A stretch of 64,000 bases of DNA from Cryoendolithus antarcticus (lineage: Eukaryota; Ascomycota; Dothideomycetes; Cladosporiales; Cladosporiaceae), in NCBI GenBank assembly GCA_002077065.1, contig NAJO01000004.1:992001-1056000 (forward strand), given 5' to 3'. Below the pieces are notes generated by a model, which saw nothing but the letters and a program-made list of their open reading frames with translations, searched no databases and was not told where the DNA came from. Positions 1-64,000 of this stretch are shown here, one piece after another. Each line of letters begins with the position of its first letter. Positions within the stretch are counted from its first letter, which is position 1. A program made the translations under genes and the position numbers.

Positions 1-75
1 CTCACAGACTGGAGCTGACATGACCATCAATGTGCTCCCGTGACGCAAGATCGTGCTCGCATGTTGGTTATATAT

Positions 76-1259
76 CTAGCTCAAGTCCAGCACCACTCTC
101 CCCTTCAACTCAGCCCGATGCATCTTCTCGAATGTCTCCGTCAACTGATCAAGCTTGATTGTCTCAAAGTGCGTCTTCACAAGCCCCCTCGCGGCGAGAT
201 CCAGCGTCTCAATAGCCTCCCTACGATCACCTACAGCGACACCGACAATCTTCTGTGCTTTTGCAACCAGGAACTGCGGGTACGCAGTCGCAATAGGCTT
301 GAGGTCTCCCTCTGGTAGACCAACACAGACCAGTGTGCCACCGAATTTCAGCAGACCCATGCCAGAGGCGTAGGCACCGTTGGCAGCGGTGAGAACGAGG
401 ACTGCTTGTGCGCCGAGGCCACCGGTGGCTTTCTTGACCTGTTCCTCGGCGTCGCCCTTGGTGTGGTCGATGAAGACTTCAGCGCCGCACTCTTTGACTA
501 GGTCTTCCTTGTTGCCTTGGTCAATGCCGATGACTCTCATGCCCATGCCGCGGGAGGCAATCTGGACTGCCAAATGGCCGAGCTGGAGATAGTGTCAGCG
601 TCCATATGCGAACAGTCAAGACCATTGCTATACATACTCCACCGCCTGCACCAAGTAGCACAACCCAGTCTCCACTCTTTGCGTTCGACTTCCTCAGAGC
701 ACTGTACACCGTGACGCCAGCACACAGCATCGGCGCCGCAGCGGCACTGTCCAGACTCTCTGGAATAGGCGTAACATAGCTCGCCGGTGCAGTTACGTAC
801 TGTTGGAACGTGCCGGGAGTGTAGTACCCAGAAACCTTCTGATTGAAGCATACGCCATCATGTCCACTCAGGCAGGCCGGACAGCTGTCACAGATAGCCG
901 AGATCCACTTAACGCCCACGCGGTCTCCGACCTTGACTGCGGAATGCTCTGTTCCTGGACCCATCTTGACGATTTTGCCGACACCTTCGTGGCCTCCAAC
1001 TTGGCCTGCTTGCGTTGGGGCTGGGAGGCCCTTCCAGCTGTTGGTCATGACACCGAGATCACTGTGGCAGACGCCAGAGTGGGAGCTGGAAGGTTATCAG
1101 CTCAAGAGTCGGTATGGGCGACTCGCTCGACTCTTACAGATTGATCAGGACATCTCCAGGGCCAGGCTCGGGCATGTCAAGCTCGACTACCTTGGTCGAG
1201 ATCTTGCCGGGCTCATCGTAGATCGCACCCTTGTACTTCTTTGGGAGATCGCCCATCAT
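76..1259 (-). CDS. ADH1: Zinc-dependent alcohol dehydrogenase (ADH1 type)
   Basis: Medium-chain, zinc-containing NAD alcohol dehydrogenase interconverting ethanol and acetaldehyde, probably cytosolic. Three exons on the minus strand (1138-1259, 638-1085, 76-582) give about 358 residues, close to the usual 350. The start is ATG at 1259, followed by a second ATG; an in-frame extension upstream lacks family character. Seen: the catalytic zinc motif GVCHSD, GGHEGVG, the structural zinc cluster CDSCPACLSGHDGVC, and the Rossmann motif GAGGGLG, which is split exactly by the second intron (583-637). The first intron is 1086-1137. Both introns are 52-55 bp with GT donors and AG acceptors. The C-terminus lies close to the left window edge, so the 3' UTR is truncated. 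The divergent upstream neighbour starts at 2415. Family assignment is secure; the exact substrate (ethanol versus another primary alcohol) is inferred. Confidence 0.93.
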
Positions 1260-2414
1260 TACGGTGGCTGCCGACGGGTACTGATTTGAGCCTGAGGGAG
1301 TGATCAAAGGGCAAGCGGACTGTGGAAGTGAGAGTAGGAGCAAACTCGAGATGGAGACAGGAAAGGAGATGCCTGAGATGTAGAGCTACCGTTATATGGA
1401 TCCTCTCCTCGACGCCAACCTCGGATGCTGAACGCGTCGTGACAGGCAGCTACTGCGCCATGACATGCAATCGAGGCTTCAGCTACTGCAATAGGTAGTT
1501 CGAGATTGGTAGTGGACTGGGCCCGAGATGTGCTTCGAGCTGAGGGGTTAGTGGGGTCGTGCACAGGGGCGAGATCACGCCAAGACATGTCACGTGGCCA
1601 TCGACACGAGCTGCAATCGTTATCCACGTGCTTTGCGTCCTCGCATCATAACAGCTTGCTTCTGCATCTTATTGAAGATGTGACAGCAGCTGTCTAGTGA
1701 GACGGAAATACAGCAAAGAGACTGGACATAGCTGGAAAGACCCAGACAAGGCTGGTGGAAGTAGCGGCGGATTCAAAATCCTTGACAAAGTGATTAAACG
1801 GGTATCGGATCAGCGCGTGGAACAAAGATGCGATCTGAGCAATGCTTCATGCTGCTGAAGCTTGAGAACAGCCTGGTCGGGACGGTAAAACCTTGATTGA
1901 CCACCGATGTTGGACAAGGCTGGAGATCTCGCTACAGACGCCGAACCACATTTGTAGACGGGTAGGGACTCACTGAGAGCCAGAAGAACTGACAACTGAT
2001 GGGTCTCGAAGAGACTGCATCGTCGTGCACGGCTTGTCCGAGATCATTTACAGTTATTGAACACCTCTCGAAGAACATCCAGCAGCGAGGTCGCGCGCTC
2101 GCACGCTCGACTAATCCAGTCCTGTCTCTTGATCGAGACAAATAAGCAGGGAGTTGTGACAGCGAGCCACAGACTAGAGAGCTCTGGCTAAACAATGGAC
2201 CATCTAGCCTGGTTGCCTCGCGAGGGGTACTGTATGTGTCGAATGCAAGGCTGAACCTAGATCGAGTCGCTCAGATAAGAGGGGGACCACACCCTGATCG
2301 TACTCTCATCTGTTTCGTCTCCCTTTCCTATCATCTTGCCAAAAGCTTAGAGAGCAGACCTTAGAGCATCACGTGGACCCATCGATCAGTCAAGAGAGAT
2401 TTCACACCTTCAAC
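1260..2414. other. Divergent intergenic region, ADH / coiled-coil gene
   Basis: About 1.15 kb between two divergently transcribed genes, so it should carry both promoters. Reading frames here are short and show no family resemblance. I identify no RNA gene or repeat. Confidence 0.5.
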
Positions 2415-2823
2415 ATGACTCCCGAGGAGAAGATCGCCCAACTCAATGGTTCTATCGAGAACTTCAAACGCAAGCGAAACGAGTACGACAACAAAGCTCA
2501 ACGCACCCACACTCAGCTTCAGTCTCATCACAACGCAGGTCTACCTAGAAACGGTAACGAAGAGTGTATGCTCCCCCTCTCCACCTTTTGCCTCCTTTTA
2601 GTGCCACCAGATTCACTAACGTCAAGCAGCACACAGGAAATACAGACACAACGAGACGTTGATGAGAAACGAGATCAACAAGTGCAAGGAGCACATTGCG
2701 AACATAGACGAGCATGTTCGAGGGCTGAGGAGGGAGCGCGATCAGGTGCAGACTAAGCTGGATGCTAGGCGTCGCGAGCAGAACGCACAGAGGGGGGGCC
2801 AGAGAGGACCGCAAAGGCATTAA
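2415..2823 (+). CDS. Small charged coiled-coil protein, unknown function
   Basis: Two exons (2415-2565 and 2630-2823) give a 114-residue protein. The intron 2566-2629 has a GTATGC donor and CAG acceptor; phase 1 joins the frames cleanly. The start is the first ATG, embedded in CAACATGA. The protein is rich in Lys, Arg, Glu and Gln, with heptad-like stretches (EKIAQLNGSIENFKRK; NIDEHVRGLRRERDQVQTKL), and ends in a short Gly/Arg/Gln tail (RGGQRGPQRH). No catalytic motif, signal peptide or membrane segment is visible. It could be a small structural or RNA-associated protein; the RGG-like tail is suggestive only. I do not recognise the family. Confidence rests on the clean splice and biased composition. 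Confidence 0.6.
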
Positions 2824-3545
2824 GAGCTTACTGGTGGTAGGTGTTTGCAGAGCTTCGTTGACAGATTCTCTGGATTACGGAAGCGTGGATGGGGCTGATG
2901 TGTTGGTCGTTGGTCATGGTGCGGTTTTTCGAGACGGCTGTATGAGATCCAAGGTAAAGGGACCGAGCACGTCTCCGACCAGCATGCATCTGCACTTCGT
3001 ACTCGAGCTCGCATGTCGAGGCATCGTCTGTGTGGTGATGGCATGTACAGCGTCTTGATTCTTGACGATCGCCCTTCCAAGCCTCTCTCGGCAGTGGGAT
3101 TGTTCCCTGCAGCCAGCCGCACTCGGGTCCTCCGCTTCTAATCTGGGCGTAGCGGATGGCGTACATGTTTCAAGATGTTGACAACGATTTCCAGCATTGT
3201 GCTGGACCAAATAGAAGACGACGAGTCCAAGTACCCCATTGTGCATGACGAGAGCGTCGTGGCATGAGCTCAAAGGAACAGTATGGTGCAATGATGAAGT
3301 GGCCATCGCGCAACTCCACATCGCAGATAGAGTTCCACCTCCACTCACCCCTGCAGCAACAACATTGGAATCAGCAACGCCATTCACGACGCCATATCTC
3401 AGATACCAAGGAGTGGCGCTGACCTCATCCCTACCGCAGCAGTGCTTAGCTCTCATATAGCAGTGAACAGTGAACCCCATCAGCCCTTCATCCTCTTGTA
3501 ATGTAGTTATTTAATTTATGAGCTGGTAATGTCCCATTCGCGAAG
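2824..3545. other. Intergenic region upstream of the TBC gene
   Basis: About 0.7 kb. Several overlapping short frames occur on both strands, but none has consistent protein character. It should contain the 3' UTR of the small coiled-coil gene and the promoter of the Rab GAP. Nothing else seen. Confidence 0.4.
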
Positions 3546-6500
3546 ATGTCCGTCGATCTGCATGACCCTGCGCAACCACCGGAGCCAGTACTACCGGCCA
3601 CGACATCATCCTTCAACGGTGCTTCAACGGCTTCTGTAGATAATCTGGAAGCCTTTCCAGCCTCCAAAACCCTCAATAAGTCTGTACATGGGGACACGTC
3701 TCATAAAGCGAATGCATACGGCTTGACCCCGCCACCAATACCTGACAGCGATAAATCTGGAGGAAATAAAGCTCCTGGCATTCCGGACCGGAGGAAAAGT
3801 GTTAGGCCTGCAGGGAGTCGGGGGAAACTGAAGGGGAGGAGGAGTGAAACGCCAGGCATTACGATCAGCATGGCGGATGAGGGAGATGAGGCGAGGGCGG
3901 AGGGCGATGGCGGCGTGGTGACGCCTGGAGAGACGTCGGTGAGATGCGATGAATTTCCGAGAACTTGGGGTGAATCCTGATGAGATGACCTAGGACACAT
4001 TCGAAGATGCAGTCGATACTCCCAAGGCATCGGGCGCGAAAGGTAGTCTGGACGGAGCGGAGGCACCTCGAGGGTTGGGAATCGATGGCGCAGACGTCCA
4101 CAGGGCACGTGACCCATCATCCGAAGTGAATGGGCATGCGCATACGAACGGCGTGCCAGCGACTGAGCCAGAGCTGCCCTCAGAGATCACAATCCCCAAG
4201 ACTCGAGGCCCCAGGCCAGTCTCTGGCCTGATGTCCCCTCCACTCCACGGCCGCCACCGCAGCATATCACCAGGCAGATTCCCGGTAGCTGTCCGTGAGC
4301 CTGATGCTACGAGCTCGTCACAAGGGCTGTCAGGCGATCTTCCTCCACTGAAGTTCCCTCCTCCACCCTCCGCTCCAGAGCGATCACTCAACACCTCTGC
4401 GCCACCTGCACTGTCAGGGCAGATGTCACCTCCTCCACAACCTGGCAATCTAGCACGCAAAGCATCTAGCGGGTTCGGAGCGCTGCTGGGAAGGATGGGG
4501 AGTATACGAAAGGCACGGTCACCACCTGCGCCAAGACAAGAGAGCAAGTTCGGTCTTGAGAGGCGGAATACTGGGAGCTCGGCAACGCTCGTACCGGGCA
4601 TGGACGGTGCGACTCCATTGTCTGCGATTGCGGATGGCGAGGAGGATGAGAGTGCTGGTAAGCCCACATTGCAAGATCGTTTCAAGACGCTGAGGAGGCA
4701 AGAAGAGCAGAGTCGTGGAGGTGTAATATGGCAGCACGAGGATGGGGATACCTCGCGAAAGGTGAGCATGGCGGACAGCTCATCGAGTTCGCCGCCAGCA
4801 GTTGCCACGCCTGGTCTGAAGTCTCCTGCGCTGAACCCGGATCTGCCTCCTGGAACGGCATCTGGAGTGTCCGCTGGACCGGCTATAGATACGGCACCTG
4901 TCAACTGGGATCTGTGGCAATCTGTTGTAAACGAAGGTCCAGCGGCTGTGGCGCGCACGAGCGGAGCCGAACTTTCGCAAGCCATCGCGAACGGCATACC
5001 AGCAGCGATACGAGGTGTAGTCTGGCAAGTTCTCGCAGATAGCAAGAGCGAGGACCTCGAATCACTGTATCGCACGCTCAAAGCACGAGGAACTGATGCT
5101 GAGGTGCGACCGGCTGTTAGCCGGACAGATTCGAACATTTCCGGACCGAATGGCGCAGTTGAAGACAAGGAGTCTGTGGCTTCATCACGCTCTAGCGTAC
5201 ACTCAGAGTCGTCTACCCCTGCAACATCTAACCTCAACTCGCCACCCGCATCGATAGATGGCACAAGCGCGGACCTCAAAGCGAAGCTGCTCGCAGAGAA
5301 GCAGAAGCGCGACTCGACGAGTCTGGCAAAGCTTGAGAAAGCTATCAAGCGAGATCTGGGATCGCGCACATCCTATAGCAAGTATGCGCAGTCAGCAGGT
5401 CTCCAGGACGGTCTCTTCGGGGTCTGCAAAGCCTACGCGTTGTTCGACGAGGCAGTCGGCTATGCACAAGGGATCAACTTTGTTGCGATGCCACTGCTGT
5501 TCAACATGAGTGAGGAAGAATCCTTCACATTACTAGTCCGGCTGATGCATCGATACAACCTCCGTTCACTCTTCGAGCCCGAGATGCCCGGCCTCCACTT
5601 GCGGCTCTACCAATTCGAGCGCCTGCTCGAGGACAGCGAGCCTGCTCTCTACGTCCATCTCCGACGCCGGAACGTCGGGCCTCAGCTCTACGCCACACAA
5701 TGGTTCCTTACTCTGTTCGCCTACCGCTTCCCTCTCCAGCTCGTGCTACGAATCTACGATCTTGTCTTCTCCGAGGGTCTCACTGCAATTTTGAAGTTTG
5801 GCCTCGTGCTACTGCAACGGAATAAGGAGACCATATTAGGGATGAAAGACATGGCAGCTCTGACCACGTTTCTCAAAGAGAAGCTCTTTGATGTCTACAT
5901 TGATCGCTCACCTTCTGCTTCATCATTGCTGGACTCCGGCTTCTTCGGCTCTGTCTCTGGCGGTGCAGACAAAGAGCTCTACCGCGCTGACGATCTCGTG
6001 CGCGACGCAAGTGCTGTGCAGGTATCAGAGGAGGCGTTAGCATTGTATACGAGCGAGTGGGAAGAGTCACAACGCACCCTGCTCGCCACTGCAAGCGAAC
6101 TTGAAGGTCTCCGCACCTCGAATGCCTCTCTGACATCCCAAGTCAAAGCCCTCGAATCTCGCGCACAGGCCCACGACTCCGAGCACGTTGGCATCGCCTC
6201 CGATCTCGTACGGCTGAAAGTCGAGAACGACACGCTAGCCGACGAGAACGAAGGGCTCAAGCTGCAAGTCGAGCAGCTGAGACAAGTGGTCGACAGTCAA
6301 CCTGCGGAAGTCGAGGGCAAACTGAAGGAGGAGATGGAGCGAATCCTTGCACGCAACATCGAGGTGCAGAACGAGAATCGCGGTCTAAAGGAGGAAGTTG
6401 GTGAGATGGAGGGTGTGCTTGTTGAGGTGAAGATGTCGCTGGCGCACGTGAGTCCAAGATCTCTTCACAGTCGGCCGAGTCCGAATGCTAACCATTCATG

Positions 6501-6575
6501 ATACAGACACAATCAGATCATGATGCGCTAAAGCAGCGCTGGTCGAGCGTGCAAGCTATGCTCAACAAGAAGTGA
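3546..6575 (+). CDS. GYP5: TBC-domain Rab GTPase-activating protein (GYP5-like)
   Basis: GAP that stimulates GTP hydrolysis by Rab/Ypt GTPases in vesicle traffic. Three exons (3546-3938, 3994-6447, 6507-6575) encode about 971 residues; introns 3939-3993 and 6448-6506 are both phase 0. Residues 1-450 are Ser/Pro-rich and probably disordered. The TBC domain spans roughly 459-770. It carries the arginine-finger motif IKRDLGSR (D585, R589) and a glutamine finger in YAQGINF (Q623), so both catalytic fingers are present and the protein should be active. Residues about 815-960 form a coiled coil, as in yeast Gyp5/Gyl1, which act at exocytic sites. The last exon encodes 22 residues; reading through its intron would end at a stop near 6501. 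A 459-codon open frame on the opposite strand (3990-5369) is a shadow of this gene. The Rab target is not deducible. Confidence 0.92.
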
Positions 6576-6908
6576 GCTTGCATGAAGCGCACGCAAGTCA
6601 CGACCTAATAATGTATACCACTCTGCACCCTACCCACGACCTATGACCCAAACCGGAAGACTTGATCCATTGGGACAGGATCCAAGTGCCCTTGAGGACA
6701 GGCGTTGCGCTTAAACTCTCAGCGCCCTCACGAGGGCAGGCGGACTTACATATATACCCTCGAAATGAACAGGATAGTGTGTACAGCAATATGACGTTGT
6801 CATGCTACGTACGAACATGTCGTCTACTATATACTATTCTCTCCGCGCGAGTCGGGCGTCGCTTTTTGGATCGTGCAAATCATTCATCGTCGTTAAGCTC
6901 ACACACTC
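6576..6908. other. Convergent 3' spacer
   Basis: 333 bp between the stop codons of the convergent Rab GAP and GH30 genes. It should hold both 3' UTRs. No gene seen. Confidence 0.5.
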
Positions 6909-8482
6909 CTACCAGCCGTGACCATTTGACTCAATATAGAAGCTCAACAAGCTCTTTCCCGGCACAACAGCACTCACAGCGCCCCTCTGGTTCCTCGCAA
7001 CGCCATAGGTCAAGTCGTTCGCCTCGTTCGTCAACACTGTCGTGACCTTACCATGGTACTGTACGCCCTGCAGCGTGACGGTCTCGGTGTTGTTGCCGTT
7101 GTTGATGACTTGCACAGCGCGAGAGCCATCGGTGTTGGCGAACGCAGTGACGTTCAGGAGACCGTCGCCGCCTGCTACGGAAGCGGAAACGCGGTTGGCG
7201 CCTACGCGGACGAAGCGGGAGCCGAAGTGGGCGAAAGCCCATAGACGCTTTGTAACCTTGACTTCGCTCGTGTTGTTGATGAATAGGAGGGATTGGTTGT
7301 CCTGGAGGCATTGTCAGTATGGAGTGACGATGTTATAACAATGGAAGTGAAGTGCGAAAGTAGAGTGAAGTGAGAAATTGAAGTGAGAAAACGTACCGTA
7401 GTGTTCGCCGCACCCCACCAGTAGAGGAAGCCGTTCATGTTGCTGCGAGAGAAACCCTGCTGCACGTAGTTCGCCCAGGTGAGACCATCAGACTGGTAGT
7501 TCTCTTTGGTGTACCACTTGTAGTTGATCGGGTCGAAGGACGACCATTCGGTCTGCCAGACGTGCTTCGAGGTGTTGAAGGGCGCTCCAGGCTTGGAAGA
7601 GTAGCCGTGAGCAGTGACAAGACCAAGCTTGTCTTCGTCACCAGCTTGCTGAATACCAGTGAGGCGCTCACGATTCTGCTCCCAGCCAGAGCCGTCGCAG
7701 CATGCGATTTGAGTCTTGAGGCCAGCACGCTTGAGCGTGGGGTAGAGGACCTCGATGAAGTCGGCGGCTTGGCGGCCGTCGGACTGCATGGAGGCGTATG
7801 TGGTGTTGAGATCCGGCTCGTTCAGGAAGCCGACATATTTGACCTTGATGCCGAGAGCCTCGTAATCTTGAATGTACTTGACGATCTTGTTCGCGTACGA
7901 TTGCCTCCAGTCGCCGCTGGCGCAATTGGTGCCGGTCACACCGCAGAGGTAGCCTCCGTAGTTCTCGGTGTCTGTCACATGTCAATACCCAGATTCGCCA
8001 GCCGGAAACAATAGAGACTCACTGTTGGTCTTCATGTACCCATCGGCAGACCATGCATCAGCGTAGATGGTGTCAACACCTCGCGAAATCGCCTGGTACG
8101 AGAGCCAGACCTGGTACTGATCCTCTCGAGGAAGGGGGATGAAGTTCAGCTGGCTGCTGTTCGATCGCGGTGCGGTAGGTGCGATCGACTTCATCAAATC
8201 GAATGGCTGATCCGGCGAAGATCCAAGTCCATTGCGGAGGATGGTCATGCCAATTCCCTTGGTCTTGCTGAAGAGGTAGTCCAGGACCTTAGTCTGAGAC
8301 GGAGTGTCCAGCTCGTGGATGACGAGCGAGCGCTGGAACGCCTCGGAGACACCAATCCCATCGTAGACCTGGTACTTTTGGTTGGTGTTGACCGAAACGA
8401 CAGGACCATTACCGTAGCCTCCCGGGTTCGCCTCAGCGAGAGCTGCGATCGCCGCAACGATGGTAGTAATTCGAGCAGCCAT
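6909..8482 (-). CDS. Secreted GH30 glycosidase (endo-beta-1,6-galactanase-like)
   Basis: Extracellular glycoside hydrolase, most likely cleaving beta-1,6-galactan side chains of plant arabinogalactan (family knowledge). Three minus-strand exons (8023-8482, 7397-7971, 6909-7301) give 475 residues. The start ATG at 8482 opens a signal peptide (MAARITTIVAAIAALAEA). The family signature YDGIGVSEAFQR follows near residue 40. The (beta/alpha)8 barrel carries the acid/base glutamate in FLNEPD (E205) and the nucleophile in QTEWSS (E295). The C-terminal part is the beta-sandwich typical of GH30. Introns are 7972-8022 (51 bp) and 7302-7396 (95 bp); the second contains an internal purine repeat. Both catalytic residues are present, so activity is expected. 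Subfamily and substrate are inferred. Confidence 0.92.
7346..7392. repeat. Imperfect GAAGTGNGAAA repeat in a GH30 intron
   Basis: The second GH30 intron (7302-7396) contains three to four imperfect copies of GAAGTGAGAAA / GAAGTGCGAAA next to its GTACGT donor. This accounts for its length of 95 bp against about 50 bp for most introns here. It looks like local slippage; no function is implied. Confidence 0.55.
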
Positions 8483-9434
8483 GGTTGACTATCGGTACTG
8501 TTGAGATTGCTGTCCTACCTGTTGAAGGTCCGGGCAGCCCGTCGCCTTTGTAGCTTGCAGTACCTGCATCGTGCTGCGAACTCTGCAGAGCTTGCTCGCG
8601 GCTGAACTGGCTTGACAGCCATACCCCTCCGAGCATCTGGACTCACATGCTTCATGATGCCATCAGTCAGCGGCCCGTCGTACTATTGATTAACAATTAG
8701 CCTGTGCTGTGCATTACGAGGGCGGTCTGCCGGATCTTGGAAGTTCTTGATCATGACAAGCTCAGCTGTGGCGCCTGCCCCTGGTCCTGCCCACTGGAGG
8801 CATTGTATCGATCATACCGATTGCCGCGATAGCTGAGACATTGATCTGGAGCGTTATGATACCCAGGAACAGCTGATCGGCGAGCAAGATCTCCGTCGTG
8901 ATCATGGGAAGCCAATCAATCGAGCTAGGCGTGCAGGAACAACCGGCAGGTCGACTCCACAGCCACGTTCTCCCCGCTTCCTCCAGAGCTTTCTCCAGCT
9001 TCCACATCTGCTCAAGCTCGTGGTGGTGTGGGGACGTCACAATATGCAGGTACGGATATGGAGCGAGAATGGACCGGCTAAAGTGCGAGATCTCGGGATT
9101 GAGGATGCGGCTGGGCGTCAACGGCGAGTCATGTCCACCGCAAGCGTAGTGTGGAGGGATAGCAAGAACAACGGCTGCTCGCATCGCGGTGGTCGAACGA
9201 CATTGTGGCCATGAACCCACTCGCCATCATGCAAAGATGTAGTGAGTGCCAACATGGGCAGATAGCATACGCTCTGGTCCTAGATCCCGGTGCCATCGTC
9301 GCCTGCAATGGCACTCTTCGCCTCAGCGAGTCGAGCATGCCGCTCATATCTCGAATGCTTTCCCTGATCCACGATTCCTACAATGCTAGGTGCTTCGCAT
9401 AACCTAGCTACGTAGCACGATCGAGGCTAATGGA
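8483..9434. other. GH30 promoter region and unassigned sequence
   Basis: About 0.95 kb upstream of the GH30 gene. A minus-strand open frame at 8762-9184 (about 140 codons from ATG) has mixed composition and no motif I recognise; I do not call it a gene. The rest shows nothing clear. Confidence 0.4.
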
Positions 9435-10231
9435 TCAGTCCACAGCCATGGTGGTGTTCGAATAGATCACTGTAGTTGCGTCAGTATCGTACAACACACT
9501 AGGAGCACTATGCAAGAATACGCACGCTTTTTGTCGCATTCAAATGCCGTGCCAGCGAACAGTCCTTTCAGAATGTCATTGACCGTAGGCAATAGAGCGC
9601 CAAGGTGATCGCAAGCGTGCTGAGCATCTCGAATGGCGGCTTTGACAACGTCCATGCTCAGCATAGATTCAAGGCAATGGGCCTGCCAGAGCAGAACGAA
9701 GACTCCGCCGGAAATACGCTCGCAGCCGTCGTCCAGCCACGGGACACTCAGCGAGGTCAGATCTCGAGGCGTAGGCAAAAGGTGGTGGTATGCAATAGCT
9801 CTGCGCACAAGATCGAGGCGATAGATATGTTGATCATGTAGCTGTTGAAGGTAATAGTCGGCGGTGCGAATGGCTGCGAGACATTGCCATGATCCGCGCG
9901 TGTCGCTAACGCGCGCGGCGGCAGCATCGATCTCGCCGAGGAGGCGATGCCAGGCTACTGCCCCGGAGGTATCATTCTTGAAGCTGTCGGCGAGCTTAGA
10001 GATTGTGTTTGTGGGTAAGCAGAATGGCGCTTCGGAAGTAATGCTCTGATCGAACAACCGGGGTGAAGCGGATATTTGTGAGATGTCGGCGAGCAAGCTG
10101 CCGAAGAGCACCACAACATGGGTAAGGCGCATCTCGACGAGGTGTTGAAAATCGTAATAAGCTTCAGATTCAAGCCGGAGGCTGTAGCATACATATAGTC
10201 GGGTACCGCTTTGATGAACATCGAGCAGCAC
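9435..10231 (-). CDS. Regulator-like protein, 3' part of a gene (5' end unresolved)
   Basis: Two 3' exons can be supported on the minus strand: a long one ending at 9526 and a last one 9435-9469 ending in TGA. They are separated by a canonical 56-bp intron (9470-9525; GTGCGT donor, TACTGAC branch site, CTACAG acceptor). The product is helical, with many Leu, Ala, Cys and His residues, resembling the C-terminal regulatory half of fungal Zn2Cys6-type factors, but no zinc cluster is seen in the part I can read. The long exon is open to about 10,258, where a stop intervenes. No ATG lies in frame near its start, so upstream exons are needed, perhaps between 10,240 and 10,560. Alternatively the gene is decayed. 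No function is assigned. Confidence 0.45.
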
Positions 10232-10679
10232 TCCAGAGCCCTTTGTCGATCCAGGTTAAGAGGGAGCAAGCAAACGCTTGACGCATCTTTCCAGAGCCAG
10301 AAGTGTCTAGGGTCCAGACAGATACTAGGATGGAATGGACAGATCAGACATCGTGGAAAAACAGCGAAGCTATTCCCATTGCGACAGCCTGGTAGACCTA
10401 CAGCATCTTGCGCTTTCTGGCCATCAGCAATTTCTTCGCAGTACGTCGATACCGATGAAAGCGTTCATCTCCCCAGACTGGTCAACCAGTATGGCGGCGG
10501 ACAACTTCTCTGCAGCTCTGCATCGAATCTTGGGACGGACTGCGAGATAATCTCATGCACCCTCTAGCAAGCTTGTGCGTGTAGGTGGCCAAGTCTTCAA
10601 ACTCTAGACGCCAGTGGACTTCGCCGCAGCAGGCGTATTGTCCTCGAGCGCATCCCCTGCCCTTGCGCCTGCCGCGATC
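10232..10679. other. Probable unresolved 5' exons of the regulator-like gene
   Basis: Short open stretches exist on the minus strand (one begins near an ATG at about 10,470), but I could not join them to the downstream exon with a convincing splice. Otherwise nothing recognisable. Confidence 0.3.
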
Positions 10680-11114
10680 TCAGCTTGCTCCCCACACCAC
10701 TTCCGTATCTACACCACCTGTCAGCAAGTCCCCAACTTCCCCTTCTTCTCCGTTCGTGAATCCACTCACGCCACTAAACACTCCCTTCTGCCCCTCCGGC
10801 CCCTCCATAAACAGCACCCCATACACAGTCACAAATAGTATACTCCCCCACTGCGCCAACTTCACGCCCTTCGTCCACGTCGGCCGTGCCCACTTCAACT
10901 TCGCGCGACGGCGGTAGCGGCGTTCTAATGAGAAGCGGTGTTTAGGCGAGAGGGAGTCGAAGTGAGGGGGCCAGGTGCGTTTTGATGTGTACGGGTTGGA
11001 TTGCCAGGTGTAGGGAAATGTGGGTGAGAGGGATGGGGTGGGCTGAGTGGTAAGGGGGGCTTTGGGGAGGGTGTAGGGGTCGAGTGTTGCGAGGCGGGGA
11101 GGTGAGGGCAACAT
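10680..11114 (-). CDS. Small single-pass membrane protein, probably mitochondrial
   Basis: Intronless, 144 residues, ATG at 11114. The N-terminal 45 residues are rich in Pro, Thr and Ser and lack acidic residues except one Asp, consistent with a presequence. A strongly basic stretch follows (SLERRYRRRAKLKWARP), then one hydrophobic segment (LAQWGSILFVTVYGVLFM), then a Gly- and acid-rich tail ending TEVVWGAS. This layout (basic linker, single helix, short tail) resembles small mitochondrial inner-membrane proteins, but I do not recognise the family. It lies in the same direction as the mitochondrial Phe-tRNA synthetase whose stop is at 11303, only about 190 bp upstream, so its promoter is short or it shares regulation. 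Function unknown. Confidence 0.6.
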   Translation of the reverse strand: MLPSPPRLATLDPYTLPKAPLTTQPTPSLSPTFPYTWQSNPYTSKRTWPPHFDSLSPKHRFSLERRYRRRAKLKWARPTWTKGVKLAQWGSILFVTVYGVLFMEGPEGQKGVFSGVSGFTNGEEGEVGDLLTGGVDTEVVWGAS

Positions 11115-11302
11115 AGCGAGAGAAGTTCGAGGGTGGATGGAATGAATGATGGTGTCGAAGATGAGGTCGCTTTCGAGGTGTAGATGCTTGGTCTTGGCAT
11201 TGACTTCACGGATGCTGCTTCAAGGATATCGAACACGACATATAGACAAGTGAGCTCAGTATCAGCACATATATATACATATGCAGTTCAATCGCACAGA
11301 GA

Positions 11303-13031
11303 TCATCGCAGCTCCACGCCGAACTTCAACACCAGCTCTTGTCGAATCTGTTCATGCAGCTCATTCGCCTCCTCCGTTGTCAATGTCTTCTCGAGACTGC
11401 GGTACGTTACTCGATAGCACAGGCTTTGCCTCCCTGTCTTAGGGTGCTTGAAGCTGTCAATCAAACTCACGTCCTCCACCGCGTCGCCAGCTGCGTTGCG
11501 CACCACTTCCATCAGATCGTTTTCATGGAAAGAGGGCGTCTCCGATGACATCGGTTCAGTGACTTGACCGCCTGCTGCTGACGGAGCAGAAGTTTTAGAA
11601 GCCGGAGTGTCAACAACAACAGGTCCATCAGACTTGGGGAGCCAGAACGCAACGTCCCGTGGAGCTGCAGGGTACTTGCTAAACGGCTGGAACCGTCGTA
11701 TCGGCTGCGACTCATCGAATTGGCTGAGGAATCGCTGATCCTTGCTCCAGAATAGACGTATGTCTGGGATGCCGAAGAGTAACATTGCGATCCGCTCCAG
11801 TCCAATGCCGAAAGCCCAGCCAACTCGCGATGACACGCCTGCGCGGTTCAACAGAGGCTGGTCGATGACTCCACAGCCCAGGACTTCGAGCCAATCCCCT
11901 CGCCACCACACCTCCAGCTCCCACGATGGCGATGTATGTGGGAAGAACGCCTCGACCCAGCGGACCTTCAGAGGCTCCTGTTCGCCTTGAGCACCTTGGC
12001 CAGATGCTGCTAGAGCTTTGTCGGCTGCAGCGAAGATCGTTACCACCATATCTTCAAGCGAGCGCTTGAGGTGAGCAGCGACTGCCTTCGCCTCCTCTGG
12101 CGTATGGTACTTCGTCTGCAGCGGATTACGCTCCTCGTGAAACGGCGGGTTCGGATCTTCGACTACGAGGTCATGCTTTGGCAGCTTCTTCAGGCTTGAC
12201 ATGATGGTCTCTGCGAGATCCTCACTTGAGCTTGAGGCATTTCGATCCCACGTCAAGGCACCCTCCATCTGATGAAACACCGGGTAGTGGCTTCGATCGA
12301 CTGCATCTCTCCGATAGACATCTGCCGAGATCGTATAGCCATCACTAGCATTGTCGCGGAATACGTCGACCTCGTGTGCTGATGTATGAGTCCTGAGCAG
12401 GGTGTCCTTGTTGATGTAGTAGGTGTCAGTCCGGCTTCGACCTGGGTGATCCTGAGTAAATCCAAGCGAGTCGAAGTTTTGGTCGACTGTCACTACTGCT
12501 GGGAGCTCGTTGCGGTTCTGGAACGCAGGGAATCGAGATTCGATTAGCTTTCTGGTAATCGAGATAGGGTGATTTGGCTGGATGTGGAGTCTCCGCCCAT
12601 ACTGGGCGAGAATGGACGGCGGTACATTAGTCCACGAGTCTGTAGCGTAGGTGTTACCATCAATCGTGAGGCCGTGGTCGGCGTTGCTTGTCGTAGCTGT
12701 TACCAGTCAGTATAGTCCATGTTGTGACGGCCGACTTATTCCCGGGACTTAGGTCTGCCAGTCTGTAGTGACCACTATTGCCGCCATGGAGTCGGTGTAA
12801 AAGACCTGCCGTACGAGTGGCTACAGATTGCTTCTTCGCGTTACAGGCTATGTGTGATGTCGTGTGCGTTCGGGAAATGGCAATGGTCTAGACCGTCCGC
12901 GTATGAGAGGTGTTCTTACCTGTTGATGACTGTCTGGAGAGTCTAAGAGTCAGTCTAGTCGAGCGTCGGACGTGCCATCGCAATCCAGCGGACAGAGCCC
13001 ATATCAAAGCGTTCGGATTCCGCAAGATCAT
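11303..13031 (-). CDS. MSF1: Mitochondrial phenylalanyl-tRNA synthetase
   Basis: Monomeric class II synthetase charging mitochondrial tRNA-Phe. Two exons (12920-13031 and 11303-12696) give 501 residues (yeast Msf1 is about 470). The 223-bp intron (12697-12919; GTAAGA donor, AACAG acceptor) is the longest confidently placed intron in the window. Exon 1 encodes an Arg-rich, acid-poor targeting peptide (WALSAGLRWHVRRSTRLTLR). The catalytic core shows motif 2 in LLRTHTSAHEVDVFR, HQMEGALTWDR, and motif 3 in GWAFGIGLERIAMLLFGIPD. The last ~130 residues form the ferredoxin-fold anticodon-binding domain (FSKYPAAPRDVAFWLP onward). An insertion (VVVDTPASKTSAPSAAGG) lies within that domain. The start in exon 1 was chosen because the large exon has no in-frame ATG before core sequence. 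Head-to-head with the DIC1 carrier 298 bp away. Confidence 0.93.
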
Positions 13032-13329
13032 CTCGTCTGACCTGTCGATGATTTGGACGAGACATGTAACATGAATGTCGACCTCGACCTGACGGTATTC
13101 ATGTCCGGTCGTGACTTCTGTCACCCCTCACGTGGTAGACTCGCTTCGCGGCAGAAAATAACGGTCTGAGCCGCCTACATCATTGCGCTAAGTTCGGCGC
13201 TCAAGCTGCAAGTCGCGAAGTACAAACCCGCGATCGGCCGTATACACCATATACTTACCCTAACAAATACCTCGACTCTACTCGGCCTGGAGTTGTGTCA
13301 CTCGCTCAAGCTATGCGCTGAAGTAGAGC
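13032..13329. promoter_or_regulatory. Bidirectional promoter MSF1 / DIC1
   Basis: 298 bp separates the ATGs of two divergent genes for mitochondrial proteins, so both promoters must fit here. Pyrimidine-rich stretches precede the DIC1 start. I cannot name a specific factor site. Confidence 0.5.
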
Positions 13330-14390
13330 ATGTCCAAAGCCCCGACAGCCACCCAGCATGGCCCACATCACTACCCGCTGTGGTTCGGAGGGAGTGCGAG
13401 CTGCTTCGCGGCTTGCGTGACGCATCCGCTGGATTTGAGTAAGTCATATGGTCTGTTGGGATAGTGTGAAGGGTTCTGACGAGGTTTACAGTCAAGGTAC
13501 GAAAATCTACTAGCCATTGGCTTCAAGTACAGCTCGGCTTACACGGTGAAGGTCAGATTGCAAACACAGGCACATGATGGAGCTCGGAAGAACATGCTGC
13601 AGACTTTTACACACATTGTCAAGGCAGATGGCATACCGGGGATATATGCCGGGGTAAGCGATGCACTCTATAATGCGCAACGTGGCTCCGCTGACTTCAA
13701 TGGCGACAGCTATCGGCCTCTCTCCTCCGGCAGATGACCTACAGCACGACCCGCTTTGGAGTCTACGAAGAGCTCAAAGAAGTCTTTACCACCGCAAAAG
13801 AGAAGCCCTCCTTCCCAGCCCTGGTTGGAATGGCCTCAGCGTCCGGGTTCCTCGGTGGCATCGCTGGCAACCCCGCCGATATCCTTAATGTCCGCATGCA
13901 GAACGACGCAGCCCTACCCGCAGCAGACCGGCGGAACTACAAGAACGCAATCGACGGCCTCTCGCGAATGATCAAGGAAGAAGGCGTCGCCAGCCTCTTT
14001 CGCGCAGTCTGGCCCAACAGCCTCCGCGCAGTTCTCATGACTGCTTCCCAGCTCGCTAGTTACGACATCTTCAAATCTGAGCTACTCCGGCGGACGAGCA
14101 TGGGCGATAACCTGTACACCCACTTCACCGCGTCCTTTATGGCGGGCTTCGTGGCGACGACGGTGTGCAGTCCGGTCGATGTGATCAAGACGCGGATCAT
14201 GACTGCCAAGACGAACGAGGCTGTGTGGACGCTGCTTGCGCGCGTGACGAAGCAAGAGGGGTTCTCGTGGGTGTTCAAGGGGTGGGTGCCGAGTTTCATC
14301 AGGTTGGGGCCGCATACTATTGCTACGTTCATGTTTTTGGAACAGCATAAGAAGCTGTGGCGGAAGTGGAAGGGGTGGGAGGAGCCTTGA
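13330..14390 (+). CDS. DIC1: Mitochondrial dicarboxylate carrier
   Basis: Inner-membrane carrier exchanging malate or succinate for phosphate. Four coding exons (13330-13438, 13492-13496, 13552-13653, 13710-14390) give 298 residues, the family's usual length. The second exon is only 5 nt (TCAAG). It is required to restore the first carrier signature, PLDLIKVRLQTQ, because exon 1 ends in PLDL plus one base and exon 3 starts VRLQTQ. The second signature is NPADILNVRMQ; Asn at the usual Lys position is typical of DIC carriers. The third is SPVDVIKTR. Three repeats of about 100 residues, each with two membrane helices, are visible. All introns are 53-56 bp with GT...AG ends. The assignment to DIC rather than oxaloacetate or uncoupling-type carriers rests on the NPADILN signature. 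Confidence 0.92.
13492..13496 (+). other. 5-nt microexon of DIC1
   Basis: TCAAG between an upstream acceptor (TTTACAG) and a downstream donor (GTACGA). With the last base of exon 1 it encodes Ile-Lys, completing the invariant PLDLIK signature. Skipping it shifts the frame. Retaining the following 55 bp reads into a stop (TGA at about 13574). Confidence 0.8.
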
Positions 14391-14840
14391 TCCAATTGCA
14401 GATATTCAAGTCGGGGCGCATGGGATCCTGATGTGGACATAGATGGTTTGCTACGCTTGCAGCATGGCGTTTCGGGGGTCACCTACGGCTGTACATTACG
14501 ATAGACACCTAAGATAGCCGCAAGACTGTACATCGCTTCGGTACTACACGTGGCTCTGTTGAGTGTATCGTAGTATAAATCTTCAAGTCGTCGATGTGAG
14601 GAGTGAAGTTCAATGCCCTCCACGAGATTATCCGCCAAGACTGTGGAGAAGCCGTGCCTGAACTCCAGACACCTGGCAGCTGTGTTCCCCGTCAAATATT
14701 GAAGCCACGAGACCTCTGTTGCGACAACTTCACTTCACCCTCCGACGCTCCTTCCTTACTTCTTCTACCAATTGACGGACCTCTTGCACGACTGATTGGA
14801 GTTGAGATCACAGTCGAAGCTCCGGCGAGCCACCGCAATC
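14391..14840. other. Intergenic region upstream of SEC61
   Basis: 450 bp holding the DIC1 3' UTR and the SEC61 promoter. No gene seen. Confidence 0.45.
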
Positions 14841-16568
14841 ATGAGTGGACGTGTGTACACCCCCATACCCTCGAGTATCGTATGCGCACGTGGCCGCGAA
14901 ACCGGGCATACGAACAGCTTCATGATGTCGCAATGGCTTTGGAGCCTCAACGAGCAACAGCTGATCGATTCTGCCTTACAGTCCGCTTCCTCGACCTCGT
15001 GAAACCCTTCACCCCCGTCATCCCCGAAGTCCAAGTCCCCGAGACCAAAGTCCCCTTCCAGCAACGGATAGTATGGACGTCCGTCACGCTGGTCATCTTC
15101 TTGGTGATGAGCCAGATGCCACTGTACGGCATTGTCTCTTCAGGTGCGTTGCGAGAGTCGGAGCAAGAGACGCGGGACAACCACTAACGAGGGGACACCA
15201 GACACCTCCGACCCTCTATACTGGCTACGAATGATGATGGCAAGTAATCGCGGTACACTCATGGAACTCGGTATCACGCCCATCATCTCCTCCGGTATGG
15301 TCTTCCAGCTACTAGCTGGCACCCACCTCATCGACGTGAACCTCGACCTCAAGTCCGATCGCGAGCTTTACCAGACCGCGCAGAAGCTCCTCGCTATCAT
15401 CCTTTCACTCGGCCAAGCTATCGTCTTTGTCGCTACTGGCTTGTACGGTCTCCCATCCGATCTCGGTGCCGGTATTTGCGTGCTCCTCGTTGTCCAGCTC
15501 CTGACCGCCGCGCTTGTCGTTATCTTGCTTGATGAGCTTCTGCAGAAGGGCTACGGCATTGGAAGTGGCATCTCGCTCTTCATCGCCACGAACATCTGCG
15601 AGTCGATCCTCTGGAAGGCGTTCTCGCCTACGACCGTCAACACCGGGCGTGGACCTGAGTTCGAGGGTGCGATCATCGCGCTTGTGCATCTCCTGATCAC
15701 TTGGCCGAACAAGCAGCTTGCGCTGCGTGAGGCGTTCTACCGTCAGAGCCTGCCGAACATCAGCAACTTGCTTGCGACTGTCATCGTGTTCTCGGCTGTC
15801 ATCTACCTCCAGGGTGCGTAACGCAGTAGCATAACACGCAACTCGATACTGACAACAATACAGGCTTCCGCGTCGAAATCCCCGTCAAGTCCTCCCGCCA
15901 GCGCGGCATGCGCGGCTCTTACCCGGTCCGTCTGTTCTACACCTCCAACATGCCCATCATGCTGCAGTCCGCACTCTCTTCCAACGTCTTCCTCGTCAGC
16001 CAAATGCTCTACAACAAACTCCCCGAGAACCTACTCGTCAAGCTTATTGGTGTCTGGGAGGCCCGCGAAGGCAGCGCCCAGGTCTTGCCTACCTCCGGTC
16101 TGGTCTACTACATGAGCCCACCTCTTAACGTCACAGATGCGCTTCTCGACCCGATTCATACTGCGGTCTTCATGACTTACATGATTGTGGCCTGTGCGGC
16201 TTTCAGCAAGACTTGGATTGAGGTTTCTGGATCGAGCCCGAGGGATGTTGCGAAGCAGCTGAAGGAACAGGGACTCGTCATGGCTGGACATCGCGATGAG
16301 AGCATGTACCGCGAGCTGAAGCGTGTTATCCCGACTGCGGCAGCTTTCGGTGGTGCTTGTATTGGCGCTCTGTCGATTGTGAGCGATTTGATGGGTGCTC
16401 TTGGCAGCGGTACTGGAATCTTGATGGCTGTCACGTGAGTGCTGAAGATATTCTAGCTTGGGGCGAATAGAGGCTAATAAAGCTGACAGCATCATCTACT
16501 CGTACTTCGAGATCGCCGCCAAGGAGGGCGACATGGCTGGCCTGAAGGGCATGGTCATGGGCAACTAG
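14841..16568 (+). CDS. SEC61: Sec61 alpha translocon subunit
   Basis: Pore-forming subunit of the ER protein-conducting channel, taking nascent secretory and membrane proteins across or into the ER membrane. Five exons (14841-14850, 14982-15143, 15202-15813, 15864-16434, 16490-16568) give 477 residues, matching the family. The first coding exon is only 10 nt (Met-Ser-Gly plus one base), followed by a 131-bp intron; the start is fixed by the conserved [13 protein letters not shown]. Visible landmarks are the plug region ([16 protein letters not shown]), [17 protein letters not shown], the cytosolic-loop ribosome-binding motif [20 protein letters not shown], and the C-terminal tail [17 protein letters not shown]. 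About ten hydrophobic segments are seen. The secretory cargo in this window (GH30, ADAM, Kre9-like) would use it, but that is no evidence of linkage. Confidence 0.97.
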
Positions 16569-16900
16569 TGTGGCTGTTTCCAAAGCTTGCAGCGTTGGGC
16601 ATTGGCGGCGTGGGCGGAATTGTACACCAAAAGTCTAAGGTGTAGCGATTGGCAGACAAGGCAGCCTTGTGGGCAAGTACTCTAAGAGCTGTATCGGATA
16701 GGCATATGTAGAAAAGCTTTCCACCTTCCGAAGACACTCCCCAATTTGTCACGTGACCTCCTTGTCCTATGACGCCATTGGCCGAGAGTTTGTCATCGGT
16801 AAGTGAAGTTCGCGACTTCGTTCAACGGTGAATCTAACTGTCGTAACGAAGACCAAGATATCAGGGCACTAAGCCAAGGACGCAGTCTCTGTATACCACG
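16569..16900. other. Spacer SEC61 - NFU1
   Basis: 332 bp between two same-strand genes, serving as the SEC61 3' UTR and NFU1 promoter. Nothing else recognised. Confidence 0.45.
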
Positions 16901-17830
16901 ATGTCGACCAAGCCAGCGATGCGTTGCCTTAGCAAGGCACTCCACCGCCCCAGAGCATCCATACCACAACCCACATCTACAGCGATCGCCACGCAGAGAT
17001 GCACAGCACCGCGATGCTACTCAACGACACAATCCGCCGCCTCACCATTATCTGCGCCCAGCAGAAGGCCCCAATATCAGTCCCGGCACCTCCCTGCCAT
17101 TCCGTCACTACAAAGCCGCCGAACGATCTTCATCCAGACTGAGCCGACGCCCAATACGGACGCCCTGAAGTTCAAGCCGAATACGAATGTCCTACCAGAC
17201 TCTTTTCCCTCGACATTCCTCGAGTATACCACACCGCGATCGACGCTCTCGCCTCCACATCCTAGTCCGCTCGCAGCGGAGCTGATGAATGTAGATGGTG
17301 TCAGGAGTGTATTCTACGGGAAAGACTACATCACAATCACAAAAGACGCAGCGACACCTTGGGCACACGTCAAGCCGGAAGTCTTCAGCTTGATCACCGA
17401 GGCAGTGACGAACGGAAAGTCGTTTGTAAACATCGTTCAGGCCAAGGAAGGCGAAGAAGGCCAAGGCAGCTCCGCCTCCGAGGCCGACGCAGTCTTCGAC
17501 CCCGCCGACCAAGAAGTAGTCGACATGATCCTCGAGCTCCTTGAAACGCGCATCCGGCCCGCCATCCAGGAAGACGGCGGCGACATCGAGTTCCGCGGTT
17601 TCGACGCTGAAGGGCAGGTGCTGCTGAAGCTCAGAGGCGCTTGTAGGACGTGTGATAGCAGTACGGTGACGCTGAAGAATGGGATTGAGAGTATGTTGAT
17701 GCATTATATTGAGGAGGTCAAGGGGGTGAGGCAGGTGCTTGACCCCGAGGAGGAGATCGCTATGGCTGAGTTTGCGAAGTTTGAGGAGAAGTTGAAGGCG
17801 AAGCAGGGGACTGTGGAGGCGGCGGCTTAG
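16901..17830 (+). CDS. NFU1: Mitochondrial Fe-S cluster scaffold NFU1
   Basis: Late-acting scaffold delivering [4Fe-4S] clusters to mitochondrial enzymes such as lipoate synthase and complex II. Intronless, 309 residues. Residues 1-75 are Arg/Ser-rich and almost free of acid, ending near SRRTIFIQTEPTPN, a typical presequence. The Nfu N-terminal domain follows (TPNTDALKFKPN ... GVRSVFYGKDYITITK), then an acidic linker, then the NifU C-terminal domain. That domain contains IRPAIQEDGGDIEF and the cluster-binding motif GACRTCDSS, with the CxxC cysteines intact. Most homologues have Pro at the Asp of CxxCDSS; this is a conservative-looking oddity. A second Met at residue 7 could also serve as start. 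Assignment is firm. Confidence 0.95.
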   Translation: MSTKPAMRCLSKALHRPRASIPQPTSTAIATQRCTAPRCYSTTQSAASPLSAPSRRPQYQSRHLPAIPSLQSRRTIFIQTEPTPNTDALKFKPNTNVLPDSFPSTFLEYTTPRSTLSPPHPSPLAAELMNVDGVRSVFYGKDYITITKDAATPWAHVKPEVFSLITEAVTNGKSFVNIVQAKEGEEGQGSSASEADAVFDPADQEVVDMILELLETRIRPAIQEDGGDIEFRGFDAEGQVLLKLRGACRTCDSSTVTLKNGIESMLMHYIEEVKGVRQVLDPEEEIAMAEFAKFEEKLKAKQGTVEAAA

Positions 17831-18393
17831 CGATTGTATGCACGAACGTACAGACGCACGATGTGGTAGGCTGCATGTATTTTGCTCATACCGACCAACC
17901 TTGAGCAAAGCCTCCAAACGATGTCTCTATGGACAACGACCTAGCGCCAGACACCTTTCTACAGCGTATAGTCAGGCTGGTTGCGTATGCAAGCCTTCCG
18001 GCGGCAATTGTGGGTGACGAAGCGCATGGTCATGTGGGTCGGAAGAGATGAGCTACTTGCATGCATCTCATGATGGGTCGGACGGAAGCACGCGCGCGAG
18101 TGACCACAAAAGCGTATCGCTCAACGACGCACGGTAGAGCAGTATGCTGATATATGCCACACTATAATGAGACTTACTCACATAGCCTGTTGATGAGAGC
18201 GTGATCTCTTTCTCAAGCTCTCTCAAAGGCAGGATCAAGAACGAGAGTCTATCGCGATGCAGTCCATACTAGCATCGCCCATCGCCTGGAGCCGTTCTCT
18301 CCTCGTGCACGTAACACGCCAGTTGAGCCTATCATTGCACACATGAAGATACTAAGTACGACTCTTCGATCATGCATTAGGGGTCTCCCATTT
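17831..18393. other. Convergent 3' region NFU1 / chimera gene
   Basis: 563 bp between convergent stops, expected to be mostly 3' UTR. I looked for tRNA-like clover-leaf elements and saw none. Confidence 0.45.
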
Positions 18394-20982
18394 TCACATA
18401 TCGCGTACAAGCCATGCCCGTTCCTTATCGAGTCTTGCTGCTGACGAATGCTGCAACTCCGAGTCCGGCAGCGCATGTGACTTTGACTCAGCTGGTCGAG
18501 CCCGCGCGGCGAGTGTACGCGTTGAGAGCTTCCCACCTGCCACATCTTCCCTGGGCGACGCCCAGGCCCCAGTGTACGCCATCAGTTGTGTTGGATCAGC
18601 ATCGGCCGTCCACGCCCTGTCGTCGACAGCCGGGACCGCGCTGAGTCCGCTCAGGCTATTTATCAGCATTGTTCGATTCTCGGATGCATATCTGGACGAA
18701 GCCCTCGGTTTCGGCAGTGGCTCCGACCTCACGCCCAACGGACTCTTTGCAAAGCTCAAGCGGATTGGCTCATCGGTGCTCTTGTTGAGAGACATGCTGC
18801 CAGAAAACGCATCCAGGGCCTTCGCAGCGAAGCTGACATCCTCAAATTCGACAAGACACGTCGGTCCGCTGTGCTTGGTGCGGTAACACAATCGTCTGTA
18901 GCCTGGCTGCTTGTTGAATAGATTGGCTAGCTCATCTTCAGATGTCTGATCCGAGATGCCATCGACGACAACAGTGTTGCACGGGGGGTTGCGGGCGGGC
19001 GTTAGATTTGGAACATGATCTGGCCGGAAGGCTGAAGTCGCACGTTGGACGGTGTTCGTAGTCACGACCTCGCGTGTATGATGTATCCTGGAACCCTCGC
19101 TCTTCACTTCGTCAACAGTGACACCGTAGGCTGTCCAGCCACGCGCTGTAGCCGCTGCTATTATGTCTGGACTCCCCGTCCCGTTGCTCAAATCCAGAAA
19201 AACTCCACTAACGCCACGACCTGAGCCGCTCTCTTTGGTCCGGGTGTCTGGGCTGTTGCTGCCTAAATATTTGAACAGCGGTGTGATCAGGGCGGCCATC
19301 TCAGTCGGTAGAATGGAAACAATGACGAATGGGGGCGTGATCCGCTTCAGATCCTCGATGCCGCCAACGTGCTGCGTTCGCGAGGTCATAGAAGACGTCG
19401 CTTTGAAGCCAAGAGTATAGATCATTCCGATATTCAGATCGCGCAGTGCGAAGATGGCATCGGCAGCGTGACTCTCTTCCTTAGCAAGTACAACGGCGGC
19501 TCGGTTGCTATAGGCTGATGATACGCACTCTCGTGTCAGCGTAGCTCGGATGCCCTTCCAGATGGCATCGTCCGCGTTAGAGATTGCCTGGGTCGCAACA
19601 TTTTCAGCCATGATATCTGCGTAGCCTAGCGCAGTGCTACGCGATTGACTGTCTTCAGATGCATAGAGTACATTCGTCGGTGGCGGCGCCATCATTAGAG
19701 CTGGCGAAAGATCGATGAGATCTTGGAGTGCGTCTGCTATACCTTCCTCGAATGAGATTACCTCACCGGCGTCGGACACTGCTACATATTCGTCGTCTGG
19801 GCCATCACTATTATCGCTAAGAGCAGCGGCTCGGGCGGCATCTTTGCATAGATTCCGTAGTTCCCTTACCAGATGTGATAGTTCAGAATGCGGCCACTGC
19901 GAGCACGTATCACCGGTCGCATTGATCAAGCGGTTACCCATATTCATCAGCTTTTCCGTTGCCAGGTTCCACGCGGTCTGACCGGAGCCACCGAACAGAG
20001 GAGCCGCCATCTGTGCATCGTGACACCATATCTGTAACATATTCGCAGAATCCCGGAGCCACCGATCCCGCCCCTCAACTCCATTCACTGTAATAACCTC
20101 TCCCATATACTTGTGCCCTTTGGAGGGACCATTCGACCCATCTTCCAGAGCTTCACGTGTGGCTCCCGAACCATTCCTGATAAGGGCCTCGTCATCCTTG
20201 CGACCAGCGCAGTTTACCAGTTCCAGCAGCACACGATGACAGATGTCTGCCAGTCTCACGGCTAGCTTCTTCGCTTCAGACTTGACCTGAGAGGGATTTA
20301 GCGGCGGGCGGGAGGTGATGTCGGCGTGCTCGGGATGCTGGGCCATCATGGCGGAGATCCAGTCGTTGAGGCCGGTGTTCTTGTGGGCGAAGGTCTCGCG
20401 AGCGGAGGAGTAGGCTTGAATCCTGTCGGGAGTGGATTTGATGGCTAGAATTTCGCGTAAGGGTGGGATACGCTGACCGGACTGCTTTGTGGCTGCTTTG
20501 CTAGAGGGCGAAGATGGCGAGGAGTGACTCGGCGGTGAATTCGTGGAGGTAGCGGTGTCCGGTAGGCTGGCACGGAAATCCATAGAAGCGAAGCGGTCGC
20601 CATTGTCACGAGACGCTGTCGTGATTGGAGTGACTCTTTGGAGAGCCATCTGAGAGAACGAAGCGTTCAAGTCGTTTGCTGGGGCACGGGTCAGGGCTGC
20701 ATCCGACTCTCGAGTCTGTTGACGTCGCCAGATGAAACTTCGATCGACAATCCGTTTCTCCGCTAGGTCGTAGGATTTGCATGCTGAGTCCGTCCTCTCG
20801 CAGGGACCACAGCGCGGCAACGTGGTATCGCATCGCGTTCTTCTCTTCCAACAACGTGTGCAAGCCTGGAGTGTAGATCCAGGCAGAGCATCCCCCGCCG
20901 CTGGATCATCCTGGCCCTCCCAGCCTCCGAGTGGGTACCGTTTCGAATGTTTGGGTGCTTCCGGGTAATCCAGAGTGCTCAT
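18394..20982 (-). CDS. Zn2Cys6 + shikimate-dehydrogenase-like + RRM chimeric protein
   Basis: Single uninterrupted 862-residue frame. The ATG at 20982 (MSTLDYPEA) is the first real Met; the frame extends 11 codons further without ATG. Residues 41-68 form a complete fungal Zn(II)2Cys6 cluster with CX2CX6CX6CX2CX6C spacing (ACTRCWKRRTRC...RCGPCERTDSAC). Residues about 100-460 are Ser/Thr-rich then helical, including an LREILAIKSTPDRIQAY stretch. Residues about 469-626 follow the order of a shikimate/quinate dehydrogenase C-terminal domain (AIWKGI; ADAIFALRDLNIGMIY; VIVSILPTE; GVFLDL; ARGWTAYGV). The nucleotide-binding glycine motif appears replaced by AKEESH, suggesting loss of catalysis. Residues about 668-748 are an RRM of the Scw1/Whi3 type (RNP-like LCYRTKHSGPTCLVEFED, then IRLSFAKSPLGVRS). 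A DNA-binding domain and an RNA-binding domain in one protein is unusual. The quinate repressor QutR/Qa-1S family offers precedent for dehydrogenase-like modules in regulators. Role unknown; DNA- and RNA-linked regulation is inferred. Confidence 0.85.
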   Translation of the reverse strand: MSTLDYPEAPKHSKRYPLGGWEGQDDPAAGDALPGSTLQACTRCWKRRTRCDTTLPRCGPCERTDSACKSYDLAEKRIVDRSFIWRRQQTRESDAALTRAPANDLNASFSQMALQRVTPITTASRDNGDRFASMDFRASLPDTATSTNSPPSHSSPSSPSSKAATKQSGQRIPPLREILAIKSTPDRIQAYSSARETFAHKNTGLNDWISAMMAQHPEHADITSRPPLNPSQVKSEAKKLAVRLADICHRVLLELVNCAGRKDDEALIRNGSGATREALEDGSNGPSKGHKYMGEVITVNGVEGRDRWLRDSANMLQIWCHDAQMAAPLFGGSGQTAWNLATEKLMNMGNRLINATGDTCSQWPHSELSHLVRELRNLCKDAARAAALSDNSDGPDDEYVAVSDAGEVISFEEGIADALQDLIDLSPALMMAPPPTNVLYASEDSQSRSTALGYADIMAENVATQAISNADDAIWKGIRATLTRECVSSAYSNRAAVVLAKEESHAADAIFALRDLNIGMIYTLGFKATSSMTSRTQHVGGIEDLKRITPPFVIVSILPTEMAALITPLFKYLGSNSPDTRTKESGSGRGVSGVFLDLSNGTGSPDIIAAATARGWTAYGVTVDEVKSEGSRIHHTREVVTTNTVQRATSAFRPDHVPNLTPARNPPCNTVVVDGISDQTSEDELANLFNKQPGYRRLCYRTKHSGPTCLVEFEDVSFAAKALDAFSGSMSLNKSTDEPIRLSFAKSPLGVRSEPLPKPRASSRYASENRTMLINSLSGLSAVPAVDDRAWTADADPTQLMAYTGAWASPREDVAGGKLSTRTLAARARPAESKSHALPDSELQHSSAARLDKERAWLVRDM

Positions 20983-21462
20983 CTTCGCTTCCTCGAGCTT
21001 GCCCTCCCGAGGCAACTTTCAGGCTCGCACTGCAATAATCAATCTGGACGTACGTATGCTCTCGTGTAAAGGTGCCGTCATGTTGATGCTTCTGTGAGCG
21101 CGACTGTTCAGCATATGTGCTCAACAACACAAATGGGAGAGGTCTCGTCATGGCGCGCGTGAGGCTAAGTTGCTTCGCCACCACCATTTGAGGTACCTTG
21201 CGCGGTCCATAGAACAAGGCCTCACATACGCACTGCAACCAAGCTCAGAGATCTCCCACCATAGCTCTGGGTCTGCTCACTGTAGAACCCTGCGCATCAT
21301 CGCCTGCATTGCGCCCCGATGGCATCTGCTCCTCTCCAGCGCACCGACGATGCTATGCTTGATTATTAACGATACGCGAAGCTCTTTAGACCTCACAAAA
21401 GGGTCTGCAAGAGCTACTGATCCGACGCCTCGAAGTACAATAGATCCGCTACTCGCTGCACA
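20983..21462. promoter_or_regulatory. Divergent promoter, chimera gene / DUF7580-like gene
   Basis: 480 bp between the ATGs of two head-to-head genes of unusual type. It must carry both promoters. No specific factor sites can be asserted by eye. Confidence 0.45.
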
Positions 21463-23431
21463 ATGGAGGTCGCTGGCGTGGTACTTGGTGCAGTGCCGAT
21501 TATGATCGAAGCGCTGAAGGCATGGAAGACAGTGGGGCGTACGCTGCGAACACTTCGAAGCTACTCGAGGGAGGTCAACCGAATACATGATCGACTACGA
21601 GTACAGCAGTGTCTCTTCGATAGTGAGATCGAAACATTGCTACAATCAACATCTTTGGGCGCAGATGTCGTTCGGGCAATGCTCGACGATCCGAGTGACC
21701 ATGCTTGGACAACTCCATTCGCTAAAAGCAACATTGCGTCCGTCCTAGCTAGGAACGCAGACATCTACCGCGACCTCATGCAGAGCATTCTGGGCGAACT
21801 CGGGTCGCTACAAAAGAAATTGGGTAGTTTTGATCAGGCCTTAGCTGCGCAGAAAAAGTCTGTAAGTGTGACAATAATCTCGTGTAAACGCTGTTCCGCT
21901 GCACCACGCAATCGACGTCTGCAAGGCAGATGGACACATTATCAAGCGAGGCTGATCAGACAATAGAACGATACGTTGAGAGACAATGTGACACGCCTCA
22001 GGAGTGCCATGAAGCTCAGCTTCAACAAGGCGGATTACGAGAAGCACATCGAAGCCATCCGGGACGACAACGCAGATCTGCGAGCCATCAGATCCTACAG
22101 TTACCAGCCATCCTCTCGGCTGGTCGTCTCTTCTGAGCTTCCGCCGAGCTTCCCGAAAGCCCGGAAAGCAATCAAGGCGCTCTATGAAGCCCTAGACGGG
22201 ACTTGGTCATGTTCGGATGCTGGGCACGTCCGGCATGCTGCGAAGCTCTGCCTTGAAGCAGAAGTGGGAGAGGACGTCCGGCTTGACCTCGCCATAGCGT
22301 GTACTAGCACTGCAAGTTCGCCGCCGGAGCCTTTATGGCTCTATGTCCGATCTTCGACCAGCGTACCAGCTTCGCAGTTGCCTCCCAACGCTGGTGGCAA
22401 CGCAGGGCCGAACGCGTCGGCAGTTGGCTCTACAAGTCGCGATCTTAAGACATGTCCAAGCGTATGCGAGACCCTCTCCCAGTGTCGCTGTCCCACAAAT
22501 TCCGAGGAGTGCCTCGGCTACGTAGAGGGCTCAGATCGACTCTCCCAGCAGCCCCTACGACACGACTTCTTCCACCAATGCGTGTCGAAGCGACCATCGC
22601 CCTCCATGATGACAGAGCGCACTGCAACTGCGGTGCTAGAGACGACACCGCAAATCTCGGTGGAGGATCAACTTCGAATGGCGCACTCCATCGCGAAGGC
22701 GGTGCTGCATCTGTTCGAGACGCCGTGGATGGCAGATGAGTGGAGTTTGAAGGACATATCGATGTTCCTGGCGAATGGGCAGCAAGCTGGCGATGCTTTG
22801 GGTACGTCGCACCGTAGCATTGAAGACGGGCGTGTTCTGCGACTGACTTCCACTAGACACTATGCACATGACTACGCTGTTCCGTGAGACACGAGCGTCG
22901 CTCCAAGCACCTCCAGCGACTCAAGTAGGGCCGGCTAGCTCATCTTCTAGCTTGCAGTCGCCCTCTTGCTCCGACGAACAGACACTTTATGGCGTACCAA
23001 ACCTCATCCTGTAAGTTTCCTCAATGAAGCAAATCAGTGTTGTCCGCCTGCGCTTGGGTGCCTTGTCCACTAGGGCAGTATTCCCAGCTCATGTCGCATG
23101 GACGTCCCAGCGACTGGCTGTACCCGACCTTCTTACTGACCGCCCGCTCCTACACAGCTTCTCCCTCGGCGTCGCCCTCCTCGAGATTGCCCACCGCGCA
23201 CCCCTCGAGACTTTCCGCCGCCCAAATGACAAGAACAATTTCTACACTGCTCGCCGCCTCGCTCAAAACCCCAGCGCGCTAGGTCAACGCTACCAAAGCA
23301 TAGCTCAAAAGTGCCTGCAATGCGACTTTGGCATAGGAAATGAGTTGCGAGGGCAGGACCTGCAGGGAAGAGTGTACGGCGACGTCGTGGGAGGGCTGGG
23401 GAGGATGGTGGAGGTCATGAGTATTGCGTAA
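21463..23431 (+). CDS. DUF7580-like protein: HeLo-like helical N-terminus and degenerate kinase-like C-terminus
   Basis: Four exons (21463-21861, 21967-22801, 22857-23010, 23158-23431) give 553 residues. The N-terminus MEVAGVVLGAVPIMIEALKA and the following amphipathic helices match the fungal family labelled DUF7580 / prion-inhibition-and-propagation type, related in layout to HeLo domains of heterokaryon-incompatibility proteins. The C-terminal part (LFSLGVALLEIAHRAPLE, then CLQCDFGIG) resembles the end of a protein kinase fold, but catalytic HRD and DFG motifs are not seen, so it is probably a pseudokinase. The middle is a variable Ser/Pro-rich region. The last intron (23011-23157) is 147 bp; a retained exon inside it is possible but breaks the conserved reading. 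The stop lies 20 bp from that of the convergent WD40 gene. Function in self/non-self recognition is a family-level inference. Confidence 0.75.
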
Positions 23432-23451
23432 CATTCGTAGTACTACTGGCG

Positions 23452-26400
23452 TTATGTAGCAGGCCTTTCGGCTAGTGTGATATGCTGCATCGCGCCGGAA
23501 ACGGCTTCCATCTCCTCTGCTTGCTTCGTCCCCGTTCCTTTCGTCATGTGCAGCATCGAGGCCGCGAAGTCCTCGGAGTCGGTCGCGGGGGCCATGGAGT
23601 TCGCACTGCTCTTCCTCACCTCAGTCTCAATGTGTTCTTTGATCCGCTCATCTAGCAGCCCGACCAGCTTGTCGCTGGCTTCGTCCAGCAGCTTTGCCAT
23701 TACGCCGTCGTTGTTGGACTTGACTTGTGTGCGCTCGGCTAGCATTCGAACAGTGAGCTTCAGCTCTCGCTCTAGATCGCGGAGAACCTCCGGCGAAGGG
23801 TCGTCCGTTTGCGCGGACGCAGTAAGACGCTTGCGATAGGCTCGTAGAGAGCGAGCTAAGGAGGTTGTCGAGGAAGAGAGACTGCCAAATGTGCTTGGTG
23901 TAGCCCTCGTATCTGAAGGGCTGGCTTTGATGCTCGGCAGAGACGAGTCTTTTGTGACATTGTCGCTACTCTTCGTTCGCAGGTTGGCCATTGACCGACG
24001 GCGCATCGTGGTACTCTGTTTCATTGTATTACGCGGGCTTGGAGGCGAGGGCGAGCGATGTCGCACGGTCTTGCGACGCGGAGACTCGGGTTCTGGACGC
24101 GGCGCTGGGACAATGGAGACTCGAGATGTCTTTCGGCGCAGTCGCTGGGGCGAAGCGTTGAGATGGATGGAAGGCGACGACGGCTCGCTCTCTTCGCCTG
24201 AAGCGCGTCGACGAAAGCGGGAGAGCTCGGTATGCGATATGACCTTGCGGAGTGGTGGCGCTGAGACCGCATCTTCTCCGAACGCCGCTGAAAGACCATT
24301 GATCGTGAACGACTCCGGCGGGGGAGGGCCGTTTGGCTTGGTGTCCCAGATGAAGATCGTGCTGTCTGCGGCTACTGTCACAAGCCGTGCTAGATTATTT
24401 TGACCATCGGGATCCACATCGATCAGTGCAAGGTCTGTGATACCCTCGGTGTGCCCCCAATCTCGAGCTATGAGAGAGCCGTACTCTGTGTACAATCGAA
24501 CAGATTTGTCTGTGCTCGACACGCCAGCAATCGTAGGACAGCCATTCAAAGATGAAGCGTACGCGATCTTCGAAAGCACAGCTGCCTCTCCGCCGTCAGG
24601 GTCTGAGCACTTGAAGGAGAGACTGCACTGTCCATTCTTCAGTCGGTATCTGCTGATGCATCGATCGACAGTCGCAATCAGCAAATCATCGTCACCAGCT
24701 AGGCACATCGATGTGGGCGTTGCTTTCAGTGTAACCGTCCGCGAGATCGCAAACACCAAGGTCTCGGATTGACCTGGGTCTCGCATGATGCCCTCTCGAA
24801 CCACGACAGATCGATCAGCAGCGTGTGTGATCAGTCGCTTGTTGTTGAAGTCGAAGAGCACTCCAGTCACTGCGCCTGCATGTTCATCGAGCGTCTGCCG
24901 CAAGGCCAGCTGCCCGTCGATGCACGTGAACACCTGGACCATCCGATCCCGACCAGCAGTGACCACCAAGTCGATGCCTCCTATTGAAGAGGTAGTGATC
25001 GCGGTTATCTCGGAGGAGTGAGCACGGGCATGATGTAATACAGTCCCGGTGGATTGGTCGAGGATGGACAGTACGCCTAATTTGTCGCCACATGCAAGCC
25101 ACTCGCCCGCGGCACTGGCGGCGACGCACTTCAACTCGTTCATCGCGTCACCGACGCCATTTCCAGGCGGTATATATGCCTTGAGCTGTAAAACCAGGGT
25201 ACTAAGTGCGTCCCAGAGTCGTATCACGCCGTCAGCCGAGTATGTGAAGCATCGTGCAGCGTTGCGGCTATTTGGCCGAACGCCCGCGATACCCAGTATG
25301 GAAGTATTGTGAGCTGGCAGAGCGATGCTACGATCTTCGGCGGAAGAGAGACTGTCATATTGTATGGAGATGCCGTGTTCGCCAGATAGCTTGACGACAG
25401 CATCTCCGACCAGGCAAGCAGCAATTACTGCGACGCTGGTGATTGAGGCTCTTGCGACAGCCATCGTTCGGCGTCGATCGCGACTAGATGGACGAGACGA
25501 GTTGAGATACTCATCCGAAATTAAGGTCTCTTCTTGTCCTGTGATACCGTGCAGATGTAGCGTGCCTCGACCATCAAGACATGCAGCGCTGATCGCAAAA
25601 TCCAGGGCACTGACTAGAGCAAGAGTCTGCGCCCCTTGTATATCACTGAGCAAGCAGACCTCGCCTGCCTCGGCACACACAATGGCTTGGGTATCGGAGA
25701 GGGAAACCACAGCGATGAAGTTACAGTCCAGCAGATCGCCGAGCAAACTATTCCTGCCGGACAGCGTGCGATGCCTTGGGCTCAGAATGCTGTTACCGAA
25801 CTCTGACCCCCGTATGCTATCGCGATGTCGAGGTGTGAGGAAGCTGACGGAAGACACCTCGACGTTTCGAGGTTCCACAGACTCATCGCAAGGTCTCCAG
25901 ACTTTGACGTACCGCAAGCCGACAGTGACGAGAAGATTGCCTACCCAGGCAATGGCGCTCGTTAAAGTGGTGAGCTTATTGCTGGCATGGAGTGTTGGAA
26001 TACCAATTTTGTCAACGTTCCAGATGAAGAGGAATCCATCATTGACAGTACCAAGTGAAGCCAGGAATCTGGAATCCGGACTGAAGCGCAATGCATGCAC
26101 TCCAAAGCTATGCTCAGACAGAATTGCGATTGGCTCGTCACATTGTTCGCCCTCAAGTGAGAAGATGACAATGCGAGGCTTGTACCCAGACTCGCCCACT
26201 GCCAGCCACTTCCCGTCAGGGCTCACAGCGACAGATGTCGCAGCCTTGACGCGATCCTTTGCTGTCGTCGACTTACCAGTGGGCGAATCTGACCAGTCAC
26301 GTCCACTCGAAGCTAGTGGAGAGCCACCCAGGCTCTTTTCCTTGACATGTCCCAAAGCTCTATGTCGAGGCTCATTCGGCGTTGGCGAGGCATGCCAACC

Positions 26401-26709
26401 GCCGGCGTCTCTCCCAAACGCGTTCGCACTCGTCTTGGCGCGAAAGAAGCGCTGTGTGACGTTCAGGTCCGAGTCCACTGTTGCCAACACAGCTGCAGCT
26501 CCAGCTACATATGCGAAGCTACGCGTCGCAGGCAGGCAGTCGAAGCCATTGACTGAGGCCGTAGTTGTCCCAATGACCTTCTGAAGCTGTAATCCAGCCT
26601 CCTCATTACGCGTGAGCTTCGTGGGTGATCGCGGCGAGGAGGCATTATTCTTGAAGAACGGCGAGTTGGCTGGTGTAAGGCGCAACGCCGGGTATGTGTA
26701 GCCGCTCAT
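23452..26709 (-). CDS. WD40-repeat scaffold (MABP1/WDR62-like)
   Basis: Intronless, 1085 residues, ATG at 26709. The N-terminal ~780 residues read as two consecutive beta-propellers with many WD-type blades, for example VSPDGKWLAVGESG, LRFSPDSRFLASLG, FLFIWNVDK, CFTYSADGVIRLWDA, LVVTAGRDRMVQVF and TVAADSTIFIWDTK. The tail is Ser/Arg-rich and disordered, then a coiled coil near the end (ELKLTVRMLAERTQVKSNN ... DKLVGLLDERIKEHIETE). This two-propeller plus coiled-coil design matches MAPKBP1/WDR62 homologues, which act as scaffolds at spindle poles or in MAPK signalling in animals. The fungal role is unknown to me. A 419-codon antisense frame (25325-26584) is a composition shadow. Tail-to-tail with the DUF7580-like gene, 20 bp apart. 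Confidence 0.85.
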   Translation of the reverse strand: MSGYTYPALRLTPANSPFFKNNASSPRSPTKLTRNEEAGLQLQKVIGTTTASVNGFDCLPATRSFAYVAGAAAVLATVDSDLNVTQRFFRAKTSANAFGRDAGGWHASPTPNEPRHRALGHVKEKSLGGSPLASSGRDWSDSPTGKSTTAKDRVKAATSVAVSPDGKWLAVGESGYKPRIVIFSLEGEQCDEPIAILSEHSFGVHALRFSPDSRFLASLGTVNDGFLFIWNVDKIGIPTLHASNKLTTLTSAIAWVGNLLVTVGLRYVKVWRPCDESVEPRNVEVSSVSFLTPRHRDSIRGSEFGNSILSPRHRTLSGRNSLLGDLLDCNFIAVVSLSDTQAIVCAEAGEVCLLSDIQGAQTLALVSALDFAISAACLDGRGTLHLHGITGQEETLISDEYLNSSRPSSRDRRRTMAVARASITSVAVIAACLVGDAVVKLSGEHGISIQYDSLSSAEDRSIALPAHNTSILGIAGVRPNSRNAARCFTYSADGVIRLWDALSTLVLQLKAYIPPGNGVGDAMNELKCVAASAAGEWLACGDKLGVLSILDQSTGTVLHHARAHSSEITAITTSSIGGIDLVVTAGRDRMVQVFTCIDGQLALRQTLDEHAGAVTGVLFDFNNKRLITHAADRSVVVREGIMRDPGQSETLVFAISRTVTLKATPTSMCLAGDDDLLIATVDRCISRYRLKNGQCSLSFKCSDPDGGEAAVLSKIAYASSLNGCPTIAGVSSTDKSVRLYTEYGSLIARDWGHTEGITDLALIDVDPDGQNNLARLVTVAADSTIFIWDTKPNGPPPPESFTINGLSAAFGEDAVSAPPLRKVISHTELSRFRRRASGEESEPSSPSIHLNASPQRLRRKTSRVSIVPAPRPEPESPRRKTVRHRSPSPPSPRNTMKQSTTMRRRSMANLRTKSSDNVTKDSSLPSIKASPSDTRATPSTFGSLSSSTTSLARSLRAYRKRLTASAQTDDPSPEVLRDLERELKLTVRMLAERTQVKSNNDGVMAKLLDEASDKLVGLLDERIKEHIETEVRKSSANSMAPATDSEDFAASMLHMTKGTGTKQAEEMEAVSGAMQHITLAERPAT

Positions 26710-28151
26710 CCTGGCTTCTTAATTCTTCGTCTTCGGCGATGTCGCGTGTGTTGGTACATGTGACTGCTATTGGTGTGCAAGACGCTCATTGCTTTGGTCG
26801 CATGGTCGTGGCTGCAATGGAATGCGGTTGTGCTGCCCGAGAGACGCCGACAAGCCACCTAGAAGCTTGTCCGTTGCGCATTCATGAGATTGACTATAGT
26901 GAGACTAGACAATAATGCCCCTATGTTCGGGCAGCTGAGTATCACTGTAAGTACATAGATGTACGCAAAGTCGAATCGCGATGACGGCCGTGGAGCTGCA
27001 AGGTCAACAAAAGTTGGCTGCAGATGCCAAGAGGCATTGAAGTTGTAACAGACGCGTGCCGCCATTACGAGGGTTCCTCTGCACGACAATGACGCTATAC
27101 CACCTAACAGCATATGGATGCTTCAATAGTGAGCCACAGGGACGGCGGTCTCATGGACTAATGCGTGGGCTGGCCTGTTCGATCGCAGACGAACGCCGTA
27201 CTCGTTCGCGTCTGCGCTCCCTGGATCGGTATGGGGGCTCGACTACTGCGAGCAACACAACACAGATTCCGTTTGACGCGATGATCTCCAACATCTACCA
27301 TCGTACGTCGCAATCAGACGCTAGCGAAGATGGAGCACTGCCCTGCCCCCAGAGAAACTTCCGTCGTCTTGTGGTAAGTGTTGCTCGACTGAAGTCCCAT
27401 CGGAAACTACCCGGCATGCCGACAGCAATGGCAATGACAGCCGCAAGTCAGCAGTAGCGACCAGGGCTAGGCATTGTCACGACCAGTTCCAGCTACGGAA
27501 ATTTGTCAATATACTCGGCCATGCGGATGACCATTCGCGTGAGCACGCGCCAAGCAGCTCCATGTCCCCGCAGTGCACGAGATGACGGATGGAGGGGTCT
27601 TGTTGATCAGCCTCCACTCCGAGAGCATGTCGATTGAGGAGAAATCGCATTTACCGCCTCTGCTAAGCTGGATGCTCGATGTAGATATACTCTCAAGCTG
27701 CTCGATAGGTACGCGTAGCTTCTCATACGATTTGTTGTGACACAGGAAGACGATTACGAGGCGAGATCCAGCAAACCCACCTAGCTCGCTCACGCGATCC
27801 TTTTAACCGTACCGTAGACCGCTGCAGCCCTCAAATCCACCTCGGACGACGCAATAACTTACTGCCGTATCGAGCCGTCTGGCCTGTTCCTAGCTCTGCA
27901 CGCAATTTGAGAAACGATATTAGGTTGCGTACCTGCACTTCCACTGGCAACTTGATCGACTCATCCTTTTGCTTGACCTGCTGTCAGGCGTAGACTTCAG
28001 CTACTCGGACAGTGAAGTGTGAATAGCGAGTGCAAGCTTGCAAAAGATCGAGGTTCCGGCGACCGCATAGTGTGGCAAGCTCACATAGCTACAGTACTCG
28101 AAATTCCATCGCGTGCGGCACAGCTGCTTGAGAAGCTGAGAAATCGCAAAG
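26710..28151. other. Long divergent intergenic region, WD40 / ACS
   Basis: 1.44 kb between divergent genes. A plus-strand frame at 27056-27457 begins in sequence with no coding signature and has no recognisable domain; I do not annotate it. The large size fits a regulated acetyl-CoA synthetase promoter (FacB and CreA control is known in Aspergillus), but I did not verify binding sites. Confidence 0.4.
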
Positions 28152-30264
28152 ATGTCTGAGGGCGACGTAGCACCGCCCAAGCCGGCGGTGCCAGAGGCGC
28201 ATGAAGTAGACACATTCCACGTACCAAAAGCGTTCTTTGAGTAAGTTTAGCCCACAGATTCAAGCAAGCTCCCATATTGACAGCACCCCAGGAAGCATGG
28301 CTCTCCCCACCTCAAAGATCTCGACGAGTACAAATCCCTCTACAAACAATCCATCTCCGACCCCTCAGCCTTCTGGGGTAAGCAAGCCCGCGAGCTCCTC
28401 TCCTGGCAACAAGACTTCGGCCAAGTCAAGTCCGGCACTCTATCCAACGGCGACACAGCCTGGTTCCACGGCGGCAAGCTGAATGCCTCTTACAACTGCG
28501 TCGATCGCCACGCCTTCAAGAACCCAGACAAGCCAGCCATCATCTACGAAGGCGACGAGGCGAACGATGGCCGCACGATCACCTACGGCGAGCTGCTGCG
28601 CGATGTCTCGAAGTTGGCCTGGACACTGAAGGAGATGGGCGTCAAGAAGGGGGACACAGTCGCGCTCTACCTCCCCATGATTCCAGAGGCTCTCGTAGCT
28701 TTCCTGGCACTCACGCGTATCGGCGCCGTGCACTCCGTTGTCTTCGCGGGTTTCAGCTCCGACTCCCTCCGCGACAGAATCATCGACGCAAAGTCCAAAG
28801 TCGTCATCACGACCGACGAAGGCAAGCGCGGCGGCAAGCTCATCGGCACCAAGAAGATCGTCGACGAGGCGCTCAAGCAGTGCCCGGATGTTACGCACTG
28901 TCTTGTTTACAAGCGCACTGGCGCCGATGTGCCATTCAAAGCCGGACGCGACTTGTGGTGGCATGAAGAGATGGAGAAGTGGCCTGCGTACTATGTGCCG
29001 GAGACGATGGACTCGGAGGACCCGTTGTTCCTGCTCTACACGTCAGGATCTACCGGCAAGCCGAAGGGCGTCATGCACACGACTGCTGGGTACTTGCTCG
29101 GTGCTGCCATGACAGGGAAGTACGTTTTCGATATCCATGATACTGATGTATTCTTCTGTGGTGGCGATGTGGGGTGGATTACAGGGCACACTTATGTGGT
29201 GTATGCGCCGCTGTTGTTGGGTGTGGCGACTGTTGTTTTCGAGGGAACGCCGGCGTACCCTAACTTCAGCCGATACTGGGATGTGGTGGCGAAGCACAAG
29301 GTCACGCAGTTCTACGTTGCGCCCACCGCGCTGCGTCTGCTCAAGCGCGCCGGCGACCACCATGTCAAGGAGATGAAGGATCTGCGCGTTCTCGGCTCAG
29401 TTGGCGAGCCCATTGCAGCAGAGGTCTGGAAGTGGTACTTCGACGTTGTCGGCAAGGAGCAGGCACATGTCATTGATGTAAGTACACCTGCTCGTCCTAA
29501 TGTCTCAATACTCTTCACTGACAGCATCACAGACCTACTGGCAAACCGAAACCGGCTCCCACGTCATCACGCCCCTCGCCGGCATTACTCCAACGAAACC
29601 CGGCAGCGCCTCCCTCCCCTTCTTCGGCATCGAGCCCGCGATCATCGACCCCGTTTCCGGCGAAGAAATCCACGGCAACGACGTCGAGGGCGTGCTGGCT
29701 TTCAAGCAGGCCTGGCCATCCATGGCACGCACAGTCTGGGGCGCGCACAAGCGCTACATGGACACCTACCTCAATGTTTACAAAGGGTACTATTTCACAG
29801 GCGATGGCGCTGCGAGAGATCATGAGGGGTATTACTGGATTCGTGGCCGTGTGGACGATGTGGTCAACGTGTCTGGGCATCGGTTGAGTACTGCCGAAAT
29901 CGAAGCAGCGCTCATTGAGCACCACGCTGTTGGCGAAGCGGCGGTGGTTGGTATCAATGACGAGCTCACTGGCCAAGCTGTCAATGCTTTCGTGTCCATC
30001 AAGGATGGCAACGAGATCAACGACGCCCTCAAGAAGGACTTGATCATGCAAGTTCGCAAGAGCATCGGGCCTTTCGCCGCGCCCAAGGCGATCTTCTGCG
30101 TGCCGGATCTACCCAAGACGCGGTCTGGGAAGATTATGCGAAGGATTCTGAGGAAGATTCTGGCTGGGGAGGAGGACCAGTTGGGCGATACGTCGACGTT
30201 GAGTGATCCGAGTGTGGTGGATAAGATCATTGAGAATGTCAAGGAGAGTCGGGTGAAGAAGTAG
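28152..30264 (+). CDS. facA: Acetyl-CoA synthetase
   Basis: AMP-forming ligase making acetyl-CoA from acetate, ATP and CoA; needed for growth on acetate and for nucleocytosolic acetyl-CoA. Three exons (28152-28240, 28292-29477, 29533-30264) give 668 residues, the standard length. The start [13 protein letters not shown] is the first ATG; the first splice restores FFEKHGSPHL. Signatures present are [11 protein letters not shown] (279-289), [34 protein letters not shown] (just after the second splice) and [11 protein letters not shown]. The C-terminal [11 protein letters not shown] contains the catalytic, acetylation-prone lysine (K625). All key residues are intact. It has no targeting peptide, so it is cytosolic/nuclear like FacA. 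The second intron (29478-29532) lies in the codon junction Asp-Thr. Confidence 0.97.
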
Positions 30265-31190
30265 AGGGTGATGGGGGGGAGAGGGAAGAATGGGGTGTAG
30301 CTAGGAGAAGGGTAGGGAAATGAATGAATACTTCCGATTTCTAAATGTCAAGTCTCAGGAGGATGTGACTGATGACACGCTGCCGCCATCACAACGCGCT
30401 CATTCATCGCGGGAGTCTGCAGTGGAAGGTGCGTATGCGCCTCAGGCATGCTCGCACTTCCTTCATTCCAGACACGAGACAGGTGGATACTGCTGTTATG
30501 AGCTGGTCCGGGACGTGATCGGGTATATAGTCGTATCGCCGAGGTCACGTGAAAGGCGTGGTGGATTCGGCGAAGGACGCGCAATGCAGAGGCTGACCAA
30601 GAGGCTTGGCTGCGTAGCAACCGGGAAGCTCGGCCGCGGAGGAAAACAGTCAAGTCAAGAGCTGGGTGCTGGCGAGTGTGTCGCGGTCTGCGTTTGCCGA
30701 CGACAGAATCGTTTGTCGTGATACTGTACGGCGATGCTGCATATTTAGTAATTGTAGGCTGTATCAAGTGCAAGGATTGCCCATGAGGACAAGAATAAAC
30801 ACAGTAAGGCTGAGACAAAGTACGCGCTTGCCCTCTCTCGGATGGCCGTTGACATCTATGCCGAGTGTGCTTGGCCGAACAAGGCTGTGTAATCGGCAAG
30901 CCGCCATGATCGAATGACCATTCTACTAACTCACCCAACTCCCGAGCATCCAACTGCCTTACCTTACCTTACCATACACTTCCAGACCAAGAGAGATTGA
31001 CAGACTACTAATATCTCCCTATCTGTCAATCCCTACCTTGAACGATCCCGATCCGCTGTCCGCCTCACATGCCTCTGTTCGGCCATTCGTTACAACCCAC
31101 ATAGCAAACCCGACCTAGATACTACGCAAGCAGCCGTGCACGACAGCAGAGCACGACTTCTCGCGACTCCGTTACGCACATAGCGTAGTT
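30265..31190. other. Intergenic region ACS - ADAM
   Basis: 926 bp between same-strand genes. It includes a short CCTTA-type pyrimidine repeat (TGCCTTACCTTACCTTACC, about 30,956-30,974). Several frames below 135 codons on both strands lack coding character. Otherwise nothing seen. Confidence 0.45.
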
Positions 31191-33674
31191 ATGCGCCTCT
31201 CCCCCTCGCTCCTCCTCACCCTCGCCGCCACCTTCCTCACAGTACACGCCAACAGCCGGACCCGAAATCCCATAGGCGCGCTATCCCGAGTACAGAATGC
31301 CACAATACACACCCACAACCACCGAATACATGCCCTGTCCGACTTCGAACTAAGCTTCAACTTGAGAGAGGATCTTTACGTCAAGCTCAGCCTGTCACCG
31401 AACCACGATATCTTGGCGCAGGATGCATCGATATCCTACCTTGCGCCTGATGGGACCATCTCACAGCGGGAGACAGTGGATCGGTTGAGTCACAAGGTGT
31501 TCAAGGGTACGGCGTGGGTGCAGAGACCGAAGGCTGGGCAGCATGGCTGGGAGCGGGCTGGATGGGCAAGAGTGATGGTCACGCAGGATGGACGGGAACC
31601 GGTGTTTGAGGGTGCCTTCGCGCTGGAGCATGACCACCACCATGTGCAGACTTCGTTCAATTACATGCGGACGAGACATGGGGAGGACCCGGAGATTGAG
31701 CTGGCACGCCAAGGCGAGGAGTATATGGTTGTGTGGCGAGACTCGGACATCTTGAGTGATGCTGAGGTGGCGACAGGTCATGGCGATTTGCGGAGAGGAC
31801 TGCAAGAGGAGGAGGCACCGGTCTGTCAAGCGGACAGGCTGGTCTTCAACATGCAGCCTGATCACCCCGTCTACCTCGGCATGCGGAAGCGAGAGTCAGG
31901 ATCTTTCGGTGTCATCGACTTCTCGAGGAACATGTTCAGCAAGCGTCAGACGGACTCGACCACTGGAGGCAACAGTGCTGGTGTCAACCTGATCGCTAAC
32001 ATTGGCAAGACTTATGGATGTCCAACGACTCGCAAGGTGGCGCTCGTAGGTGTAGCGACAGATTGCACTTACACTGCCGACTTCAATTCGACACAGACTG
32101 CACGCGACAACGTCATCCAGCAGATGAACACTGCATCCGCCGTCTGGGAGAACACCTTCAACATCTCGCTCGGTCTGCAAAACTTGACCGTATCCGACGC
32201 CACATGTCCCGGCACGCCCGCACAGGCTACGCAATGGAACCAAGGCTGCAGTGACAACGTCGACATTCAAGCCCGCCTGAACTACTTCTCAGCCTGGCGA
32301 GGTACCCTGAGCGACAATAACAGCCACTGGACCCTGCTTTCTACCTGCAATACTGACACAGCTGTTGGCCTCGCCTGGCTTGGGCAAGCTTGTGTCAACT
32401 CAGCCATGACTGCCAATGCCTCCACGACTGGTAATGGACAGTCGACAGGTGGGACTGAGACTGTCGCCGGCGCGAACGTCGTAATACGCACCCAAGGTGC
32501 TGCCGAATGGCAGATTATCGCCCACGAGACAGGCCATACCTACGGTGCCGTGCACGACTGCTACTCTGCAACATGCGCGAACCAGCAGATCGTCAATGCT
32601 CAGCAGTGTTGCCCGCTCTCCTCGTCGCAGTGCGATGCTGGCGGCCGCTACATCATGAATCCATCCTCCTCCCAAGGCATTAGCACCTTCTCTCCTTGCA
32701 CGATAGGCAACATCTGCAGCGCCATCGGCCGCCGCTCAGTAAACACCGACTGTCTCTCCAACAACCGCGAAGTGACCACAATTTCCGGCCAACAATGCGG
32801 TAACGGCATCGTTGAGACAGGCGAAGACTGCGATTGCGGCGGCACAGAAGGCTGTGGCGATAATCAGTGCTGCGAGGCTACGACCTGCAAGTTCAAGTCC
32901 ACAGCCGTCTGCGATGACAGTAACGAAGACTGCTGCCGCTCCTGCCAGTTCGCTTCAAATGGCACGGTCTGTCGCGCCTCAACGGGCTCCTGCGACCCGC
33001 AAGAAACTTGCTCTGGCACCTCTGCGCTCTGCCCAAAAGACGTCAACGCCCCGAATGGCGACAGCTGCGGCAACAACCTCCAGTGTGCTTCCGGACAATG
33101 CACGTCCCGTGACCAGCAATGCAAGACAGTAATGGGTTCTTACACGCAAGGCAACGATACCTACGCCTGCGACTCCTCCGGCTGCATGATCTCCTGCGCC
33201 TCGCCCGAGTTCGGCATCGGTCAATGTCTCGGCTTGCAGCAAAACTTCCTCGACGGCACGACCTGTGGCGGTGGAGGCACTTGTAACAATGGCCAATGCA
33301 AAGGCTCCTCCGCGGGCGGGCAGATCAAGTCGTGGATCGAAGACCACAAAGCCATCGTCATAGGCGTCTGCGCTGCCATCGGTGGTATTCTGCTCTTCTC
33401 TATCCTGGGCTGCATCACGCGGCGATGCCGGAGGTCGAGGAAACCTAAGCACATGCCGCCGCAGGTCCCGCCTGGAGGCTGGCAGGGCTGGAACGCACCG
33501 CCGCCACCTGCAGTCATGCATCAAAGCCGAGGTTACGGCCAGCGGAATGTGCCCATGCCGCCGCCTATGGCGCAGCATCCTAGTCAGGGGTGGTTCCAAG
33601 GCGGTGCGCCGCCGCAGGGACCTGGGTACGGGCCACCGCCGCCCCCTGCGAGCTATCGAGGGAGATACGCTTAG
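31191..33674 (+). CDS. ADAM-family metalloprotease, membrane-anchored
   Basis: Zinc metalloprotease of the fungal ADAM group. Intronless, 827 residues. A signal peptide (LSPSLLLTLAATFLTVHA) is followed by a pro-region of ~270 residues ending near basic MFSKRQ, a likely kexin site (KR). The reprolysin domain contains the complete zinc motif HETGHTYGAVHD from about residue 445 and a downstream IMNPSSS Met-turn. A Cys-rich disintegrin domain runs from about residue 534 (QQCGNGIVETGEDCDCGG) and a Cys-rich region follows. One transmembrane helix sits near 721-742 (AIVIGVCAAIGGILLFSILG). The cytosolic tail is Arg-rich, then Pro/Gly-rich with PPPP runs that could bind SH3 or WW domains. Fungal ADAMs are documented but poorly understood; sheddase activity at the cell surface is inferred. 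Confidence 0.93.
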   Translation: MRLSPSLLLTLAATFLTVHANSRTRNPIGALSRVQNATIHTHNHRIHALSDFELSFNLREDLYVKLSLSPNHDILAQDASISYLAPDGTISQRETVDRLSHKVFKGTAWVQRPKAGQHGWERAGWARVMVTQDGREPVFEGAFALEHDHHHVQTSFNYMRTRHGEDPEIELARQGEEYMVVWRDSDILSDAEVATGHGDLRRGLQEEEAPVCQADRLVFNMQPDHPVYLGMRKRESGSFGVIDFSRNMFSKRQTDSTTGGNSAGVNLIANIGKTYGCPTTRKVALVGVATDCTYTADFNSTQTARDNVIQQMNTASAVWENTFNISLGLQNLTVSDATCPGTPAQATQWNQGCSDNVDIQARLNYFSAWRGTLSDNNSHWTLLSTCNTDTAVGLAWLGQACVNSAMTANASTTGNGQSTGGTETVAGANVVIRTQGAAEWQIIAHETGHTYGAVHDCYSATCANQQIVNAQQCCPLSSSQCDAGGRYIMNPSSSQGISTFSPCTIGNICSAIGRRSVNTDCLSNNREVTTISGQQCGNGIVETGEDCDCGGTEGCGDNQCCEATTCKFKSTAVCDDSNEDCCRSCQFASNGTVCRASTGSCDPQETCSGTSALCPKDVNAPNGDSCGNNLQCASGQCTSRDQQCKTVMGSYTQGNDTYACDSSGCMISCASPEFGIGQCLGLQQNFLDGTTCGGGGTCNNGQCKGSSAGGQIKSWIEDHKAIVIGVCAAIGGILLFSILGCITRRCRRSRKPKHMPPQVPPGGWQGWNAPPPPAVMHQSRGYGQRNVPMPPPMAQHPSQGWFQGGAPPQGPGYGPPPPPASYRGRYA

Positions 33675-34441
33675 GAGGAGTTGAAGGGGAGGTTTGGGTG
33701 GGGGAGCGTGGGGTGACATGACCTTGGGTTTATGACTTGCATTTTGGTGTTCTATGTATTTTGGTTATGAGGAGAGGGAAAGGGGGTGTATAGAGAGCAT
33801 ACCTGCATTGGACTGTACAGGATCAAAGACTGGTAGAACTCTGCATGATAGCCGTTGGTATAGAACGTACAAAGCTATGAAGTCGAATCCCGACATTGGT
33901 ATACTGTGGACTAACGTTGTCGCTTCTTATGCTTTTAGTCGCCTGATCATGTGATGCTCATGCCTGAACGCCGTCGCTGAATTTTTGATATGTGGTACCA
34001 GGAGCCCAACAGCTCGTGGTCAAAAGCTAAATCACCTCGTTGCGCCGTCTGCAGGAATTGTCGCTGTGCTGCATGCGCTCCTTTTGAGCAGGCCGCCGTT
34101 CTGTTCGCACGGTCCGTGGTCGTCTTCGATGTGAAATTAAAGATGTCGACAGCCGCTAGCTCGCGCTCCAAGCGAGCGACTCGTTTGGTGGCAGTGAGGT
34201 TCAGTGAGGTAGGGAAGGAGCGCTAGAGGGTGGTGGTCGTGTGGAAGGCACGTCCCTGGCCTCTTGTAGTGGGTCGAGAGAGGCGCTGGGCGACGACAGA
34301 GAACTAACACCGATGCGTATGCGTCCGAAGACAATAAGAACACTCGTCCCGCTGATCGGCGTCCTCACAGACAGTCGCAAGCCTGTCGAAGCTCCTATTG
34401 GCGATACGCGTGAGAGCGGGACTTACGCGATGAGCATTTGC
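33675..34441. other. Convergent 3' region ADAM / glycine-zipper gene
   Basis: 767 bp between convergent stops, longer than UTRs need. A GTCGAATCCCGAC string near 33,882 prompted a tRNA check, but no acceptor stem or anticodon arm pairs around it. No gene is called. Confidence 0.4.
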
Positions 34442-35227
34442 TCACGCAGCCTGTGCCTTTCCTGACCTCACTTCCAGTTTCCTCGCCGGCTTCCTCTTCT
34501 TCTCCTCCTTCCTTTCCTCCGTCTTCGCTTGCTCCGCTTTCTGCTCCTGCTCCTCCCGCTGGATCTGCGCAGAGCTGCGTACTTGCAGCTTTCTAGGCTT
34601 CTTCTTCGGCGTTCCACTCTGCTGCTCCTTCAGCTCCTCGGCCTGCTCAGCTGCGCCAGCAGTCTGCTCACTTGCTTTCTTCAACGCCTCAGGATCTCTC
34701 ACAGTAGCTTCTCCAGTCTTCTCGTTCACAATAACAGCTCCGCTCCGCACGGCTGCTTCGGGCACTTGCACGACTTCTTCCTTCTTCGCGCCACCTTTGC
34801 CGATCTTTTGCAGCTTGATCCAGGGACCATGCAATGCACCGACACCACCTCCTACAAGTCCGCCAACGAGTGTCGTCGGTATAGTAGCCACTGTGCCCAC
34901 GACCGTCCCAACCACAGTCCCCAGCCCAACTCCCACAGCCCCACCAATGCCTGCACCTCCCACAGCACCCTGAAACCCACCAGAACTAAGAAGTCTGGCT
35001 TTCTTACTGTTCCCATGTGCCTCAATCTCTCGATCATATGCTTCACTCAACACCCTGTTCCGCTCCACCGGGTCCGTGATAACAGCTGCTTTCTTACGCA
35101 ACGTATCCGCCAAACCCTGCGCCTGCTGCGCTGCTTGCGAAGCAGACGCGGCTTGGGCTAGGCGTTCCTTCTCGGGCATAGCTTTGAGAGCGGCGTCAGA
35201 GATGTTGTAGTCGCTCATAGAGGGCAT
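34442..35227 (-). CDS. Glycine-zipper membrane-associated protein
   Basis: Intronless, 261 residues from ATG at 35227 (MPSMSDYNIS; a Met three codons later is equally possible). The frame remains open upstream for 59 codons, but that part is not protein-like and includes likely 5' UTR. The N-terminal ~75 residues are helical and Ala/Gln-rich. The centre (about 90-140) is a glycine-zipper region (GAVGGAGIGGAVGVGLG, GTVVGTVVGTVATIP, LVGGLVGGGVGALHG) able to insert in membranes. The C-terminal half is highly charged with Lys/Glu repeats and two near-identical blocks, RKLQVRSS and RKLEVRSG. Similar glycine-zipper proteins are common in filamentous fungi without assigned function. No catalytic motif. 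Confidence 0.75.
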   Translation of the reverse strand: MPSMSDYNISDAALKAMPEKERLAQAASASQAAQQAQGLADTLRKKAAVITDPVERNRVLSEAYDREIEAHGNSKKARLLSSGGFQGAVGGAGIGGAVGVGLGTVVGTVVGTVATIPTTLVGGLVGGGVGALHGPWIKLQKIGKGGAKKEEVVQVPEAAVRSGAVIVNEKTGEATVRDPEALKKASEQTAGAAEQAEELKEQQSGTPKKKPRKLQVRSSAQIQREEQEQKAEQAKTEERKEEKKRKPARKLEVRSGKAQAA

Positions 35228-35818
35228 GGCAGCGTAGAGGGCGGGGAGCTGGGTCAGGAAGGGGAGGGCGGTGGTCAGATGGGAGAGGAGGAAGGGGAGT
35301 AGCATGATGGGGAAGGGGAGGCCATTGTAGCTGCTGTCATGATGAAGGTGTTCAATGGCTTGAGACGGGGTCGAGAACAGGAAAACACGTGGGAAGTTGT
35401 ACACAATGAGACGTCATGGCTCGGCTTGCTTGTGTGGGGCCGGGGGAGAAGTCCAGACCCTGGGACTTTATAGTGGGGTCGATCAATCGTGCCTTCAAGG
35501 TGACCTGACACTTCGTCTACCTTTGGTTCATCAATATCCATCGCTCCGCTCGCATCGTAGCGTCGAAGGGGCCATTGATGGAAGTCGTTGCCATCGTTGC
35601 CGTTGTTCCTGGCACAGCCCAGTATACACGCGTCCGTCCTCGTGTGTCAGCTCTTGGCCTGGTGTACCTTCCGGTGGAGGCTGAGCCAATTGCCATGCGG
35701 ACGAGATGCCTCACAGCCTGAGGGAGACCATACCAATCATTGCCTTCATCCCAATCTGTTCGGCGATCTCTGTGTGTTCTCAGTAAGTCTGTTCTTGGGT
35801 TTCGTCTGTACCGCGACC
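35228..35818. promoter_or_regulatory. Divergent promoter region with three CCAAT boxes
   Basis: 591 bp between divergent starts. Three CCAAT motifs on the plus strand lie at 35,686, 35,733 and 35,751, upstream of the ATG at 35819. They are candidates for the HAP/CCAAT-binding complex. The plus-strand frame is also open from 35,588 without an ATG, so part of this may be transcribed leader. Confidence 0.4.
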
Positions 35819-37825
35819 ATGGCCACCTTCCACACGAATTGTACAGTACCACAAGCCCGAGTTGGATTCGTGACCGCACCAAACACTCGGGGTACGTTAG
35901 ACATACTATGGAGCTGCCTCCTCACACTACTTCTGTGTACATGGACTGTCCAGCACCTGAACGTGCCTCAGCAGACAACACCAAAGACTGCAAGACAGGT
36001 CTGGAGGCGACGGATCTCGAGGCTTTCAACGAAACTAAAATGGATGCTGCTCACGCTAATCGTACCCGAATACATCCTAGGCAAAGCGTACAGCGATCGT
36101 TGCTCCGCTAGATTGCATACTAAAGACTTTGAACAGATTGCAGAGGAGGATGGCTTGGAGTGGAGCGTTGCGCATACCTTCTTCACCAACATGGGAGCCT
36201 TTGCCATCAAGTTTGACGATACGCCCCTTGCAAAGTCGCAACCTGACCCCTTACAAGGTCGATGCTCCGCCGAGCGTGCGCGCTCCGGGCAAGCTTGCGG
36301 CCAAGACCTCGGCCAACATAATGGACCAGAGATAAAGGAGCTTGTCAGCCCAGCAGTAGCGGAAGGAAAAACTGCGACCGTATCTGGTGATACGCGTACT
36401 GGAAATGACTGCGTGTCCAGTGGTGGTACGGCACACCACTCGGAGTTAGAGATGAACTCGCCAACTGGCGCCTCAGAGTCGAGGTCGAGGCGATCAGATG
36501 ATCCCATTAGTGCAACTGTACCTCGAGAAGACTCGATGACACTATCACCTCAAGCACTACTAGTCGCGACTTCAGCGAGCCTGGAGACCAGTCTTACACA
36601 GAACATCGATTACATCAGCAACGATAGCAGCGTTCGCCAATATGTACCTGACGGAGGCATGCTACTTCGAAGTCAAACATCTGGCCCTCCCGCGCATAAG
36701 GAAGGTGCTGTGCAAGATAACGAAACACAGTGCACGAGGAATGCCACGAAAATCCCGCCATCAAGTAGTGCGATGCCGCAAGATGAAATCCGCGCTTTGT
36801 TGGACTCGTTGAGGAGCAGTCCGAAACTCGGTGGAGCTTCAGATGCTCTGAGGGAAGTCGCGGGCGCTGCCCCTTTGGGAGACATCGAATGGGCTCTGGA
36901 CAAACGTAATTCGCTCCTCGTTGATGAAGTGCTAGGAGGCACACATCTGGAGTACTTCGACACAGTCTGGGAAAAGTGGGAATATATTACTGGACATGCG
37001 ATGTGGTATCTCAATCTCACGACTTTACGGGGCAACATCTGGATCCTGGATGCTTGTCAGCTATTGTATGCTCGGAAAATTGGGATCATCGACAAGCTCC
37101 CTGTCATCACAAGAGACCAAGTCGACGATCGCAATAAAGGCGACTTGGTCGTCAAGGGCGTCGTAATAGCCCAGGTGACCTGGTTTATTGTGCAGTTGGT
37201 CGTGCGCGCTGCATCAAATCTACCCTCCTCGCAATTAGAGATCGTCACTCTAGCTATGTCGGCGTGCAACTTTGTGACTTACATCCTACTCCTGGACAAA
37301 CCGCAGGACATCAGGACCGTCGTATACATCAGCGCTGCAAGATCTCCGCAGGCCGCAGACCTTGCGCGCGTAGCCATCCGCGGACCCTTCCATTCTTTTT
37401 GGACTCGGAGGCATCATTGGATGCCGAACAACAGTACACCCTGTAACGGCACGCGTGGACGGAACAGGAACAATTTCCGCAGTCTATCGGCGTCTCTCCT
37501 TGCAGCTGTACTGTTCGGCAGTATCCACTGCGCCGCGTGGAGCCTCCAGTTTCCAACTGCCACAGAGCGGCTCGTGTGGAGGATCACAGCGCTGGCGACC
37601 ACGACCATGCCTCTTGTCGCCGTTATGCTGTGCTTTGCACTCGCCTTCACAAGTCGCGACAGTCCTCTGGTAGTGCTACTGAATATGTTGACTTTCGAGG
37701 TTCTATGCGGACTCTATGCGGCGGCGCGCATTTTCCTCATTGTGGAGGTGTTCCGGAGCTTAGCATTCGAAGACCCACGCATGTTTAGGACAACGTGGTC
37801 CGCCGGCTGGCCTCACTTCGGCTGA
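35819..37825 (+). CDS. Polytopic membrane protein, fungal-specific family
   Basis: 668 residues from ATG at 35819 (MATFHTNCTVPQARVG). The frame is open 77 codons upstream without ATG, so this is the earliest normal start. The N-terminal segment TRGTLDILWSCLLTLLLCTW, followed by HLNVP and RRRISRLSTKLKWMLLTLIVPEY, is typical of a large family of uncharacterised ascomycete membrane proteins. A loop of ~250 polar, Ser-rich residues follows, then KGVVIAQVTWFIVQLVVRA and about five more hydrophobic segments (SLLAAVLFGSIHCAAW; VAVMLCFALAF; LTFEVLCGLYAAARIFLIVE). Intronless. Family members are often found next to effector-like or stress genes, but no function is known to me. The divergent neighbour is the glycine-zipper gene. 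Confidence 0.75.
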   Translation: MATFHTNCTVPQARVGFVTAPNTRGTLDILWSCLLTLLLCTWTVQHLNVPQQTTPKTARQVWRRRISRLSTKLKWMLLTLIVPEYILGKAYSDRCSARLHTKDFEQIAEEDGLEWSVAHTFFTNMGAFAIKFDDTPLAKSQPDPLQGRCSAERARSGQACGQDLGQHNGPEIKELVSPAVAEGKTATVSGDTRTGNDCVSSGGTAHHSELEMNSPTGASESRSRRSDDPISATVPREDSMTLSPQALLVATSASLETSLTQNIDYISNDSSVRQYVPDGGMLLRSQTSGPPAHKEGAVQDNETQCTRNATKIPPSSSAMPQDEIRALLDSLRSSPKLGGASDALREVAGAAPLGDIEWALDKRNSLLVDEVLGGTHLEYFDTVWEKWEYITGHAMWYLNLTTLRGNIWILDACQLLYARKIGIIDKLPVITRDQVDDRNKGDLVVKGVVIAQVTWFIVQLVVRAASNLPSSQLEIVTLAMSACNFVTYILLLDKPQDIRTVVYISAARSPQAADLARVAIRGPFHSFWTRRHHWMPNNSTPCNGTRGRNRNNFRSLSASLLAAVLFGSIHCAAWSLQFPTATERLVWRITALATTTMPLVAVMLCFALAFTSRDSPLVVLLNMLTFEVLCGLYAAARIFLIVEVFRSLAFEDPRMFRTTWSAGWPHFG

Positions 37826-38232
37826 GCGCAATTTCGAGGCTCACGTCACTCGGATCTAGATGAGCCCACGTCAGACCGACATGGCACGCTCCGTACCTAT
37901 CATCCGTCGCCTCCGCGTTCCCTTGCAGGCACGTCACCTTTGCAAGAGATGTCCCATATGTAGCAAAGGAGAGTGGTACACAGACACTGCTTATATCTGA
38001 GACACGAATTTAACGCACCAGAAAGTTTGGTTGCGCTCCATCACGGACGCTGAAGTCTAGGCTCTCGAATTGTGCCATGGTGTATTCATGTCATCTCTTC
38101 TGCTCGACCTCAGCGTGCCTGTAAAATTGGTGTTAGTCACCGAACGGGATCATCCGTTGAGCCTCACAAATAGTTCACTTCAATGTTAACCTTCCATCGT
38201 ACTTTCCCAGCACCTCCTCGTGGAAACTCCTG
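37826..38232. other. Spacer upstream of the AAA ATPase gene
   Basis: 407 bp, with no coding character. Probably the 3' UTR of the membrane protein gene and the AAA promoter. Confidence 0.4.
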
Positions 38233-41200
38233 ATGCGCTCCATATCACGGCATACCTCGCGCCTGAGCCAGCTCCGCGCATCCTCTCGCTCTCGTGTACC
38301 GCACTACCGCCACTTCCAGTCTGGTGCTTCAGCTTTATCGGAAGCCAAACCTCCGAACGGCGATCCCAGGAGTGCAGATGAGCAGCGAGAGCTTGAGAGA
38401 GCGCGACGAGCAGCTTCTGAAACTTCGCGGGAACCGGTAGTATCGCCTTGGGACCATGGAGATGCGAGAAAGCCGCTGAGGCAACGGGTGCAGCGACGTA
38501 GTAGCAAACCAGATGTCCCGCGGCCGCCGCCGTTGCCGGAGTGGTTTCTGAGAGAAAATGTGAGGCTGTTCGATGATGGGGCTGTGGGAGCGAAGGAAGA
38601 CCAGGCGGCAACAAGAATGCTCGAATGCGTCGACATTGAGACAGGAGCAAAGTTATTTAGCGTACCTGGCTATCCTGCTGACGGAGAGGTCGGCAAGGAG
38701 GGCGCAAGGGAGGTGAGCGAGGAGGAAGACAAGGAATGGGCTTCGAGAGCAGTCCCGGGAATTGGGCTCTTCAGCCAGAACATACGGTCACCCGATGAGA
38801 AAGCTACCAAGAAGGATCCCAAGAGTCTAGGCTTCTCTTTCGGACCTCCTCCCGCAGCGCTACATGATGGCATGAACTTCGATCCGCTAGTCTGGTCTCT
38901 ACTGGAAACTGAGGCTGCTGCTAGAGCTGCATTTTCCCTTGCCGGAGATGCAGGTGCAGCATCGAGTCATGCAGCGTCGAGAACGGATATACATCTGCAC
39001 TGTCCGGATATGAACGCACACGCGGAGATGGACCAGCACGTGCAGAGTCTCACTCGATTGCTACGGGCTGATCTCTTGCGACTGGATGCTAACGACCTTG
39101 CGGATCTTACTGCGGACTACGTCGGGGAAAACAAGGACTCTCCTGGATCTTTCTCAGCGCTGGCATATGATGCGTTCGATGGTGCTGTGGCATCGGGAAT
39201 GAAGATCAGGGAGGGTAGTCACAGTACTGGTTTCGAAAGCTTGGCTCGCGAAGAGCAGGAGGACGATGAAGATGAAGCTGATGAATCGAGTGAACCATCT
39301 CCTGGATCGGGTGGCCCGGAACGATTCGATAAGCTTCATCGAGCGCTTTCGGACTCGCAAAGTCGAATACGGAAACTGTTGGGAGGTATGGGTGTTGCAG
39401 GCGTTAGCATCATGCCTGTGCCTGTGAACGGCATGGGCGGTAATCCCTTCGCACCGCAACGGTTGCCACAGCAAAGGAAGAAATCCGAGTCGAGCTCGAC
39501 GAGCGAGTTTGTGACTTGGGACGATGGACGACTGGCTGCTTCGCTAGACAGCATACTCGATGCACCATCAGTAAGAAGGGCGGCTTCATCGACCCGGCGA
39601 GAAGAGTCAACGTCAGGTGACAGCCTAAGCGAAGGAGCTTCGATTCAGATCGAGGCTAGCAAAGCACTGGTAGACCTGGCGAGTAAGATCGGCCGCGCCA
39701 AGCGCTCGAAGCTGCCATTCAAGTTCGGCAGCACGACGGAAAGCGATGTTGGAGGAAACCTCGAGTCTTCCTCAAATAAACGCACCGTCGTACATATCCG
39801 AGACCTAGAAGCCATCACATCATCGCGATTGGGCGAAACAATAATTCAGCGCCTCGTGCAAGCTGTGCAGAAGAGACGACGCATTGGAGAGCAGATTGTG
39901 ATCATTGCTACTACCGCGCAGAACGTAGAAGGACCCATAGAGAGCCTGCTAGACGCCTCCGAAGATTCGCCGTTCCGTCTTACCATCATTCCACCACTGC
40001 ACAACATGGACACAAACGAGAGAGCCAGCTTCAGAGCCAGCGCACCTCCAATACCGACTGGAGTCATATTTGACGATCCGTCCTATCCACGGATCGTAGA
40101 GATCAACATGCGACACATTCGAAGCATGTTGCGCCGGCTTGGTCAGCCCGATCTCAAGATACGGGACTGCACTGACAAGCTGGCTGCTTTGCGCTTGCCA
40201 GGCACGCATATCTTGAGCGAGAAAGTGCTGAACCAGGACATGATCCAGCGTCTTGTCCTCACGGCCATCGGGTTGACACAAACCCATCTCATTGCCGACA
40301 CCTTGCAGCCCATTCATCTTGGCATCGCAACGGCTATCCTGGCACGTGCAGACTACTCGACACACGCCTATCTCTCTTGGCAGCATCGCCCAGTATCGGC
40401 TACCATCAAGCCCAGTACACGTGGTGCTAGTACCTCAAGTGCCGACCTCAAGACCCCCACAGAAGCTTTGAACAACGCTTTCCGTGCCGCCAAGCTGGAA
40501 CGCCTGCGCAAGAACGCAAACCCGCACGAAACCCGGCTTCTACATGGTGTAGTAGATCCGACGACGATCAAGACTGGTTTCGCCGATGTGCACGCCCCAG
40601 AGACAACGATCGAAGCGCTTAAGAACATGACCACCCTGTCTCTGCTGCGACCAAAGGAGTTCGAGTACGGCGTACTCGCCAACGACCGTTTGACTGGTCT
40701 CCTCCTCTACGGTCCCCCAGGTACAGGCAAGACTCTGCTCGCTAAGGCTGTCGCAAAGGAGAGCAATAATACCGTGCTCGAAGTCTCCGGCGCGCAGATT
40801 TACGAAAAATATGTCGGTGAAGGCGAGAAGATGGTTCGAGCAGTGTTCTCGCTTGCCAAGAAGCTTAGTCCGTGTATCGTCTTCATCGACGAGGCTGATG
40901 CTATCTTCGGGTCTCGGGACGGTGGAGGTGGTGGGAACAGGAACACGCACAGGGAGATCATCAATCAGTTCTTGCGAGAGTGGGACGGCATGAGTGAGCA
41001 TGGCGTATTCATGATGGTAGCAAGCAATCGACCGTTCGACTTAGACGATGCGGTCTTGAGGCGGCTGCCCAGACGGGTGTTGGTCGATTTGCCCAGGAAG
41101 GAGGATCGTGAGGCGATTCTAAAGATTCACCTTAAGGGCGAGCAGTTGGCTGAGGATGTCGACTTGACAGCCTTGGCTGAAAAGACGCCGCTGTACTCCG

Positions 41201-41631
41201 GCAGTGATCTGAAGAACCTGTGTGTGGCGGCTGCGTTGACAGCTGTCAAGGAGGGGATCGAGAAAGCTGCCGTCACAAAGGACATTGAGCAGACTTCGCA
41301 GTCAGCGGAGTCCGAGCCAAGCAAAGACGCAGAGCCAAGCAGTACAGCTGGTGACGCTTCTTCGACCAGCAATCTCCGACCTTTCTCCCTGCCACCAAAG
41401 ACTCCGCCAACGCCGGAGCGGCGAGTGTTGACGACGTCTCACTTCGACAAGGCCATCGCAGAGATCTCAGCTAGTGTCAGCGAAGACATGCGAACACTGA
41501 CTGCGATACGCAAGTTTGACGAGCAGTATGGTGATCGAAAAGGTCGGAGAAAGAAGAATGGACTTGGATTCGGGATGGCGGCAGAGGCCGATAGGAAGGG
41601 GAAGGAGAGCGATGAAGGCCGTGTACGATGA
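38233..41631 (+). CDS. Mitochondrial AAA ATPase with long N-terminal region
   Basis: Intronless, 1132 residues. It begins with an Arg/Ser-rich presequence (RSISRHTSRLSQLRASSRSR) indicating mitochondrial import. Residues ~40-480 are variable, charged and partly disordered. A more ordered region (about 510-800) contains VVHIRDLEAITSSRLG and VVIIATT-like strands that resemble a degenerate AAA fold. The C-terminal AAA module is complete: Walker A GPPGTGKT (827-834), Walker B FIDEAD (884-889), sensor VASNRP, and an Arg-finger region LRRLPRRV, close to Msp1/ATAD1-type ATPases. Unlike Msp1 it has no clear N-terminal transmembrane helix and is about three times longer. A family of such large proteins occurs in filamentous fungi. 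A role in protein extraction or remodelling inside mitochondria is inferred. Confidence 0.87.
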   Translation: MRSISRHTSRLSQLRASSRSRVPHYRHFQSGASALSEAKPPNGDPRSADEQRELERARRAASETSREPVVSPWDHGDARKPLRQRVQRRSSKPDVPRPPPLPEWFLRENVRLFDDGAVGAKEDQAATRMLECVDIETGAKLFSVPGYPADGEVGKEGAREVSEEEDKEWASRAVPGIGLFSQNIRSPDEKATKKDPKSLGFSFGPPPAALHDGMNFDPLVWSLLETEAAARAAFSLAGDAGAASSHAASRTDIHLHCPDMNAHAEMDQHVQSLTRLLRADLLRLDANDLADLTADYVGENKDSPGSFSALAYDAFDGAVASGMKIREGSHSTGFESLAREEQEDDEDEADESSEPSPGSGGPERFDKLHRALSDSQSRIRKLLGGMGVAGVSIMPVPVNGMGGNPFAPQRLPQQRKKSESSSTSEFVTWDDGRLAASLDSILDAPSVRRAASSTRREESTSGDSLSEGASIQIEASKALVDLASKIGRAKRSKLPFKFGSTTESDVGGNLESSSNKRTVVHIRDLEAITSSRLGETIIQRLVQAVQKRRRIGEQIVIIATTAQNVEGPIESLLDASEDSPFRLTIIPPLHNMDTNERASFRASAPPIPTGVIFDDPSYPRIVEINMRHIRSMLRRLGQPDLKIRDCTDKLAALRLPGTHILSEKVLNQDMIQRLVLTAIGLTQTHLIADTLQPIHLGIATAILARADYSTHAYLSWQHRPVSATIKPSTRGASTSSADLKTPTEALNNAFRAAKLERLRKNANPHETRLLHGVVDPTTIKTGFADVHAPETTIEALKNMTTLSLLRPKEFEYGVLANDRLTGLLLYGPPGTGKTLLAKAVAKESNNTVLEVSGAQIYEKYVGEGEKMVRAVFSLAKKLSPCIVFIDEADAIFGSRDGGGGGNRNTHREIINQFLREWDGMSEHGVFMMVASNRPFDLDDAVLRRLPRRVLVDLPRKEDREAILKIHLKGEQLAEDVDLTALAEKTPLYSGSDLKNLCVAAALTAVKEGIEKAAVTKDIEQTSQSAESEPSKDAEPSSTAGDASSTSNLRPFSLPPKTPPTPERRVLTTSHFDKAIAEISASVSEDMRTLTAIRKFDEQYGDRKGRRKKNGLGFGMAAEADRKGKESDEGRVR

Positions 41632-42094
41632 GCAGACAGACGCTGCGAGGTGCAGTGAGATAAGCCAGAGCGGCGTGTGAATGTTTAACGCACGCGCCGA
41701 TAGCAACTCCAAGCTGTCTCAAAGCGACGACGCGTTCACGACTGCCCATGGCTCCAGGAGGTGATGGTCAGGCAGCTGAGGACATTCAAGGCTGCCGCGA
41801 TCCTGTGTCTTTAGGCTGCTCCACGGCAGGTCGAGGCATGTTGAGACACTTTGCAAGCGATGCGGTACGGTCCAGTACCTATCGATGACGCGGTGACGGG
41901 CGCGCACGTTGAGCCGTGAGGAGTCGAGAGCGTGGTAGCATTGAATCTATAGAAGTGAGGGGTGGAGCTGCACACCGTACCGTAGTGAATACTCGAGCTA
42001 TGATGCTCCCTCATTCCACTTGCGTCACGTGTCTACTGCTCATCAATCCTCTTCACGCCAACCCCACCCGTCGTGAATCAAGCAGGAGTCGAGC
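41632..42094. other. Convergent 3' region AAA ATPase / ATE1
   Basis: 463 bp between convergent stops. Small frames seen, none convincing. Confidence 0.45.
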
Positions 42095-43917
42095 CTATCG
42101 ACCAAAGTCCACGACAACCTTATGCGTCATCTCCTCCCCCAGACAAGCCGCCAGCTCCGCCACGATGCCTTTGATAGTCGCTCTGTCCTTCACATGACCC
42201 ATCGTCCAGGCCACGATATCGTCCATGCGCATGATTGGCGTTGCGGGTCCGAGACGCAGGCGCATACGACCGAGATTGGGAGGTGGGTCGAGCATGACAC
42301 CTGGCATGCCCAGGGTGATTAGGGAGAGGCCCGAGTTTGTGGCTTCGAGAGCCGAGCGGTGCTGGTAGGTAGGGTAGAAATCTGCGACGTCGTGCTTCTT
42401 CTCGCCGCTCTCGGTGACGACGACGACGTCCGAATCGTCGGAGCTGCTACTGCTTGCTTCAGCGCGTAGCAAAACGCGCTCCCTCGACATGCTAACCCAC
42501 TTCCTCTTCTCCATCAGCTCCTTCATCCGATCATCCAGCAAATCCCACTCCAGATTGTCGAAGTCAAGCACATACTGCGGTTTGTAGGTCCCTTTATACC
42601 GCATCTTCATGCAGCTGTGAATATAGTAGCCCATATAGTAGTACTCATAGCCCTCATCTAACGCCAAGGCCAGCTCCCGCAGTGCAGACAGCTTGCCAAG
42701 ACTCCACTTCTCGAAGTCCCGGTGGTAGATGAAGTAGACTCCACTTACGGCATGGGGCAAGAGGTCGAGAACAGACATAGCAATCAGACGGCCATCGAGG
42801 CGGTAGCAGTGGTGGTAGCTTCCTAGGCGTTTGCCCGAGGCGTCGGTGCGGCGTTGCAGAGTCGACTCGCATAGGAAGCGGCGGAAGCCGGATCTGGTTG
42901 TTTCGGTGGGTGATTCGTGGTGGACGTTCTGCTGGTAATCGGAGAAGAGATCGAACTTCTCGTTCGTGAAGGTGTCGTATTCGAGTTTTACTTCAAAGGT
43001 GTGGTCGGGCTTGGTTTTGATGTCGGAGGGTAGACTTGGAGTTTCGGATGCATGCACTGTACTTGAAAGGTCGAAGATATCTTTATCTCGTGCCTTGTCT
43101 CTGTGGTTGTGTCAATTGAAGATCATGCAAGGCTGGGTATGACTATGTGACTGACTCCTTGGTCTTGGGTCTCGCGGACAGGGCTTTCATGTACTTTTCA
43201 CCAAGTACATATCGATTCCATCGGTGAAGTGTCTGCCGTTGATCCTTGCGAGCGCGGAATTGTGAGGCTGGTAATCTACGATGTCAGTCACTACCTGTGC
43301 TCCATGTCGGATCCTGGATGGACCTACCTTATGGTGTAGTGCGGACAGCATGATCTTGCAGCATCGGGGAGGTAGAGGAGACTGCCAGATCTGGGGGAAA
43401 TGATGAGAGACCACACGAGGACTGGCGAGCCTATAACATCGATTCTAGCGACGCTTACCGTCTCCATCCTCGGTCCATGAGAATCTGATAGTGCTCCGGG
43501 GCCAGCGACTTCGACGTGGCATAGTATGAGGCTCCTGCACGATGTTAGCACTTTGAGAGTCTCATCCTGCGTGGTTCATTGTCGCTAGCGTCGAAGCTGC
43601 TGTTGGAGGCTCGTGGCAAATGCAGTGCAAGTAGACGCACGGGAATCGGGAGCGCGCCGACCTGAGTCTGCATCTTTGCAGTAGCCACAGTCACCGGGCT
43701 GGTATCCTGTGACGGTGTCAGTCGTTGCTTGAAATGCGTAGATATCTCAGTCCAGCAGTCATGCACGACATAGAAGCCTCCAGCGTGAGCATGCCATCCA
43801 CCCACGTTGCACAAGACCACGAGCTGCAACGAGCGGTGGTGATTGGGACAGCTACCACCTACCTACAGGCGTTAAAAGCGTTTGAGGCTCCTCTGTGGCG
43901 CCGGCGACCTGCATCAT
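42095..43917 (-). CDS. ATE1: Arginyl-tRNA-protein transferase
   Basis: Transfers Arg from Arg-tRNA to N-terminal Asp/Glu of proteins, making N-degrons for ubiquitin-dependent decay; cytosolic/nuclear. I resolve six exons on the minus strand: 43863-43917, 43662-43706, 43459-43534, 43328-43390, 43156-43275 and 42095-43100, giving 454 residues. The short 5' exons are supported by conserved motifs restored across junctions: GDCGYC (CxxC), MDRGWRRSGSLLYLP and SCCPHYTIRL (CC pair). The C-terminal acyltransferase domain shows GSYHHCYRLDGRLIA, SGVYFIYH and YYMGYYIHSCMKMRYKG. All intron borders are GT...AG, though one donor is a weak GTCGGC (43661-43656). A Ser/Asp insertion (SSSSSDDSDVVVV) lies in the C-terminal third. 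Start: tandem ATGs at 43917 and 43914. Identity is secure. Confidence 0.93.
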
Positions 43918-44950
43918 GGGCGCTGAAGGGACAGAGGGGCTTTCTTGATCCTAGAGCTTCGTTGTATGCGGACGTGGCGTGGGGTATTGTTGCTTCAAGC
44001 TGTCTCCATCCGATCGATCGACGTTGCGAAGGTGCTGTGATAATGGAAGATGCTAGACAACCAGTCCAGGGGAGGTGCCCGAAGCGCTGTTGGGGTCCAT
44101 TAAAGGGAAGGGAACGATGTAGTCGTCCTACATGGTTATCGATGAACATCAACACAGGCCGTCCTGACCGGCAGGTGCAACCCCCACGCTGTGGAGTGAC
44201 GTTGACTTCCACTGAAGCGACTACGAAGAAGGCATTACAGAGACGAGTAGCACAACAACGCTCTTGATCAAAGTACGCAAGTGCCCTGCGGGCGTCCGCA
44301 ATACGTGGCTTCAGGCGTTCATCTTTCGCAAGGGTCTCGCTGAAGGCTGCTCTGGAGGTAAAGTCATCCCAAAGCGTCGCACACGTCGATACAAGCCGTG
44401 ACGCGGGGCAAGAGGCTGGGAGAAATTGGTCACGCGAGTCCAACGCCGCGTCCGACCGCATGGCGACCCGAGGAACGTGTTCACCTCAGCATTGCAAGCC
44501 ATCACGCGTAGTATCCTCTCCTCCTGGTCTCTAGCGCGGCATGTGCGCGCACGGTAAGTTCGGTCCCACGCGAGAACCTTTTAGCCCACGACGCTACTTG
44601 CGGTGGAGTCACCGTAGTATTTCTACCTCGTCCGCCCTTTCTTTTCCCGCACTGCCCCGATATCACTTCCTTCAACATGCCGAGCAAGCACGGCCTTCCT
44701 CCTCCTACCCGCCTGCAGAGGTCGCATTGCCTTGTTCATCGTCGTAAGACAGGTTGAGCAGGTCGATCGTTGCCTCAGGTGTGTGCACGTGCTTGGTCGC
44801 GTATTTGCCTAGCAAAGTGAAGGAATTGACTGGGCCCGGTGCTCTCGTTACGGTGCTGTCGTTACGGTGTTGTCGCAGAAGTTCATTCGACACTTCGGTG
44901 GACTCTCCTTGGTCAGACACGAAGTCGTTCCGAGACGAAGCTTCGTCACA
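43918..44950. other. Divergent intergenic region ATE1 / Nudix
   Basis: 1.03 kb between divergent genes. Overlapping frames up to 200 codons exist on both strands (for example 43859-44461, minus) but they cross ATE1 exon 1, lack motifs and have coding-unlike composition, so they are rejected. Promoters of both genes are expected here. Confidence 0.4.
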
Positions 44951-45504
44951 ATGGCTCAAGAGAAGCAGCCCGAGAGGTCAATGGAGGCACGTGTTGGCAG
45001 AGACAACCAAAGATTTGCAAAGCTAGACATGGACCTCATTGGCGGATCACTCACACGATCGCTAGATACGGTCCTCAAGGAGAACGTCTAGTAGCTGGCG
45101 TCGTCCCTCTCTCTCAATCAAAAGACCAAGTTCTGCTTATCCAGTCCTCTTCTCGCAAAGGCTGGGTCCTTCCCAAAGGCGGCTGGGAAGCCGACGAACC
45201 CTCTGAAGCCGAAGCAGCCTGCCGCGAAGCCTGGGAGGAAGCCGGGATCCACTCCGCCATTGAAAAGGATCTGGGATTTGTGGATGAGAAGAGGACGGAC
45301 GAGCAGATCAAGAAGGGCGGGCCACATGCGCCACGAGCTCTGTACAGGTGGTTTGAGGTCAGGGTTACGAAGGAGGAGGAGACGTGGCCGGAAGCGCATA
45401 AGAGGAGCAGGATGTGGATGAGCTATGCAGAGGCAAGGAGTCGGCTGGCTGACAGGCCGGAGCTGCTGGAGGCGTTGGAGAGGAGCAGTATCAAGAAGAC
45501 TTGA
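44951..45504 (+). CDS. APS1: Diphosphoinositol polyphosphate phosphohydrolase (Nudix, Aps1/Ddp1 type)
   Basis: Nudix hydrolase removing beta-phosphates from inositol pyrophosphates and cleaving diadenosine polyphosphates. The catalytic exon (45066-45504) has RYGPQGERLVAGVVPLS, GWVLPKGGWEADE and the Nudix box core REAWEEAGI. The conserved N-terminus SMEARVGRDNQR lies in a different frame from ATG 44951, so an intron must join Arg to Tyr of NQR-YGPQG. The only junction that does so is 45013-45065 (53 bp), which begins AT (ATTTGC) and ends in a normal CTAG; no GT exists between the conserved Arg and the acceptor. Spliced this way the protein has 166 residues, about the usual length. Either this is a real non-canonical intron, a donor-site mutation, or a sequence error. 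Without splicing no ATG reaches the catalytic frame. Confidence 0.82.
45013..45065 (+). other. Candidate AT...AG intron in the Nudix gene
   Basis: A 53-bp segment that must be removed to join two conserved halves in frame (phase 2). Its first bases are ATTTGC rather than GT, its end is CGCTAG, and a CTCAC branch-like site lies ahead of the acceptor. A single A-to-G difference at 45013 would give a GT donor. Confidence 0.6.
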
Positions 45505-45983
45505 AGGCTGGCGCGCCGGACTGTTATATGGTGCGACATGAAACTTGACAACTCGACGCGGACGAACCAGGCTACGCATCACTTACAGCTGTGATGTACT
45601 CGTAAAACTCGCTCAAGTCACCTGGCCACGGAGCTACGGTCGAGGGTCTGAACCAGCGACATAGAACTGACTTTGGTCGAAGACGCCTATGGCCACCAGC
45701 ATTCCATGGCTGCACTCGAGGTGTTTGTCACCAGGCAGGCACGATGCTGTAGAGAAGCTTTGCCATCCATAAAGTCTACTTCACTTCATCAAAGCGATCG
45801 GTTTCGTCTGGTCGTGTTCAAGGTACAATATTCAGTGCGCGTTAGGTGCGTCGCGACTCGAAATGCACGGTCAATGCTTCACTGCGCGTTTATTCAGGGC
45901 AGTGTTGGTATGTGGCGTTGTCCCGCCTCTGTCCCCCAACCAATCTGCGCGCGCAAGGCTGAACGCTAGGTCCGATTCATGAG
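45505..45983. other. Spacer downstream of the Nudix gene
   Basis: 479 bp. A 98-codon plus-strand frame (45673-45969) has no recognisable feature. Nothing else seen. Confidence 0.4.
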
Positions 45984-46169
45984 ATGGCCTCCAATTACGG
46001 CACTTCACGAGAGATGATGTCCGCCTCAGCTACTACTCATATGGCATTGCAGGCTATTGAGGCATCCTGTCGAGCCTTGTTCGTATCGAGAGATATGTAC
46101 CTGGTCTCGCTCGCTTTCATCTTTGTAGCGCTACTGCCGACTTTTGGTCTCAGCCTTGTCTCTCACTAG
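45984..46169 (+). CDS. Small hydrophobic ORF, possible transporter remnant
   Basis: 61 codons from ATG to TAG, ending 20 bp before the start of the Kre9-like gene. The C-terminal half is one hydrophobic helix (MYLVSLAFIFVALLPTFGLSLV) preceded by an amphipathic stretch (THMALQAIEASCRALFVSRD). The pattern recalls the last membrane segment of MFS drug/H+ antiporters, where a similar helix closes the protein, so it may be a decayed gene end. It could equally be an upstream ORF in the leader of the next gene, which would then affect its translation. No database check was possible; low confidence. Confidence 0.25.
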   Translation: MASNYGTSREMMSASATTHMALQAIEASCRALFVSRDMYLVSLAFIFVALLPTFGLSLVSH

Positions 46170-46189
46170 AACGACTCAAATTATTCACC

Positions 46190-46988
46190 ATGGTGGCACC
46201 AATACGTGTGCTTGTCGCACATGTCCTACTGGAACTCTGCACCCTCGTGGCCGCCACCGACCAATTCTACTTCCCAGCCATAGCGCCAGCTGATCTGTAC
46301 GTTCCGACGGGCTTCACTCTGCAGGTATCCTGGAATACCACCTTCCCCCAGTCGAACTTGGTGCTTTGGCAGCAGACGGAAACGGGCTTTCTACCGAAGG
46401 ATGTCTACGGTGGGGTTTGCTTGCAATATAAGGGAGGCCGACTGCTAACGTCCGACAGTACACCTCAGCCCCGGTTTCCAGACATGGAACTGGCAAGCAA
46501 AGCGTATCGTGGACGGGGGGCTGCCTTTGCATTTCGAGCTGGCGCACCTCGATGAAAATGGTGGCAAGATTGGAGGCTTCAACAGTGGCAACTTCCATGT
46601 CGTGGACGGGCTTACGTCGGAGTTCACGTCGACCGCAGGCGCTACCTACATCCCGCCTACAGCGAATACAGCGACCACTCTCTCAACAGCCAGCGATGCG
46701 AGGATCATTTCGACTAGCGTGGCTGATACTACCTCAACAAGCGCGGCTGGTACGACCTCAACGAGCGCAACGATGGTATCAGCCACATCCACGGTAGCGA
46801 CTTCTAACACCTCTGCGGCCGCGGCTTCGACATCCAGTGCCGGTGTACAATCCACAGCCACCGCTGCATCAACAACATCGACGACTGCGTCAACGGCGGC
46901 GTCAAGTGCGGCTCAGACAAGAGCCAGCAGTCTTGATAGCATATGGAGCCTCGCATTGCTACTGCGCTCCGCAAGCAGTCTCATCTAG
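46190..46988 (+). CDS. Kre9/Knh1-like GPI-anchored cell-wall protein
   Basis: Secreted wall protein. Two exons (46190-46409 and 46459-46988) encode 249 residues; the intron is 49 bp with a GTGGGG donor and GACAG acceptor. A signal peptide (VAHVLLELCTLVAATDQ region) is followed by an Ig-like domain with the Ser-Thr-rich GPI family pattern: FTLQVSWNTTF ... LVLWQQTETG ... FQTWNWQAKRIV, then FELAHLDENGGKIGGFNSGNF. The remaining ~110 residues are almost only Ser, Thr, Ala and Val (for example STSVADTTSTSAAGTTSTSA), a heavily O-mannosylated stalk. The C-terminus SIWSLALLLRSASSLI is hydrophobic after a small-residue run, fitting GPI attachment. The role in beta-1,6-glucan assembly is known for yeast Kre9; it is inferred here. 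Confidence 0.85.
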
Positions 46989-47627
46989 TCCAGATCATCT
47001 GTGTATAGATAGCTCGACATCTCCAACGTCCTGCATGATCAACTGACTACCTTAGCCTGTCCAAATATCTGGAATGTCTGGGGGATAATATCGCGCTCAC
47101 TGTGAGTACTACTTTGTGTCCACAACTTACAAGACACAGCACCTGTCCAAGACTGGTCTTTTGATGCAAAATCGGCTGTAGAATGTGCTCCTCCAATTCA
47201 AAACTTGATACATTGCGATCGATCAATGCTCACAGAGGGGATTCTGTATTCGTAACGAGTCATGGATTAGTGAGACAACAGAGCCACCATGCCGACCATT
47301 ATTTCGGAGCGACAGAATGGATGGATAGCCAATTGTCGATGCATCCTGGGAACATCACAGCAGAACGAGTCCAAGATTTCTGGGACGGTGTCCGATCGAA
47401 GATGGTCTAGAAGCGCTGTGGCATTGTCTAAGGTAAGGTTGAGATAGTCAGAGCACGAAGCGACCAGACAATCGTTCTAGCTGGTCCCTACAACGTGGTA
47501 TCGATTGCTGACCAGCAATTTCCGTTGTCTCTGCCTGTACTTCACCTCTGTCACAGCAGGTATATTACCTGCTGGAGATCACATCGCCACAATGTAATCA
47601 GTACCGCATCGACAGCGTAAGAAGATT
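46989..47627. other. Intergenic region with a doubtful small ORF
   Basis: 639 bp. A 75-codon frame (47183-47410, plus) has a fairly protein-like C-terminal half (HHADHYFGATEWMDSQL) but no start context, intron or family I can name. It may be a relic exon. Not called as a gene. Confidence 0.35.
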
Positions 47628-48062
47628 ATGTCCACGTCGGAAACCCCACTCCAATACCTCGAGACCGCTCTCGCTAGTCCGCAGTCGATCAAGTGGTCTA
47701 CTTTCTCTCGAATGCTCCTCTCCACATATCTCACAGAGCCTGATCTCCGCCACGTCCTCTACCTCGCCACCACAGCCCTCGTCAAAGCCCGCTGGGCACT
47801 GCGCAAGCTCGACCTCTGGCGTAAGCGCGCTACTGCATTCGGTATCAAGCACGCCGACGAACTGAGCGGTGAGACCGAGACAGAGGCCAGCGCGTTGCGC
47901 GTCTGGCGGGACGAGCTGGATCTGGAAGCCCCTGCTATGAAGGAGGGGAGGAATGAGTGCGTGAAAGCGATAGAGAGTATCGTGGTGAAATTGCAAAAAG
48001 ATTACCTAGAAGTTGGAAAGGCTAGAGAGTTGAGAGCAAAGTGGAGGCAGGAGAGGGGCTGA
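47628..48062 (+). CDS. Small helical protein, unknown function
   Basis: Intronless, 144 residues from ATG at 47628. Almost entirely predicted helix, with alternating Leu/Ala and charged residues (ALVKARWALRKLDLWRKRA; CVKAIESIVVKLQKDYLEV) and a basic C-terminus (ARELRAKWRQERG). No signal peptide, Cys cluster or membrane segment. Codon usage and GC-rich third positions match neighbouring genes, which supports it as real. I do not recognise a family; a coiled-coil or subunit-type role is possible. Confidence 0.55.
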   Translation: MSTSETPLQYLETALASPQSIKWSTFSRMLLSTYLTEPDLRHVLYLATTALVKARWALRKLDLWRKRATAFGIKHADELSGETETEASALRVWRDELDLEAPAMKEGRNECVKAIESIVVKLQKDYLEVGKARELRAKWRQERG

Positions 48063-48316
48063 AATGTATTGTTGCCGTTGCTATTGAGGCCGGCCGGTGA
48101 GACTCAAGCATTGCAAGTTGTGAGGATGGCCCTAAGCTTAGGGACTAGCATTGTGAAAGTACACTGTGTCTCGTCAGCCTCACAGACGTTCTGTCACAGA
48201 TGAGGTCTTGTGGTACACCGCCTTGGAACTTCCATTTGGCTGACCGCGTCCGTATCAAGGTCGTCCACCCATTGTCCTACTGTCCGCAGAATGTTGACCA
48301 TCAGTCGTCACGCTTC

Positions 48317-48970
48317 TCACAGGTCGTAAGTGCCACCCATATTGCTATACAGCTGGACTTCATTCGAATCCATACGGCGCCAAACGCCTCGGCCAGCGTA
48401 TTCCTCGACCGTCACAGCCTCGGCCTCGCTCCGCATGAGGGATATCATGCTGCAGAGCTGCTCAAAAACCTCGCCGCAAGTGGACTTCGGTAATCTGAAA
48501 CATACTCTCTGCAAATTCTTCGCCTTTTCAATGAGATAGATGATCTCTAGCACAGCAGCAAGAATGTTGGAGCACGTAGCCTTGCCTCTGGGCCTGTTAC
48601 ATTGGATGGATATTGTGATCTCCTTTGTAGCGAAGATTGGAGCGCAGTCTGATACCAGCGCAAGACCCTCGTACTCCAGTCGGCGTTGACGAGTATACTG
48701 ATCCCGTGTTACCATCATCTCGTGGTCGAGGATGTCCAAGGAGTAGCTTGGATAAGTGATCGAAATTGGCAAGCACTCGTTGCGAATGGTGCGGCAAACT
48801 GCGGAGATAGCAGGAGCAGGTGGACTTGGTTTGAGGCGGAAGTTCCCATCCTTGTCGTGTACTACCGAATGCTTAGGGGCAAATTCGCTGATGCCGTCAA
48901 TGTAGATGTAGATATTGAGGCGTAGCTCGGGCGGTATCTCCAGCAGGAGACAGCGGCCTGGCATGGTCAT
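48317..48970 (-). CDS. F-box/DUF7730-like fungal protein
   Basis: Intronless, 217 residues from ATG at 48970, with MTM then MPGRCLLLEIPPELRLNIY. The N-terminal LLEIPPELRLNIYIYI is the characteristic opening of a very large fungal family (F-box-like or DUF7730), followed by AISAVCRTIRNECLPI, the usual second conserved element. Members are thought to be substrate adaptors or effector-like proteins, but few are studied. The C-terminal half (IFATKEITISIQCNRP, NLQRVCFRLPKS) also fits the family. Codon usage is slightly more AT-rich than the neighbours. Lineage-specific expansion of this family in fungi is known; here it is a single copy at the edge of a gene-poor stretch. Confidence 0.7.
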   Translation of the reverse strand: MTMPGRCLLLEIPPELRLNIYIYIDGISEFAPKHSVVHDKDGNFRLKPSPPAPAISAVCRTIRNECLPISITYPSYSLDILDHEMMVTRDQYTRQRRLEYEGLALVSDCAPIFATKEITISIQCNRPRGKATCSNILAAVLEIIYLIEKAKNLQRVCFRLPKSTCGEVFEQLCSMISLMRSEAEAVTVEEYAGRGVWRRMDSNEVQLYSNMGGTYDL

Positions 48971-51334
48971 TCCGCCGAGCCTGCTTGTATTGTAGGTGGT
49001 GAGATCTACAGAGGATGGGAAATGTCCTTGAACGTAGAATAGTGTGAAGCGGAGGACGACAGATCGCTACAGCGCCATCACGTGCACTCCGTGCAGTGAA
49101 GCGGCCTCACGCCCATGGATGAGAAATAAGTCATGAAGAAGTGAGATGAACGGTACCTTACTGCGCTTCAGTCCAGCATGAGCGAGCCCATACAGCGACA
49201 TCTTGCTGGAGAGAAGACGCACGCGTGCAAACGCTGCTAGCCCTTGGCCAAGCACTTCACCTCTGCCATTATTGCTGCGACCGTTGAGTGTTGCTAGAGC
49301 ACATGCATGGTCCATAGCGTCTTTTGGAAGCCCGGAGCACCTACGCCAGATGGAACTCCATGGTAGCGAAGTCTAGTGAACGCCGTAACGAATCGGTGGA
49401 ATGATGACGGTGTACCAGCTATCCGGCATCATCCACGCGGCGGTGATGGCGCATAGTCACCAACATGATCCTCTCGAATGATCATGCGGCCCAACCACGG
49501 CACAACTTGTCATGCGGATGGAGCTCGTACTGTACACGCAGGTCGTGATAAGGGGGAAGCAAGAATACAGTGCTCCCCCACTGCATACACTGAATCGCGA
49601 GATCGTACCTGAGATCTGCAGCAGCTCAACCTGTCTTTTCTCTACCTAGCTCTGGAGCCACCATTAGCGCTCACGTCGGCCGTCTACTTGCCGGCCGCCG
49701 TCGCATTCTCGTTCATCATTAGCCACGTCGACGAGATATCGGGTCAGCAAGCTCATGCAGCTGTTAGCCTGTTCATGGCACCAGCAGGTGACGTTTCGTC
49801 AGCGGCGTGTAAGACGGCACTGTGTGGCGAAATGAAGTAGATCATCCGCCAGATACGCGAAGGCACGAAGGCATCATCAGCAGCAGTATCGTTCAGGCGC
49901 GGTCTCGCGATCCTGCGAACGCCCGCCACTTCCATGCCGGATGATGGTCGTCAATACCAAGCCGCCGCGCACGCGTTTGTATAGCCACATTCGACAGCCG
50001 AGAGAATGTCTTCCCACCCGATTACGAAGTAGTCCTTCCGCGGTAGTCGAGATCGGACAAAGAAACTATTCTCTGGTCCCGCCAAGAGACCGTACTAGAG
50101 TGTGGCAGAATGTGGAGATCGCAGACAGCCCACCACGTTCGCATCCGCAACACTGCATGACAGTCGTCAGACTGAAACAGCTTTCGTGTTGGTGGGGCTC
50201 GTGTACGTTGCACCTGCCGCTCTGCTTCGTGGTCAGTCGTTGACGACACAAGATTCATGACGAGAGGGTGTGAATGGAAGAGCACGCGGACATAGTCTCC
50301 AGCCACAATCGCCACACATCTGACACGCACGCGAATGAAGAGGGAACTCGGCTACACCTGCAACACGCATTTGGCCACGCTGTCAACGGAATGAGCCACG
50401 TTCTTGGAAATGCTTGCATCTCAACACAGCGAAAGATCAGCGTTTGCCATCGTTCTGGACCCGGACTCGTCCGGCACCTCGGTTTGTCCTGTCTGCTGTG
50501 CAAACATGATCTACCGGCGATTGAGCCTTAAGAGCTGTGAATCGGGGAAAGTGAAGGCGATGTGGTGTGTGCACAAAAGTCACTCTGTACCCTTCGTCAC
50601 CCAAAATAGCTTGACGTTTCTTGCCGGGGTTCGTGCACCAAGCGACGACGCTATTCGATGGCTTGTTGCGTGCTTGCCGCTCGGGCTTTTGTCGCCATCG
50701 ATCTTCGTATTTCCGCTGTCTTGCAGCTGCTAGGGCGCCGATTGCCCGATGCTGGTCAATGTTTCCCATTGGGTGGAGCGCAGATGGGCTGCCGCATTAT
50801 TAGGATGGGTCTGTAATACAATGCCGCTGGGGTATGCTGGCGCTTGCCCCATGGACCCTTCGTAAAGCTCACCTATAGATTTCGGGACATTTCGAAGACT
50901 ACCTCATCTTCGAACCCACATAGCTCTGGCCCAAAGAGTGGATTTACCAAGTGTCGACTACCGGCCGTCGCATCTCCATTTCAGGCCCCGAGGCGCGCAG
51001 ATCATCCACCACAACGGTGACTTCGCTAGCCGCCAGGGAAAGGCAAAGATTCTATATCGATAGCGCGCCCGGCGTAGCTCGTTCTCCCGAAGCCGTGTTG
51101 CTATCCAAGGAGCACTCTGAAACTAGCAGAACCTCATCCCACCGGCTCCCCTCGAGTCGTTGTCATCTGGGGCGCAGGCCAACAACTCTCTGCCCTGATT
51201 CTTGCGCCTCACGAGACCTGTCAGACCCTGGGTGCGCGTGCGGTACGCCTCTGACTACTTCGCAATCCGATTACCTGCTAGTGCGGCCAGCGCGTGCGCC
51301 GCAGAGGGACCGTCTATTCTCTACTACCCAAAGC
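48971..51334. other. Gene-poor stretch
   Basis: About 2.4 kb with no gene I can support. Plus-strand frames at 49941-50243 and 50404-50733 and minus-strand frames at 49067-49315 and 50022-50330 are short, overlap each other and lack motifs. From 50,951 the plus strand is open into the downstream gene but without an ATG before 51335, so this part may be its leader or an unannotated 5' exon. Confidence 0.4.
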
Positions 51335-52339
51335 ATGCTGTCCTACATGCCGCGGTCACCGGCAATGTTGTCTGACCTTCACCCCTCTTCTCCCACTACT
51401 ACCACCTCAAACACCATGTCAGTCGCGGTGTTGCCCTCAGCACCTCTACCATATGAGCATGTCACGATGCTCAGCGCACCCTCCCCATCGAAGCGACCAA
51501 AGCTCTCGCTCAATACATCAAGCGCCGTCCCATTAGGCTTCGGCAAGAAAGCAACAAGCTTGCGACTCGAGACTCTATCTGCGACTTCCCCGACCTTGCG
51601 CAACACATTTAGCAACGCTCACGAGGACGTAACGCGGCTACGAACACCCGGCGCACGATCACATCGTCCGGTCCTCTCGTCACTGTCCATCTCCAGCTCC
51701 CCGATCTCGACTGTCGAAGAGCCCTCGACACCAGTCGCACCAGGCTCGTCACACTCCTCCGTCAGCTCGGCCGCATCAACATCGACAACCGACTCCCTCC
51801 CGATCGAGATACCCTACAAGCTCGCCTTCAACACTACCTCAATACTCTCCAACGGTCCTCTTCCACGAACAAGAAGCGTGCGAAAGCAATTCTCGCAATC
51901 GAAACCCATGTTCCCGACAGCCAAGAGGGTCGCCTTCAAGGCGCCACTCGAGGAGGAGATCCATACCGAGCGCTACACCTTCCGAAACTCAGATATTGAG
52001 TCTTCGAGCTCGACAATCTCGACACTGGAGTTGACACCAAGCGATCGGAGTAAAGCTAAGGACCAAGTCGATGATGAGGCGTCGCATCTTGGCGAGAAGC
52101 CAGAGGGGGACTTGTCGGTCAAGGCGCCGACGATGACTGGCGAGAAGCGTGAGGCAGATGAGGATGAGGATGAGGGTGACAGTGACACATGTCCAGCTAC
52201 GCCTGTCGCTGGTAGGAGAAAGCGTGACAGAGAATGGGTGTGGACTCTTGGCCCTGTCAAGTCGGACGAGCCCGCCGCAACAGACGTACACATCGCGGAC
52301 GACGAGCCAGACGAATCAGCGAGACAGAGCACGCAGTAG
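51335..52339 (+). CDS. Disordered, probably nuclear conserved fungal protein
   Basis: 334 residues from the first in-frame ATG (51335, MLSYMPRSPAM); the same frame is open 128 codons upstream with Ser/Arg-rich sequence but no ATG, so a spliced upstream exon is possible. Mostly low complexity Ser/Thr/Pro. Conserved-looking blocks are SPSKRPKLSLNTSS, KKATSLRLETLSATSPTLRN, IPYKLAFNTTSILSNGPLPR and, at the C-terminus, RRKRDREWVWTLGPV. I recall this arrangement from unnamed conserved proteins of filamentous ascomycetes. Basic KRPK and GRRKRDR motifs could be nuclear localisation signals. No catalytic domain. Function unknown. Confidence 0.65.
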   Translation: MLSYMPRSPAMLSDLHPSSPTTTTSNTMSVAVLPSAPLPYEHVTMLSAPSPSKRPKLSLNTSSAVPLGFGKKATSLRLETLSATSPTLRNTFSNAHEDVTRLRTPGARSHRPVLSSLSISSSPISTVEEPSTPVAPGSSHSSVSSAASTSTTDSLPIEIPYKLAFNTTSILSNGPLPRTRSVRKQFSQSKPMFPTAKRVAFKAPLEEEIHTERYTFRNSDIESSSSTISTLELTPSDRSKAKDQVDDEASHLGEKPEGDLSVKAPTMTGEKREADEDEDEGDSDTCPATPVAGRRKRDREWVWTLGPVKSDEPAATDVHIADDEPDESARQSTQ

Positions 52340-52863
52340 AAGGCTGAACAGGAAAGGGATCAAAGGCGTTTTGGATTACTATACTTCGCCACTACAGGCG
52401 TCACCTGCGATGCCAGGCAAAAGGTGTCCGGATTGGTGTTCATGTGGGACCGGCGTTTGGCTGACGGCTCATGCATCATGATACCCAAGAATATTACTAG
52501 ATGAGAGGGTGTACGTAGACCGTGCAGAACAATACATGGAATTGAACACATTGTGGGCAGGCAGCTGCAGCCGACTTCAACGTCAACATATCAGGCTTTC
52601 TTGCCACTCGTCACCTTCACGTCCACTTTGTCTACCATGTGTGTCATTAGCCCGTCCGAAATCAAAGCGTTGACAAGGTAGTATACTATTTCGCTATTTC
52701 GTCTCAATATCGCGGATACACTTTCATGATCATCGCTATGCGTCATTCCATCTAAGAGAGTACCATTGTCGAGGGCGTCTCTGTGAGTCCATACCAAGTT
52801 TCGCTGGATCACGCCTCCGAGAGAGCGGCCATCAACGAGTCGTCGCGAGAGACATTACACAAC
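52340..52863. other. Spacer upstream of the methyltransferase gene
   Basis: 524 bp. The methyltransferase frame is open from 52,783 but without ATG until 52864. No other feature. Confidence 0.4.
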
Positions 52864-53933
52864 ATGCTTCCACACCTCCCCCTTCCAGGTGGACGATGGC
52901 ATCTATTCGAAATCTGTGATCTGCCCCTCCCGCCTTTCCTGCAATCCGCCCTCCAAGAAACCCTCACAACGCAATGGACGACCCGACTCCCATACCTCCA
53001 AACCGTCCCACCCGCCACCCACGCGGCCAAATTGGTAGCCGAGCTCCTCACCTCCCTCACCTCAACTTCAGGACCAAACTGGAAAGTCATAGACTTCTGC
53101 TCCGGCTCCGGCGGCCCCACGCCCTTCATAGAACTCACAGTCAACGACGCACGCCGAAGAGCAGGCCACAAGGAAGTGGACTTTCTGCTGTCAGATCTGT
53201 ATCCGAGTCTGGATGCTTGGATCTTGCATGCTTCGCGGTCGGAGAATCTGACGTTCATCCCCAACTCGGTCAATGCTGCGAATCCGCCTTTCGCTGCGAT
53301 CTCGCCTACGACGCCGGGGGACAAGAAGCTCGCTAAGGAGGCGGGCTTTGTGCACGATGATGCGAAGGTCATGAGGCTGTTTTGTTTGGCGTTTCATCAT
53401 TTTGATGATGAGATTGCGAGGAAAGTGCTGAAGAGCACTATGGAGACGAGTGATGCGGTTGTGGTGCTGGAGCTGCAGGAGAGGAGTCTATTGAGTCTGG
53501 CAGCCATGTGTGGAGAGTTCTTCCTCGTTATGTTGATGACGATCTGGTGGTTTCCGCTGTCTTGGGAGACGCTGCCGAGATGGCTGTTCACGTACTGGAT
53601 CCCAATCATTCCATTCATACACGCACATGATGGCTTTGTGTCTTGCCTGAGGACGAGGACATTCAGGGTGAGTCTGCAATTTCCCGGCCGGCTGTCGATG
53701 GTGGCAACAGATCGCGGACTAAAGACTATTTACTGACCATTCTATAGGAGTTTGTCAACCTCATCGACGACGTAATGGGACGGAGTCGCGATGCTGAGAT
53801 TCAAGGAGTCGGCGTGACGGTGCGACGTGGCGACTGGGTATTTACTAACTATCGTGTGTTACATACCTGGCCTTGCTTATACATGGACGCAGTCGTTGGC
53901 AGAAAGATCGAAGCACCCATAGCGATAGGTTAG
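52864..53933 (+). CDS. SAM-dependent methyltransferase-like protein
   Basis: Two exons (52864-53667 and 53748-53933; intron 80 bp, GTGAGT donor, CTATAG acceptor) give 329 residues. The start is the first ATG in frame (MLPHLPLPGGRWHLFE). A Rossmann motif I, KVIDFCSGSGGPTPFIE, lies near residue 80, followed by FLLSDLYPSLDAW (motif II-like) and RLFCLAFHHFDDE (motif IV region with FHHFDD). One hydrophobic stretch (SLAAMCGEFFLVMLMTIWW) is followed by a second (WLFTYWIPIIPFIHA), suggesting membrane association after the catalytic half. Similar proteins are widespread in fungi as hypothetical methyltransferase-like proteins. Substrate unknown. An upstream exon adding residues is possible, since the frame continues upstream in a sensible way (ERAAINESSRETLHN). 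Confidence 0.75.
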
Positions 53934-54236
53934 CTCAGTATCGGGTCCGTCGTCTCATCTCGCAAGACTTCCACCTCCAACACCTTCTCCTTTTTCCAAC
54001 TGTCGGAAGTGCGTGTACTACTGTCGACAGCTTCACAAGCATCATCGTGCTCTCGCTGCGTCGTTCTACGGGGCATCGCTTTCGTGATGGACCATTCGTG
54101 TATGACCTGCGCCTTTCCGTGGATTTCCGACCAATACCGTCTCTCTCGTAGAGTGTCAAATGTGTGCTGAGGGAATGAAACGACCACCCTTGAGACTATC
54201 AAGTCCTTTGATGTGCGGAGGTATTATCCCTCAGAA
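53934..54236. other. Convergent 3' spacer
   Basis: 303 bp between convergent stops; no gene seen. Confidence 0.4.
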
Positions 54237-54785
54237 TCATATCACCCAAAAGCTCAACGCCACACCCTCAGCAAAACACACAACCGCCGGCAAACTCCCC
54301 AACACCGTCCTCGCAAGATACACAAAGAACAACGTCGCCATGTCCTTCTCATTCTCCCCCTGCACCTCCGCCTCCCTCTTTCCCTCCTCAACCTGCCCCA
54401 CAATCCTCAGCATCCCCGGCGCGACAAGCGGCGCAAACCCCATCTGCACGCCCGCAAACGCAACCCCAACCGCATACCACCACCCCACCTGCCCCGTCTC
54501 AAGCGTCTGATGCGCGCGCAGCCATCTAAAGCTCAGCAAGCCCGAGGCGACGGTCATGAGGGTCAGGATGAGGTTCGTGCTGGCTAAGGGAGCGGAGTAG
54601 GAGGCGAGGAAGTGGGAGAGAGGCGTGCCGGAGATTTTTGTGAGGTTGCCTTGGGAGTCTTTCTTTGGGGAGAGGAAGGCGGCGAAGAGGGGGAGGGAGG
54701 CGAGGGAAAGGCCGAGTTGTGCGGAGGCGGTGCAGAGGGGGAGGATGAGGCCTAGATGGGCGGGGAGGGGGCGGAGGAGGGGCAT
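54237..54785 (-). CDS. Four-helix integral membrane protein
   Basis: Intronless, 182 residues, ATG at 54785. Hydrophobic segments: HLGLILPLCTASAQLGLSLA, NLILTLMTVASGLLSF, GWWYAVGVAFAGVQMGFAPL and LGSLPAVVCFAEGVALSFWV. A short charged cytosolic stretch (RIVGQVEEGKREAEVQGENE) lies between helices three and four. The layout recalls small DUF1772/anthrone-oxygenase-like membrane proteins of fungi, but the resemblance is only in topology and I cannot assign the family. Nothing nearby suggests a polyketide pathway. It is divergent from MOB1. Confidence 0.6.
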   Translation of the reverse strand: MPLLRPLPAHLGLILPLCTASAQLGLSLASLPLFAAFLSPKKDSQGNLTKISGTPLSHFLASYSAPLASTNLILTLMTVASGLLSFRWLRAHQTLETGQVGWWYAVGVAFAGVQMGFAPLVAPGMLRIVGQVEEGKREAEVQGENEKDMATLFFVYLARTVLGSLPAVVCFAEGVALSFWVI

Positions 54786-55161
54786 GATTGGGGTTGGTGG
54801 GATGTGTGGAGAGGGAGGAGTTCAGTGACTATGCGGAATGTGTAGTCTGTAGTGTGTATGTTACTAGATCATCGGACATGCTCGTAGAGGTTGCATTGGA
54901 TGATATCGCGCTAGCCGGATACAGCAGTATGTTTGTCGGTTCAGAGCGAAGTCGCGATTAGATCATTTGTTCACCTTTACACCTCACAAGTACCCTTTTT
55001 GCACTCTCCTTCGTACGACCGGTCCTCGTCGACCTCGTATAGGTATCTCCGAAGTTGCCTCTACTGGTAAGATGCCCACCAGGACCGCTTCATTCCCTGG
55101 CTAACACACTGGAATGCAGCGACCCGACAAGATCACCTTTTTAGCCAGACCGCAGCCCAAG
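54786..55161. promoter_or_regulatory. Divergent promoter with MOB1 5' UTR intron
   Basis: 376 bp between divergent starts. A canonical intron (55067-55119; GTAAGA donor, ATGCAG acceptor) fits inside the MOB1 leader. It would remove an upstream in-frame ATG at 55114. Confidence 0.5.
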
Positions 55162-56158
55162 ATGAGCTCCTTCATCAACACAATGTTCGTCCCTCACTCC
55201 CCACCCCAAGCCCACTACCCTCACTCGCCCAAGCCTCTGCCCGCCCTACAGTCAAACGTCCTCGCTGCATCAGAGAGCTCATTGCACCTCCCACTCCCTC
55301 CAGACGCAGTCCATACAAGCCCTCTACAACACCAAATCCACACGTTCTTCTCAGATGCGCCGCCGCCGTTGAGGAACGACAAGCCTGCTTGGCCCGGGCA
55401 TGGCGGCTGGATAGGACAGGAAGTTAACCTTGGTCGCAGCAACAACAATGCACGCAGTCGGCAGACGTTCCAGAGCCAGAAACGCGCGAAGGGAAGCAGT
55501 ACTTGGCAATTGAAGCAGTTCGCCGACGCGACGTTGGGAGGGAATAGTCTGAGGAAATGCGTGCAACTACCTGAGGGAGAGGACAGGAACGAGTGGCTAG
55601 CTGTCAATGGTAAAATCAATCATCCCCAAACATCATTGACGTCTCTACTGACAATACCACACAGTCGTCGATTTCTACAACCAAATCAACCTGCTTTACG
55701 GCAGCATCACCGAATTCTGCTCCCCGACCACCTGTCCCGAGATGAAAGCCACAGACGAGTTCGAATACCTCTGGCACGACCCGCCCAAATTCCCAAAACC
55801 CACGCGCCTCCCAGCACCAACCTACATCTCCCACCTTCTCACCTGGACTTCCAACCACCTCTCCAACGCCACCTTGTTCCCGACTGCACCGGGCGTGCCG
55901 TTTCCAGCGGACTTTGAGAAGACTGTGAGGATGATTTTCAAGAGGCTGTATAGGATTTACGCGCATATCTACTGTCACCACTACACTGTAGTGCGGGGAT
56001 TGGGACTGGAGCCGCATCTCAATACGGGGTTCAAGCACTATGTGTTGTTTGTGGAGGAGTTCGGACTGGCTGAGGAGGGTGGTAGTGGAGGGAAGGGAAA
56101 GGGGGAGTGGTGGGGTCCCTTAGGGGAGTTGGTGGAGAGTATGTTGAGGAGCGAGTAG
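55162..56158 (+). CDS. MOB1: MOB1 kinase activator with N-terminal extension
   Basis: Co-activator of NDR/LATS kinases (Dbf2 in yeast) in mitotic exit and septation. Two coding exons (55162-55609, 55665-56158) give 313 residues. Start chosen at MSSFINTMF because the in-frame ATG at 55114 lies at the end of a predicted leader intron. The Mob core begins with [17 protein letters not shown], crosses the splice into [15 protein letters not shown], and contains [10 protein letters not shown] (zinc cysteines), YAHIYCHHY (zinc histidine region) and [16 protein letters not shown]. The N-terminal ~100 residues are Pro/Ser/His-rich and not part of the usual ~216-residue MOB1; a Gly/Lys insertion ([13 protein letters not shown]) lies near the end. 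Core sequence is of the Mob1 rather than Mob2 type. Confidence 0.9.
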
Positions 56159-56767
56159 GGCATGCTTGTTGGAACACGGCGTTCACAGGGGTAACATGCA
56201 CGGCTGGATGACAACGACGAGGTCTTGTGGCTGGAGAGCTGCATTGAAGGCATGGCAACGGCGTCTGGAGTGGTGAGGGGATTATGCTAATGATGCACGA
56301 AGCCTGTAGAGGCAGCATGGTGCACACGAGGACATCTTACCCACGATTCAAGTAATGGGCCACAGAGGCTGTCAACTAGACCCACGAGCCACAAGCGTTT
56401 CAATAGCTCATCCCTCCCAGTACGGATGTGTACCTGATGTTGTGAAGACCATATTCCTCTGCTCCCATAGAAGATCCACAGAGACGTCACATTTCCCGAG
56501 AGCTCCACCAAGCTTCCAGAACTTCCAACAATTGTACCCACAAGCCACGATACATGCATGTCTCGCCCGAACACCTCCGACAACACGACACACACTCGAC
56601 CAAGACAATTGAACCACGCGCCACGCGACAAGAGTGCGACATCTGATATTCCCCGATGCTTCGAAGATGTGACTTCCACCGTCGTTGTCGCCAGTCCATA
56701 GGCCCATCACCAGCCACACCATCTGCACCACCACACTGAACTTACACCAACGCCAACGTTGGACGAC
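56159..56767. other. Spacer MOB1 - GAR-domain gene
   Basis: 609 bp. A 302-codon minus-strand frame (56408-57316) overlaps it but has repetitive Pro/Leu/His composition from reading the GC-skewed opposite strand; rejected. The leader of the next gene lies here. Confidence 0.4.
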
Positions 56768-59700
56768 ATGGCAGACATCGCCAATAATCCCCTGATCGAT
56801 CCCCCTGTTTTCGCTCCGCCAGCACGACCCCTCCGCTCTGCCTCGCATTCCCCCGTGCGGAGACAGGTGTCGTATGGTAGGCATGTAGACGCTGACCCTC
56901 TTCTGCGGGACCTCTCGCCCACCGTCGCTCTTCGGGCCTTTGGACAGACACGCGCAGCCTCGCCTAGGGCTGATGCATTGGCTAAATGCTTCCAGCATAC
57001 GTCTGATTCGAGGAGGGTGCTGGGACAGCGGGCGGCGGGGTTCTGTGTGAATGTTAGGGCTTGGGTGAGGGAGGTTGAGGGCTGGGAGTGGGATGACGAG
57101 GGAGGGTTTGAGGAGGTGAGGGAGAGGAAGAAGAGGAGGATTGATGTGGGGGATGAGGTGTGGGATCGGGATGGGGAGGTTGACGAAGAGGTGGAGTGGT
57201 GGGGGAGTTTGCCGAGGCGGACTGTGGAGATATATGAGGTGAGGATTACGGAGATTGAGAGGGGGATTGAGGATGTGGATGTGGAAGAGCTGAAGGGGTT
57301 TGTGAGGGGTGCACATCAGGATGCTGACGACGGGAGTGAAATGATCGGGAATGCTGCGAAAGGGAAGAGGTTGGACGATTATACGACGGTTGTCACAGCT
57401 ACAATACTGAAAGCGCTGCCATACCTCTCACGGCTCAACAAGCTGCTGGACGTATGGACGACTCGACTTTGGATCCTCCGACAAGTGCCCGGATTCCTCG
57501 AGGGCATGAAGCAGGCGAGGAGCGAGCTTGGCGGTGCATGGGATGCCCTGAAGTCTCCGGCGAGCGGATCCGATGCCTCAGACCAAAGAAAGCCGTCTGG
57601 AACCGACAAGCTGCTCGACCTGCAGAACAGGCTCGAGGATCGCATCACGAGTCTCGGTAGGCGACTCGACAACTTGCTAGACGAAACGGAAGGTGGGGCA
57701 GAGTCCCTGCCGGAGCGGTGGATCGAAGACTTTGAACATTTGGAGCAGAAGTACTCGGAGTGGAGGGTACAGGCTGAGCGCACAGTCCTTGATCGTAAGC
57801 TCGTAGAGGGTCGAGCTGCTGATCATGAGGTGAGGCGGCTCAGCAAGGATGTCCTACCAAGTGATCACTTTGGTGGCTCTGATGGTCGATCTACCAACCT
57901 CAGGGATCACACCTCGAACGGCGCTCAGCCGGTTACAGGCAGCACGAATCCACAGGAAGAAGCGGCGGATATTGAGCCAATGATCGATTCTGCAATAATC
58001 GATCTTAAGCATCTTCCAGGGGAGCCGGCACCTACACCATTGGGCGGATCTGAGACTGGTGCTCGTGCTCATTTGACCGAGCCCGAGCTTGATGCCCACG
58101 CTGACCAACCTGAAGATGCGAATGAGAATGATCTCGAACGATCTGACGCGCCCCGGGACGTGATCGCCGTCGCCAAGGGCAGCGACGAGCTGAATGCGCC
58201 TGAGGCTGGAGCTAATCCACGACATGTGTCCGATATGATGCCCTCCAAAGGACATGGCGACGATCATCTCGCGGCAGACGTACCTTCGAGGTCTGTCTCA
58301 ACAAGCAGTGTGCCGGCCAACATCACGGTGAAGAAGCGCGCTGCCTTCCTGTCAGACGCTGAGCGCACAAGCTCCTTACAGCGCGCCGCCATGTCTCCCG
58401 TAAGGTCGTTTGAACATGCTAGTAATGCGTTCACTCGACTGTTCAAGAAGGACAAGCCCGAAGAGGTGAGTCGTAGTAGCTCAGCAGCCTCTCGAAGGAC
58501 TGTGTCGGGTAAGGAGCGGACACCTAGTCTGTCGGCCAGCGAGCATAGAGCCGTTTCAGGAGGCGACGTGGGCACAGCGACAACAACCAAAGAGGTGCAT
58601 GCGAACGAAACCATAGCGTCTAGAAGTGGCCCTGTTCCTTCGAATGGTCGAGCAGATACGCCTACGCTACCTAATGAGGCAACGCAAGAAGTAGAGTCGA
58701 TGATTGCAAGTGAGATCGATCCGGTCTATCGCAATGGCGTCTCTGCTCCTCCCACAGGGCTCGAGGGAAAGCCACACACCGGTCCCACGGGCAACACTTC
58801 GTTTGTGGAAGACTGGCCACTTGTATCGCCTGTTGCCTCTCCGTCCGCGGGCTCGCCTCCTGCGGAAGCTCCCCCGATGCGCGAAAATGCGCCCTCTCAC
58901 GATCTGCCAAATCTGCGTCACGAAGCTAGCGATAGCAGTGCAGAGATCCACAGCCCAGGACCACTGGACAGTAATGCTTTCGACCGCATGTTTCTTGACA
59001 GCCTACCAACCACGCCCGGTGAGCTAGTTGCAGCTTCGTCAGCACGCCGTGATCCGAATAATCGCGCTGCCTCACCGTCGGGACTGCGGAAGTCTATTGA
59101 ATGGCTGGATGAGCAGACAGCTCCCGCTCGCAAGGACGTACCCAGCGCATCGTCAAGTGATCGTGAGGCACTTAATGAGAGTGTGGCTGAGCGTAGCACC
59201 ACCGAAGAGGCGCCTCATGATGGGCATGTCCTAGACGCTGACTCTCCAATCGATTTGCAGCAGCTGCACGACCAGAGCACCCCGGGGTCTCCACTATCAG
59301 CGATATCTTCCCCCGAGATCAGAGACGCGAGCATTGGATACTTCCCCCTCCAGAGTCCTACAGCATCACAACGCAACAGCGTCGCATCTGTCACTCCACT
59401 TCAAATTCGGAGCATCAGTACGCCCTTGGCGTCGCCACTGCCTCTTCGCCTCAGGATCCCGGGTCTCCACAGCGATGTCGACAATGACGACCTGTCTGTC
59501 AGCAAGCCTCTCATGGTGAAGCGGGCAAGCATGACGAGTATCGAGTCTCATTCCCGATCTGAGCTTCGCAGCATCGATCTAAACAAACGCAGGCCGACTT
59601 CTATGTTGCAGTCGAAATCAAGCAGTCCGGCCGAGCACTCGCAATCGCCCATTGGACAGCAGAGCTTCGCTGCGTTTCCAGTGCCGCCAAGTGGTCATGT

Positions 59701-60787
59701 GCCTAGTGTCGCAGAAGTGTGCGCAGCCGAGTACGATGCTCGCGAAGTTCCGAGTCCCGTGTCACCGCTCGAGGAGTCACCAGTACTTCCGAGAGCAAGA
59801 CAACCACTGCCAAATAGCGCCGCAGTAGCCGCAGATTGCAGTCCAGCAGCCCAACAGGCAGACCTGAACGCTCTCATGGGTAAGCGTCGCCAGCCTCCCG
59901 TTGTTACAGTCACTCCCCAAAGGAAGAAGCCTGCCTTCAAAACACCGACGAAGCATGACGCGGCGTCTTTCGATCGCCACGTTAGTTCCGTGCTCGAGGC
60001 CTTGCCGGCGCCTATCAGATTCCGGTCTAACCCTAGATCTTCGCCTCGAAATCCTAGTGATCCTTGCCCGAAGACAGCACGCCTGGTGTCCCAAAGCAAG
60101 GCGTCTGGGTTGACGCTCGCGCCTGCTGAGCTCGATACGAAGAAGTCACAGGCCTCAGCAGATCCCGAGGTGAAGCTGTACCATCTCACTCAGGCAGGCC
60201 GGGAAGAGCAGCCGATCCGCCTCTTTGTCCGGCTCGTTGGCGAGAACGAGCGTGTCATGGTGCGTGTCGGCGGCGGGTGGGCAGATCTTGCAGACTACCT
60301 GCGACAGTATGCCGAACATCACGGCAGTCGGACAGTCAGTGGGGGTCGCGAAATCGATGTATCCACACTAGCCAGCGCTGGCACAAGCTCGAGAAAGGTG
60401 AGCGGTGCCGCTGCCAGGCAGACACCTATCCCTGGCTCTCGACCCGGCAGCAACGAAAGTGCCAGCACGCCCGTCTCCCCAGAGACTTCGAGTAGTCCAA
60501 CGCCAGCCAACTATACCTCGACGCCTAACAAGTCTTCACGCCCATCGACTGCGGACTCGCTTGCATCGCGGACTGCTTTTGCGAGCGCAAATAATAGCGG
60601 GAAGAAGGCCGACCTGCCTGAGCATAAGGCGAAGTGGATCGAGGGTATGCTCGAGAAAGTCACGAAAGCGAGTGCTGAGAAGGCAAGAGGTGACAAAGGT
60701 GTAGTGGGAGAGATTGGGAAGGCGGGTGGGACGAGAAGGGTTATATTCAGGAGTTCTAGTGCGTTGGGTGGAGTGGGGAAGAAGTGA
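56768..60787 (+). CDS. GAR-domain (Gas2-related), KAR9-like cytoskeletal protein
   Basis: Intronless, 1339 residues from ATG at 56768 (MADIANNPLIDPP). The N-terminal ~350 residues are helical, spectrin/KAR9-like (PRRTVEIYEVRITEIERGIE; ATILKALPYLSRLNKLLDVW; LWILRQVPGFLEGMKQAR). Residues ~380-1120 are long, Ser/Pro-rich and disordered, with SxIP-like and SP sites typical of microtubule plus-end cargo. A GAR domain sits near 1134-1185 (PIRLFVRLVGENERVMVRVG, then GWADLADYLRQYAEHHG), a microtubule-binding fold known from Gas2 and spectraplakins. The C-terminal ~150 residues are Ser/Thr-rich then basic (KAKWIEGMLEKVTKASAEK). This suggests a protein linking microtubules to cortical or actin sites during nuclear migration, by analogy with Kar9. 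The analogy is structural; sequence similarity to yeast Kar9 is weak. Confidence 0.8.
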   Translation: MADIANNPLIDPPVFAPPARPLRSASHSPVRRQVSYGRHVDADPLLRDLSPTVALRAFGQTRAASPRADALAKCFQHTSDSRRVLGQRAAGFCVNVRAWVREVEGWEWDDEGGFEEVRERKKRRIDVGDEVWDRDGEVDEEVEWWGSLPRRTVEIYEVRITEIERGIEDVDVEELKGFVRGAHQDADDGSEMIGNAAKGKRLDDYTTVVTATILKALPYLSRLNKLLDVWTTRLWILRQVPGFLEGMKQARSELGGAWDALKSPASGSDASDQRKPSGTDKLLDLQNRLEDRITSLGRRLDNLLDETEGGAESLPERWIEDFEHLEQKYSEWRVQAERTVLDRKLVEGRAADHEVRRLSKDVLPSDHFGGSDGRSTNLRDHTSNGAQPVTGSTNPQEEAADIEPMIDSAIIDLKHLPGEPAPTPLGGSETGARAHLTEPELDAHADQPEDANENDLERSDAPRDVIAVAKGSDELNAPEAGANPRHVSDMMPSKGHGDDHLAADVPSRSVSTSSVPANITVKKRAAFLSDAERTSSLQRAAMSPVRSFEHASNAFTRLFKKDKPEEVSRSSSAASRRTVSGKERTPSLSASEHRAVSGGDVGTATTTKEVHANETIASRSGPVPSNGRADTPTLPNEATQEVESMIASEIDPVYRNGVSAPPTGLEGKPHTGPTGNTSFVEDWPLVSPVASPSAGSPPAEAPPMRENAPSHDLPNLRHEASDSSAEIHSPGPLDSNAFDRMFLDSLPTTPGELVAASSARRDPNNRAASPSGLRKSIEWLDEQTAPARKDVPSASSSDREALNESVAERSTTEEAPHDGHVLDADSPIDLQQLHDQSTPGSPLSAISSPEIRDASIGYFPLQSPTASQRNSVASVTPLQIRSISTPLASPLPLRLRIPGLHSDVDNDDLSVSKPLMVKRASMTSIESHSRSELRSIDLNKRRPTSMLQSKSSSPAEHSQSPIGQQSFAAFPVPPSGHVPSVAEVCAAEYDAREVPSPVSPLEESPVLPRARQPLPNSAAVAADCSPAAQQADLNALMGKRRQPPVVTVTPQRKKPAFKTPTKHDAASFDRHVSSVLEALPAPIRFRSNPRSSPRNPSDPCPKTARLVSQSKASGLTLAPAELDTKKSQASADPEVKLYHLTQAGREEQPIRLFVRLVGENERVMVRVGGGWADLADYLRQYAEHHGSRTVSGGREIDVSTLASAGTSSRKVSGAAARQTPIPGSRPGSNESASTPVSPETSSSPTPANYTSTPNKSSRPSTADSLASRTAFASANNSGKKADLPEHKAKWIEGMLEKVTKASAEKARGDKGVVGEIGKAGGTRRVIFRSSSALGGVGKK

Positions 60788-61222
60788 AGATGTATGATTG
60801 TGTATGAGTGGGCGGGATATGGCTGGGTATTGCAAGGTGATTGGGCATGTACGATGGTGGCATGCGCGCTGGATTTGTAGGGATAGCTGGACGGGCATAG
60901 CACGATCGGCACAGCAGACCATCGGAGCAAAGTTGCATGACAGGCGTTCTCATGGGCGTTGTTGTACGGTCATAGCATAGCGTTGACTATATACATGTAT
61001 CCACCACCTTTCAAGTACTATATCAGAAAGCACATGCATCAGCCTATGCGCATGGAATCGCCCCAGACTCCTTCCTGACTTCTTGATCCGTCCATCAAGG
61101 GGTGAAGCTCGGGTTCAAGCACTGTAGAGCCACCGTTACTCGCTGTCGACTTCGTTACAAAACACCATCCACATGTCACGGCATCTCCACGGGTATCGCA
61201 GAGTCGGAGGGGGAGGGACTTA
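60788..61222. other. Convergent 3' region
   Basis: 435 bp between convergent stops. Nothing recognised beyond UTR. Confidence 0.4.
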
Positions 61223-61837
61223 CTATAGACTCAACACCAAATCCCCGCGAATACTCGCCTTCAACTCGATCTCGATCTCCAAATTCGCCTCCAACGACAA
61301 CTTCAACCCATCGCTGTCACCGCCCGGCGCCTCGCCAAACTTCTTGTAGGGCATATACTCCGGCTGCTTAGGATCCGACCCTCGAATGGGAATCTCGCCT
61401 CTCATAGCACGAGCATGCGTCACAGGCCCATCCATAGAGGTACTATCCGGTCCAATGCGCTCGAACGGCCGCTGAGCCTGCAGCTCATTCCGTGCATCAG
61501 CCTCCTCGAGCACCTCGAGGCTAGTAGTGAACATGTGCTTCCCCTCATCCTGCTCTTTCTTCAATCGCTTTCTGCGATCTCTTCGTGAAGACGAGCGGGA
61601 ACGGTTAGTCTCTAGCCCTTCCTCACGGCGTTGCATGGCGACTAGATTCTGGACTTTCTTGTTCTGGGTCACTGTGCGGCCTTCCTCGATCTCTTTGTTG
61701 GGTTGCCGGGGTGGTCCACCCTCGGCTTCTTGCCGCTTGATGAGCTGTTGCTTGCGGCGGTCGATTTCTTCTTGCTCGGATTCATCCTCGGCTTCCTTGT
61801 GGTATAGCCTGTCGGGGGCTTCGGTTTCTTTGACCAT
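61223..61837 (-). CDS. Charged protein with conserved C-terminal beta tail (copy A)
   Basis: Intronless, 204 residues, ATG at 61837. The first ~165 residues are very polar, with Lys/Arg/Glu/Gln (EIDRRKQQLIKRQEAE; SRSSSRRDRRKRLKKEQ), probably disordered or helical. The C-terminus changes to alternating hydrophobic/charged residues, LKLSLEANLEIEIELKASIR, followed by GDLVLSL and stop. That pattern is a beta-strand-type tail. An almost identical tail ends the neighbouring gene at 62663-63328. I recall similar tails ending other ascomycete proteins of unknown role. No catalytic motif or targeting signal. Confidence 0.7.
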   Translation of the reverse strand: MVKETEAPDRLYHKEAEDESEQEEIDRRKQQLIKRQEAEGGPPRQPNKEIEEGRTVTQNKKVQNLVAMQRREEGLETNRSRSSSRRDRRKRLKKEQDEGKHMFTTSLEVLEEADARNELQAQRPFERIGPDSTSMDGPVTHARAMRGEIPIRGSDPKQPEYMPYKKFGEAPGGDSDGLKLSLEANLEIEIELKASIRGDLVLSL

Positions 61838-62662
61838 GATCGCGGTTGTTTGGCAGCGATCCGCTGCGAAGGCGCTTGAAGGAGGATTCCAAGTGGATCT
61901 TCAGGCTATGACTATGTGGTCCAGTGGTCCAGTACGTGGATGGGTGAAGTGATGCAGCAATTGGTCAATGATACAGTCCTCTCAATTCTACAGACAACGG
62001 CCAGCAGATGCAGCAACGGCAGCTTCTCCAGCCCTCCCACGAATGCCGTAGTCCGCAGCAAGGTCCAGGACCGCCGCCAACCAATGACCACTGCTCACTG
62101 TAGAAACCTGTTTCCATCCTCGCCGTAACTTGCACGTCTTTACCCCACCGGCGCTGCTGCCGACATCCTCGATCACCAACAGGGATCACTTGCTGCATGC
62201 GAGCGTTCCGGCCCCGCTACGCCACAGCGATGAAGTCACTTTGTCTTATGCAAGCACTCTACGCGCGTCGTTGTGCAAGAATCTTGATGGAAGCGGAAGA
62301 CAGACTTTTGACGGACGTTTGGGAAGTGCGTGGTTGGCGCGTGGGGTGGCTGGAGCAGTCGAACGACTCGTAATCTGAGTTTGGAAGGAGACGAATGAGA
62401 GGAATTCGATTGATGAGGTTTGATTAGCGGAATTTGTGCCCGGTTCGCTCACAAGAGAGAGTTCAGCGAATGTCTGGAGTGGTGGAACTGTCTTGCGAGA
62501 TTCTGTGCTGGCACGCTGTGGATGCTCGGAGGAAAGCGTAAGAAGCAGAGTGGGGTAGAAGACATTGTAGGCAGTGCCATAGATTGCGGTGCATTACAAA
62601 GAACATCAAAGCACCACTGAACACCAATGTGTCAGTGAACACCTCAGCATTTTCAAGTCCAT
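61838..62662. other. Spacer between tail-sharing genes
   Basis: 825 bp between two same-strand genes. It carries the 3' UTR of copy B and the promoter of copy A. Small frames only. Confidence 0.4.
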
Positions 62663-63328
62663 CTAGTTGAGCAGACCCAGTGTCAGGTCACCGTGGATCT
62701 TCGCCTTCAGCTGGATCTCGATGTCCAGGTTCAGCTCAAGTCGCAAGCGCAGTTGCTCCCCGCCTCCCTCCTCCTCTTCCTTCTTCTCTCCGCCTCCAGT
62801 CAGTCCACCAAGTGCCTTGCCTGCGGTGTCGCCAACCTGCCCAACGGCCTTGCCTGCGGTGTCCTGCACCATCTCGCCTCCAGGTAGACCTTCAGTGATG
62901 TCGTCTAGCCCACCACCGCCCTTACCCTGCTGCTTCTTCTGCTTCTGCCTCTGCCTCCTCCCACCACTAGCACTCTGATCGCTCCTGGCCACACTCTCCG
63001 CATCCGAATCGCCTCCCTTCCGTCCCCTTCCACGACTCTGGCGTCTGCGGGACTTCTCGCGCTGCTGCTGGGGTTCCGGCTCGGCCTGCTCCTCACCCTC
63101 GGCGTCAGCCTGTGCGTCTTCGCCGCCCTCGTCCGTGGCATCGGGAGTGGGTTGCTGCTGAGGTTCTTCCTCCTTGGCTGCGGCTTCTTTCTTGCCGCCG
63201 AGCTTTTTGGGAGTTTTCTTGACGGAGGAGGAGGATTTGCTGGCTGAGGCGCCGGCACTGCCACCGGCGCTCGCACCGCCTTCGGCACCTACAGAGGCTG
63301 ATTGCGATTCTTCTTGCTTTTCCGACAT
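62663..63328 (-). CDS. Low-complexity protein with the same C-terminal beta tail (copy B)
   Basis: Intronless, 221 residues, ATG at 63328. The N-terminal ~190 residues are low complexity: Gly/Ala/Ser (GASAGGSAGASASKSSSS), Glu/Gln (EEPQQQPTPD), Arg/Gln/Gly (SRRRQSRGRGRKGG; RQRQKQKKQQGKGG). A small repeat follows: DTAGKAVGQVGDTAGKALGG. The C-terminus LRLRLELNLDIEIQLKAKIH then GDLTLGLLN matches the end of the neighbouring copy A at nearly every alternate position. The two proteins share no other similarity, so the tail looks like a transferable module, for assembly or membrane/lipid contact (inference). Function unknown. Confidence 0.7.
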   Translation of the reverse strand: MSEKQEESQSASVGAEGGASAGGSAGASASKSSSSVKKTPKKLGGKKEAAAKEEEPQQQPTPDATDEGGEDAQADAEGEEQAEPEPQQQREKSRRRQSRGRGRKGGDSDAESVARSDQSASGGRRQRQKQKKQQGKGGGGLDDITEGLPGGEMVQDTAGKAVGQVGDTAGKALGGLTGGGEKKEEEEGGGEQLRLRLELNLDIEIQLKAKIHGDLTLGLLN

Positions 63329-63831
63329 GGTGGTAGATTAGTCCTTGGGTTTTGGAGTGGACCAAGGTATTGGGGTTGAAAGGGTTTTAGTGATGTTTGA
63401 GAGAGCTGAGATAGAGGTGTCCACGGGTATTGATTGCAATGGTAAGATAGAGATACGGACCCCCTACCGGAGAGAAACGATTGAGAGCCAGCCCACCGTG
63501 AAACCTGTTTCGCGGCCTCGATGCGATTCGGCAGCTCTGTCTTCGTCTGACGCAATGGCAGCACCTTGGCCCTACCAGCCCCCCGCTACTAGTGTATCTG
63601 TACAAAGCAAGGCACATCCTTGCGCGTCGCAATAGCCGACAGCCATGCAGATCGGGGGCGTCGGAGTCAGCCGCCGGCTGTTGGATGGTGGTCTGCATGT
63701 GGCTGAGCACGGCAGACAGACTTTGCATTGTCGAGTTGTGCAAATGTAGCTCTTCTGTGGTGTCGACCATCATTCGTGTGCCCTCACATTATGTGCACCA
63801 AGTGTCAAGAGTGATATGAGAATGCGTACCG
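63329..63831. other. Region upstream of copy B
   Basis: 503 bp. A minus-strand frame (63387-63773) begins with a protein-like stretch (TEELHLHNSTMQSLSAVLSH) but then loses coding character; it may contain an exon of the gene at the right edge. Not resolved. Confidence 0.35.
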
Positions 63832-63999
63832 TTAGATAGATGGATCCTCAACGAGGGTGGCATCTGCGTCAGACGCATGAGACCTCGTTTGCTCGTAAAG
63901 CGCAACAATTTGTAAGTCGAATTCACGTGCTGCCTCGGCACCGTTGATTGTAAAGACAGCTTCTTTTCTTGTCTCCTTCGTCTGCGCTGGAGTTTTCAT
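63832..63999 (-). CDS. Short ORF at the right window edge, possibly part of a larger gene
   Basis: 55 codons from ATG at 63999 to TAA at 63832. The protein (MKTPAQTKETRKEAVFTING ... REFDLQIVALYEQTRSH, ending LVEDPSI) has balanced amphipathic composition, unlike random frames here. It may be a small complete protein, or an exon of a minus-strand gene continuing beyond the window or into the exon-like stretch near 63,700. A splice joining to that stretch would have to precede the TAA and I find no good donor. Confidence 0.35.
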   Translation of the reverse strand: MKTPAQTKETRKEAVFTINGAEAAREFDLQIVALYEQTRSHASDADATLVEDPSI

Positions 64000-64000
64000 C

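Follow-up and report, generated by a model that had tools for sequence, protein, structure and literature searches.

The window analysed here, a stretch of 64,000 nucleotides from the genome of Cryoendolithus antarcticus (contig NAJO01000004.1, hereafter C84), carries on its minus strand an open reading frame (ORF) of 862 codons (18394..20982) that runs from ATG to TGA with no internal stop, as a preliminary description of the sequence had stated. A Markov-1 model of the 7-kb region, from which 300 sequences were drawn, gave a longest open frame on either strand of 358 codons, with a mean of 188. The left flank of the ORF is occupied by a gene for an NFU1-type iron-sulphur scaffold (Nfu_N, NifU; 16901..17830, plus strand), which is 96% identical at the amino acid level to its counterpart on the homeologous contig C24 over 275 codons. 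On the other side lies a divergently transcribed gene that encodes a DUF7580 domain (21463..22887, plus strand), which comprises two frames (21463-21966 and 21976-22887) and whose C24 copy is 5'-truncated. Most of the window is collinear with C24, including both flanks of the ORF (blastn), and three other long window proteins, used as controls, align with C24 over 793 of 807 residues at 93%, 827 of 827 at 98%, and 1084 of 1085 at 89%. The alignment of C84 with C24 ends at the end of NFU1 and restarts at 23155, delimiting a block (17834..23154) that is unalike between the homeologs except for three diverged islands, and that is flanked by DNA of 85-88% identity. A genome DNA search with positions 28001-46000 missed a homeolog that blastn finds, and absence from that search is accordingly weak evidence. 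Clear transposon ends were lacking in 16800-24500, where the repeats consisted of five families of short direct repeats, two minor tandem rows, and three pairs of short inverted repeats; the arms of one such pair (18 nt, 89%) lie 4883 nt from each other, one in each flanking gene.

Comparison of the ORF with its own genome, in a search that scored the best candidates only, gave 12 matches, consisting of the ORF itself and 11 others, and all 11 listed were partial. Its pieces thus have separate relatives within one open frame, from the nearest of which they differ by 16-60% in protein sequence. In Pfam, Zn_clus and RRM_1 matched above their curated cut-offs and a third match, RRM_occluded, fell below its own; at E values up to 10 the whole ORF returned no family for its core, no shikimate dehydrogenase (SDH) family, and no Fungal_trans, and an NCBIfam search returned zero families. 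Profile searches therefore recovered two of the three parts named in the preliminary description, the zinc cluster and the RRM, and not the SDH. Single-sequence structure models had low mean pLDDT values (34.5 for 306 aa; 48.4 for 251 aa of the core, mostly helical).

The Zn2Cys6 piece (aa 22-104; 20671..20919, minus strand) includes the residues C41, C44, C51, C58, C61, and C68, which fit CX2CX6CX6CX2CX6C exactly and retain all six zinc ligands; together with the Zn_clus match (aa 39-77, E 4.8e-5), this bears out the perfect binuclear cluster previously placed at residues 41-68. Its closest relative is a Fungal_trans regulator at C95/C63 (39% amino acid identity), which represents simply the best match within a large family, as C139/C58 also match. 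The following piece (aa 129-231; 20290..20598, minus strand) is related to a gene of ~1600 aa at C112/C78, with 84% and 73% amino acid identity and 83% DNA identity to C112, and its similarity to C112 stops sharply at RPPLNPS, the start of the core. C112 and C78 are unusually unlike one another in the first half of this piece (61% DNA identity in one 100-base bin). The idea that C112 had been overwritten by the mosaic was dropped, as the mosaic and C112 are separated by equal dS in both halves (0.65 and 0.62), and C78 may therefore be the deviating copy there. Neither this piece nor the core that follows it had been visible in the first reading of the sequence, and the same is true of the difference between the homeologs.

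Residues 466-622 (19117..19587, minus strand) represent the Rossmann half of an SDH. Residues 466-621 are 60-62% identical over 156 codons to an AROM-derived protein at C69/C107, which in turn aligns with AROM (6hqv, E 1.2e-66). The SDH relationship of the ORF rests on this intermediate rather than on direct detection, since the stretch found no SDH when searched against the PDB by itself. The C69/C107 protein appears QutR/TanX-like, and its kinship with the ORF supports the link to quinate repressors with AROM-derived modules that had been proposed. An SDH-like core with a replaced glycine motif had also been proposed. The replacement stands, with AKEESH in the ORF where AROM has VGSGGT, but it is not special to the mosaic gene, because both relatives already read ASEESY, and only one half of the domain is recognisable; the loss may instead mark the QutR/GaaX/TanX family as a whole. 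An extension of the match to residue 407 was set aside, as residues 407-465 share only 15 identities in 55 residues with the SDH relative and match the C24 core better. Active shikimate dehydrogenases carry their catalytic Lys and Asp in the N-terminal half. In the ORF that half is not recognisable and the cofactor loop is replaced, so it does not belong among the active enzymes, and a shikimate/quinate pocket is unlikely, because only the cofactor-binding half is clearly present. The ordered kinase-like, dehydroquinase (DHQase), and SDH-like parts of the AROM-derived repressors are likewise incomplete: DHquinase_I has no Pfam match in the ORF and is present in the C69/C107 relative (E 9.5e-52), whereas the SDH-like stretch with its lost glycine motif is retained.

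The RRM piece (aa 658-758; 18709..19011, minus strand) shares 49% identity over 100 codons with the RRM of a gene at C109/C59, which we take to be Scw1/Whi3, a name returned by no sequence search. RRM_1 matched aa 671-733 (E 1.6e-6); among PDB chains, U1A (E 0.0013) and Mec-8 (E 0.0066) came nearest. Aromatic residues of the RNP motifs have a role in RNA binding by RRMs. In the ORF, valine replaces the RNP2 tyrosine and leucine the RNP1 phenylalanine of the C109/C59 relatives, which makes ordinary RNA binding doubtful. The Scw1/Whi3-type RRM earlier assigned to about residues 668-748 is thus upheld as to the RRM family, but not as to the aromatics. The remaining tail (aa 759-862; 18397..18708, minus strand) matches nothing else in this genome at E ≤ 1. 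The ORF had further been described as intronless, with which the single open frame agrees, although one regular expression found a single intron-like pattern of 92 nt at the end of the RRM (aa 751-780), where splicing may occur.

The middle of the ORF is occupied by a core (aa 228-461; 19600..20301, minus strand) that is specific to this locus and is the sole part seen to be common to the gene at the homeologous C24 locus (41% amino acid identity). Beyond C24, no further core match was found among the matches listed in this genome; the core as read in the C24 frame gave no Pfam family at E values up to 0.1, and the core matched no PDB chain. At C24, the same core has Myb-like, C2H2-like, and bHLH pieces as its partners, of which the Myb-like label is weak, resting on below-cut-off Pfam matches of its relative, as is the C2H2 label, which was assigned by eye without a Pfam match. 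The dS values between these pieces and their relatives were 0.80 and 0.76 for bHLH and 0.85 and 1.09 for the C2H2-like piece, with the Myb-like piece saturated. The DNA similarity of the bHLH piece continues beyond the stop codons of the relatives' frames, which speaks for DNA capture at the C24 locus; the window ORF itself shows no such sign. The C24 copy has no in-frame ATG before 480746, which already lies within the core, and two frames are needed to read its C2H2-like piece. This homeolog looks broken, and the locus of the mosaic gene may for that reason be dispensable.

The zinc cluster, SDH-like stretch, and RRM are thus all present in one frame, as first described, but the middle of that frame also holds the 129-231 piece and the core, and the gene is more aptly regarded as a mosaic with several donors, set at a locus that differs between the homeologs. 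We propose that it is a chimeric, regulator-like gene built stepwise by domain capture, whose product is perhaps a DNA-docking adaptor or competitor, and to these claims taken together, with more weight on the origin, we assign a probability of roughly 0.7. The mosaic origin itself is highly probable from the sequence comparisons. Ectopic recombination would, in steps, have added parts of unrelated genes to a core gene already resident between NFU1 and the DUF7580 gene, and the pieces would have joined at different times. The dS values from the relatives were 0.64 for the 129-231 piece, 1.09 for the SDH piece, 1.46 for the Zn piece, and 1.83 for the RRM piece, but values above ~1 are near saturation and have wide bootstrap ranges, which leaves the order of the captures soft. 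Omega between pieces and relatives was 0.14-0.38; because the divergence may have taken place in separate working paralogs before fusion, neither these values nor the missing stops are proof of selection on the fusion itself. The function is a more tentative matter, for which we would give somewhat less than even odds. The protein would be made and would be nuclear, and its Zn2Cys6 cluster would anchor it to DNA, possibly in monomeric form, given that the Fungal_trans domain of the relative is missing. The repressor-derived half-SDH and the aromatic-poor RRM would serve as protein-contact modules, so that the protein would be an adaptor for, or a competitor of, the regulators that supplied its pieces.

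Other explanations overlap in part with this one, and their probabilities do not sum to one with it. The architecture might be old, fixed, and common to many fungi, undescribed so far, with its homeolog rearranged in this genome. For the SDH, RRM, and Zn pieces alike, the two homeologs of the relative lie at about the same distance, which indicates that these pieces parted from their relatives before the two subgenomes did; we nevertheless regard this explanation as unlikely, in view of the different partners of the C24 copy and of the single other core match listed in the genome. The ORF might instead be a non-functional relic, in which fragments form a long open frame by chance and are unexpressed or unneeded. 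The broken appearance of the C24 homeolog, the loss of hallmark residues from several pieces, and the unmatched tail agree with this, yet the 862 codons remain free of stops despite the divergence of the pieces and all six zinc ligands are kept. Simulated neutral probabilities of no stop were 0.17 for piece 129-231, 0.016 for SDH, 0.02 for RRM, 0.05 for Zn, and 0.0005 for the core, on the assumption of half of each dS and with the proviso that divergence may predate fusion; a relic accordingly seems improbable. Mis-joining of two or more genes, by assembly or by frame reading, would account for pieces from separate families and for the intron-like pattern near the tail, but the pieces are too different from their relatives for sequence of the relatives themselves to have been joined in assembly, the frame is single, and both flanks are collinear with C24, so that, in line with the preliminary description, we consider it scarcely credible. 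That description also saw a DNA- and RNA-binding regulator with a dead SDH core sensing a ligand. All three parts do stand in one frame, and for related repressors one study (PMC10512348) takes as its working hypothesis a protein that is inactive and binds the inducer, but the unrecognisable substrate half and the replaced RNP aromatics argue against sensing and RNA binding, respectively, and make this model very improbable.

A further possibility is an old, balanced, idiomorph-like locus, in which the mosaic gene and the DUF7580 gene form a block present in two anciently diverged haplotypes and the captured pieces are recognition baits rather than regulators. Fungal allorecognition (het) loci, which are characterised by balanced polymorphism in populations and an incompatibility phenotype, would be the model for such a block. 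The dS from C24 was 1.60 for the core (bootstrap 1.09 to cap) and 1.35 (0.91-2.65) and 1.42 (0.78 to cap) for the DUF7580 parts, as against 0.55 (0.42-0.72) for NFU1 and 0.38 (right-flank gene), 0.49, and 0.79 for three other window genes; this contrast (~1.4-1.6 versus 0.38-0.79 in four other window genes) is suggestive of an old, unalike haplotype block. The interruption of the alignment between NFU1 and 23155 and the unlike assemblies on C84 and C24 agree with it, as does a report that long-standing balancing selection has left narrow traces at incompatibility genes (PMC11138114). Against it, the comparison covers one genome, the C24 copy looks broken, and other unalike blocks occur in the window (9115-10654 and 35433-38135). 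The dS of the 807-aa control gene, 0.79 (0.67-0.92), touches the DUF7580 range, fast local evolution would raise dS too, and the two DUF7580-neighbour frames gave no HeLo or HET domain by Pfam at E ≤ 0.1. We therefore hold a balanced locus to be decidedly unlikely.

The two different patchworks, of which the C24 one is damaged, suggest a place where regulator-like proteins have been put together from parts. If the gene is real and expressed, it would be a legible example of a new regulator composed of parts from four or more gene families, with a sister built in a different way at the homeologous site. The origin of multi-domain regulators could then be tested in a single organism, as could the questions of whether one locus continues to be fed by ectopic recombination and whether the fusions are adaptors, competitors, or recognition baits. 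A more speculative extension, to which we give little credence, is that the interval from NFU1 to the conserved gene that follows acts as a domain-collecting locus with anciently diverged, idiomorph-like haplotypes. Its core, head-to-head with the DUF7580 gene, would repeatedly take up pieces of regulators (Zn2Cys6, AROM-derived repressor, RRM, Myb-like, C2H2-like, and bHLH), which would serve as baits reporting interference with the host's regulators. Plant immune receptor pairs carry integrated decoy domains, to which such baits would be a fungal parallel.

Several parts of the mosaic can be set beside known systems. A Fungal_trans middle domain is common, although not universal, in Zn2Cys6 regulators. 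The ORF shares with such regulators the six cysteines, their exact spacing, and the basic residues between them, but unlike the C95 relative (PF04082, E 2e-21) it is without Fungal_trans. With Scw1/Whi3, the name presumed above, it shares the RRM and the stretch that follows (LSFAKSPLGVRS in the ORF, LSYSKNPLGVRS in the C109/C59 relatives), but it has a single RRM piece, in which the RNP2 tyrosine and RNP1 phenylalanine are replaced. In the manner of QutR, GaaX, and TanX, residues 466-622 group with a protein whose alignment to AROM covers the DHQase-SDH part; unlike them, the ORF has no dehydroquinase part and no recognisable SDH substrate half, and is fused to a zinc cluster and an RRM. The C69/C107 protein itself lies near a perfect Zn2Cys6 motif (by eye; weak tblastn match), which resembles the arrangement in the activator-repressor modules of Aspergillus niger (PMC10512348); a 458-aa frame beside the C69 gene gave no Pfam family. 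Chimeric or mosaic genes that arise through ectopic recombination or transposon capture form a general class. The ORF resembles this class in uniting pieces of several genes in one frame, and differs from it in that seven gene families are distributed over two homeologous loci around one core.

The open reading frame at 18394–20982 on the minus strand runs uninterrupted from ATG to stop over 862 codons; the longest open frame arising by chance in 300 sequences simulated with a Markov-1 model of the 7-kb region was 358 codons. The preliminary description was right about this frame, about its cysteine cluster, whose Zn2Cys6 spacing at residues 41–68 matches exactly and which retains 6/6 zinc ligands, and about its RRM. 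The explanation offered there, a DNA- and RNA-binding regulator with a dead enzyme core as ligand sensor, gives way to that of a mosaic gene whose homeologous locus is unalike, and the mosaic origin of the ORF is well supported. A Pfam profile search of the translation returned Zn_clus (39–77) and RRM_1 (671–733) above cut-offs and nothing beyond them; the shikimate dehydrogenase (SDH) part matched no SDH family.

A protein search of the same genome (a 46.97-Mb assembly of 149 contigs, in which the window is G000:C84:992001–1056000) gave a list of 12 matches; one is the ORF itself, and the remaining 11 are each partial. The zinc cluster matched contigs C95, C63, C139 and C58, residues 119/123–233 matched C78 and C112, residues 228–476 the homeologous contig C24, the SDH stretch C69 and C107, and the RRM C109 and C59. 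Local alignments set the limits of the pieces: a zinc piece (22–104; 39% identity to its relative), a piece at 129–231 (84% to C112, 73% to C78), a core common to the ORF and the C24 gene (228–461; 37%, or 41% in a second alignment), an SDH piece (taken as 466–621; 60–62%) and an RRM piece (658–758; 49%). Nucleotide alignments gave 83% identity to C112 over 310 bases and 69% to C69 over 463 bases. The relatives look like ordinary genes. That of the zinc piece is a Fungal_trans regulator, that of piece 129–231 at C78 is a 1602-aa ORF without a Pfam match, and that of the SDH piece has a type I dehydroquinase domain and aligns with AROM (6hqv) over 112–635. The relative of the RRM piece is a gene with an RRM, which we take to be of Scw1/Whi3 type, a name returned by no search.

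Three other long window proteins served as controls, and in none were several separate strong pieces seen. The C24 homeolog of the 807-aa control aligns over 793 residues (93%), that of the 827-aa control over 827 (98%) and that of the 1085-aa control over 1084 (89%). Elsewhere in the genome, the 807-aa control gave 15 partial matches, all inside residues 399–601, as a single common domain would give; the 827-aa control gave no partial matches in this search, and the 1085-aa control gave three, all weak (E 2.8e-5 to 6e-4). Four window proteins were searched at length, and only the mosaic ORF showed several donors. By eye, the 827-aa protein (31191–33674) is ADAM-type metalloprotease-like, with a disintegrin-like cysteine-rich part.

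Comparison with C24 covered window positions 15–2201 and 3073–58534, which are for the most part collinear; DNA identity is mainly 85–88% and drops to 81% or about 71% in some segments. Over 28001–46000, blastn found a homeolog, mostly at 86–88%, that the genome DNA search had missed, which limits the reading of absences from that search. Collinearity is lost from the end of the left-flank gene NFU1 (17833) to 23155, where three diverged islands of 126, 342 and 606 bases are left at 76, 77 and 68%. Further unalike blocks lie at 9115–10654 and 35433–38135, with smaller ones such as 33883–34436; an unalike block as such is therefore not unique to the mosaic locus. The first contains a 262-codon minus-strand open frame and is similar in length (about 1.54 kb) to C24:490613–492160, with alignable ends and no detectable DNA similarity. 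A 745-aa frame at 35588–37825, which by eye has hydrophobic stretches, is only about 40–72% like its C24 counterpart in translation, in surroundings 85–88% identical.

In the same interval of C24, the core is joined to Myb-like (relatives C62/C1), C2H2-like (C84:595k, C24:907k, C141) and bHLH (C83/C144) pieces. Of these three, only the bHLH piece passes a Pfam cut-off (E 2.8e-11). The Myb-like label comes from matches that the C62 relative gives below the cut-off, and the C2H2 label from inspection by eye, where Pfam gave no match. The C24 gene looks broken: the core frame reaches its first ATG, at 480746, only deep within the core, and two frames share the C2H2-like piece; a spliced exon upstream is possible. 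The C24 copy of the divergently transcribed neighbour, the DUF7580 gene (21463–22887), lacks its start and sets in mid-protein, at a distance of about 110 bases from the core; the best explanation may be a single C24 deletion that took the 5' end off each of the two genes. The 5' part of the neighbour (21463–21963), missing from C24, had no other match among those listed in the same genome. Because the bHLH similarity continues past the stop codons of the relatives' frames, the material captured at C24 was probably DNA and not spliced RNA.

Nei-Gojobori dS was estimated with 400 bootstraps each (200 for three additional window genes). Against C24, it was 0.55 (0.42–0.72) for NFU1, 0.38 (0.33–0.44) for the right-flank gene, 0.49 (0.41–0.57) and 0.79 (0.67–0.92) for two other window genes, 1.35 (0.91–2.65) and 1.42 (0.78 to cap) for parts of DUF7580, and 1.60 (1.09 to cap) for the core. 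The block of core and DUF7580 thus exceeds both flanking genes, and the 807-aa control just reaches the lower DUF7580 range. Against their relatives, the SDH, zinc and RRM pieces gave 1.09 (0.80–1.71), 1.46 (0.90 to cap) and 1.83 (1.04 to cap). Since these values exceed those of the relatives' homeolog pairs (0.19, 0.30 and 0.32), the three pieces split from their relatives before the two subgenomes separated. Piece 129–231 (0.64, 0.39–0.98, against C112) is about as old as the C112–C78 split; over its second half, dS was 0.62 to C112 and 0.74 between C112 and C78, with overlapping ranges. The C112 and C78 copies of this ~1600-aa gene are mostly 80–98% identical per 100-base bin; bin 3501–3600 of L021 against L022, the two copies, falls to 61% (lowest others 72 and 77%), belongs to the piece that the mosaic ORF has in common with them, and is a possible conversion patch. 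Pairwise omega for the five pieces was 0.14–0.38. In neutral simulation of each piece from an assumed half of its dS, the probability that no stop arose was 0.17 (129–231), 0.05 (zinc), 0.02 (RRM), 0.016 (SDH) and 0.0005 (core). Both tests lose force, since a piece could have been a working gene in another place while it diverged and have joined the ORF later.

The glycine motif of the SDH part is indeed replaced (AKEESH), a loss not special to the mosaic ORF, as both relatives read ASEESY. Of the segments described in SDH order, clear similarity begins only at the ADDAIWKGI stretch, and therefore the substrate half is not recognisable. In the RRM, Tyr and Phe of the C109 and C59 relatives are Val and Leu (NTVYVGNL to NTVVVDGI; CFVEFED to CLVEFED); in canonical RRMs, these aromatics stack on RNA. 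With the substrate half unrecognisable and the aromatics replaced, the protein would be expected to dock on DNA at most, the SDH and RRM pieces serving as protein-contact modules.

Among the open-licence papers listed, none showed a fungal case of this domain combination or of a mosaic regulator, and absence from print is not claimed. By eye, a perfect Zn2Cys6 motif can be made out near the AROM-like relative, with a weak match in tblastn; a 458-aa frame beside that gene has no Pfam family. The relative may be QutR- or TanX-like. In Aspergillus niger, one account places activator and repressor genes side by side for the use of quinate, galacturonate and tannic acid (PMC10512348), and the AROM-like relative with its nearby Zn2Cys6 motif resembles that arrangement.
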